This document shows positions 1 to 34,525 of a DNA stretch of 34,525 nucleotides, piece by piece. Origin of the DNA: a virus; IMG/VR virus record IMGVR_UViG_3300048839_001865, positions 1 to 34,525 of that record; one strand, 5' to 3'. The first letter of the stretch is position 1; each line of letters opens with the position of its first letter. The notes beneath the pieces were generated by a model, which saw only the letters and a program-made list of their open reading frames with translations, did no database searches and was not told where the DNA came from. The position numbers and the translations under genes were made by a program.

Positions 1-1392
1 AATCAACTTGATCGCTGTGCCCCCGCCTGCACCATGCCCTTGGTTAGCGTCGTTGTTCCCCGCGCCGCCGCCGCCCGTCACGAAGACCCAGGCGTAAAGC
101 AGGCCCGACGGCTTGGTGTAGGTGCCGGAAGACGTGAACACCTGCGTGGACATGGCGATACCGCCGCCTCCCGCCAGGGCGGCGATGGCTTCGGCCGTGC
201 GCAGCGGCGTCATGGCCTTGCTGTTCTCGGTTCCGGCCTCCGCTTCCGCTTGCGACGCGACGGCCCGTTGCAGGGCGGCAATGGCTTCGGCCGTGCGCAG
301 CGGCGTCATGGCCGTTGCGTTGTCGGAACCGGCTTCCGCCTGAGCCTGGGAGGCGACGGGCACGTCCAGCGTGCGGGTCTCGTCGCCCCCCCCGTTCTGC
401 GTGGAAAGCGAGGCCAGCCCCGATGCCAGGAGCTTTCCTTCCAGGTAGCCGGGGGTGGTGTCGTCGGCGGAGATCTTGATTTTTGTCAAGTCGGAATGGG
501 TGTGGTCTCCGGCCGCGACGGTTCCGGTAATCGACCCAACATTCTTGGTCGCGCTGTCGCCGAGCACGACGCCATCCGCCAGTATCTTCCCGGACCCGTC
601 CGCGAAGACCGGCACCGCGCCAGCCGTCGAGGAGGCTGGACCAAGAACGTCGCCAGCCCCGATGCCGTCTGCTCCCTTGGCTGCCAGCGGGTCCCAGTAG
701 GCATTGTCGGATGGTGGCTGGTTGGTGTGGTCCTGCACGCAAATCCACGACGATCCGCCGTAGCTCACGGCATCGTTGACGGCGTAGGCCGTGCCGCTGT
801 CCCATGCGGCACGCCAAGTCAATCCGGCAGGTCCAGTATCTCCAGCGCCTCCGGTAGCGCCGGCAATGCCACGCGGCCCCGTCGTCTCGAAAAGCCAGGA
901 TGCGATGGTCCCGGCGCCGCCCGTCACTTGGACATCGATCGCCAGCGTCGTGCCGGAATAGGATATCACCTGCCCCCACATCCAATTGGCCGGATCGCCG
1001 GCGTCGGTCGCTTGCACGAACAGGCCGGCCGTGAACTGCCGATCTCCCTCAACGGTGAAGGTCTTGGCGCCCGTGCCGATAGATACCGAGGATAGGGATG
1101 TGGCGGAGAAGCCGCCCGGCGCCCGGATGATCCCGGTTTCATGGTCCGGGACCGTAAGACCCGACACTACTGCGATCACCGGCACCTCAATGTAGACCGG
1201 CTGCTTGAACTTTCCCTGCGAGTCCAGTGTCTGCGGGTTTGGCAGGGCCTGGCTTCCGGTCGGCTGGGCGTAGAGGTCGGCGAGAGTGCCAGTCTTGGCG
1301 CCCGTGATCGGATCGACCGTGTAGAACGACACGGTCGATCCGACATAGATGTCGTTCGCCAGCGAAAAGTCTAGAATGGCGGTACGGGGCAT
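1..1392 (-). CDS. tail fibre / tail spike-like protein, 3' end cut by window edge
   Basis: Reading leftward from ATG at 1392, an open frame of 464 codons runs off the left edge, so the C-terminus is missing. The N-terminal 140 residues look like a virion attachment domain. Next comes a short Gly-rich collagen-like piece (GPRGIAGATGGAGDTG, near residues 175-190), then a segment with an aromatic carbohydrate-binding look (Trp/Tyr spacing, DHTNQPP). Two 32-residue tail-fibre repeats follow (AMTPLRTAEAIAAL twice, DNA copies at 181-218 and 277-314), then a Gly-rich segment (VTGGGGAGNND) typical of tail fibre ends. It starts 2 nt after the stop of the gp4-like gene, so the two are translationally coupled. 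Role inferred: receptor binding by the tail. A 14-bp inverted repeat lies in its first 30 codons. Confidence 0.85.
   Translation of the reverse strand, partial: MPRTAILDFSLANDIYVGSTVSFYTVDPITGAKTGTLADLYAQPTGSQALPNPQTLDSQGKFKQPVYIEVPVIAVVSGLTVPDHETGIIRAPGGFSATSLSSVSIGTGAKTFTVEGDRQFTAGLFVQATDAGDPANWMWGQVISYSGTTLAIDVQVTGGAGTIASWLFETTGPRGIAGATGGAGDTGPAGLTWRAAWDSGTAYAVNDAVSYGGSSWICVQDHTNQPPSDNAYWDPLAAKGADGIGAGDVLGPASSTAGAVPVFADGSGKILADGVVLGDSATKNVGSITGTVAAGDHTHSDLTKIKISADDTTPGYLEGKLLASGLASLSTQNGGGDETRTLDVPVASQAQAEAGSDNATAMTPLRTAEAIAALQRAVASQAEAEAGTENSKAMTPLRTAEAIAALAGGGGIAMSTQVFTSSGTYTKPSGLLYAWVFVTGGGGAGNNDANQGHGAGGGTAIKLI
1308..1343. repeat. perfect 14-bp inverted repeat in tail fibre gene
   Basis: TCGGATCGACCGTG at 1308-1321 is exactly complementary to 1330-1343, with an 8-nt loop. 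It lies in codons 17-28 of the tail fibre gene and would form a strong hairpin in its mRNA or a dyad in DNA. Confidence 0.8.
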
Positions 1393-1394
1393 TG

Positions 1395-2108
1395 TCAGAA
1401 GTCCCTGAACTCGGTTATCTGCGGCAGTCCGGCATGCTCGCGATTTTCGACTGCCAGCAGCTTGCGCCGGGCCTCGGTCGCGATGGCCTTGAAGTCGACG
1501 ATCTCGCTGCGCGGCAGTCGCCGAACCGCTCCCCCGCCGATATGCGAAGCGAGTTCATAGACCGCCCATATCTGCCATGCCGCCCGCAGTCCGGTCGCCT
1601 TGACGCCATTCCCCTTGGCGAAGTCCTCGCCGTAGGTTTGCGCGACTAGCTTGATCGACCATGTTCCGTCCGCGACATCGGCGCCGAGGACCGGCCAAAT
1701 GCTCAAGGTGGGCTGCCCGAGACGGTCGACGTAGACATGCGACGGCGTTCCGGTGTCGGGCCCCAGGGCCTCGAACTCGCGCCGCCGCAGCATCGTGAGC
1801 GGCGTCCTGTTTCCGGCGCCATCGGCCAGCGCGGCAGATGTCGGGAACTCGATGCCGTTCCTGGGGGCCGGAGACAAATCGTCCAGCAGATTGTAAACGG
1901 ACTTTCCTGCCGCAAGCGGCAAGGTCAGAGTGTCGGGGACCAGCCACAGAACGCGCTCCGTCCCCGACAACTCGCCGACGACCAGGTCGAGCCAGTGCAG
2001 GGCTTCCCGCATCTCCTCCGCGTCGGCCTGGGAATCCACCAGCGAGTAGGCGCCGATCAGGCGCAGAGCTCGTTCGCAGATTTCCCGCGCGGAGAGCAGG
2101 GTGCTCAT
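1395..2108 (-). CDS. P22 gp4-like head-tail connector (tail accessory factor)
   Basis: A 237-residue protein. The start MSTLLSAREICERALRLIGA and the Trp/Leu-rich helical body (residues 40-75) resemble P22 gp4-type tail accessory/packaged-DNA stabilisation proteins, usually 160-240 residues. In that family the protein binds below the portal ring and closes the head after packaging. ATG at 2108 follows GGGGGAGG at a good distance. It lies between a small unknown gene and the tail fibre, the usual place for a connector. No catalytic motif is expected. The assignment rests on sequence pattern and position; other head-completion families are possible. Confidence 0.75.
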   Translation of the reverse strand: MSTLLSAREICERALRLIGAYSLVDSQADAEEMREALHWLDLVVGELSGTERVLWLVPDTLTLPLAAGKSVYNLLDDLSPAPRNGIEFPTSAALADGAGNRTPLTMLRRREFEALGPDTGTPSHVYVDRLGQPTLSIWPVLGADVADGTWSIKLVAQTYGEDFAKGNGVKATGLRAAWQIWAVYELASHIGGGAVRRLPRSEIVDFKAIATEARRKLLAVENREHAGLPQITEFRDF

Positions 2109-2133
2109 GCCGGCCTCCCCCGTGCTTTGCCGC

Positions 2134-2685
2134 TCAGTCGCCCGACTCGTCGTCGTCCGGGATCATGACGGCCAAAGCCTTGTCGCCCATGGCGCCGCCG
2201 ACCAGATCGCCGCCGGGAATGGCATCCATCTCGTCGACGCGGGAGCTCGGCGCGCCCGTGCCGGTCTTGGCTCGGGAGCGGGCCAGGAAGGAGATCAGCT
2301 TCTCCTTGGGCGTGCCCTTCTTGATATCCTCCGCGCCCTGCATCTGCTTGGAGCGGATGAACAGGGCTTCCTGGGTCAGCTCGTCGAGCTTCGCCACCAC
2401 CTCGTCGCTGGCGAGCGCGAACGCGGCGCCGCTATGGATATCCGGCTGGGGCGGGGTCGGGTCGTACTTCTTGCCGGTGCGCGGGTCGGTGACCACGAAC
2501 GCATCGTCCTTGAGAAAGCGGAGGGCCACGTCGATCGGCAGGAGCTGAGGCTGCCCGATCTCGAAGGTGACCTGACGGATGACGCCGCTGACCATGATGT
2601 CGTGGGTGCGCCGAGGATAGGTGGGCGAGCAGGTGGTGTCGGTGACCTCCAGATATTCGCGGTCGTCGGTGGTCATTTCGGTCAT
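2134..2685 (-). CDS. hypothetical phage protein in head operon
   Basis: A 183-residue, mixed-charge protein that I do not recognise. The start at ATG 2685 is chosen because a clear GGAGG lies 7-9 nt upstream; the open frame continues much further upstream only as a shadow of the neighbouring gene. The C-terminus is acidic (PDDDESGD) and the middle contains a Lys/Glu-rich helix (DIKKGTPKEKLISFLARSR). No signal peptide or membrane segment. It sits between the putative head protein at 2754-3482 and the connector gene, so a role in head assembly or as a minor virion protein is plausible but unproven. Confidence 0.7.
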   Translation of the reverse strand: MTEMTTDDREYLEVTDTTCSPTYPRRTHDIMVSGVIRQVTFEIGQPQLLPIDVALRFLKDDAFVVTDPRTGKKYDPTPPQPDIHSGAAFALASDEVVAKLDELTQEALFIRSKQMQGAEDIKKGTPKEKLISFLARSRAKTGTGAPSSRVDEMDAIPGGDLVGGAMGDKALAVMIPDDDESGD

Positions 2686-2711
2686 CTGAGTTCCTCCAAA
2701 TGAGAGAAGGT

Positions 2712-2742
2712 GGGGCCGGGCCTTACACGCCCGGCCCCTTTT
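2712..2742 (+). terminator. terminator-like hairpin, T-run on plus strand
   Basis: GGGGCCGGGC (2712-2721) and GCCCGGCCCC (2729-2738) form a 10-bp stem with a 7-nt loop, followed by TTTT (2739-2742) on the plus strand. The genes here run leftward, where the same stem is preceded by A's and lacks a T-run. It could therefore stop antisense transcription, or act as a partial attenuator or RNA-stability element after the highly expressed coat genes. Confidence 0.6.
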
Positions 2743-2753
2743 GCGGTCTTTGG

Positions 2754-3482
2754 TTACGCCGTCAGCAGGTAGGGCAACACCAGGAAGCCCTCGGCCGTAT
2801 CGCTGCCGGCCGAGAGGGTGTAAGTGATGCTGGTCGCGTTGGAGCCGGTCACCACATGCTGCTCGTGGGTCAGGTCGCCGGCGTTGGCAGAGTCCTGCAC
2901 CTCGAACAGGGCGCCCAGGGTGTTGGCGCCGTTGGCGATGGTGGCCTTCGCCAAGCCGGCCGTGGCGACGGAGACCCCGGCGGCGAAGCCGTCGGCATCG
3001 CCGGCCGTCTCGGACGACAGCAGACCGATGTCGATGGTCTCGGTGGCGTCCACCGCCGTCACGCGTACCATCGGATTGGGCTGCACGGCGGCGTGGAGCG
3101 GCATGTCGAAGCCGGTATCCGTCTCCGTGGCGGCCATGGTGTCGTCGATGCTGAACGGGATCACGGCGACCTGGTGGCGCTGGCCGGTGTCGATGTTGAT
3201 CTCGTTCGGGCCGCCGGGCGCCACGCCCGGGTAGGTCACGAACTGGCCGCCCGGCGCCATGATGTAGAGGTCGACGCTGTTCACGTCGGCGTCCACCTGG
3301 AACGACATGCGGCCGTTGCTCAGGGCGACCGGGTTGGCGAGGGCCGCGCCGTCCATGTCGTACAGGGTCTCCTTGGCGGGGCTGCCGGTCTGGGCGACGT
3401 ATACCTTGCCGCCGGACGCTTGGATCAACTCGCCGCTGCGGTGATCCCGCAACTGGATCGAGTAAGCCTTCTTGAAGGCCAT
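2754..3482 (-). CDS. putative virion structural protein downstream of coat gene
   Basis: A 242-residue protein, beta-rich and low in Cys, with many short Ala/Gly/Thr stretches. It begins with a short basic strand (MAFKKAYSIQLRDH) followed by a region that could be a small beta-barrel (residues 10-110), then an Ala/Thr-rich C-terminal domain that ends in hydrophobic residues. I recognise no named family with certainty. The composition and position directly after the major coat gene suggest a head decoration protein, head fibre or other capsid accessory protein. ATG at 3482 has GAGAGGAG about 10 nt upstream. The stop is followed by a strong hairpin before the next gene. Confidence 0.7.
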   Translation of the reverse strand: MAFKKAYSIQLRDHRSGELIQASGGKVYVAQTGSPAKETLYDMDGAALANPVALSNGRMSFQVDADVNSVDLYIMAPGGQFVTYPGVAPGGPNEINIDTGQRHQVAVIPFSIDDTMAATETDTGFDMPLHAAVQPNPMVRVTAVDATETIDIGLLSSETAGDADGFAAGVSVATAGLAKATIANGANTLGALFEVQDSANAGDLTHEQHVVTGSNATSITYTLSAGSDTAEGFLVLPYLLTA

Positions 3483-3562
3483 GGCTCATCACTCCTCTCG
3501 AAAAGGGGGAACCCCGCCGGGTACGTTGCGGGAGTCGATCCCGGCGCCCCGGCAGCTTCCGG

Positions 3563-4681
3563 TTACAGGGCCGCGGCGGTCTTCACCGAAACGACCCCGA
3601 AGTCCTCGCGGGCATTGTCGTTGCTGGGCGACTTGAACTGAGGCTTCAGGATGCCGACCTTGCGACCGACGCCGATGCCGGGGCGGTTGCCGTAGTCGGT
3701 CTCGCCCGTCTTCTCGCGCCAGAAGGTGTTGCCCAGCGTGGCGAAGCCGAGGGCTTGCGCCCCCAGCAGCAGCGCCTGGGCGCCGTCCACCAGCCCGCCC
3801 GCGCCCCACTTGGAGCCAGAGGCGAGGCCCAACGAGTTGAACACCTTGCGGTGCTCATAGATGACCACGCCCTGAACCACCGCGATGGCGTTGGTGAACA
3901 GCGGGTTGGTCGAGCCCCGCTCGGCGGCCCGCGACACGATGGTCTGGTAGGTGGAGTCCAGCAGCAGATCGCGGACCTGCTCCGGCGACAGCACCATCAC
4001 GTAGTAGTCCTTGCCGCGGTCGCGGATCGGCCGCACGCCGTTGCGCACGGCGTACTGGCGGGCATTGACGATTACCGACCAGGACATCTTGTCGGACGCG
4101 GTGAGCGTCGCTTCCGAGGTGGCGGCCCCGGCATACTTGATGCGGTTGGTGCTCGCCGCCTTTACATCGGCCGCGAACTTCAACTGCGTAAGCTGGGTGG
4201 TTCCGCGCACGGCGCCGTTGGTCTTCAGGGTGTAGGCCCGGCCGGAGCCGGTCAGGAACATCAACTCGTCCAGCTTGTTCGGCATCCAGAAGCCGAGACG
4301 TTCCTTGGCCTCGGCCCGGAAGCGGACGACGGTCGCCTGCTCGGCCATTTCGCCCTTGGAGACGACGCCGTTGCGGATCATGTCCACCTTGATCACCTGG
4401 GCGTCGTTCTGCAACGACTCTTCGTTGCCGGCCAGGAGGTTGTCGCCGGCCACGCCGTCGGACTCCAGGTCGAGCACGAGTTGCATCACGCATTCCAGGC
4501 CGCCCTTGCCGTTCTCGGACAACTCGGTGATGCGGTGGATCGGGCGGTTGAAGTCGGCCTGGGATTCGCCGATGAAGCCGTTGGCGAACCAGAACGACTG
4601 GTCACGGAAAGTCTTCCAAATCTCGCCCGCCCACGAGCGGGTGCGGGCGATGTCCAGAGCGCCGAAGTCGGTCGCAGACAT
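3563..4681 (-). CDS. major capsid protein, N4-gp56 family
   Basis: A 372-residue protein with the pattern of the N4-gp56/DUF4043 coat family: conserved N-terminal part (ARTRSWAGEIWKTFRDQSFW), a central segment with YYVMVLSPEQVRDLL, and the C-terminal ALLLGAQALGFATLG with GETDYGNRPGIGVGRKVGI. The length fits the family (about 350-420). It should form the icosahedral shell with an HK97-like fold. ATG 4681 is chosen because AAAGGA lies about 9 nt upstream and the family begins here; the longer upstream frame overlaps the scaffold gene. It follows the scaffold candidate by 23 nt, the usual order in P22- and N4-like phages. Confidence 0.88.
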   Translation of the reverse strand: MSATDFGALDIARTRSWAGEIWKTFRDQSFWFANGFIGESQADFNRPIHRITELSENGKGGLECVMQLVLDLESDGVAGDNLLAGNEESLQNDAQVIKVDMIRNGVVSKGEMAEQATVVRFRAEAKERLGFWMPNKLDELMFLTGSGRAYTLKTNGAVRGTTQLTQLKFAADVKAASTNRIKYAGAATSEATLTASDKMSWSVIVNARQYAVRNGVRPIRDRGKDYYVMVLSPEQVRDLLLDSTYQTIVSRAAERGSTNPLFTNAIAVVQGVVIYEHRKVFNSLGLASGSKWGAGGLVDGAQALLLGAQALGFATLGNTFWREKTGETDYGNRPGIGVGRKVGILKPQFKSPSNDNAREDFGVVSVKTAAAL

Positions 4682-4704
4682 GGTGGTTGGTCCTTTCGTG
4701 GTTC

Positions 4705-5859
4705 CTATCGGAACCTGGCGCGGACGTGGTCGGGCAGGGCGGCGAACTGGTCGTCGGAGAGACTGGCGATCTTCTCCGGCGTCCACTCGTCGCCGATGCC
4801 CTTGGCCGTGCCGAGGTTGCCGATGTTGGGGGGATGCTGCCGCTGGACCTCCATCTTCGCGAGGCGATCCTGGGCGGCGGGGCTCATCGGGCCGGAACCG
4901 CCGGCCTGCGGGGAAGACGAGGAACCGACCTTGGCGGCGGCTGCCTCCGGGAACCACACCTTGGCGTATCTGTCGGCCGTGCGCGCCAGGTACTCGCGGT
5001 ACAGGGCATCCGCCTGGGCCCCGGAGATACCGGGGTGGTCATTGAGAAGAGCCGCCTTGGCCTCCGCCTGCACCATGGCGCGCCGGGTGTCCATCAGGCT
5101 ACGGACCTTCAGGTCCGCCTCCGGCTGGACCGGAAACACCATCTGCGCCGCCGGATGCTGCTCGTACAGGCTCTGTGCCTGCCGCTCGGCTTCCAGTTGC
5201 CGCTTCACCTCCTCCACCGTGGACTCCGCGTTCGGCTGGCCGTGCTGCGGAAACTTGGCCCGCAGGGTCTCCTCGCGGACGGCCGCCTCACGACCTCGCA
5301 GATCGCGCGACAGCCGGGTAAAATCGGCCAGGGTGATCTCGCCCTCGTCATACTTCTTGGCGAGGGCGTCTTCCTCGGCCGCCAGGGCCGCCAGTTTGTC
5401 GTCGATGGCGGGTTCCTTGGGCTGCTCCTTGGGAGAAGCGGCTTCCGGCATTGCCTCCCCGCGGGCCTGCGCGACTCCGCGCCAATAGGCGGCCTCCTGT
5501 TCGGCCCGTTGCTTGGCCGTCAGGGCCTCGTCGAGGCGAGGCTTGGGGATCATCGGCGGCTTGTCGGACCTTTCCTCGGCGGGCTGGGCCTCGGTCTTGA
5601 TCGGCGGCTCGTCTCCGTCCTTGGACTCGGTTTTCGGCGGAATGTCCTGGCCGGCCAGCTTGACGGCCCCGAGTTCGGCCTGCGCCCGGTAGAAGTCCTG
5701 CATGTCCGGGTCGGCGACCTTGGACAGGTCGATCTCCGGAACGGCGGGGGGGTCCTGGGGTACCGGCGTGGTCTCGGGGGCGGTCGGCTGGGCGGTGGTG
5801 GGTTCGGTGATGGCGGCGGTGGCGGAATTGCCAGCGCCGACGGCGGTGTCGTCGGTCAT
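4705..5859 (-). CDS. putative scaffolding protein
   Basis: A 384-residue, Pro/Ala/Glu/Lys-rich protein with little hydrophobic core. The N-terminal 100 residues are acidic and disordered, the middle (about 115-260) is rich in long charged helices likely to be coiled coils (LAALAAEEDALAKKYDEG), and the C-terminus is small and mixed (NIGNLGTAKGIGDEWTPEKI). This composition and the place between portal and coat genes are typical of internal scaffolding proteins, which direct coat assembly and leave the shell. Sequence in such proteins is poorly conserved, so the call rests on composition and order. ATG 5859 is chosen because GGAGAGG is about 6 nt upstream; starts at 5865, 5874 and 5886 are possible. 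Confidence 0.7.
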   Translation of the reverse strand: MTDDTAVGAGNSATAAITEPTTAQPTAPETTPVPQDPPAVPEIDLSKVADPDMQDFYRAQAELGAVKLAGQDIPPKTESKDGDEPPIKTEAQPAEERSDKPPMIPKPRLDEALTAKQRAEQEAAYWRGVAQARGEAMPEAASPKEQPKEPAIDDKLAALAAEEDALAKKYDEGEITLADFTRLSRDLRGREAAVREETLRAKFPQHGQPNAESTVEEVKRQLEAERQAQSLYEQHPAAQMVFPVQPEADLKVRSLMDTRRAMVQAEAKAALLNDHPGISGAQADALYREYLARTADRYAKVWFPEAAAAKVGSSSSPQAGGSGPMSPAAQDRLAKMEVQRQHPPNIGNLGTAKGIGDEWTPEKIASLSDDQFAALPDHVRARFR

Positions 5860-5976
5860 CGTCATCCTCTCCATATCGCTGAGCATGCGGGAACGCCCGT
5901 CATCCCCCGGCGGCGGGGCGCCGATGCCCTCGGCGGAGGGGCCGCTATCGCGCGGCCAGGCGGAAATCTTGGTTGG

Positions 5977-6507
5977 TCAGTTGGCCTGCGAGGGAGCGCA
6001 CTCGCCGAGCGCCCGGCGGTAGACCTCGCCCTCGCGCAGATCGAGCGCGGCATGCTGGCGGCGCCACTGCTGCCAAGCCTGCTCGGCGCTTTCCATCCAG
6101 TGATCGGGCCCGGCCAGCAGCACCTCGGTGAAATCGTCGCTGCATTCGACCGGGAACTGCACGTCGCCGTCCCGGTCCATCCACAGGAACACGAACCGGC
6201 CGAAGTCCACCGGCGCACCGATGATCGGCAGGGCGGCGAAGGTGGTGGCCGGATGGGTAAACAGCACCAGCCAGGCGCCGTCATGGTGCAGGCGGCGGTT
6301 GAGCGCCAACGCCATGTCGTTGGCGAACATCTGCTGCTCCGGCACGGGCACAGGATGGGCGGGTGCGCTGCGGAACGGCACCAGCAAGCCGCCCTGACGC
6401 ACGGCAATGCCCCAATAGATGCCCGTCCCGCCCTCGAATCTGGCCTCGGCGGCAAGTCGCGCCAGCAGGGCCGGCGTCGCGAGAATGCGGTCGTCGATAT
6501 CGCGCAT
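5977..6507 (-). CDS. hypothetical protein between portal and scaffold
   Basis: A 176-residue soluble protein that I do not recognise. It is Trp-rich (IYWGIAV, DHWMESAEQAWQQWRR) with a mixed alpha/beta look and a segment VNTHPATTFAALPIIGAP-like in character near the centre (actual residues around 85-100 read LVLFTHPATTFAALP). ATG 6507 lies 8 nt after the portal stop, with AGAGG about 10 nt upstream, so it belongs to the packaging operon. About 117 nt of apparently noncoding, GC-rich sequence separate its stop from the scaffold-gene start. The conserved place suggests a head-assembly or virion role, but nothing in the sequence shows it. Confidence 0.7.
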   Translation of the reverse strand: MRDIDDRILATPALLARLAAEARFEGGTGIYWGIAVRQGGLLVPFRSAPAHPVPVPEQQMFANDMALALNRRLHHDGAWLVLFTHPATTFAALPIIGAPVDFGRFVFLWMDRDGDVQFPVECSDDFTEVLLAGPDHWMESAEQAWQQWRRQHAALDLREGEVYRRALGECAPSQAN

Positions 6508-6515
6508 GGTCTGCT

Positions 6516-8543
6516 CTACCTCTTGGGCAGGGGAACGACGTTTCCGGTGGCGCCCGGATCTTCCTGGGCCTGTGGGGGCACGGCCACGGCGGAAGGGCCT
6601 CCGCCGCCTACCGGGCCGACCGCCATCGCCTGTCCGATGCCGGTGACCTGCTGGAAGCGCTGCTTCCACTCCTCCTTGCGGGGCAGGGATGACAGGTCGA
6701 TCAGCAGGTCGGCGTAGAACTGGGGCGCCAGAGCCCCGCCCATCTTCTCCATCAGGGCCATGGCCTCCTCGAACTGGGCGTTGAGGAAGGAGGCGGAAAG
6801 CGGCGTCTCGTCGATGTTGACGGTGTACTTGCCGACCGTGATGTCCCGGATGCGGCCCACCAGGGTGCCGGTCATGGGGTCGACTTGGCGCTGGTTGACC
6901 TCGAACTGCACCAGCTTGCCGTCCTCTCCCAGGATGCGGAAGATCCTGGGCTCCGTGTAGTGACGCTGGATCAGGCTCAGCATGTGCCGGCCTTGCAACT
7001 CCTTCGACCGGGAGAAGTTGTCGAAATAGAGCTGCAACGATAGCACCGCTTGGCGCTGCCGCGCTTCGATGGCGCGACCCGACTGCACCCGGTCCAATTC
7101 GCCCAGCGCGCTCTCGTTGATGCCGCTGATCTGCCGAAGGTCGTCGGTCGACCGTTCCTCCAGACGCTCCATCGCCATGGGCGGCGGTGCCGGGTTGATG
7201 CGCTCCGGCTTTTGGGCCGGCTCGCCCTTCCACTTGATGTTGACCCCAGGCGTCGAACCAAAGCGCTTGATGTTCTCTTCCTGGTCCACATCCAGGCTGC
7301 TCTCGTGGTACATCCAGCCGGCATTGGCGGTCTTGCCGACGATCTCGATCTGGGCCGAACGGCGCTTGTTGATCTCGCGCTGCGGGTCCAGCATGTCCTC
7401 GACCATGCCTCGGGTGATTCCCCTCCGGAAGTAGGGAAAGAACCCGGTCTTGGTGTACCGGTCGTAAGGGCTCCAGTTGTCGTGGACCAGGACATCGCCG
7501 ACCATCACGGTCCAGCGGACGCGCTCCACCGGGCGGATGTCGAGCGCCACCGGGTTGCCGACCTGCTGAGCGTGCAGCATGGCCTTCTCGATCCAGTGCC
7601 GTTCGGCCGTCGCCGCATCCAGGTCCGGATACATGGCGGCAAACTCGGACTCGTTGGGCACCGGCACTTTGTCGCCGGTCTCCAGGTCGATCAGCACCTT
7701 GCCCCAGACGGTCTTGCGGTGCTGCATGTCGAGCACGCGGACCATCTTGCGGGTCGGGTCGATCAGTTCGGAGTGGAAGAAATCGCGCCAAGTCTGCTCG
7801 CCGATGCGCTCCTCCTGGGCGAACCCGCGAACCGGCGCCACCTCGGTGGCCGCGAGGTCCATGTAGGGATAGCCGCCCCAGCTCTGCCCGGCAAATCCAG
7901 CCATGGGCTCGACCAGGCGGCGGGCCTCGGGGCCGTAGGTGAACTCGATCTCGTCCGGGCTCGCCCAGCGGCTTTCGGCGATGTAGGCGGCCTGGGCAAG
8001 GTCGTAGTCCTGAAGATCGGGATCGACGAACACGGTGAAGGGGTCGCAGGCCTCGGCCCTGACCTCTCCCATGTCGTTGTCCTCGAACCGGAGCCGCATG
8101 TCCCAGAACCCGCGCCCGGTGATGACGCCGTCCAGGAATACCTCGGCATCGACCCAGCGGAGTTGCGAGGCCTCGCCGATCTGCTTGGCGATCATCGACA
8201 GAGCTTCGGCCACCTCCTCGTTGGCGCCGGCGTCGGAGGCCGCGAGAAACTTGATGTCGGTGCGGTTATTGCGCATGTAGCCGGTGACGAGCCGGACCAG
8301 GGGCGCGATCTTGTTGAAGACCAGGGCGGGGCGCTTTTCGGATGCCAGCTTCCGCAGCTGATCTTCCGTCCACTGGCGCCCTTCGACGAAGTCGACGCAG
8401 GTCTTGGCGACCTCGGCCCATTTGGTCTGGGCGCATGCGGCCCGGTACCAGCGCTCGGCGACCAGGCGCACGGTCCTGGCATCCTGGGCCGGCATCCGCC
8501 GTGCCGGCAGCAGCAGCGGGGAGTCCGCCACGGGTCGCAGCAT
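6516..8543 (-). CDS. portal protein, P22 gp1-like
   Basis: A 675-residue protein of the P22-type portal family (P22 gp1 is 725). Recognisable pieces are YMRNNRTDIKF near residue 90, ITGRGFWDMRLRFEDNDMGE, the DPFTVFVDPDLQDYDL segment, and the late helical region AQFEEAMALMEKMGGALAP. A ring of twelve subunits would form the DNA channel at one capsid vertex and dock the terminase. The start at ATG 8543 follows GGAGG by 9 nt; the longer open frame upstream overlaps the large terminase region. It follows the large terminase by 32 nt, the canonical order of packaging genes. Confidence 0.85.
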   Translation of the reverse strand: MLRPVADSPLLLPARRMPAQDARTVRLVAERWYRAACAQTKWAEVAKTCVDFVEGRQWTEDQLRKLASEKRPALVFNKIAPLVRLVTGYMRNNRTDIKFLAASDAGANEEVAEALSMIAKQIGEASQLRWVDAEVFLDGVITGRGFWDMRLRFEDNDMGEVRAEACDPFTVFVDPDLQDYDLAQAAYIAESRWASPDEIEFTYGPEARRLVEPMAGFAGQSWGGYPYMDLAATEVAPVRGFAQEERIGEQTWRDFFHSELIDPTRKMVRVLDMQHRKTVWGKVLIDLETGDKVPVPNESEFAAMYPDLDAATAERHWIEKAMLHAQQVGNPVALDIRPVERVRWTVMVGDVLVHDNWSPYDRYTKTGFFPYFRRGITRGMVEDMLDPQREINKRRSAQIEIVGKTANAGWMYHESSLDVDQEENIKRFGSTPGVNIKWKGEPAQKPERINPAPPPMAMERLEERSTDDLRQISGINESALGELDRVQSGRAIEARQRQAVLSLQLYFDNFSRSKELQGRHMLSLIQRHYTEPRIFRILGEDGKLVQFEVNQRQVDPMTGTLVGRIRDITVGKYTVNIDETPLSASFLNAQFEEAMALMEKMGGALAPQFYADLLIDLSSLPRKEEWKQRFQQVTGIGQAMAVGPVGGGGPSAVAVPPQAQEDPGATGNVVPLPKR

Positions 8544-8575
8544 CTGCGTCGGTCCTCCTCGGCTACGGTTGAGAA

Positions 8576-10183
8576 TCAGGCTGTCTGCCAGTCGTGGCGA
8601 CCGGAGGCGGCATCGGCCATCGCCTCGCGGACCCAATCCGGGACCTTCTCCGGCGGTTCCTTCGGCCATTCGGCCTGCATCTCGTCGTCCAGGATGCGCG
8701 CCAAGCAATCCAGCATGTCGTCATGGCGACAGACCGGGAAGGTCAGGTACTCCTCATCGACGAACAGCCGGGTGGCATCGTAGGCGGCGCCCTCCCAGTC
8801 CTGGTGCATGCAAGTCCGGGGCAACCAGACCAGCCCGTTCTCGCAAAGCGGCACAAGCCTCCGGATGCGGTCTGGTTTCGGGACCCGTCCGGCCAGGGTG
8901 ACGATCTCGAAGGGATAGTTCTTCCCCTCCTGCTCGACACCGATGTGATGCACGTCGGCGGCGAGCCCGTATTCCTCGTAGCCCACCCGGATCGGCTTCC
9001 ATTTCCGGTGCATCTCGAACAGACGGCGAATGCGCTCGGTCGGGTTAAGTCTGTCGCGGACCATGTCAAGCACGCGGTAATGACCGCTGGCCGTCAGACC
9101 GATCGCGATCATGCTGGTGTAGTCGTTGTCGACCCCCCGCTCGGCCCGGCGCTTGCCGCTGGACGGATCGACCAGCAGGTAGACGTTCATGCCGGCGGCG
9201 CTGGCTGCATCCCAGTAGCGCAGCCACTCCTCGCGGAAGCCCTGCGCCTTGTCCGCGGTGGGGTTCTGGAGCATCTGGGCGGCGAAGGTGTAGACGCCCT
9301 GCGCCCGCCGCTTGGCGACCAGGGTCTCAGGCTTCATCAAGACGCAGTTGTCGGGCTCGAACCGCTCGATGCCGTCCCTGGTGCAGGTGTGGATGCGCGG
9401 CACGGCGACCTTGCGGTCCATCATCGTCTTGTAGGTGTCGTGGGCGTGGTAGCGGGTACCTATGGTGCGCACCCACCCGTCCTCGGAGCCCAGGTTGTCG
9501 GACAGTTCCCAAGCCTCGGTGGTCTTCTTGATCTGCTCGGGCGTGTAGACCGATTCCCGGGTCACCACGTCGTCGTAGACCCGGACGAAGAAGTGCTTTC
9601 CGGTCGGCTGACCGTCCACCAATCCCCAAGCCTCGACGGTGGATTCCTTCGGGTTCGTCTTGCGCCGGACGATGATTCCGCCGTCTTCGGACCACTTGGG
9701 GGCCTCGCTCTCCGGCTTGGCCCAAAGCACGTCCGGAAACAGGGCTTTCAGGTCCTCGTTGTCCTCGAACTCGCGCTTGATCTGGATCAGGAATCCTTTG
9801 GCGATGGGCCGCGTGTGGCTGAAGATGCCGACGGTGATCTCCCGGCCGGCGTAGCGCTCCTCTGGCCCATCGCCATGGCTCGCCAGGATATCCTGGATCG
9901 TCAGACCCCAGGTAATGATGGTCGACTTGTAGTGTTCTCGCGCCCACAGGTCCAAATGTCCGTTGGGCTCCCCCTGCACCTCGCGACAGCGGGCGAAAAT
10001 CCAGTCCCGGTTCATGTCCTTGCGGTGCAGGGGCACCGTCAGGAGGTAGAACAGGTCATTGCGACACAGCCAGCGCCGCGCCTGGCGCAATGCCTCCGGA
10101 CCCTTCTCCGCCGCCTTGCCCAACAGGACCCGGTAGAAGCGAATGGACTCGCGGCGCGAGCTCGGAAGACCGGCGGGAAGCAT
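8576..10183 (-). CDS. terL: terminase large subunit (ATPase and nuclease)
   Basis: A 535-residue DNA-packaging motor. The ATPase domain has a deviant Walker A, AREHYKST (residues 81-88), and a Walker B with acidic pair in FVRVYDDVV (D204, D205). The C-terminal RNase H-like nuclease has LLVDPSSGK (D339), VGYEEYG (E403/E404) and RHDDMLDCL (D488/D489), the three expected acidic positions. It cuts concatemeric DNA and pumps it through the portal. The ATG at 10183 overlaps the small-terminase stop in TGATG, with a GGAGGAG just upstream; a GTG one codon earlier is possible. No frameshift or missing motif was seen. Confidence 0.92.
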   Translation of the reverse strand: MLPAGLPSSRRESIRFYRVLLGKAAEKGPEALRQARRWLCRNDLFYLLTVPLHRKDMNRDWIFARCREVQGEPNGHLDLWAREHYKSTIITWGLTIQDILASHGDGPEERYAGREITVGIFSHTRPIAKGFLIQIKREFEDNEDLKALFPDVLWAKPESEAPKWSEDGGIIVRRKTNPKESTVEAWGLVDGQPTGKHFFVRVYDDVVTRESVYTPEQIKKTTEAWELSDNLGSEDGWVRTIGTRYHAHDTYKTMMDRKVAVPRIHTCTRDGIERFEPDNCVLMKPETLVAKRRAQGVYTFAAQMLQNPTADKAQGFREEWLRYWDAASAAGMNVYLLVDPSSGKRRAERGVDNDYTSMIAIGLTASGHYRVLDMVRDRLNPTERIRRLFEMHRKWKPIRVGYEEYGLAADVHHIGVEQEGKNYPFEIVTLAGRVPKPDRIRRLVPLCENGLVWLPRTCMHQDWEGAAYDATRLFVDEEYLTFPVCRHDDMLDCLARILDDEMQAEWPKEPPEKVPDWVREAMADAASGRHDWQTA

Positions 10184-10689
10184 CACTCCTCCTCGGCCAG
10201 CGCCCCCAGGGCCTCCTTCATGGCCTCGTCCACGTTCCAGGCGTGGCGATGCTCGACAGGCCCGCCCTCTGCCCCGGTGACGGCGACGGCGCCCTCGACC
10301 TTGCGGCGCCCCTCGTAGGTGCCGCTTGCCTCCTTGGCCGCCTGTTCGATGATATTCGCTTCCAGGACCACGTTACCATTGTCGCGGGCCCGGTCGGCGA
10401 TCCTTTGCAGCCGGCGCAGGCGGTGCGTTCGGTGGGCGATGGGAATGTCCGCCTCGCTGGTCAGGTAGGTGTCCCGCGCCCGATGGAACAGCATCCTGTA
10501 CTTCTCCGGCAGGTCGGCCCCGGCCAGCTTGTTCGGGTCGTAGCGCTCGACGCCCTGCGCCGATATTTCGACCCCGAAATTATCCTTGACCAGCTTGGCA
10601 ACATCGCTGGGCGGCTCGAAGGCGGCGAGCTGCGCGATCACGAAGAGTTTCGCCTCCTCGGTCAGCTTTCCCTTGCCGCGCCGGGCCAT
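10183..10689 (-). CDS. DUF2280 protein, probable terminase small subunit
   Basis: A 168-residue protein matching the DUF2280 pattern: basic N-terminus, LAAFEPPSDVAKLVKDNFGV (HTH-like helices, residues 21-40), the GVERYDPNKLAG segment, IPIAHRTHRLRRLQRIADRA, and a helix leading to EQAAKEASG. Members of this family usually lie directly upstream of terL and are taken as small terminase subunits that recognise the packaging site. It overlaps terL (TGATG) at one end and the metallopeptidase gene (TGATG) at the other, so the three are translationally coupled. The acidic tail LGALAEEE is probably where it meets TerL. Packaging role is inferred from family and order. Confidence 0.82.
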   Translation of the reverse strand: MARRGKGKLTEEAKLFVIAQLAAFEPPSDVAKLVKDNFGVEISAQGVERYDPNKLAGADLPEKYRMLFHRARDTYLTSEADIPIAHRTHRLRRLQRIADRARDNGNVVLEANIIEQAAKEASGTYEGRRKVEGAVAVTGAEGGPVEHRHAWNVDEAMKEALGALAEEE

Positions 10690-11351
10690 CAAGCCACCTT
10701 CAGGGCACAGCAACCGCCCCCGCAAGCCCTGGCGATGGCTGTGTCCGACACCTCGCACGGCCTGGCGGCGGCAATCACGAGGTCAATGGTTTCGCCAGCG
10801 CCGGCCTCGACACCGAACCGGCGCACGGTGGCGACGAACTCTTCCACGTCGTGACCTTTGATGCCGAGGGTGGGCTTTCCGGTTTCGCGATTGAACTTGG
10901 GCTCCCCGAATTCGTCGGCCTCCTGGACGCAGTGGCGCAACTCGTGATCGACCAGCGCGCACCAGACGCGATCCGACGCCTCGGCAACGTAAAGGGCATC
11001 GAAAGTCAGGATGAAATCCGGGATGCCGCCGAAGAAGCCGTGCATCTGCTGTTCCCAGCGTCCCTTGATCCACCCGTTCGCGCCCTGGGGCGGGCGGGGC
11101 TTCTCGGCCATCCCGACTTTGCGCTGTCCCTTGACGATCAGCGAGACATTGGTCCAGAGGCAGCCGAGCGTCGCTTCGTTCAGATGGGCATGGCCAGGAT
11201 CGAACAGGGGCCCGTCCTCGGCAAGGAACACGGCCTTGATCCAGTCCTCCAGCGCGGCATCCCTTTCGAACATCGGCCCGGCCAGGGCGCCCGGCATGGA
11301 CGAAAGACGCTCGAGCGGCATCGGCCGTCTATGGAGCGGGATAACTGGCAT
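10689..11351 (-). CDS. putative phage metallopeptidase (HELRH)
   Basis: A 220-residue protein with a zincin signature, VDHELRHC: H136, E137 and H140 fit HExxH. This matches the 'putative phage metallopeptidase' family found at the head of several packaging operons. Other features are FGGIPDFILTFDALYV before the motif and a Cys-rich tail (CGGGCC). The substrate is unknown; capsid-protein processing or a non-catalytic DNA-binding role are both possible. It is the first gene after the late promoter. ATG 11351 has only a distant AGGA; internal Met codons 11 and 19 are alternatives. Its stop overlaps the DUF2280 start. Confidence 0.72.
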   Translation of the reverse strand: MPVIPLHRRPMPLERLSSMPGALAGPMFERDAALEDWIKAVFLAEDGPLFDPGHAHLNEATLGCLWTNVSLIVKGQRKVGMAEKPRPPQGANGWIKGRWEQQMHGFFGGIPDFILTFDALYVAEASDRVWCALVDHELRHCVQEADEFGEPKFNRETGKPTLGIKGHDVEEFVATVRRFGVEAGAGETIDLVIAAARPCEVSDTAIARACGGGCCALKVA

Positions 11352-11390
11352 GAGGCTGAGATCCTGGTCGGTATGCGCCGAACTTCGCGC

Positions 11391-11408
11391 CGCGGCCCGC
11401 GGGCCGCG
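11391..11408. repeat. 18-bp perfect palindrome in late leader
   Basis: CGCGGCCCGCGGGCCGCG is self-complementary and lies roughly 60-75 nt into the predicted late transcript. As RNA it forms a very stable GC hairpin with a 4-nt loop. There is no T-run, so it is not a simple terminator; a pause or processing site is possible. Confidence 0.7.
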
Positions 11409-11412
11409 CTTC

Positions 11413-11427
11413 GCAACAGGCTGTTAC
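11413..11427. promoter_or_regulatory. operator-like palindrome O1 (late leader)
   Basis: GCAACAGGCTGTTAC matches the phage-wide palindrome GTAACAASTTGTTAC at 12 of 15 positions. It lies about 40-50 nt downstream of the predicted late transcription start. Confidence 0.55.
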
Positions 11428-11471
11428 ATTCGTTGGTGGAAAGACCCGGAGACACGTCGACGAGTCTGCCT

Positions 11472-11502
11472 ATAGTACCCCACTTTCCGCCCCGCGTGTC
11501 AA
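11472..11502 (-). promoter_or_regulatory. predicted late promoter, 19-bp spacer
   Basis: On the minus strand a perfect TTGACA (11502-11497) is followed after 19 bp by TACTAT (11477-11472). Start of transcription would be near 11465, about 110 nt before the metallopeptidase ATG. The long spacer is suboptimal for a sigma-70-type promoter and suggests dependence on an activator. Palindromes O1, O2 and O3 flank it. A GAGTC (GANTC) sits at the predicted start point. Confidence 0.6.
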
Positions 11503-11553
11503 TAGCACATGGCCTGATGCTGTGGGTTCTCGTGCGCGCACCAACGAGATATG

Positions 11554-11568
11554 GTAACATTATGTTAC
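11554..11568. promoter_or_regulatory. operator-like palindrome O2 (upstream of late promoter)
   Basis: GTAACATTATGTTAC is a perfect palindrome around its central base and matches the shared consensus except near the centre. Its centre lies about 60 bp upstream of the late -35. Confidence 0.65.
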
Positions 11569-11608
11569 GTGGCGGCTGTTGTGCGGCGTCATGTTGGCGG
11601 ACGTCGGC

Positions 11609-11623
11609 CTAACAAGGTGTTGC
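11609..11623. promoter_or_regulatory. operator-like palindrome O3 (weak)
   Basis: CTAACAAGGTGTTGC matches the consensus at 12 of 15 positions. It lies 55 bp from O2, between O2 and the stop of the 257-residue gene. Confidence 0.4.
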
Positions 11624-11640
11624 CTCTCCGCGTCTACGCC

Positions 11641-12414
11641 TCATGACTTTCTCCTCCGTCCAGCGCGGATCATTCTCGTTTCCCGCAGAAATGCTTGGGA
11701 TTGCCGGCCCTCATCGTGGTCAGCCCGGATATCGGCGTAAAGGTCGAGGCCGGCGCGGAGGAAGGCGACCGCCTTCGTCCAACCCAGGCGGTGCCGCCGG
11801 CGGGCCGTGTCCAGGGAGATGCCGTCGCGGACCACCATGAGGACCAGCTGAAGATGATTCCGGTTCTGCTGTCCAGCAGCCAGCATCTCGGCGATCCAAG
11901 GCAGGTAGCGATGCGCATGCCAATCCGCCAGGAAGGCCGGCATGAAATCGCCAGCCGGGCCGACGCCTCCTCCGCTCCGGATCACCGGCATACAACGGGC
12001 ATGCTGGGCGGCCGTCACGGCCTCCAGGATGGTGGCGATCTCGACGGCGGCGCGGTGATGGCGATGATCGATCGTTCCCCGCTCGACCAGGAAAATCAGC
12101 GCGTCGTCGCGACCCGGCTTCAGGGTCGCCTCTGGCGTCGGGCCGTCGTCGTCGCGGTTGGCAAGCAGGTTGACGTGCCGGTAATTCTGCATCAGGGCCT
12201 CGATCCTGGCGGCGGAAAGGAATTGCCTCTCGGCTAGGCGTCGCAGATCGGAGGCATCCCGGCCGGATGCCTCCCGCTGGGATATCCGCTTGACCAGCTC
12301 GCGTCCGGCCAGGAGATGGCGGTCCCGGTGCCGCGCCGCTAGGTCGAAGGAATCGGGCTTGCGCAGGTCGAAGGCGGCGCGGATGACCGCCAGAACACCG
12401 TGAATGTCGCTCAT
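11641..12414 (-). CDS. hypothetical last gene of left early operon; possible late regulator
   Basis: A 257-residue, Arg/Ala-rich, mostly helical protein that I do not recognise. The C-terminal third contains WIAEMLAAGQQNRNHLQLVL followed by a helix-turn-helix-like stretch, ISLDTARRRHRLGWTKAVAF (about residues 200-230). It is the last gene of the left early operon and stops about 140 nt upstream of the late -35, the position of late regulators such as lambda Q. That role is an inference from position plus the HTH-like segment only. ATG 12414 overlaps the previous stop in ATGA; the longer frame upstream is a shadow of that gene. Confidence 0.68.
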   Translation of the reverse strand: MSDIHGVLAVIRAAFDLRKPDSFDLAARHRDRHLLAGRELVKRISQREASGRDASDLRRLAERQFLSAARIEALMQNYRHVNLLANRDDDGPTPEATLKPGRDDALIFLVERGTIDHRHHRAAVEIATILEAVTAAQHARCMPVIRSGGGVGPAGDFMPAFLADWHAHRYLPWIAEMLAAGQQNRNHLQLVLMVVRDGISLDTARRRHRLGWTKAVAFLRAGLDLYADIRADHDEGRQSQAFLRETRMIRAGRRRKS

Positions 12415-12821
12415 CGATCTCCCCCGAGTCCCGGATACGGAATGGCTGGCAGTCCCATGAGGGACCGCAGCGCGTTGGCGGCCATGACAACTTGTTTGGC
12501 GGTTGCCGGTCGACCGTCCAGACGAAAGCCGCCATCGGTGGACCGGTCCTCTCTGGCCCGCCCGAACAACGACAAAAGCGCTTGGTCGGTGGGCGTTGCG
12601 CGCCCCACCGCCAAAGCGGCCGGCCCTAGCAGCCACTCGATGCGCCGCACAAGCTCCGATGGTCTGCGCTCCCAGCGCAAGGCGATCCGGCCAAGACTGG
12701 CGACGATCTCTCCGGGCGGGACATCCCGACGGCAATGATGGGTCAACACGCCGTCCTGCTCCCGGGTGAATCCTCCGCCGGCGGCCGTACCGTTCGGCAG
12801 ATCTCCGTAGGCCGCCGTCAT
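12411..12821 (-). CDS. hypothetical protein with N-terminal helical segment
   Basis: A 136-residue protein of unknown function. Residues 18-65 (FTREQDGVLTHHCRRDVPP onward) resemble a three-helix SANT/GcrA-type DNA-binding unit in spacing: an acidic/aromatic first helix, then PPGEIVASLGR, then SELVRRIEWLLG. The resemblance is weak and I do not claim the family. The C-terminal half is an Ala/Leu-rich helix pair. It overlaps both neighbours by ATGA, between the replication protein and the 257-residue gene, so its expression is tied to replication functions. Confidence 0.65.
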   Translation of the reverse strand: MTAAYGDLPNGTAAGGGFTREQDGVLTHHCRRDVPPGEIVASLGRIALRWERRPSELVRRIEWLLGPAALAVGRATPTDQALLSLFGRAREDRSTDGGFRLDGRPATAKQVVMAANALRSLMGLPAIPYPGLGGDR

Positions 12822-13930
12822 GCCGCTGCCCTTCCGTCGGGCTTGACGACGACCTTCACGATCCGCGCCGGCGGGTAGTATCGAGGCAGCACGGATTGGA
12901 GTGCGCCGTCAAAATTCCCCGCCAAATGATCGCGGAAGAACCTGGACGGCGCCTCCAGAACGATGTAGTCGCCATCGACCATGGGATCCGGGACTTGCCT
13001 GAGCCAGGCGTGGTAATTTCCGGCGCCGATCCGAGAGGCTACCTCTCTCCGCCACCCCGTCGGCACATCGTCCAGGGATAGGGTTGCCCGGAAGTCCCCG
13101 CCGCCATTTTCGTCCGTCCCGGATGGCGCGCTACGCAGGGCGTCCATGATGGGCTGTTCGAAGTACGACAGGCGCGCCGGAGGGCCATCGCTTCTGCCTC
13201 GGCGGCGATCCATCACGTCCCGGACGGTGGAGCAGATCAGGTCCGGGCTCGCGCCCCGTTTGAGCCAGGCATCGACGCTTGCCCCGCCGTGCCCTGCCCA
13301 GCGCGGATCGTCGGACACCCCCATGATTTCCAGCACCCGCTTGAGGGTCTGGGCATGGTCCGCGTGGTAGTCGCCAGGCCTGGGTGTGGGAGGGGTGGGC
13401 GGATCGGCAGGGTGGCCTCCGCCTTCCCTCCCCTCGCCTCCCGTCCGCAGGCAAAGCGCAGCCTCGCGCGGGGCTACAGGTAAAGCTGTGCTTGGTATTC
13501 TATCTGTATTCTTAGATTCTATATTGGTTGGTGCGTGCGTTGCAACGGGCGCGGCAACGTCCGTTGATGTGGTATTGTTTATTGTCAGTGCCTTGCGCCT
13601 GCTGGCCGATGCCGTTCCGGCCCCCACCTTCTGGGCAAAAAACCGCGCCGATTCTTGCAGCGTTTCCTGACACCGAGGATTGGTAATCCGGCCGTTGTCG
13701 ACGGCGATCTTGCCGTCGGCGAGCAGGGACTTCTTGATGCCGGGCCAGCGCCGACCGGTCTTGGTCATCCAGGCGAGCTTGCGGTCGTCGTCCGGCAGGT
13801 TGTCTCCGGTCGCGTAGATCAGGTCGAGCAGTCGCCGGTATGCCAGCTCCTCCCAAGGACCCAGCGTCATCATCCCGTCCAGAGCGTCCTTCGGGCTCCA
13901 CTTGACCCAGAATGGCTTTTCCCGGCTCAT
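12818..13930 (-). CDS. replication protein: DUF1376 N-terminus, DnaA-N-like C-terminus
   Basis: A 370-residue protein. The N-terminal 90 residues (FWVKWSPKDALDGMMTLGP, then EELAYRRLLDLIYATGDNLP) match DUF1376, a winged-helix domain common in phage replication genes. A long low-complexity Pro/Gly/Thr linker follows (about 100-190). The C-terminus (WRREVASRIGAGNYHAWLRQ, then YIVLEAPSRFFRDHL) resembles the DnaA N-terminal domain that contacts the helicase or loader. Role inferred: phage origin binding or helicase recruitment, like lambda O. AT-rich codons around 13490-13590 mark the linker and could hold an origin, but I saw no iterons. It overlaps both neighbours by ATGA. Confidence 0.78.
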   Translation of the reverse strand: MSREKPFWVKWSPKDALDGMMTLGPWEELAYRRLLDLIYATGDNLPDDDRKLAWMTKTGRRWPGIKKSLLADGKIAVDNGRITNPRCQETLQESARFFAQKVGAGTASASRRKALTINNTTSTDVAAPVATHAPTNIESKNTDRIPSTALPVAPREAALCLRTGGEGREGGGHPADPPTPPTPRPGDYHADHAQTLKRVLEIMGVSDDPRWAGHGGASVDAWLKRGASPDLICSTVRDVMDRRRGRSDGPPARLSYFEQPIMDALRSAPSGTDENGGGDFRATLSLDDVPTGWRREVASRIGAGNYHAWLRQVPDPMVDGDYIVLEAPSRFFRDHLAGNFDGALQSVLPRYYPPARIVKVVVKPDGRAAA

Positions 13931-15285
13931 TCGGCGGCCCTCGTTTCGACACAAGAGAACAGCCCACCGTCCCTTTCGATGCGCTGCCGCGCCATGGCCG
14001 CGTAGGCCTCGTTGAGTTCGATCAGGACGGCGTTCCTGCCCAGCCGGTCGGCCACCAAACCCGCCGTTCCGGCGCCCCCGAATGGATCGAGGACCGTGGC
14101 GGGAACTGGAAGGGCGGGCGGGCACTTGCACGACGGCTCCCAGCCGGTCGTAGTGGTATTAACGGTTCCCCTGCGCGATCCTGCCCAGCCGACCTCGGGT
14201 GCCGTCTGCTCCTTTTCGCGCCGGAAGCTGTTGGGCGCGTCAGCCTGGGGCGCGAATTGGGTTTCCGTCTTCTTCCGCCACGGCGCCCCGCAGGTCTGGC
14301 ACACGCCGGCTGCCGACGTGCCGGCCAGGATGCAGGGCTCCGCCAGTGCCGTGGGGAAGGTGGCGAAGTGGGCCTCCGAAAATGGTTCGGTGGCGATGGT
14401 CCAGACATCGCGCTTGTTGCGGCCGGCCGGGTTGAGCGCCACATCGTCGCGGCCGGGGCGGAACTGCGGTTTCTGTCCTGGAACGTCTTGACCCTTGGCC
14501 TTGGCCCGGCCGAAGCTGTACTTGCTGCTGACTTTCCCTTTTTCCCTCCCCGCCCGATGCACGGTCCCATGGGCCCCATCCCCGGTGTCCCGCCCGTCCG
14601 GCATCTTGTAGACCGCCGCCGGATCGGCCAGCGGCTCCAGGATCGCCACATGGTCGTAGTAGTATCGGGGCGCCTTGGTCAGCAGGAACAGGTACTCCTT
14701 GGATGGCGTCGGTCTGTCCTTGACGCTGCTGGGCATGGGGTTCGGTTTGTGCCAGACGATGTCCGATCGTACCCACCAGCCGTCCTCCTGTAGCGCGATG
14801 GCGAGGCGGTGGGGCAGCATTGCCAAGTCCTTTGGCTTGAGAGCCCCCCCAACCGTCGAGAAGGGCTTGTCGCGGAAACTGCGGTCGTCGAGCCCCGTCT
14901 CCTTGCCTTCGGCCGCCGATCTGCCGTTGGGTGTCGATGCCCAGCAGTCTCCGTAATTGAGCCAGAGGGTCCCATCGGACCTCAGGACGCGCCTGACTTC
15001 GCGGAACACCTCGACAAGCACCTGGATGTGCTCCTGATAGGTCGGTTCCATGCCGATCTGCCGGTCGACCTTGCGGGCGCCGCAGTGCCTACAGGTGGAT
15101 GGATCGCCCCCGCCCCGCCCCAATACCGGCTCGTGAAGGCATCCTGGATCTCCGCCCTCCCAGCGCCCGGTGCCGTAATCCCGAAGCCCCCAGTAGGGCG
15201 GGGAGGTCACGACGCAGTGCACGGACTCGTCCGGCAGGCCCCGGAGCCTTTCGCGCACGTCGCCGATGAGGATGGAGACAGTCAT
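13927..15285 (-). CDS. DNA methyltransferase, beta-type N6-adenine/N4-cytosine, with inserted Cys clusters
   Basis: A 452-residue site-specific DNA methyltransferase. The catalytic motif IV is TSPPYW (residues 27-32) and precedes the S-adenosylmethionine motif I DPFGGAGTAG (about 400-409), the beta-class order. Tyr/Trp after SPP does not by itself separate N6-adenine from N4-cytosine activity. Two Cys clusters are inserted, CRHCGA (after CLHE) and CQTCGAPW with a later CKC, which look like zinc ribbons and may help choose the target. No restriction endonuclease lies beside it, so it is probably an orphan used for protection or regulation. It starts 9 nt after the PAPS-reductase-like gene. Confidence 0.88.
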   Translation of the reverse strand: MTVSILIGDVRERLRGLPDESVHCVVTSPPYWGLRDYGTGRWEGGDPGCLHEPVLGRGGGDPSTCRHCGARKVDRQIGMEPTYQEHIQVLVEVFREVRRVLRSDGTLWLNYGDCWASTPNGRSAAEGKETGLDDRSFRDKPFSTVGGALKPKDLAMLPHRLAIALQEDGWWVRSDIVWHKPNPMPSSVKDRPTPSKEYLFLLTKAPRYYYDHVAILEPLADPAAVYKMPDGRDTGDGAHGTVHRAGREKGKVSSKYSFGRAKAKGQDVPGQKPQFRPGRDDVALNPAGRNKRDVWTIATEPFSEAHFATFPTALAEPCILAGTSAAGVCQTCGAPWRKKTETQFAPQADAPNSFRREKEQTAPEVGWAGSRRGTVNTTTTGWEPSCKCPPALPVPATVLDPFGGAGTAGLVADRLGRNAVLIELNEAYAAMARQRIERDGGLFSCVETRAAE

Positions 15286-15294
15286 GCGGGCCCC

Positions 15295-16227
15295 CTACTC
15301 GCAAAGTCCGTAGGTGGACGCGCAGGGTGCTGGCGCGATTATGGCCTCAAGGTCAAACTGCCTCCCCCCGCGGCTGGTCTTCGACCATTCGACAACGTCC
15401 TTTACGGTTGGCATCGGCAGGGACAAGTCGTCCTGATGATATCCAGGGATTTTGTCGAACGAGAAAAAGGTTGAAATTCCCCGTTTGGAAGCGGCTGAGA
15501 CTAGGGATTCCCAGCTGGCGACCCGCTCGATTTCTTCAGGGTACCTTGCCGCGATGTTTCGCAATTCAGCTTTCCCTACATGGATACAGGGCAAGCACCC
15601 GACACGTGAACATCCTTGCCTGTAAAGGGGATTGGGCTCGATGCCGTGACGCCGGTGCATGGCGAAGATATCGTCGGCCGTCCACCTAAGCAGGGGCCGA
15701 AAATTAATATGCCCGCCATGATCGCGATCTCGGACGGGAAGATTGGCGCGGGACGCGCTTTCGTCTGCCCTTACGCCTTGCCATGAAACGACGAGGTGCC
15801 CGGCATCCAGGAGTGGTGCGATAACCTGCTCGAATATTGGCCGGTGCTTGAGTTCCGCGGAGCAGAACCTGGATCTGGTCGATGGAAATCGGCCTTTTAA
15901 TAGGCATAGGTCGAGGAACGGCACACCAGTTGGATGCAGCACCTCCTGGGCGCGGGCGATGCGATCCGCCGGCACCCCGTGCTCCGGCCAGCGTTCGGCG
16001 ACGAAGCGGCGCTTGCGGGTGATGTCGGCGGTGAAATCCGCCTTGACCCACCGGATGGCGGGGCCGCCGGTGCGGGCGGGCAGGTCGCGGACGTAATCCA
16101 GGGTGGAGGGATGCTCGTGCCCCGTGTCGGCGAAGATGGCGATGAATTCAACGCCGCGCTCCAAGGCTAGCAGGTACATGGCCGTGCTGTCCTTGCCTCC
16201 GGAAAATGAAAGAACGCGCTTCATCAT
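15295..16227 (-). CDS. PAPS reductase / DndC-superfamily PP-loop protein
   Basis: A 310-residue adenylate-alpha-hydrolase-type protein. The PP-loop SGGKDST (residues 9-15) binds an adenylated substrate. IFADTGHEHPSTLDYV follows, as in PAPS reductases. Four Cys stand at C122 (RFCSAELKHRP), C206, C211 and C214 (GCSRVGCLPC), the spacing of an Fe-S or thiol cluster also seen in DndC-type DNA phosphorothioation enzymes. VSWQGVRADESASR carries the conserved R-x-x-ES motif. Family members reduce sulfonucleotides or move sulfur into nucleic acids. Here no dndBDE or iscS partner is present, so a real sulfur-DNA role is unproven. ATG 16227 overlaps the previous stop in ATGA. Confidence 0.85.
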   Translation of the reverse strand: MMKRVLSFSGGKDSTAMYLLALERGVEFIAIFADTGHEHPSTLDYVRDLPARTGGPAIRWVKADFTADITRKRRFVAERWPEHGVPADRIARAQEVLHPTGVPFLDLCLLKGRFPSTRSRFCSAELKHRPIFEQVIAPLLDAGHLVVSWQGVRADESASRANLPVRDRDHGGHINFRPLLRWTADDIFAMHRRHGIEPNPLYRQGCSRVGCLPCIHVGKAELRNIAARYPEEIERVASWESLVSAASKRGISTFFSFDKIPGYHQDDLSLPMPTVKDVVEWSKTSRGGRQFDLEAIIAPAPCASTYGLCE

Positions 16228-16664
16228 CGGCCAACCTCGCCGCGTCCTACTGCCCGCGCCGCCAGGGCACGCACAGCGGGGGCCTCCCTCATGACCAGCC
16301 GCCCAACGTCCTGCCAGGTCATCCGGGACAGCCCGATACCCAAGGCGGCATCGGCCGGTGTCAGTCCGGATCCCTTCCAGGCCTCGATTGCTTCCGCGGC
16401 ATCGGCCCTGTACCTGCCCTCGATGGGCACGATCTCAAGCCGATAGCCGAGCGCGCGGAGGGTGGCGTCGAAAGATGCTATGCTCGGGGTTTTGGATCTC
16501 TTTTCCTGCGAGGAAGCCCGCCAATGACGGATCGTCGACGAGGTGACTCCGCAGCGCTCGGCCAGGTCGAGCACGCCGCAGCGTTGCGCGTTCATCAACT
16601 CGAACAGCCGCCGCACCAGGGGGTGGACTCCATCCGGCACGCGTTGGCGCAGGAACCGCCTCAT
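16224..16664 (-). CDS. XRE-type helix-turn-helix regulator
   Basis: A 146-residue protein with an HTH_3-type domain at about residues 15-75: FELMNAQRCGVLDLAERCGV, then TSSTIRHWRA as recognition helix, then a helix to LRALGYRLEIVP. The second half (SGLTPADAALGIGLSRMTWQ) looks like a second helix-turn-helix, so the protein may have two DNA-binding units. Function inferred: regulator of the left early operon or a host target. ATG 16664 overlaps the stop of the small membrane gene in ATGA; the longer frame upstream belongs to that gene's shadow. It overlaps the PAPS-reductase-like gene by 4 nt. Confidence 0.78.
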   Translation of the reverse strand: MRRFLRQRVPDGVHPLVRRLFELMNAQRCGVLDLAERCGVTSSTIRHWRASSQEKRSKTPSIASFDATLRALGYRLEIVPIEGRYRADAAEAIEAWKGSGLTPADAALGIGLSRMTWQDVGRLVMREAPAVRALAARAVGRGEVGR

Positions 16665-16786
16665 GATGCCCCCCTCGCCGACAGAAGCGCCAGGGACGCC
16701 AGCCCCCAATAGACGGCCACCATCCACAGCCCGGCAAGGACGCCGGTCAGGAAAGCCGTTCCATGCCTTTCGTCCTGGTTGTCCAC
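16661..16786 (-). CDS. 41-residue single-span membrane protein, GTG start
   Basis: A short frame from GTG 16786 to the TGA at 16661. The protein is DNQDERHG followed by one hydrophobic span of about 26 residues (AFLTGVLAGLWMVAVYWGLA) and a short Arg-containing tail. GGAGGAGG lies 8 nt upstream of the GTG, and the stop overlaps the next ATG in ATGA. It overlaps the end of the VRR-NUC gene by 40 nt. The strong ribosome site, coupling and clean membrane segment support a real gene. Role unknown; small phage membrane proteins often act in superinfection exclusion or membrane modulation, but nothing here shows that. Confidence 0.72.
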   Translation of the reverse strand: MDNQDERHGTAFLTGVLAGLWMVAVYWGLASLALLSARGAS

Positions 16787-17319
16787 TTGATCCTCCTCCG
16801 GCCCCCTTGCCTTGGTGGTTCCGGCGGCCGGTGCGGTAAGGAGGGAACCCGCACCGGGGATGCGCATCCCCTGCCGCCGGAAATCGTCACGGCCCCCAGA
16901 TCGGCAGGGGATTGCAGGGCCACATGCCCTTTCAGGAAGGCGTGCCGCCGAACGCCCCATTCCCCGAGGATGCAGTCCACCTCGTCGACGGATCGGCAGA
17001 GTGCCCATCGGGCGCCCTGAGCCGTGGCTTGGTCGCGGAACCGCCGTTGCTCGGGCGACAGGGAGCCGTCCTTGGCCTTCAGTTCGATGAAACCGGCCTT
17101 TCCGTCGGGCAGGATCAGACAGATGTCCGGCACGCCCGGCCGGGTGCCCATGGCCTTCAGCTTGCCGGCGGCGGCCTTGCCGCGCTTTTCCCCGCTCGGG
17201 CAATGCCACCAGAGACATTCCTCGTCCTTGAGGGCGATCCGCAGGAAATGGGCGACCGTCCGGTGCAGGCGCTCTTCCGGGTTGTCGCGGCGCAACGACG
17301 ATGAAGAAGCGTCCAGCAT
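16747..17319 (-). CDS. VRR-NUC domain nuclease
   Basis: A 190-residue protein of the PD-(D/E)XK superfamily. The core is GVPDICLILPDGKAGFIELK (about residues 62-81), with the catalytic D and E-x-K, then LSPEQRRFRDQATAQG as the following helix. Stand-alone phage VRR-NUC proteins are structure-specific nucleases that cut branched DNA such as Holliday junctions, and replace RusA-like resolvases. The last 45 residues (PPEPPRQGGRRRIKWTT) are basic and probably flexible. ATG 17319 overlaps the Cro-like stop in TAATG and has GGGAGGG about 6 nt upstream. It is the second gene from the left early promoter. Confidence 0.85.
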   Translation of the reverse strand: MLDASSSSLRRDNPEERLHRTVAHFLRIALKDEECLWWHCPSGEKRGKAAAGKLKAMGTRPGVPDICLILPDGKAGFIELKAKDGSLSPEQRRFRDQATAQGARWALCRSVDEVDCILGEWGVRRHAFLKGHVALQSPADLGAVTISGGRGCASPVRVPSLPHRPPEPPRQGGRRRIKWTTRTKGMERLS

Positions 17320-17624
17320 TATTCCCTCCCTCCCGTCAGGAAAGTCGGCGCGCTGCCTCCATCATCGTTGGCTGCCCCCTTCGGTTCGAAGGCGTGCCGT
17401 CGGCGGTGGCAGGGAAGCAGGAAGCCGGCCGGCACGGCGACGCCCTTGCGAAGGGCGATGGCGGCAACCGTCTGCCGCATGTCAGGCGGCACCCCGCGCT
17501 TGCGCCAGTTCGGGATCGCGCGCTGGCTGAAAGCGCCGGCGGCCAAGTGCAGTTCCACCTCGATCTCGCGGGCGAGGGCGGTGGGGCCGCCCAGGTCGGT
17601 GATCAGCTTGTCGTGAGTCTCCAA
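17319..17624 (-). CDS. Cro-like HTH regulator, TTG start
   Basis: A 101-residue protein, first gene of the left early operon. The fold pattern is Cro/YdaS-like: LITDLGGPTALAREIEV as helices 1-2, RAIPNWRKRGVPPDMRQTVA as turn and recognition helix, then ALRKGVAVPAGFLLP. The C-terminus is disordered. The start is TTG 17624, chosen because AGGAGG lies exactly 6 nt upstream; the next in-frame codons give no better site. Its promoter holds the perfect operator O4. Role inferred: the Cro-type antagonist of the repressor at 17776, or an activator of early genes. Note that the operator is palindromic, as expected for a Cro/repressor pair. Confidence 0.8.
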   Translation of the reverse strand: METHDKLITDLGGPTALAREIEVELHLAAGAFSQRAIPNWRKRGVPPDMRQTVAAIALRKGVAVPAGFLLPCHRRRHAFEPKGAANDDGGSAPTFLTGGRE

Positions 17625-17651
17625 GGACTACCTCCTGTGACGCATGGAGAA

Positions 17652-17679
17652 ACTGTAACAAGTTGTTACTGCATGTCAA
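17652..17679 (-). promoter_or_regulatory. left early promoter (PL)
   Basis: TTGACA (17679-17674) is followed after 16 bp by TACAGT (17657-17652) on the minus strand. Start of transcription is expected near 17645, about 20 nt before the ribosome site of the Cro-like gene. The perfect palindrome O4 fills the spacer and overlaps the -10 by 3 bp. Confidence 0.75.
17655..17669. promoter_or_regulatory. operator O4 in PL, perfect palindrome
   Basis: GTAACAAGTTGTTAC is a perfect odd palindrome and the best copy of the shared motif. Bound protein would cover the PL spacer and -10. Confidence 0.78.
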
Positions 17680-17775
17680 GCCGATCACCGGCCGGGTCTG
17701 TTACGCCCTTCTCCCATGGGGATCGCGAATCGATATCTTCTTTCGGCGTGTGGCGCGGACCTGTAGGATTGCCCC

Positions 17776-18057
17776 ATGGACCGCGACAAGCTTGCCCGCC
17801 GCAAGAAGGCACTCCGGGAATTCGGTGCCAGGCTGAAAGCCTGCCGCATCGCGGCCGGGTACGAATCGGCACGCGATTTCGTAAAGTCCTTCCCAGAGTC
17901 CGTGGGTCTCGAAGAGCCCGCCTACCGGCGGTACGAGCGGGGCGAGGTGTTGCCGGACGCCTATGTCCTCCCCCTCATCGCCGGTAAGGTCCACAAAAGC
18001 GTCGACTTCCTGCTCACCGGACGGAGTCGGCCCGCCGACCTTCCCCCGACCGACTAG
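17776..18057 (+). CDS. XRE-family repressor, small, no peptidase domain
   Basis: A 93-residue protein, nearly all one XRE domain: FGARLKACRIAAGYESARDF, GLEEPAYRRYERGEVLPDAY, then PLIAGKVHKSVDFLLTG. This is the typical small phage repressor pattern. It stands between the divergent early promoters, with operators on both sides, which makes it the likely lysogenic repressor. It has no S24 autocleavage domain, so RecA-driven self-cleavage is not expected and induction must work otherwise. ATG 17776 has AGGA 7 nt upstream; the TAGGAT there could instead be a -10 giving an almost leaderless mRNA, as for lambda cI. A GAATC (GANTC) lies at 17727. Confidence 0.8.
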   Translation: MDRDKLARRKKALREFGARLKACRIAAGYESARDFVKSFPESVGLEEPAYRRYERGEVLPDAYVLPLIAGKVHKSVDFLLTGRSRPADLPPTD

Positions 18058-18085
18058 GCGCCCCGTATCCCCGCGTTGATTTCTG

Positions 18086-18114
18086 TTGCGCGACGGGGAA
18101 CAACTTGTTACCTT
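18086..18114 (+). promoter_or_regulatory. right early promoter (PR), weak match
   Basis: TTGCGC (18086-18091) and TACCTT (18109-18114) are 17 bp apart. Both hexamers are weak (3 of 6), but the operator O5 has the same geometry as O4 in PL: it begins 5 bp after the -35 and overlaps the -10 by 3 bp. Confidence 0.5.
18097..18111. promoter_or_regulatory. operator O5 in PR
   Basis: GGAACAACTTGTTAC matches the consensus at 14 of 15 positions, in the PR spacer. Confidence 0.7.
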
Positions 18115-18121
18115 GAGGTGT

Positions 18122-18136
18122 GTAACAGGTTGTCAC
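18122..18136. promoter_or_regulatory. operator O6 downstream of PR
   Basis: GTAACAGGTTGTCAC matches at 13 of 15 positions. Its centre is 25 bp from that of O5, about 2.4 helical turns, close enough for pairwise binding. It covers the expected PR start region, before the gene at 18153. Confidence 0.68.
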
Positions 18137-18152
18137 GCTACGGGAGTCAGTT

Positions 18153-18899
18153 ATGTGCCATCGCCATTCCTTCATCGTCACCCGATCAGGAAAAATTCAT
18201 CACGGGTTTGGGTTGACGGACAGCCACACGACCATTCGCCTTCTGGCCGGTCTGCGGCACGACGACTCGTCGACCTATGCGTTCGAGTGGCAGCCTCCCA
18301 AGGGGTGGCCCAACGCCGATTGGCACGATGGCCTCACGCAGGATACCGCGCCCATTCCGACTTGGGACCTCAAGGCGTCCCATCTCAAAGCGATGGAGCG
18401 GCATGTCCGCGCATCCTACCCGGACATCGCCACATGGGAGGCCCCGGATCGAGTGTCTTTGCCAGCCACCATCACGCGGATCCAATGCGACCTTAAGGTT
18501 CCGAAGGGCGCCACGCTGACCCTGCCGGCGCTGACCGAGGTTTCCGGCGACGTGCGGGCCGACCAGGGCGCCACGCTGACCCTGCCGGCGCTGACGAAAG
18601 CCGGCGACGTGCGGGCCGACCAGGGCGCCACGCTGACCCTGCCGGCGCTGACGAAAGCCGGCTACGTGCGGGCCGACCAGGGCGCCACGCTGACCCTGCC
18701 GGCGCTGACGAAAGCCGGCGACGTGCGGGCCTACCAGGGCGCCACGCTGACCCTGCCGGCGCTGACGAAAGCCGGCGACGTGCGGGCCGACCAGGGCGCC
18801 ACGCTGACCCTGCCGGCGCTGACCGAGGTTTCCGGCGACGTGCGGGCCTACCAGGGCGCCACGCTGACCCTGCCGGCGCTGAATAACAGGGGGGAATGA
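18153..18899 (+). CDS. early protein with seven 19-20-residue tandem repeats
   Basis: A 248-residue protein, first gene of the right early operon. The N-terminal 118 residues form a separate domain that begins MCHRHSFIVTRSGKIHHG and contains GLTDSHTTIRLLAGLRHDD and a Trp-rich stretch (YAFEWQPPKGWPNADW). The C-terminal half is seven near-identical repeats (GATLTLPALTKAGDVRADQ type, 19 or 20 residues), likely a beta-solenoid or LRR-like rod. I know similar repeat proteins in phages but no proven function; an anti-host or binding role is possible. GGAG lies 6 nt before ATG 18153. Its stop is one base before the next ATG. Confidence 0.8.
   Translation: MCHRHSFIVTRSGKIHHGFGLTDSHTTIRLLAGLRHDDSSTYAFEWQPPKGWPNADWHDGLTQDTAPIPTWDLKASHLKAMERHVRASYPDIATWEAPDRVSLPATITRIQCDLKVPKGATLTLPALTEVSGDVRADQGATLTLPALTKAGDVRADQGATLTLPALTKAGYVRADQGATLTLPALTKAGDVRAYQGATLTLPALTKAGDVRADQGATLTLPALTEVSGDVRAYQGATLTLPALNNRGE
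18507..18882 (+). repeat. seven in-frame tandem repeats of 57/60 bp
   Basis: The sequence GGCGCCACGCTGACCCTGCC starts at 18507, 18567, 18624, 18681, 18738, 18795 and 18855, giving periods of 60, 57, 57, 57, 57 and 60 bp. The copies are almost identical in DNA, so the array is recent or is being homogenised, and copy number should change easily by slippage or recombination. Confidence 0.92.
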
Positions 18900-18900
18900 C

Positions 18901-19776
18901 ATGTCGGAACCCACGATCATCCGCGCCTCGTCGCTCTCCTCCTACACCGATTGCCCCCGCCGATCGGCGGCGCGGACGTTCCGCCGGGAAATCGTCGCCG
19001 CCGGATACGATCTGCGGACCCTGGATGCCTCCATCGGTGCCGCCGTCGGGACCGCCGTCCATGCCGGCGCCGCCCATGCGCTGACCGAGAAGGCCAGGAC
19101 CGGCGTTTCCGCGCCCCTCGACGCCACCACGGACGCGGCCATGGAGACCCTGCGAGATCGCATCCGCGAGGAAGGCGCCGCCTACGATCGGGAGACGCCA
19201 AACCCCCAGGATGCAGAAAGCCAGGCCCTCGGCATGACCCGAGCCTATTGGCACCATGTCCTGCCGGCCGTGCACCCGGTACTGGTCGAGCGCCGGCTGG
19301 AAGCCGCCGTACCCTCGGCCCAGGGCTTGGTCCTCTCCGGCCAGCAGGATGTGATGGCGCGCGAGCCGGGCCGTATCCGCGACCTGAAGACCGGAAAGTC
19401 GCGTGGCAACCACAAGCCGCAACTAGGTGCCTACGCTTTGCTCGCCAAATCCCACCCCGAGGCGTTGGGCGGCGTTGCGGTCGAAGGTGCGGTCGAGGAT
19501 TTCGTGCAGCGGGTCTCCGTCAAGAAGCCGCAGCCCGCGCCCCAGTCCTTCGAGCATGACTTGGCGGGGGCCGAGGCCGCCGCCGTCGCCGTGCTGCGCA
19601 TGATCGACGACCACCTGACCCTGTTCCGCCAGGGCGATCCCGGCCGCTACCTGCTTCCGGGCGATCCCTGGGCCTTCCCGGCCAATCCGGGCTCAAAGCT
19701 GTGCAGCGCCAAATGGTGCCCGGCTTGGGGCACCACCTTCTGCCGCGAACATCAACCGAGCAAGGACGAGGAGTAG
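18901..19776 (+). CDS. Cas4/RecB-like PD-(D/E)XK nuclease with Fe-S cysteines
   Basis: A 291-residue exonuclease of the PDDEXK_1 group. C18 (SSYTDCPRR) pairs with C268, C273 and C281 (KLCSAKWCPAWGTTFCREH), the one-plus-three Cys layout of the 4Fe-4S cluster in Cas4 and AddB. Catalytic residues are H54, D150 (LSGQQDVM) and D161-L-K163, with the QLGAYAL motif (Q174, Y178) after them. It lies 4 nt before recT, so it is probably the 5'-3' exonuclease that makes single strands for RecT, in place of RecE or lambda Exo. No CRISPR genes are near. ATG 18901 is clear. Confidence 0.87.
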   Translation: MSEPTIIRASSLSSYTDCPRRSAARTFRREIVAAGYDLRTLDASIGAAVGTAVHAGAAHALTEKARTGVSAPLDATTDAAMETLRDRIREEGAAYDRETPNPQDAESQALGMTRAYWHHVLPAVHPVLVERRLEAAVPSAQGLVLSGQQDVMAREPGRIRDLKTGKSRGNHKPQLGAYALLAKSHPEALGGVAVEGAVEDFVQRVSVKKPQPAPQSFEHDLAGAEAAAVAVLRMIDDHLTLFRQGDPGRYLLPGDPWAFPANPGSKLCSAKWCPAWGTTFCREHQPSKDEE

Positions 19777-19780
19777 ACCC

Positions 19781-20890
19781 ATGAGCGACACAAGGCCCCC
19801 GTTGGCCCAGCCCGGCCGTCAAGTCCAGACCCAGGACAAAAAGCCGGAACGCCGAGCCCTGGAAGCCTACCTCGCCGATCCCCGCGTGGTGGACGGCATC
19901 AAGACCGTGGCCGGCCGCTACCTACAGCCCGACCGCATGCTGCGCATCGTCACCTACGCGCTGCGCAAGACGCCGAAGTTGGCCGCCTGCGACCCCCAGT
20001 CCTTCCTGGGCGCCGTGATGACCTCGGCCGCCCTGGGCCTGGAGCCCAACACCCCCCAAGGACACGCCTACCTGATTCCCTACGACAAGCGGGGCAAGCT
20101 GGACAGCGGCAAATGGGGTGTCGTCGGAACCGAGTGCCAATTCGTCATCGGCTATCGCGGCTTCATCGAACTCGCCTACCGCAACCACAACATCGTCAAG
20201 TTCGTCGCCAAGGCGGTCCACGAGAACGACGAGTTCGACCACTGCGAGGGCTCCGACTCCTTCCTCCGCTTCAAGCCGGCCCTGAAGAACCGGGGCGACC
20301 TGATCGGCGCCTTCGCCTACGCCAAATACCGCACCGCCAATGGCGGCGAGGCCGAGATGTCGGTGGTGTTGCCCCTGGAGGAGATCCACAAGGCCCGCGC
20401 CAAGTCCGAGACCTGGAACGCCCTGCTCCGGGCCGTCGACAACGCCGATGACGACCGGAAGCGTGCCGCCGCCGAGAAGAAGCTGGCGGAAACTCCCTGG
20501 GTCATGTGGGAGGACGACATGGCCGCCAAGACGGCGCTCCGCAAGCTCGCCAAGGTCATTCCGGTGGGCGACGCCTTCGCCGCCGCCGCCGCTCTGGACG
20601 AACGCGCCGAGGCTGGCACGGTCAATTTGGCCGAGATGGCCGATCCGGCCACCGCCCGCCACGTCATCGAGGGCGAGGTCGAACCGCCCGATGTGGAGGA
20701 AGAAGAGGAGTCCGAGGCGGACGCCGGGCCGGAAAAGCCGAAACGGGCGACCAAGGCCAAGGCCCCCCAGCAGCCCGCGCCTTCCGCGCCGGGGCCTGAT
20801 GACCACGCGGCCTCCCAGGCGGACGAGCCCACCTTCGAGCCGCCGCCGAACGACGACGGCGGTATGGCCGATCTGGTGCCGGAACTCTGA
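19781..20890 (+). CDS. recT: RecT-family single-strand annealing protein
   Basis: A 369-residue protein with the RecT pattern: RMLRIVTYALRKTPKLAACD, SFLGAVMTSAALGLEPN, then GHAYLIPYDKRGK, CQFVIGYRGFIELAYR and TPWVMWEDDMAAKTALRKLAK. It anneals complementary single strands in phage recombination and replication, working with the nuclease just upstream. The family core is about 260-280 residues; here an extra 100-residue C-terminus is acidic and Pro/Ala-rich (DVEEEEESEADAGPEKP) and ends in MADLVPEL. Such tails usually bind SSB or other proteins, so this one may recruit the host SSB. ATG 19781; the previous stop is 4 nt upstream. Confidence 0.93.
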   Translation: MSDTRPPLAQPGRQVQTQDKKPERRALEAYLADPRVVDGIKTVAGRYLQPDRMLRIVTYALRKTPKLAACDPQSFLGAVMTSAALGLEPNTPQGHAYLIPYDKRGKLDSGKWGVVGTECQFVIGYRGFIELAYRNHNIVKFVAKAVHENDEFDHCEGSDSFLRFKPALKNRGDLIGAFAYAKYRTANGGEAEMSVVLPLEEIHKARAKSETWNALLRAVDNADDDRKRAAAEKKLAETPWVMWEDDMAAKTALRKLAKVIPVGDAFAAAAALDERAEAGTVNLAEMADPATARHVIEGEVEPPDVEEEEESEADAGPEKPKRATKAKAPQQPAPSAPGPDDHAASQADEPTFEPPPNDDGGMADLVPEL

Positions 20891-21239
20891 CCGACACCGA
20901 AGCCAGGGCCTCTGCCGCCGGCCTCGTAGGCGGGGAAGGGAGCCGCCTACGACCGACGCGACCACCGGGAAAGAGCAGACGATGCGACAGATCGAAACGG
21001 CAGGTAGGCGGCGCGACTGTTCCGCCCTTGACGGGCTTCGCCCGGGCGGGCTCCCCCCGGCCCCACTAAACTCATCCAGGGCGCAGAAGGCGGGCGGCAT
21101 CGCCCCGGTCGGCCCGACCCATACCATCGGAAAAGCTGAAACTCACGAGGCTGGGCTGGCCCGATGCCGGACCCGCGAGGCGCGGCGGCCGATCCCGTCG
21201 CTGGCGGCCGGGGAAGACCGGCGCCCCTATTTCACTTGG
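20891..21239. other. gene-poor gap after recT
   Basis: About 350 bp with no convincing gene on either strand. A hairpin stands near its left end (20925-20951). Frames present have unusual composition and no good ribosome site; a plus-strand frame from ATG 20982 continues as antisense to the gene at 21240-21770. Confidence 0.5.
20925..20951 (+). terminator. hairpin after recT, possible attenuator
   Basis: CGTAGGCGG (20925-20933) and CCGCCTACG (20943-20951) make a perfect 9-bp stem with a 9-nt loop, 35 nt after the recT stop. There is no T-run. It may limit transcription from the right early operon into the next genes or protect the recT mRNA end. Confidence 0.5.
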
Positions 21240-21770
21240 TTACAAGGGATCGGGCGGGAAGGGGGACGGCTGGTCGCAGGCCCCCCAGTTGGGCTCCCCG
21301 GCCAGGATGGCCCGCACCTTGCGCGTCGCATGGACGCACAGGCGGCCGAAAAGGCGGTGGGCGGCGACGCTATGTCGCGAGACGCCGGTATCCGGTCCCC
21401 GCGCTCCGGCCATGGGACCGGAGAGGCTGACCGACGGCCCATTATCTCCTCCCCCGAAGATTACCTCGACTTCCTCCATGGAGGGATCGCATGCCACATG
21501 GAAGGGCATCACGGGGGAGGCGTTGACCACCGTGGTCTGCCCGAAGATGGCGTCGAGGCGGTCCAGGAGAACGACGAACCCCTTGCCGGGCCGAAATGTC
21601 CTCGCGAGGCGGCAGTCGATGAACCGCAACCACTCCTCCTCGACGCCGGCCGGCAATTCGCTCACGGCGCGTTCCGCCTCGCGCTGGGCATTCGCCTTGG
21701 CCTCGCGCTCTCCGTTCCACCAGATCAGGGCGGCGATGATTGTCCCGGCCGCCAGCGCCCATTTCCACAT
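21240..21770 (-). CDS. membrane-anchored protein transcribed against the operon
   Basis: A 176-residue protein that I do not recognise, encoded on the minus strand between two plus-strand operon genes. It begins MWKWALAAGTIIAALIWW, one membrane span followed by a charged helix (EREAKANAQREAERAVSEL), so the bulk should be outside or inside the inner membrane as a tethered domain. The rest is a globular-looking part with MPFHVACDPSMEEVEVIFGG. The codon usage is GC3-rich in this frame and not in the opposing ones. The opposite direction suggests its own promoter and expression in the lysogen (a moron). A weak TTGCGT-N17-TAAGGT lies just upstream of ATG 21770. Confidence 0.65.
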   Translation of the reverse strand: MWKWALAAGTIIAALIWWNGEREAKANAQREAERAVSELPAGVEEEWLRFIDCRLARTFRPGKGFVVLLDRLDAIFGQTTVVNASPVMPFHVACDPSMEEVEVIFGGGDNGPSVSLSGPMAGARGPDTGVSRHSVAAHRLFGRLCVHATRKVRAILAGEPNWGACDQPSPFPPDPL

Positions 21771-21805
21771 GCCCTTACCTTATCGCCCTTGATGGGAGAA
21801 CGCAA

Positions 21806-23629
21806 ATGACCGCCATCCGTTTCGACATCCGCGACTTCCGCCGCCTCGAACGGGCCACCCTCTCCGTCGAGGGAGTGACCTTCGTCGGGGGGAGGAACGG
21901 ACACGGCAAGACCTCGCTCGCCCAGGCCATCGGCGCCCTGCTCACCGGCTCCCGCATCCCGCCCGGCCTGCCCCTCAAGCTCTCCGAGGCCGGCGCCCTG
22001 GTGCGTTCCGGCGCCGCCGATGCCGGCCTGTCGCTGAAGACGGACGGGGGCGGGACGGCCAGCCTCTCCTACCCCAAGGCCGAGTACAAGACCAAGGGGG
22101 ACGCCCTTCACGCCTCCTCCTATGCCGCCGGGCAAGTTTCCATCCTTGACCTGCCGGACAAGGAACGGGCCGTCGAACTGGCCCGCTACCTGAAGTCGGA
22201 ACCCAGCCTCCTCGACCTGATCGAGGCCATCCGCGAGGCCGGCTTGGTATCCGACCTGTCGGTCAGTAATCCGACTACCGAAGAAACCGCTGCCATGGAT
22301 GGACTCCGACTCGGTCCCGGCGACCTCTGCCTTTACCGCTACGCCAGAATGGTCTGGACCGATATCGAGGCGAACGGCTGGGACGCCGCACTGAAGCGCG
22401 CCCGCGAGTTCGGTGCCCGGCAGAAGGGCGCATGGGAGACCGTGACCGGCGAGAAGGCCTACCAGCCGACTGGGGCCGACACCTGGCGGCCTCGTTCCCC
22501 GGACTGGTCCGACGACCTGCTGTCCGTCAGCCAGGAGACCCTGGAGGCAGAGGCCGCCGACCGCCTCCGCCTCCTGGAGGAGGCCATCGGCAAGGGAGCA
22601 GTCGACAAGGCGGAGATCGACCGCCTGCAATCCGTAGTGAATCGCGGCGCGCCTCCCCCGCTCCAGGACGCGGCCGATGCCGAGGCAATGATCACCGATG
22701 CCCGCCGCAAGCTGGACGAACTGCCGCGCCCGTCCGGGGCCGCGATCATGGTGACCTGTCCCCACTGCGGCGCGGAATCGCGGCTCGTGGTCGGGAGCGG
22801 CGCCGGCGGGGCAGCCACCTACGCCTTGGACGCCGATGGTGGCGAGCCCCTGTCCGAGGAGGAGAGCCGGGGCCGCGAGTCCATGATCGACATCGCGCGC
22901 GTCAATCTGCGTCGGGCCGAAGGGGCGCTGGCGGACATCCTCCGCAACAACGCCGCGACCGAGACCGCCTTGCGCGATTTTCTCAAGGCCGAAGCCCGGC
23001 TGGCGGAGCTGCGCGCCCTGCCCGACAACGGCCCGGCCATCGAGGCGGCGCGAACCGCCCTGGCCGCCGCACGGGCGCGCCTCGACCTGCGGAAGCGCAA
23101 GGAGGACGCCGACAAGATCCATCGCGCCATCCAGGACAACCAGGCTCTCGTTGCCATCCTGGCGCCCGAGGGATTGCGGCGCCGCAAGCTGGCCGAGGTG
23201 GTTTCCGCCTTCAACGACGGCATCCTGGCGCCGCTTTGCGAGACGGCGGGCTGGGAGCCGGCGACCCTGGACGAGGACCTGACCTTCCGCTACGGCGGCT
23301 TCCCCGCCGGGCTGCTGGCCGAGTCCCACCTCTTCCGGCTGAGGGCGGTACTCCAGTTCGCCTGCGCCCGGGTCGATGATTCGGCCATGGTGGTGGTGGA
23401 CGGGGCCGACGTGCTCGACCGCCAGGGTCGCATCGGTCTGCTCAAGCTGGCGATGGCGGCCGGCATCCCGACCCTCATCCTGGCGACCTACGACACCCCG
23501 GAAAAGCTGCCCGCCCTCTATAAGGTTCCGGGCGGCGCCACCTACTGGCTGGAGCATGGTCGGCTCCGGCCGGTGGCCGATGCCGTCCCGGCCGCCGCGC
23601 CCACGGCCCAACCCCAGGCAGCGGAGTAG
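21806..23629 (+). CDS. SMC/RecF-like ATPase with CxxC zinc-hook motif
   Basis: A 607-residue ABC-type ATPase. Walker A is GRNGHGKT (to T36), and the Walker B region is SAMVVVDGADVLD (about residues 522-534). Between them lie two helical arms around CPHCG (C318, C321), as in the Rad50/SbcC zinc hook, though the arms are short (about 200 residues each). The family opens DNA ends or loads on DNA together with a nuclease such as SbcD; no SbcD-type gene is visible here, so the partner may be the Cas4-like nuclease three genes upstream. ATG 21806 has GGGAG at a fair distance. Likely part of the phage recombination module. Confidence 0.82.
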   Translation: MTAIRFDIRDFRRLERATLSVEGVTFVGGRNGHGKTSLAQAIGALLTGSRIPPGLPLKLSEAGALVRSGAADAGLSLKTDGGGTASLSYPKAEYKTKGDALHASSYAAGQVSILDLPDKERAVELARYLKSEPSLLDLIEAIREAGLVSDLSVSNPTTEETAAMDGLRLGPGDLCLYRYARMVWTDIEANGWDAALKRAREFGARQKGAWETVTGEKAYQPTGADTWRPRSPDWSDDLLSVSQETLEAEAADRLRLLEEAIGKGAVDKAEIDRLQSVVNRGAPPPLQDAADAEAMITDARRKLDELPRPSGAAIMVTCPHCGAESRLVVGSGAGGAATYALDADGGEPLSEEESRGRESMIDIARVNLRRAEGALADILRNNAATETALRDFLKAEARLAELRALPDNGPAIEAARTALAAARARLDLRKRKEDADKIHRAIQDNQALVAILAPEGLRRRKLAEVVSAFNDGILAPLCETAGWEPATLDEDLTFRYGGFPAGLLAESHLFRLRAVLQFACARVDDSAMVVVDGADVLDRQGRIGLLKLAMAAGIPTLILATYDTPEKLPALYKVPGGATYWLEHGRLRPVADAVPAAAPTAQPQAAE

Positions 23630-23633
23630 CACC

Positions 23634-23924
23634 ATGAACAACATCGGCAACAACATGCGGCGGCTGGATGTTTGGCTGCGCGAGTTGGACGTCGACATGG
23701 ACCTGCCCGCCAGCATCCGGTCGTCCCCGATTGATGCCGCCGAGGAGATCGAGCGGCTCGAGGCGGCCCGCGATGGGCTGCTGGAGGCGGCGTCTGCCTT
23801 GCTGACGCACTACGCTCGGTCGGTCAATGTTGGGCCGCACGACAACCCGGGGACCGAAGCGAGCCTCCTGAGGAAACTCAGGGAGGCTGCCGCCAAGGCG
23901 CGGGGGGAGGGCTCTGAGCCATGA
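23634..23924 (+). CDS. hypothetical small protein
   Basis: A 96-residue, helical, charged protein that I do not recognise (LDVWLRELDVDMDLPASIRS, then DAAEEIERLEAARDGLLEAA, likely coiled coil). It starts 4 nt after the stop of the SMC-like gene and overlaps the next gene by ATGA, so it is co-translated in the right early operon. Its short length and coiled-coil potential would fit an adaptor, but nothing shows a role. Confidence 0.68.
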   Translation: MNNIGNNMRRLDVWLRELDVDMDLPASIRSSPIDAAEEIERLEAARDGLLEAASALLTHYARSVNVGPHDNPGTEASLLRKLREAAAKARGEGSEP

Positions 23925-24289
23925 CCGCCATTCAAACCAACGTTCCCATGAAAGCGCCGGATGGCAGCTTCGACTTCACCTACATGGTTACGGTCGGCGG
24001 TCACGAGGTCGCCGAAATAGAGGGCCGAGCCGAAGTGGACGACAACGGCGACCTGGACATCTGGCTGTTCGTCATCGGCACCAGTTACGGGATCATGTGC
24101 CGCCCGGACGCCGACCTGCTGGGCCGGATCGAGCCCTATCTCCGCGCCAACTACCAGGATGAGATCGCCGAGGCGCATGCCTACCAATCAGAGGCATCGG
24201 CTTATTGGCAGCGCGGGCAAGCAGCCGCATGGGGGCGGGAAGAAGACCGCATTCGCCGAAATGAAGAGCGGCGGGGAGGGGCGTGGTGA
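23921..24289 (+). CDS. hypothetical protein
   Basis: A 122-residue protein of unknown function. The first 60 residues form beta strands (FDFTYMVTVGGHEVAEIEGR, DLDIWLFVIGTSYG); the last 40 form a charged helix rich in Glu, Arg and Ala. No motif seen. It overlaps the previous gene (ATGA at 23921) and the next one (TGATG at 24289), within a chain of coupled small genes. Confidence 0.68.
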   Translation: MTAIQTNVPMKAPDGSFDFTYMVTVGGHEVAEIEGRAEVDDNGDLDIWLFVIGTSYGIMCRPDADLLGRIEPYLRANYQDEIAEAHAYQSEASAYWQRGQAAAWGREEDRIRRNEERRGGAW

Positions 24290-24480
24290 TGTCCTTCCGC
24301 GACCTTGTGGTCGAGGTCCATTGCGTCCTGGCCAATGAGATGGCCGATCTGCGGCCCGACCTCACGCCGACCCAAGTCTACGAGGCGACGCGGGAGACTG
24401 CGGACGAAACCGCGCTCTTCATGATCTTCGGCAACATCCGCCTCGCCGACTGGCGCGCAGGACGGGAGTCCATGTCATGA
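24289..24480 (+). CDS. hypothetical small protein
   Basis: A 63-residue protein that I do not recognise, helical, with DLRPDLTPTQVYEATRETAD. The start is ATG 24289, chosen because it overlaps the previous stop in TGATG and has GGGGAGGG 8 nt upstream; two GTG codons stand just before it in the same frame. Its stop overlaps the next ATG in ATGA. Confidence 0.65.
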   Translation: MSFRDLVVEVHCVLANEMADLRPDLTPTQVYEATRETADETALFMIFGNIRLADWRAGRESMS

Positions 24481-24704
24481 CGTTGACCGCCGACGACATC
24501 ATTCGCCAGGAGGAGGAGACCGTCGCCCTGATGGAGGACCATGCAAAGGCGGAGGCAGAACAGGTCGCCTATTTCCTTCGGGTCGGCAATATCGCCGCCG
24601 CCCTGTATCACGCCGACAGGGTCAAGGCATGCGAAGCGTGCGCCGACATCGCGCGCCAGCAGATCGCCGCGATCCGCGAGTCTGCGGAGAGGGAGGTTGG
24701 CTAG
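24477..24704 (+). CDS. hypothetical small protein
   Basis: A 75-residue helical protein of unknown function. It has a DDIIRQEEETVALMEDHAKA helix, and two Cys in CEACADIARQQ, too few for a clear metal site. It overlaps the previous gene by ATGA. GGGAGG lies just before the next gene's ATG, close to its own stop. Confidence 0.65.
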   Translation: MTLTADDIIRQEEETVALMEDHAKAEAEQVAYFLRVGNIAAALYHADRVKACEACADIARQQIAAIRESAEREVG

Positions 24705-24707
24705 GCC

Positions 24708-25061
24708 ATGACGGAAGACAACGGAGCCCTCTGCTGTCCGCACTGTGGCGCGAAAACGAAGGTGAGAGATAGCCGGCCAGTCCCTGGCAACCGCGCAATC
24801 CGTCGGCGGCGGCGGTGCCTCAATAAGGCCTGTGGGCATAGGTTCACGACCCACGAAAGGGAAGAGGTCACCTGGACATGCACATCCTGCGCCCACTTCT
24901 GGCCGGGGAGCGACTCACGCTGCATGGCGCCGCTCCCCGCGCCCCTGGCGGTGGCGAGCTACCGGGGCGTGAAGGTGTCCCCCGACGAGGGTTCGGACTG
25001 CCGACTGCATAGCGCCGCCGGGAGTAGTGCGGCGATGGCGAGGGAGAACGTCGATGTCTGA
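24708..25061 (+). CDS. zinc-ribbon protein: NrdR/Ogr-like N-terminus
   Basis: A 117-residue protein whose first 52 residues repeat the NrdR zinc-ribbon pattern: [20 protein letters not shown], then AIRRRRRCL and [10 protein letters not shown]. Zn ligands would be C10, C13, C37 and C42. The second pair is spaced C-x4-C as in the P2 Ogr/Delta late activators, not C-x2-C as in NrdR. The ATP-cone of NrdR is absent; a second Cys set follows (C58, C61, C72). Such ribbons bind DNA or RNA polymerase, so a transcription factor is likely: a repressor of nrd genes or a late-gene activator. Start ATG 24708 follows GGGAGG. Confidence 0.75.
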
Positions 25062-25260
25062 GCTGGACCAACAGTCCCTGACCACGTCGGAATTGGCAGC
25101 GCGCTGGGAGATGTCTCCCCAGACGCTCCGGCGCTGGCGAATGAAGAAAATCGGCCCGCCTTGGTTCCGTCCGAACGGCGGCGACGCGGGCGAGGTGCGC
25201 TACCGCCTCGCCGATATCCTGGCTTGGGAAAAGGCCGCACCGAAACGTAACAAGATGTAA
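25054..25260 (+). CDS. HTH_17 / excisionase-like DNA-binding protein
   Basis: A 68-residue winged-helix protein: [20 protein letters not shown] followed by a wing ([24 protein letters not shown]). This is the MerR/Xis-like HTH_17 fold. Its start at ATG 25054 overlaps the previous stop by 8 nt; AGGGAG is upstream. It may be a directionality factor or transcription regulator; the candidate beside the integrase (33256) fits Xis better. Operator-like site O7 covers its last codons. The tail (APKRNKM) is basic. Confidence 0.74.
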
Positions 25261-25261
25261 T
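25247..25261. promoter_or_regulatory. operator-like site O7 (weak)
   Basis: GTAACAAGATGTAAT matches the shared palindrome at 12 of 15 positions, at the 3' end of the HTH_17 gene. It is 66 bp from O8, so the pair could bind cooperatively. Confidence 0.4.
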
Positions 25262-25348
25262 GCGATTGCGCATTTGCTGTTGCACAAACGGCGCGTCCCG
25301 TGCAAATATGATGAAACAAGTTGTTACTTAAATAGCGGAGCAATCCCG
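25262..25348 (+). promoter_or_regulatory. probable internal promoter region with operator O8
   Basis: An 87-bp AT-richer gap. TATGAT (25307-25312) is a fair -10, but no good -35 stands 16-18 bp upstream; TTGCAC at 25280 is 21 bp away. Operator O8 follows at once. A second rightward promoter for the DUF2303 pair is likely but not certain. Confidence 0.5.
25313..25327. promoter_or_regulatory. operator O8
   Basis: GAAACAAGTTGTTAC matches at 14 of 15 positions and lies directly before the ribosome site (GCGGAG) of the gene at 25349. Confidence 0.7.
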
Positions 25349-25732
25349 ATGGACGAACCCACCGAACAGACCGATAGCGGCGAGCTGCGCAGCTTCTCGC
25401 AGTTCATCGGCAACGTCGACGACGGCGGCCTGCATCACGACCTGTCCGAGGCGCTGACCGACATCATCGCCGAACTGAACGACGCCCGCTTGGCCGGCGT
25501 GGGCAAGCCCAAGGCCAAGCTGGCGATCTCGCTTACCTTCACCCTGGATGGCCCGGTGGTGGAGGTGCAGGGGGACTTCAAGGAAACCATGCCCAAGGTC
25601 CCGCGCCAGAAGTCGGTGTTCTACACGACTCCCAAGAACACCTTGTCGCGTAACAACCCCAAACAGATGAACCTGCCGCTTCGCCACGTTCCGGTCGCTC
25701 CGGACGGCGATGTGCGGATCGTCTCCAACTGA
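25349..25732 (+). CDS. hypothetical protein paired with DUF2303
   Basis: A 127-residue protein. The middle is beta-rich (KAKLAISLTFTLDGPVVEVQ), the C-terminus basic and polar (KNTLSRNNPKQMNLPLRHVP). It lies 21 nt before a DUF2303 gene, and this kind of small acidic-then-basic protein commonly precedes DUF2303 genes in prophages, so the two may act together. Function unknown. Start at ATG 25349 is chosen because GCGGAG is 8 nt upstream and operator O8 lies just before it; the longer frame upstream runs through the promoter region. Confidence 0.72.
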   Translation: MDEPTEQTDSGELRSFSQFIGNVDDGGLHHDLSEALTDIIAELNDARLAGVGKPKAKLAISLTFTLDGPVVEVQGDFKETMPKVPRQKSVFYTTPKNTLSRNNPKQMNLPLRHVPVAPDGDVRIVSN

Positions 25733-25753
25733 TCAGAACCCGAGAGAGGCACC

Positions 25754-26734
25754 ATGGAAAACGAAGACACCGAAACCACGGTCCGCACCGTCGCCGATCT
25801 GGTGATGGGCCTGCACAACCCCCACGAACGCACCCTTACCGACGGCAAGGTGAATGCTCCGGTAGTGGTCCTGCCGGAGGCGGGGGGCGGCTTCCGCATC
25901 GAGTCCGTCAAGCGCTTCCTGGACGAATTTCGGGATCGTCCCGAGCGCCGCGAAGGCACGGCTCGTATGGGCGACCTCGCGTCCTTCATCGCGCACGTCA
26001 ATCGGTTCGCGACTCCGGAATCGGCGATCTTCGCCAGTGCCGATCGCCAGAAGCCCGGTCTGCTGGCGGTGCTCGACTACCACCACCGGGTGAACCTTGA
26101 GGACGGGGATGACATCAAGGTCGATCCCGACGCCACGCCCAGCTTCCTCAAGCACCGCACCGAATACCTGTTTCCCATCTCCGACGAGTGGAACACCTGG
26201 GCCGGGGCCAACGGCAAGCCGATGAACCAGGGCCAATTCGCGGCCTTCCTGGAGGACAATGCCCAGGACCTGCTTCCTCCGCCCACTTTTGCCGAGGAGA
26301 AGTCGGACTCCGATCTCGACCTCTGGCGTCTGACCGAGCTGGTGCTGGGTCGCTGGGCATCCCCCGAGCGCATGATGGAACTGAGCCGCGGGCTCGCGAT
26401 CTTCGAGTCCGCTCGAATCGTCAACGCCACCAACATCAGCACCGGCGAAGGGGCGATCACCTTCGAGGAGGAGCATCGGGACGGAGAAGGCAAGAAGCTG
26501 GAGGTCCCCAATCTGTTCCTCGTCGGCATTCCCGTCTTCAAGAACGGTCCCCGCTACCGGGTGGTGGTGCGGCTGCGCTACCGCAAGGACGGCCCGGCGA
26601 TCAAGTGGCACTACGACCTCTACAAGCACGACAAGGTGTTCGACCACGCCTTCGAGGAGGCCTGCAAGGAAGCCAGCGAGAAGACCGGCCTGCCGCTGTT
26701 CGTCGGAATCCCGGAACGTACTGGCTCGGCGTAA
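25754..26734 (+). CDS. DUF2303 (YfdQ-like) protein
   Basis: A 326-residue protein matching the DUF2303 family (YfdQ of the E. coli CPS-53 prophage): DLASFIAHVNRFATPESAIF, GLLAVLDYHH, EWNTWAGANGKPMNQGQFAA, FLEDNAQDLLPPP and a C-terminal YRVVVRLRYRKDGPAIKWHY. The family is widespread in temperate phages near recombination genes. Its biochemical role is not established; it is soluble and lacks known catalytic motifs. It is probably expressed early, from the promoter near 25.3 kb. ATG 25754 follows CGAGAGAGG. The stop is followed by a 136-bp gap that contains a hairpin. Confidence 0.86.
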   Translation: MENEDTETTVRTVADLVMGLHNPHERTLTDGKVNAPVVVLPEAGGGFRIESVKRFLDEFRDRPERREGTARMGDLASFIAHVNRFATPESAIFASADRQKPGLLAVLDYHHRVNLEDGDDIKVDPDATPSFLKHRTEYLFPISDEWNTWAGANGKPMNQGQFAAFLEDNAQDLLPPPTFAEEKSDSDLDLWRLTELVLGRWASPERMMELSRGLAIFESARIVNATNISTGEGAITFEEEHRDGEGKKLEVPNLFLVGIPVFKNGPRYRVVVRLRYRKDGPAIKWHYDLYKHDKVFDHAFEEACKEASEKTGLPLFVGIPERTGSA

Positions 26735-26804
26735 CGAAATCCCCGGCGGAGGGGTAATTCGGCAAAGCATAGCGCCCCGAAAGTCCGCCCGAACCCTCAC
26801 GGCC

Positions 26805-26826
26805 CCTTACCCGGAAACGGGTGGGG
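26805..26826 (+). repeat. hairpin with GAAA loop in intergenic gap
   Basis: The stem CCTTACCCG (26805-26813) pairs with CGGGTGGGG (26818-26826), two pairs being G-T, around a GAAA tetraloop. It sits in the 136-bp gap before the OmpR-type gene. No T-run follows, so it is more likely an RNA-stability or processing element than a terminator. Confidence 0.55.
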
Positions 26827-26870
26827 CTTGAGGCGGTAGAAAAGAAGTCACCAGGACGGAGATTGGCGCC

Positions 26871-27506
26871 ATGGCGAGAGAAGATGAAGCCCAGCGGGCC
26901 TTCCATGCCGCTCATGGCCGGCTTCCGGAAAACCAGGACGAGCTCGTTTCCTGGTTGCTGGAGGGCGTGCGCACCGCGGAAGCTGGACTTGAGCGCTTGG
27001 GCGAGGCCTCCCGCACCCTCGCCCAGCGCGCCGCCGATCTGGCCGCGATGTCGGACCAGGCCATTCTTGCCTCCCGCCTGGGCGCCTCCCTGCCTCCGCC
27101 CAACACGACGCGGCTGCGCTTCTCCGGCTGGACGCTCGATACGCTGGCGCGTGGCGTCACCTCGCCGAGCGGCCTCCCCATCCACCTGACCACGACGGAA
27201 TTCGAGATTCTGCGTGCCTTCCTGGCCGCGCCCAACAGGGTCCTGACCCGCGACGATCTTGCCGATGCCCTGTCCGCCCGTCCGGAATCCGGAAGCCGCG
27301 CCGTCGACATCCATATCGCCCGGCTGCGTCGCAAGCTGGAACTCGACCCGAGACGGCCGGTCTTCATCAAGACCGTCTTCGACCGCGGTTATGTCTTCAC
27401 TGCACCGCCAGAAGCGGTCTTCGCATTGCGCCGAGGCGCCGAAGAGAACGTTTCGACGGAAGCCGAAGGGTGGTTGCTGGAGGTGGACAGTGTCGATCTC
27501 GCATAG
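26871..27506 (+). CDS. orphan OmpR/PhoB-type winged-helix regulator
   Basis: A 211-residue protein. The C-terminal half (about residues 82-180) is a Trans_reg_C domain: RFSGWTLDTLARG, HLTTTEFEILRAFLAAPNRV, LTRDDLADAL, then AVDIHIARLRRKLELDPRRP and FIKTVFDRGYVF. The usual N-terminal receiver domain is absent; in its place is a helical region of about 75 residues (LERLGEASRTLAQRAADLAA, coiled-coil-like). So it cannot be a normal phosphorelay output and may be switched by its N-terminal domain or by level. Target unknown: late genes or host genes. ATG 26871 has a GGAG about 11 nt upstream. Confidence 0.83.
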   Translation: MAREDEAQRAFHAAHGRLPENQDELVSWLLEGVRTAEAGLERLGEASRTLAQRAADLAAMSDQAILASRLGASLPPPNTTRLRFSGWTLDTLARGVTSPSGLPIHLTTTEFEILRAFLAAPNRVLTRDDLADALSARPESGSRAVDIHIARLRRKLELDPRRPVFIKTVFDRGYVFTAPPEAVFALRRGAEENVSTEAEGWLLEVDSVDLA

Positions 27507-27681
27507 CCATTACTTCCAGTACCAGGGTTTTGCCGACGGATCATGCGCCGTCCGCACCGATGCCGCTGCTGTCTGGACCTTGCTCCGGCCCGTCCGCGGC
27601 CCCCTCCACGAGGATATGGGGACCGGCGAAGCAACCCTGTTCTGCGCGGCGATGAACCGTCGCGAAGGGGCATCCAGATGA
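27490..27681 (+). CDS. 63-residue small protein, GTG start
   Basis: A short frame from GTG 27490 to TGA 27681. GGAGG lies exactly 6 nt upstream, inside the end of the OmpR-type gene, and the stop overlaps the next ATG (27678) in ATGA. The protein begins SISHSHYFQYQGFADGSCAV and has a Leu/Trp core (AAAVWTLLRPVRGPLHED). No motif is known to me. The strong ribosome site and coupling on both sides support a real gene. Confidence 0.68.
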   Translation: MSISHSHYFQYQGFADGSCAVRTDAAAVWTLLRPVRGPLHEDMGTGEATLFCAAMNRREGASR

Positions 27682-28226
27682 TGCCGGAACGGCTGGCCGA
27701 ACTGATCCTGAAAGCCCACGCCAAAGGAATCCCACCGGCCCGGATCGCAGCCAGACTGTTAACCAGCGAACAGACGGTCGCGCGCATCATCGCCGATGCC
27801 GAGAAGTTTCAATCCGCGCAGGACCGGGCCGCGGTAATCCGCCCGGACCAGCCTCCGATCCACGACGTGAAGCCTCCCTGTTCGACTCGGGCCGGAGGTG
27901 GCGCTCACCCCTCCGGCCGCTTTTCCGAGGCGCGCCCCAAGGCGAGCCGCCGCTTGCGTCCCGTGTCAACCCTTCCCATGCCCGCACGGGGCGAACCGAC
28001 TGGCGGCGGCTCCCCTGGGGGCGGCGTAGGCGTAGCCGACCTCTCTCACCTTGGCGGGAAAGAGCCAAGGGGATGCCGGTACATCGCGGCCGACACCATT
28101 CCCGGAACGCCTTGGCGGTATTGCCAAGCCGAACAGAAGCCAGGGTCTCCTTACTGCGAAGAGCACCACAAGCTCTGCCGCCGCAGCCCGAAAGGAAAAA
28201 ATGCAGATGATGGACAGCCTGATTGA
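27678..28226 (+). CDS. GcrA-like transcription factor
   Basis: A 182-residue protein with a GcrA-like layout: a short N-terminal HTH-type segment (MPERLAELILKAHAKGIPPA, then ARLLTSEQTVARIIAD), a long Pro/Gly/Arg linker, and a C-terminal Cys-rich unit with C133, C149, C160, H163 and C167 (CRYIAADTIPGTPWRYCQAE, PYCEEHHKLCRR). Host GcrA works with sigma-70 at promoters that hold methylated GANTC and controls cell-cycle genes in alphaproteobacteria. A phage copy could redirect the host polymerase. The N-terminal domain is diverged, so the DNA target may differ. ATG 27678 has AGGGG 8 nt upstream; ATG 27681 is equally possible. Confidence 0.72.
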   Translation: MMPERLAELILKAHAKGIPPARIAARLLTSEQTVARIIADAEKFQSAQDRAAVIRPDQPPIHDVKPPCSTRAGGGAHPSGRFSEARPKASRRLRPVSTLPMPARGEPTGGGSPGGGVGVADLSHLGGKEPRGCRYIAADTIPGTPWRYCQAEQKPGSPYCEEHHKLCRRSPKGKNADDGQPD

Positions 28227-28434
28227 CCTGATCCTGAACCCGTACCGCGGCCCCATTGGGGTATGGCCGGGAGGGCCGAAATACCCGGCTTCGCCGGGGA
28301 CGGCGCGCCAGGCCCGGAAATGGCAGGACCGCTCCCGCTACACCCCCGCCGAGTGCGCGGTTCTCCGTGCTCGGCGCGGAGTCGGCCGCCCGCCCCGTCC
28401 GTCGGTCTGGGAGCAGGTGCGGAGGCGGGACTGA
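28201..28434 (+). CDS. hypothetical small basic protein
   Basis: A 77-residue protein, basic (Arg-rich C-terminus, RRGVGRPPRPSVWEQVRRRD) with a helical start (MQMMDSLIDLILNPYRG). It overlaps the end of the GcrA-like gene by 26 nt. AAAGGAAAAA stands just before ATG 28201. Not recognised. Its Arg content would fit nucleic-acid binding. Confidence 0.65.
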   Translation: MQMMDSLIDLILNPYRGPIGVWPGGPKYPASPGTARQARKWQDRSRYTPAECAVLRARRGVGRPPRPSVWEQVRRRD

Positions 28435-28435
28435 C

Positions 28436-29239
28436 ATGGCCGGCGATACCAAGATAGATTGGACCGACAAGACCTTCTCACCGTGGATCGGCTGTACCCG
28501 GGTGTCTCCCGGCTGTAGGCACTGCTACGCCGAGGCGCAGAACAACCATTGGGGATGGGTCGCGGGATGGGGGCCTAAGGTCGACCGGCGCCGCACCGCG
28601 CCGTCCACCTGGAAGCAACCCATGGCCTGGAACCGCGAGGCCGGCCGGCTGGGCATCCGCTACCGGGTCTTTCCGTCGCTCTGCGACCCCTTCGACGACC
28701 ATCCGAGCATCAAGCCGGAGTGGCGGGCGGATTTCTGGCAGCTGATCCGCGACACGCCCAATCTGATCTGGCAGATCCTGACCAAGCGGCCGGAGAATTG
28801 GCCGACCATGATGCCTACGGCCTTCCCGGACAATCTGCCGAACATCCGCCTCGGCTGCACCATGGAAGACCAGGAGCGCTACCTGGCGCGGATCGACGAC
28901 GTCATATCCGCCCACGAAATGGGTTGGCCCACCTTCGTGAGCCTTGAGCCTCTGCTTGGCCCCATCGCCTTCGATCCAGGCCACCTGCGGCATATTCGGC
29001 AGATGCTCGTCGGGGGAGAATCTGGGTCTGACGCACGCATCTGCAACATCGGTTGGATCAGGTCGATTGTCCGGCAGTGCCGAGGAGCCAGCGTTCCCGT
29101 CTTCGTCAAGCAATTGGGGGCCCTGGCGCTTTCCGAAGAGGGCGTGTCGATGCGGGGCGAGCATCGCATCTTCCATCCCAAGGGCGGGGACCCTGCCGAG
29201 TGGCCGGAAGACCTCAGGGTAAGGGAAGCTTGGCAATGA
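28436..29239 (+). CDS. DUF5131 / phage Gp37-Gp68 family, radical-SAM-like Cys motif
   Basis: A 267-residue protein of the Gp37/Gp68 family (DUF5131). Near the N-terminus is KIDWTDKTFSPWIGCTRVSP followed by GCRHCYAE: C-x6-C-x2-C, related to but not equal to the radical-SAM CxxxCxxC. It continues with the TIM-barrel-like strands IWQILTKRPENW, LGCTMEDQERYLARID and PTFVSLEPLLGP typical of the family, and VFVKQLG near the end. The family is common in phages and mobile elements; its reaction is not established, and nucleic-acid modification is the usual guess. It overlaps the ASCH-like gene by ATGA, so the two are coupled. ATG 28436 has GGAGG about 10 nt upstream. Confidence 0.87.
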   Translation: MAGDTKIDWTDKTFSPWIGCTRVSPGCRHCYAEAQNNHWGWVAGWGPKVDRRRTAPSTWKQPMAWNREAGRLGIRYRVFPSLCDPFDDHPSIKPEWRADFWQLIRDTPNLIWQILTKRPENWPTMMPTAFPDNLPNIRLGCTMEDQERYLARIDDVISAHEMGWPTFVSLEPLLGPIAFDPGHLRHIRQMLVGGESGSDARICNIGWIRSIVRQCRGASVPVFVKQLGALALSEEGVSMRGEHRIFHPKGGDPAEWPEDLRVREAWQ

Positions 29240-30012
29240 ATGATGTCCCGCCGCGAGACCCCGCACAGCCAGGCGAGGACGCAGAAAAGCGGGTGGAGGC
29301 CATGCAGTGGCGCCCCATCCTCTTCTCCGCCCCCATGGTCCGCGCCCTGCTGGAAGGGAGGAAGACGCAGACGAGGCGCCTATTGAAGCCGCCGCGCGGT
29401 TTCGTCCCGGATGACGATCCGGATCATTGGGACGTAGGCTTTTGGAATCAGAAGGAAGTCCAATTCGTTTGCTGGCCTGAAGATGACGCCGTCATGACGA
29501 GACGAGCGATGCCCTATGCGGTCGGCGACCGGCTCTGGGTGCGGGAAATCCTGCGACAAGACGGCCAAGGGTTCCCCATCTACGGTGCCGACGGCGCCAG
29601 CCTGTTGGTTCGTGACAGCTTGACCGGAGAGCATATGCTCGCGCCAGACTGGTGGTATTGGAAGCCGCTCTGCCCCTCCATCCACATGCCCCGCTGGGCC
29701 TCCCGCCTGACGCTGGTGGTGACCGATGTCCGCGTGCAGTACCTCCAGGATATCAGCGAGGAGGATGCTGAGGCCGAGGGCTGCGGTGGTTACGGGCATG
29801 ATTTCGATTGCAACATGGGCGCGCCGATAACGGCCCCATTTCACCCGGACAATACATGCTCATGCAAGGGGGACTCGTATCCGGAAGTTTTTAGGAGACT
29901 TTGGGAATCCATCCACGGCCCCGGCTCCTGGGATGCCAACCCGTGGGTCGCGGCGATCAGTTTCTCCGTCCACAAGGTCAATATCGACAGGATGGCGCAA
30001 GATGGACAGTAG
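29236..30012 (+). CDS. ASCH-domain-like phage protein
   Basis: A 258-residue protein with the pattern of phage ASCH-like proteins: PILFSAPMVRALLEGRKTQT(RR) at residues 28-50, PYAVGDRLWVREILR, IHMPRWASRLTLVVTDVRVQ, LQDISEEDAEAEG, then FRRLWESIHGPGSWDANPWV. ASCH is a PUA-like fold that binds RNA or modified nucleosides (YqfB hydrolyses N4-acetylcytidine), so a nucleotide- or nucleic-acid-reading role is likely. It overlaps both neighbours (ATGA at 29236; 11 nt at 30002), which links it to the DUF5131 protein and to the cytosine methyltransferase. Confidence 0.82.
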   Translation: MNDVPPRDPAQPGEDAEKRVEAMQWRPILFSAPMVRALLEGRKTQTRRLLKPPRGFVPDDDPDHWDVGFWNQKEVQFVCWPEDDAVMTRRAMPYAVGDRLWVREILRQDGQGFPIYGADGASLLVRDSLTGEHMLAPDWWYWKPLCPSIHMPRWASRLTLVVTDVRVQYLQDISEEDAEAEGCGGYGHDFDCNMGAPITAPFHPDNTCSCKGDSYPEVFRRLWESIHGPGSWDANPWVAAISFSVHKVNIDRMAQDGQ

Positions 30013-32161
30013 CCTCTTCGACCTTCGCGCATCATCCAGCCGAAAGCGCGCCCGGGAAATCATCGTCGACAGCTTCGCCGGCGGCGGCGGGGCCTCAACC
30101 GGCATCTGCTTGGCACTTGGCCGTCATCCGGACGTGGCGGTGAACCACGATCCGGAGGCGGTGGCCATGCACACCGCCAACCACCCGGCCACCGAGCATT
30201 TCTGCCAGAACGTCTGGCAGGTCGACCCGTCCGAGGTGGCCGCCCGCGGCCCCATCGGGCTGGCGTGGTTCAGCCCGGACTGCAAGCACTTCTCGAAGGC
30301 CAAGGGCGGGAAGCCCGTCGAGAAGCGCATCCGCGATTTGGCCTGGGTGGTGGTCGCCTGGGCGAGGCTGCCGGCGCATCTGCGCCCCCGCGTCATCATC
30401 CTCGAGAACGTCGAGGAATTCACCACCTGGGGGCCCCTGGCCGACAACGGCCGGCCCTGCCCGATCCGCAAGGGTGAGGAGTTCCGCCGCTGGACCGGCG
30501 AACTCAAGCGCCTCGGCTACCGCCTCGACTGGCGCGAACTGCGTGCCTGCGATTTCGGCGCCCCGACCATCAGAAAGCGCCTGTTCCTGATCGCCCGCTG
30601 CGACGATCAGCCGATCATCTGGCCCGAGCCCACCCACGGCGCCCCCAACAGCCCCGAGGTTCTGGCCGGCCTTCGCAAGCCCTGGCGCACGGCGGCGGAG
30701 ATCATCGACTGGTCCATTCCGTGCCCGTCGATCTTCCTGACCAAGGAGGAGGCCCGCGCCATCGGCGTGAAGCGCCCGCTGGAAGAGGCCACCATGCGCC
30801 GGATCTTCCGCGGCCTGGACCGCTACGTGCTGCGCCACCCCAGGCCGTTCATCGTCCCGGTCACCCATGCCGGCGACGACCGTTGCCACGATTCTGCCGA
30901 GCCCCTGCGGACCATCACGACGGCGAAGCGTGGCGAATTGTCCGTGGTGATGCCCTACCTGGCCGGTTGCGGAGGCCGGGCCGGTCAATCGCCCGAACGG
31001 AGCCCCGGTTCCCCGATGGGGACCATCACCGCCAAGGCGGACCAGATCCTGGTGACCCCGCACCTGACCCGCTTCCACACCAAGAGCGTGGGCAGTGAGG
31101 CGGATGCGCCGATGCCGACGGTGGAGACGCACCTCACCGACGGGCTGGTGACACCGTTCATCACCAAGTTCCGCAACGGCAGCATCGGCCACGAGGCCGG
31201 GGAGCCTTTGCACACCATCACCACCGCCCACTCGGAACACCACCCGGGCGGGGCGGCGCCGCTGGGCCTCGTCAGGCCGTACATGGTTCGCGTCGATCAC
31301 ACGAGCGCCGCTGCGCGGAACGGTGTCCACGACTCGGATGAGCCGCTTAGGACCGTGACATCTGCTGGTGGGATTGCGGTAGTCGCTCCCACCATGCTGG
31401 TGAACACATCCGGTCACCCTGGTGGGCGGGCGGACGATCCGTTGCACACCGTAACGACCGGCGGCCATCATGCCGTCATTGCCCCGCACTTGGAGACGAT
31501 GCGGAACGCTGATAAGCCGTTCAATGACGCGGACAGCCCCACCCACACCATTACCGCGGGCGGCGCCGGGCTGAACGTCGTGTCCGCTTGGATGGTCCAG
31601 CACAACAACGATGTGAAGCGCGAAGGGGGAGTCCATCCTGGCCGCCCTGCCGGCGAGCCGATGTCCACCATCACGGCTTCCGGCAGCCAGCAGATGGTCG
31701 CCGCCGCCCACCTGACGCAGTTCCACGGCAGCAATCAGGGCAACGGCGGCGACCCCGAGCAGCCGCTGGGCGCCGTCCTGGCCCAGGGGTTCCACCATGC
31801 CGAGGTCCGCGCCTTCCTGGTCAAGTATTACGGCGAGGGCGGCCAGGACCAGGATTGCCGCGACCCGCTGCACACCATTCCGACCAAGGCCCGTTTCGGG
31901 CTGGTGACCGTCGAAGGCGAGGATTACGCCGTCGTCGATATCGGCATGCGGATGTTGAGCCCCCGCGAGCTTTTCCGTGCCCAGGGATTTCCCGACAGCT
32001 ACATCATCGACCTGGAGATCAACGGCCGGCCCTTGCCCAAGTCGTCCCAGGTCCGCATGTGCGGCAACAGCGTGTGCCCGCCCATCGCCGCCGCCCTTGT
32101 CCGGGCCAACGTCCCCGACCTCGCATGCAACAAGGAGGAAATTCACGATGCCGCAGAATGA
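30002..32161 (+). CDS. C5 cytosine DNA methyltransferase with repeat-expanded central region
   Basis: A 719-residue m5C methyltransferase, about twice the usual 330-420. Motif I is VDSFAGGGGASTG (22-34); motif IV is SPDCKHFSKAKGGKP with nucleophile C94; motif VI is ENVEEF; motif VIII is RKRLFLIAR; and motifs IX-X are LSPRELFRAQGFPDS and GNSVCPPIAAALV. The region before motif IX (about residues 299-636) holds some ten degenerate units of the type PLHTITTxxxxxxVxPxL. These stand where the target-recognition domain normally sits, suggesting multi-specificity or an unusual scaffold. No restriction partner. Start at ATG 30002 overlaps the ASCH-like stop by 11 nt. Probable role: protection of phage DNA and epigenetic control. 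Confidence 0.9.
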   Translation: MDSSLFDLRASSSRKRAREIIVDSFAGGGGASTGICLALGRHPDVAVNHDPEAVAMHTANHPATEHFCQNVWQVDPSEVAARGPIGLAWFSPDCKHFSKAKGGKPVEKRIRDLAWVVVAWARLPAHLRPRVIILENVEEFTTWGPLADNGRPCPIRKGEEFRRWTGELKRLGYRLDWRELRACDFGAPTIRKRLFLIARCDDQPIIWPEPTHGAPNSPEVLAGLRKPWRTAAEIIDWSIPCPSIFLTKEEARAIGVKRPLEEATMRRIFRGLDRYVLRHPRPFIVPVTHAGDDRCHDSAEPLRTITTAKRGELSVVMPYLAGCGGRAGQSPERSPGSPMGTITAKADQILVTPHLTRFHTKSVGSEADAPMPTVETHLTDGLVTPFITKFRNGSIGHEAGEPLHTITTAHSEHHPGGAAPLGLVRPYMVRVDHTSAAARNGVHDSDEPLRTVTSAGGIAVVAPTMLVNTSGHPGGRADDPLHTVTTGGHHAVIAPHLETMRNADKPFNDADSPTHTITAGGAGLNVVSAWMVQHNNDVKREGGVHPGRPAGEPMSTITASGSQQMVAAAHLTQFHGSNQGNGGDPEQPLGAVLAQGFHHAEVRAFLVKYYGEGGQDQDCRDPLHTIPTKARFGLVTVEGEDYAVVDIGMRMLSPRELFRAQGFPDSYIIDLEINGRPLPKSSQVRMCGNSVCPPIAAALVRANVPDLACNKEEIHDAAE
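30898..31910 (+). repeat. about ten degenerate 30-45-residue repeats in methyltransferase
   Basis: Units share (E/D)P-L-x-T-I/V-T near the start and V-x-P-x-L or similar about 12-15 residues later, separated by variable Gly/Asp-rich loops. Examples are EPLRTITTA, SPMGTITAK, APMPTVETH, EPLHTITTA, EPLRTVTSA, DPLHTVTTG, SPTHTITAG, EPMSTITAS, QPLGAVLAQ and DPLHTIPTK. The DNA copies have diverged, unlike the repeats at 18.5 kb. Confidence 0.8.
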
Positions 32162-32609
32162 ATCACGCGAATGGCTGCCCGCCGCTTACCAGGACGAGGT
32201 CATCCCGCCACCCCGCGCCACGCCCAACGACTGGATAGTCAGGCTGCCCGGCGACGGGCTCCCAGCCCTCGCGCCGATCGAGGAAGGCATGGAACCGAAG
32301 GCCATCGCCGAGGGCCAGATCGTCCAGTTCGACTGGATGGTTGACATGGACCGGATCGAACTGACTATCGACGGTGCTGTCCACCGAGTCGATGACGATC
32401 CGCCGCCGGCACCCGAGGGAGGCTATCTCTGCTTCGTGGTCGTCGGCGATCCCGACACCCTGTCGTTATCCATCTTCGACTTGGTCCAGTTGCTCCGCGA
32501 GTACGGCGCTGACGACGGGACCTACGACGTCCACTGCTACGCCTGGTCCACGAACTCGGTGCCCTTCCGGTTCACCGGCGGCCGGTTCGAGGAGGTTCAA
32601 GCGGAATGA
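32148..32609 (+). CDS. hypothetical protein downstream of methyltransferase
   Basis: A 153-residue acidic protein that I do not recognise. It has Trp/Tyr at both ends (REWLPAAYQDEV, CYAWSTNSVPFRFTGGRF), a central beta-rich part (YLCFVVVGDPDTLSLSIFDL) and no signal peptide or membrane span. It starts within the last codons of the methyltransferase gene (14-nt overlap) with AAGGAGG upstream, so it is co-expressed. Its stop overlaps a possible ATG at 32606. Confidence 0.7.
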   Translation: MPQNESREWLPAAYQDEVIPPPRATPNDWIVRLPGDGLPALAPIEEGMEPKAIAEGQIVQFDWMVDMDRIELTIDGAVHRVDDDPPPAPEGGYLCFVVVGDPDTLSLSIFDLVQLLREYGADDGTYDVHCYAWSTNSVPFRFTGGRFEEVQAE

Positions 32610-32640
32610 CCATTCCCGTCACGGCCAGCCAGAAGCGATA

Positions 32641-32660
32641 CCCTACGAAGGTCCGTAGGG
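32641..32660 (+). repeat. 7-bp hairpin in leader
   Basis: CCCTACG (32641-32647) and CGTAGGG (32654-32660) with a 6-nt loop, upstream of the larger fold at 32745. Confidence 0.5.
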
Positions 32661-32744
32661 TTACCATCGCGATGTTCGGTGGTAGATTTCCGCGCCCCCA
32701 GGAGGAATGCGGGGGGCTGGGCTTCCCAGGTCCAGCGTCGGGGA

Positions 32745-32842
32745 TCGCACTCCCGACCGACAAGCAGAACCGGGCCGGCTGCCGGCCTTACGGTCGCCCC
32801 CGCAGCGCCGCGGCGCGGGGGGATCATGCGTTGGGAGTGCGA
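32745..32842 (+). promoter_or_regulatory. candidate structured RNA hiding a ribosome binding site
   Basis: An outer stem TCGCACTCCC (32745-32754) pairs exactly with GGGAGTGCGA (32833-32842). Inside are two arms: GACCG (32755-32759)/CGGTC (32791-32795), which encloses GGCCGG (32773-32778)/CCGGCC (32782-32787); and CCCCCGC (32797-32803)/GCGGGGG (32815-32821). The right arm of the outer stem carries GGGAG, the best ribosome site for GTG 32846. The fold may therefore switch translation of the gene at 32846. I recognise no known riboswitch class. If translation starts at 32606 instead, the region is simply coding. Confidence 0.5.
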
Positions 32843-32845
32843 GTT

Positions 32846-33253
32846 GTGAAAGGAAAGCATGTTCAACCCGTCGACCCGTTCGGGGCGGCCCGGGCCGCCG
32901 TCAAGGGCGCTGAAGGCCCAAGCCGTCGTGTCGACTACCTGATCGGCCTGACCCTCGGGCTCCGGCTGGTCAATCCGTTCATCAAGAAGCCCCGCTTGGT
33001 CGAGGACGTGGACAACGAGTGGATGGTGGTGGACGGTGACGACTGGTCGCCGCTTCCACGCTACACCGGCTTCACCGATGTGGCGGCAGCCACCGTCGAA
33101 GCCATGTTCCCCGGCGTCCGGGTCGACATTCTGCATGACGGTCCCGGTCGCTTCAGGGCCATCCTCTCCTTCCCGGACGGGCGGCGCCACGAAGGCGGTT
33201 CGCGTCCGACCCGGCCTCTGGCCGTGATCGGGGCGTGGCTACAGATGGTGTAA
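32846..33253 (+). CDS. hypothetical phage protein upstream of xis/int
   Basis: A 135-residue protein if started at GTG 32846. It has RVDYLIGLTLGLRLVNPF, then WSPLPRYTGFTDVAAATVEA and RAILSFPDGRRHEGG, a pattern I know from small phage early proteins of unknown function that begin near this point. GTG 32846 has GGGAG 8 nt upstream, in the stem described at 32745. An alternative start at ATG 32606 overlaps the previous stop in ATGA and would add 80 residues of poor, Arg/Gly-rich composition. It ends 2 nt before the excisionase candidate. Confidence 0.68.
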   Translation: MKGKHVQPVDPFGAARAAVKGAEGPSRRVDYLIGLTLGLRLVNPFIKKPRLVEDVDNEWMVVDGDDWSPLPRYTGFTDVAAATVEAMFPGVRVDILHDGPGRFRAILSFPDGRRHEGGSRPTRPLAVIGAWLQMV

Positions 33254-33255
33254 AT

Positions 33256-33507
33256 ATGGGTAGCCCCAGGGCCACAATGACGGCGACGGAAGCGGCAGAC
33301 TATCTCGGCATGACCGTCACGCAGTTTAGGTCCGCCGTGATGCGGGGCGAGCTTCCCAGGCCCTTTATTCACGGCCGCCCCAACCGCTGGTCGAAGGTTC
33401 AGATCGATTGGGCACTTGAAGGAAGGGCAGAGAAGGGGGCATCCTCAGGCGACCATGATCCTGTCATGGAGAGGCTGAGTGCAATTTATGATGAAGTACG
33501 CCTTTAG
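33256..33507 (+). CDS. xis: excisionase-like HTH_17 protein
   Basis: An 83-residue protein. Residues about 9-57 form a winged HTH: TATEAADYLGMTVTQFRSAV as helices, RGELPRPFIHGRPNRWSKVQ as wing, then IDWALEG. This is the AlpA/Xis-type fold. It overlaps the integrase gene by 29 nt, the usual place for a directionality factor, so Xis is the best call; a transcription regulator is the alternative. ATG 33256 has no strong ribosome site and may be coupled to the gene before it, whose stop is 2 nt upstream. Confidence 0.78.
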   Translation: MGSPRATMTATEAADYLGMTVTQFRSAVMRGELPRPFIHGRPNRWSKVQIDWALEGRAEKGASSGDHDPVMERLSAIYDEVRL

Positions 33508-34525
33508 CCCAAGGCCCGGCGCGTATTATTACCGCCGGAACGGTAAGTACTGGGGGCGCTTGCCTGGGCTGCCTGGCAGCATCGAATTCGCCAAAGCCTA
33601 CACCGAGATCCACGCTACCTTCGCGCGGCCCGGTTCCACGCCGGCCGCGCCCGGTACCTTCGAGCACATGGCCCAGGCGTACATGCGATCAGCGGAGTTC
33701 CTAACAAACCTGAAGCCGAAGACACGGGCGGCCTACCGCCACGACCTCGATACGTTGCGCCGAGACTTCGGCCCGCTGCGACCGGACCAAATCGAGACGA
33801 AGCACGTCCTCAAGATGCGTGATGCCCATGCCTCAAAACCAGGCAAGGCCAACACCCTCGTCCGCACCCTCAGCGTGGTCTACAAGTGGGGAAAGGCGCG
33901 GGGGATGTGCAAGAGCAACCCCGCCGATCTCGCTTCAGTTAACGTCAAGGCGCTCAGGATCGGCGAGCACAAGGCATGGCCCCCGGAGTCCCTCGACAAG
34001 TTCAGATCAGATGGGGCGCCCAATCTGGTATTGGCGATGGAACTCGCCCTGTGGCTTGGGCAACGGCAGGGAGACCTGATTCGCATTCGCTGGAACGACA
34101 TCCGGGATGGACGGCTCCGGATGGTACAGGAGAAAACCGGGAAGGAACTTTGGTTGCCCATCGCCCAGCAGCTTGCCGACGTGCTGGCGGCGGCCCCGCG
34201 CCCGGCGGTGACGGTGCTGGTCAACTCGAATGGAACGCCATGGAAGAACGCCAACGCACTGTCCCAAGCCTTCGCGGCCGAACTGACGCGGCTCAAGATC
34301 GAGGGGATGGTATTCCACGGCCTGCGCAAGACCACGGCGGTGGTGCTGGCCGAGGCGGGGTGCTCGACCAAGCAGATCGCCGCCGTCACCGGGCAGTCGG
34401 ATCAGATGGTCGAGCACTACGCCAAGATGGCCGACCGCGAGCGGCTGGCCGAGGCGGCGGTAACAAAGCTGGAACGGAAACTGATACGCCGCCCCATCTG
34501 TACTGATACGGTCAATGATAAGTAG
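33479..34525 (+). CDS. int: tyrosine-family site-specific integrase
   Basis: A 348-residue tyrosine recombinase. A core-binding domain lies at about 60-150 (FEHMAQAYMRSAEFLTNLKP, AYRHDLDTLRRDFG). Catalytic residues are R196 (WLGQRQGDL), K219 or K222 in QEKTGKE, H280 and R283 (FHGLRKT), and the nucleophile Y314 (MVEHYAK). It inserts the phage into the host chromosome at att. The start is taken as GTG 33479 because GGAGAGG lies 4-7 nt upstream; ATG 33488 and 33491 are alternatives. The TAG is the last base of the window, so the attachment site should lie just beyond. Confidence 0.93.
   Translation: MQFMMKYAFSPRPGAYYYRRNGKYWGRLPGLPGSIEFAKAYTEIHATFARPGSTPAAPGTFEHMAQAYMRSAEFLTNLKPKTRAAYRHDLDTLRRDFGPLRPDQIETKHVLKMRDAHASKPGKANTLVRTLSVVYKWGKARGMCKSNPADLASVNVKALRIGEHKAWPPESLDKFRSDGAPNLVLAMELALWLGQRQGDLIRIRWNDIRDGRLRMVQEKTGKELWLPIAQQLADVLAAAPRPAVTVLVNSNGTPWKNANALSQAFAAELTRLKIEGMVFHGLRKTTAVVLAEAGCSTKQIAAVTGQSDQMVEHYAKMADRERLAEAAVTKLERKLIRRPICTDTVNDK

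Follow-up and report, generated by a model that had tools for sequence, protein, structure and literature searches.

Sequence comparison makes it reasonably probable that the immunity repressor of this phage silences the late operon directly, through three palindromes that enclose the late promoter: O1 would block the start, O2 and O3 would stop read-through, and the product of gene 11641 would act as the activator. Because O1–O3 carry the same motif as the immunity region, the best reading of these sites is that the switch protein represses the late operon.

The DNA analyzed, referred to as the window, is the IMG/VR virus record IMGVR_UViG_3300048839_001865, 34,525 bases long with a GC content of 66%. 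Its late operon runs leftward and, besides the genes given here, also encodes tail-like proteins:

1..11351, minus strand: late operon, with a gene order conserved in L118 and L129
10689-11351, minus strand: metallopeptidase
10183-10689, minus strand: DUF2280 protein, at the small-terminase position
8576-10129, minus strand: terminase large subunit
6516-8543, minus strand: P22-like portal
3563-4681, minus strand: capsid
1395-2108, minus strand: SU10-type adaptor

The early operon, likewise leftward, extends from 17624 down to 11641; the immunity region lies at 17.3-18.2 kb, a rightward operon follows to its right, and an integrase gene stands at the right end of the window. The gap between the early and late operons, 11352-11640, is best explained as the late control region of a temperate phage. 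A scan with the capsid protein retrieved relatives with the same structural gene order, several of them about 60 kb in length, and the window is probably part of a phage of that size and kind. One of these relatives, G393, carries a 114-bp terminal repeat, and its genome is therefore regarded as complete. Single-protein scans with protein 10689, protein 17776 and the portal found no relatives. Terminase scans returned about 65 loci, of which only L020 and L021 share head genes, the others having the terminase alone or scattered other genes in common. Three terminase relatives (L012, L013 and L062) seem to be split by long inserts, possibly inteins.

The late control region contains a promoter candidate, three palindromes and a self-complementary stretch in the late leader:

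11472..11502, minus strand: candidate late promoter, with TTGACA at 11502-11497, a 19-nt spacer CGCGGGGCGGAAAGTGGGG and TACTAT at 11477-11472
11413-11427, unstranded: O1, GCAACAGGCTGTTAC, downstream of the late promoter, centered at about +45; rank 5 in the window by matrix score
11554-11568, unstranded: O2, GTAACATTATGTTAC, a perfect dyad upstream of the late promoter, centered at about -96
11609-11623, unstranded: O3, CTAACAAGGTGTTGC, upstream of the late promoter, centered at about -151
11391..11408, unstranded: G+C-rich self-complementary stretch in the late leader, a hairpin without a U run

Transcription is assumed to start at ~11465, and the positions +45, -96 and -151 are counted from 11465. 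This arrangement agrees with the initial annotation, which had placed TTGACA and TACTAT 19 bp apart, O1 (11413) downstream and O2 (11554) and O3 (11609) upstream of the promoter, and the centers of O1 and O2 (11420 and 11561) 141 bp from each other. O2 and O3 are 55 bp apart, and O1 falls just outside 11472-11623, the range which that annotation had covered.

Across the whole window, an exact TTGACA with an acceptable -10 hexamer at a spacing of 15-20 occurs at only two sites, the late promoter and the leftward early promoter PL at 17679. In 2 of 2000 shuffles of the 289-bp gap, the minus strand gave a perfect TTGACA at a spacing of 15-20 from its -10, with 10/12 or more positions matching overall. 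Judged by its hexamers alone, the promoter is not rare, with 0.26 occurrences expected per window at 2 mismatches; it is therefore the location and the exact -35 that carry weight. A sigma70 promoter with a strong -35 but a 19-bp spacer is expected to be weak without help. The late promoter is probably sigma70-like and, because its spacer measures 19 bp despite the strong -35, probably weak alone, which makes dependence on an activator plausible; switching on the late operon probably requires a late regulator. The stretch from 13000 to 10500, which spans the junction of the early and late operons, gave no intrinsic terminator, and no U run was found in the late leader, which as a whole folds no better than its shuffles.

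Matches to GYAACANNNTGTTRC with at most 2 mismatches number 12 in the window against 1.43 expected, a count reached in none of 100 shuffles. A matrix that excluded the late sites, built from only four palindromes (17655, 18097, 18122 and 25313), ranked O1, O2 and O3 directly after these four in 34.5 kb, and 0 of 3000 dinucleotide shuffles of the late gap reached the third score. O1–O3 are therefore assigned to the repressor regulon of the phage, and symmetric operator copies in the window amount to seven to eight in all. The late sites differ from the core of the immunity sites, CAASTTG, and so they may be weaker or may serve another protein, such as the Cro-like product of gene 17319. O2 was also the top match in the window of an operator matrix derived from G393 (23.8, with the next at 12.3), and it matches the G393 operators more closely than the immunity sites of the window itself do, perhaps as a leftover or because its core specificity is relaxed.

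The remaining operators lie in the immunity region and within the rightward operon:

17776..18057, plus strand: XRE-type repressor, 93 aa, helix-turn-helix (HTH) only, between the PL and PR operators
17319..17624, minus strand: Cro/YdaS-like DNA-binding protein, encoded first in the leftward early operon, with a homologue at the equivalent place in G393
17652..17679, minus strand: PL, TTGACA-16-TACAGT, with operator GTAACAAGTTGTTAC (17655-17669) in the spacer and over the -10
18097..18136, unstranded: PR operators GGAACAACTTGTTAC (18097-18111) and GTAACAGGTTGTCAC (18122-18136), 25 bp apart, before the rightward operon
25247..25327, unstranded: operator GAAACAAGTTGTTAC at 25313-25327 and, at 25247-25261, a weaker copy; both in a gap inside the rightward operon, adjoining TATGAT

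The palindromic sites over PL and PR adjoin the repressor gene, and the pair at 25247-25327 suggests another directly repressed promoter. The 93-aa XRE protein is probably the binder of all these operators, because sites that share their 15-bp frame lie on either side of its homologues in two other lineages. The Cro-like protein (17319-17624) probably shares the sites with it, and the two are not separable here. An S24 peptidase domain was not found in the repressor (17776-18057), so that induction by self-cleavage is unlikely, and no oligomerization domain was recognized in it. The first gene of the rightward operon (18153-18899) encodes near-identical repeats of ~20 aa (VRADQGATLTLPALTKAGD).

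As in lambda-type immunity, the repressor gene lies between PL and PR, palindromic operators cover the promoters and a Cro-like gene comes first in one operon; the layout departs from that type in that the repressor is a 93-aa protein without S24 and in that an operator is present at the late promoter too. To our knowledge, lambda has no repressor operator at its late promoter. In the classical view of lambda, a prophage keeps its late genes silent solely through the lack of their activator.

In the prophage state, the 93-aa XRE repressor would bind one type of 15-bp operator at the late gap, PL and PR, and would shut the late operon directly, besides the early operons. Repressor on O1, ~45 bp past the presumed start, would keep transcription from initiating or from getting beyond early elongation. 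Read-through from the early leftward operon would be halted at O2 and O3, a role proposed because no terminator was found between the early and late operons, and these two may help O1. After induction, the leftward operon would make the 11641 protein, which would in turn switch on the late promoter. We infer repressor binding, late repression, the role of 11641 and the start site from what was directly observed: the promoter sequence, the identity of the motif, the positions of the genes, the motifs flanking homologous repressors and an operator at the terminase genes of one relative. One point against direct repression is that sites located at -96 and -151 are not enough to account for it. 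The initial annotation had allowed the switch protein to repress the late operon or to activate it: repression draws support from the match of O1–O3 to the immunity motif and from the G393 site that heads the terminase genes, and nothing that we found speaks for activation.

The operator motif recurs beside homologous repressors. Apart from single-base departures, all sites fit a common 15-bp frame, RTAAC-N5-RTTAY. The G393 repressor homologue shows 38-42% identity in the HTH region, and sites occupy the PL position (GTAACGTAATGTCAC) and the PR positions (TCAACGTTATGTTAC and GTTACGTTATGATAC) of that genome, the PR pair being spaced by 23 bp as against 25 bp in the window. Repressor homologues in L099 and L100 (41-43% identity) carry ATAACTTTCAATTAC, ATAACTTTTGATTAC and similar sequences on both sides of the gene; these two loci, being closely related, are treated as a single case, and their sites were recognized by eye first and turned into a pattern afterwards. 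In both, a VRR-NUC gene precedes the repressor, as in the leftward operon of the window. A scan of viral contigs for paired palindromes returned 17 contigs, mostly with unrelated repeats, and only L078 and L081 represented a CI/Cro control region: the unrelated phage contig L078 has three copies of the same palindrome between its repressor and Cro-type genes, and L081 has two just before its Cro-type gene.

A site of this type also stands near the late genes of G393. When 19 kb of late-side DNA from G393 was scanned with a matrix made from its three immunity sites, the best match, GTATCATTACGTTAC at 247, scored 20.6 against 10.8 for the next, a value that 0 of 2000 shuffles attained. It lies 206 bp before the start of the small terminase gene at 467. 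This result supports the proposal that a repressor site heads the late genes in a second phage. Site 247 lies in a divergent gap, within the spacer of a weak leftward promoter (GTGACC-17-TATGCT, 8/12), and a clear rightward late promoter was not found there. The site fits the leftward promoter better, and conserved late repression is therefore not proven.

The candidate activator is encoded immediately upstream of the late control region:

11641..12414, minus strand: candidate late regulator of 257 aa, encoded by the last early gene, which directly precedes the late operon and runs in its direction

Neither Pfam nor PHROG offered a family for this protein (11641-12414), and its predicted structure, with a pLDDT of 53, was set aside for fold searches. 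Homologues of ~180-260 aa (including L214:6836-7594 and L094:8050-8664) occur in alphaproteobacterial prophages and in two relatives. The G389 homologue is flanked by a replication gene and the small terminase gene, on the same strand; the one in L094 precedes the terminase gene; and the one in G393 lies upstream of the terminase genes, separated from them by ~5 kb that holds other genes. Three further homologues (L092, L093 and L095) stand beside an S24 repressor. A terminase gene after the homologue in L092 and L093 was rejected, as Pfam identified the proteins as tail-collar proteins. The position just before the late genes is the usual place of Q-type or similar late regulators. Of the four activators that had been suggested (11641, 24708, 26871 and 27678), only 11641 gained support, by its position before the late genes in relatives; the other three lack comparative support.

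The other candidates were assessed by their domains. The zinc-ribbon protein at 24708-25061 matches the NrdR N-terminal and Ogr/Delta families, the protein at 26871-27506 has a winged-helix, OmpR/PhoB-type C-terminal DNA-binding domain with no match to a receiver domain, and weak HTH proteins are encoded at 16224 and 27543. Comparative support for 24708, 26871, 16224 or 27543 as late activators was not found. A possible Ogr-type site for the zinc-ribbon protein 24708, the dyad CACA-N11-TGTG at 11506-11524 and ~50 bp before the presumed start, was rejected: comparative support was absent, and the polarity of its arms is opposite to what we take to be that of the P2 Ogr site.

The position of 11641 also bears on a different and rather unlikely account, in which the protein acts as a Q-like antiterminator, loaded at the late promoter with the 19-bp spacer region as its recognition site, and passes a stop in the leader, the palindromes being secondary. 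As with lambda Q and pR', the last early gene lies directly before the late promoter and in the same direction, a placement kept in G389 and L094. In G389 (L214:6760-6840), moreover, a promoter-like TTGACG-17-TATGTT comes right after the homologue, followed within ~50 nt by a terminator-like hairpin and TTTTTTT, the order of elements seen in lambda. That hairpin may instead end the early operon, the window's own leader has no terminator or U run, and no similarity to the known Q families was found for the 11641 protein in Pfam or PHROG. A search of G389, which has the 11641 homologue, for a repeated palindrome family gave G+C-rich noise only, with no operator family, and this counts against direct repression by the immunity repressor.

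It is unlikely that the sites serve purely as roadblocks, stopping polymerase that arrives from the early leftward operon in the prophage, with the late promoter under the activator alone. The shared direction of the two operons, the lack of a detected terminator between them and the location of O1 inside the late leader all suit this possibility, and mycobacteriophage L5 offers a precedent in its stoperators, repressor sites outside the immunity region that silence other parts of the prophage (PMC6550527). L5/Cluster A stoperators, however, are asymmetric, number 20-30 per genome, are oriented with transcription and lie mostly away from promoters (PMC6550527), whereas the window has seven to eight symmetric sites, three of which flank one promoter. 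Being symmetric and few, these do not form an L5 stoperator system. In addition, PL, the source of the read-through, is itself repressed.

Quite unlikely, in our judgment, is a loop of the gal type, in which repressor bound to O1 (+45) and O2 (-96), perhaps with O3, would close 141 bp of DNA and block initiation. GalR operators in the gal operon flank the promoter, at about -60 and +53. The window shares that geometry, with operators on either side at loop-compatible distances of 141 and 55 bp. It differs in having a phage XRE repressor with no known tetramer or HU requirement and no recognized oligomerization domain, and in a separation that, at 10.5 bp per turn, amounts to a non-integral 13.4 turns. 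Looping between O1 and O2, which the initial annotation had raised, is possible, and nothing that we found supports it.

That annotation had further likened the spacing to that of promoters distorted by an activator, as MerR-type regulators do when they twist the spacer and align the hexamers. The 19-bp spacer, within the 19-20 bp typical of MerR-type promoters, next to a perfect consensus -35 is what such a promoter would show, and a small MerR-like HTH protein is encoded at 25027-25260. MerR-type promoters hold a strong palindrome inside the spacer (PMC1526738), whereas no dyad was found in the 19-nt spacer of the late promoter, where 2 of 9 positions pair. MerR-type distortion is thus not supported, and this mode of activation is very improbable. 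The least probable explanation, that promoter-like hexamers and palindromes occur here by chance and have no role, is compatible with the expected frequency of the hexamer pair and is contradicted for the palindromes by the independent matrix and its shuffles.

Direct repression of the late operon by the immunity repressor would place this phage in a known kind of system, with a somewhat unusual arrangement in which operators surround the late promoter. The prophage late genes would be under a double lock, since the late operon appears to be a direct target of the repressor, and a matching site exists in a distant relative. Only tentatively, we extend this to a temperate lineage of podovirus-like phages whose early and late operons would be controlled directly, through a shared operator, by one small immunity repressor lacking a cleavage domain, and whose operator-enclosed late promoter would be kept weak by its 19-bp spacer until a regulator of a new family, the 11641 type, acts. 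The frame RTAAC-N5-RTTAY provides a testable binding code for a repressor family without annotated specificity, and 11641 represents a candidate late-regulator family that has no name in the databases searched.

As a separate observation, another phage group carries two copies of GTAACANNNTGTTAC directly before a gene for a LexA-type DNA-binding domain, which is followed by the large terminase gene (L084:13917-14242 and L085:76-401).
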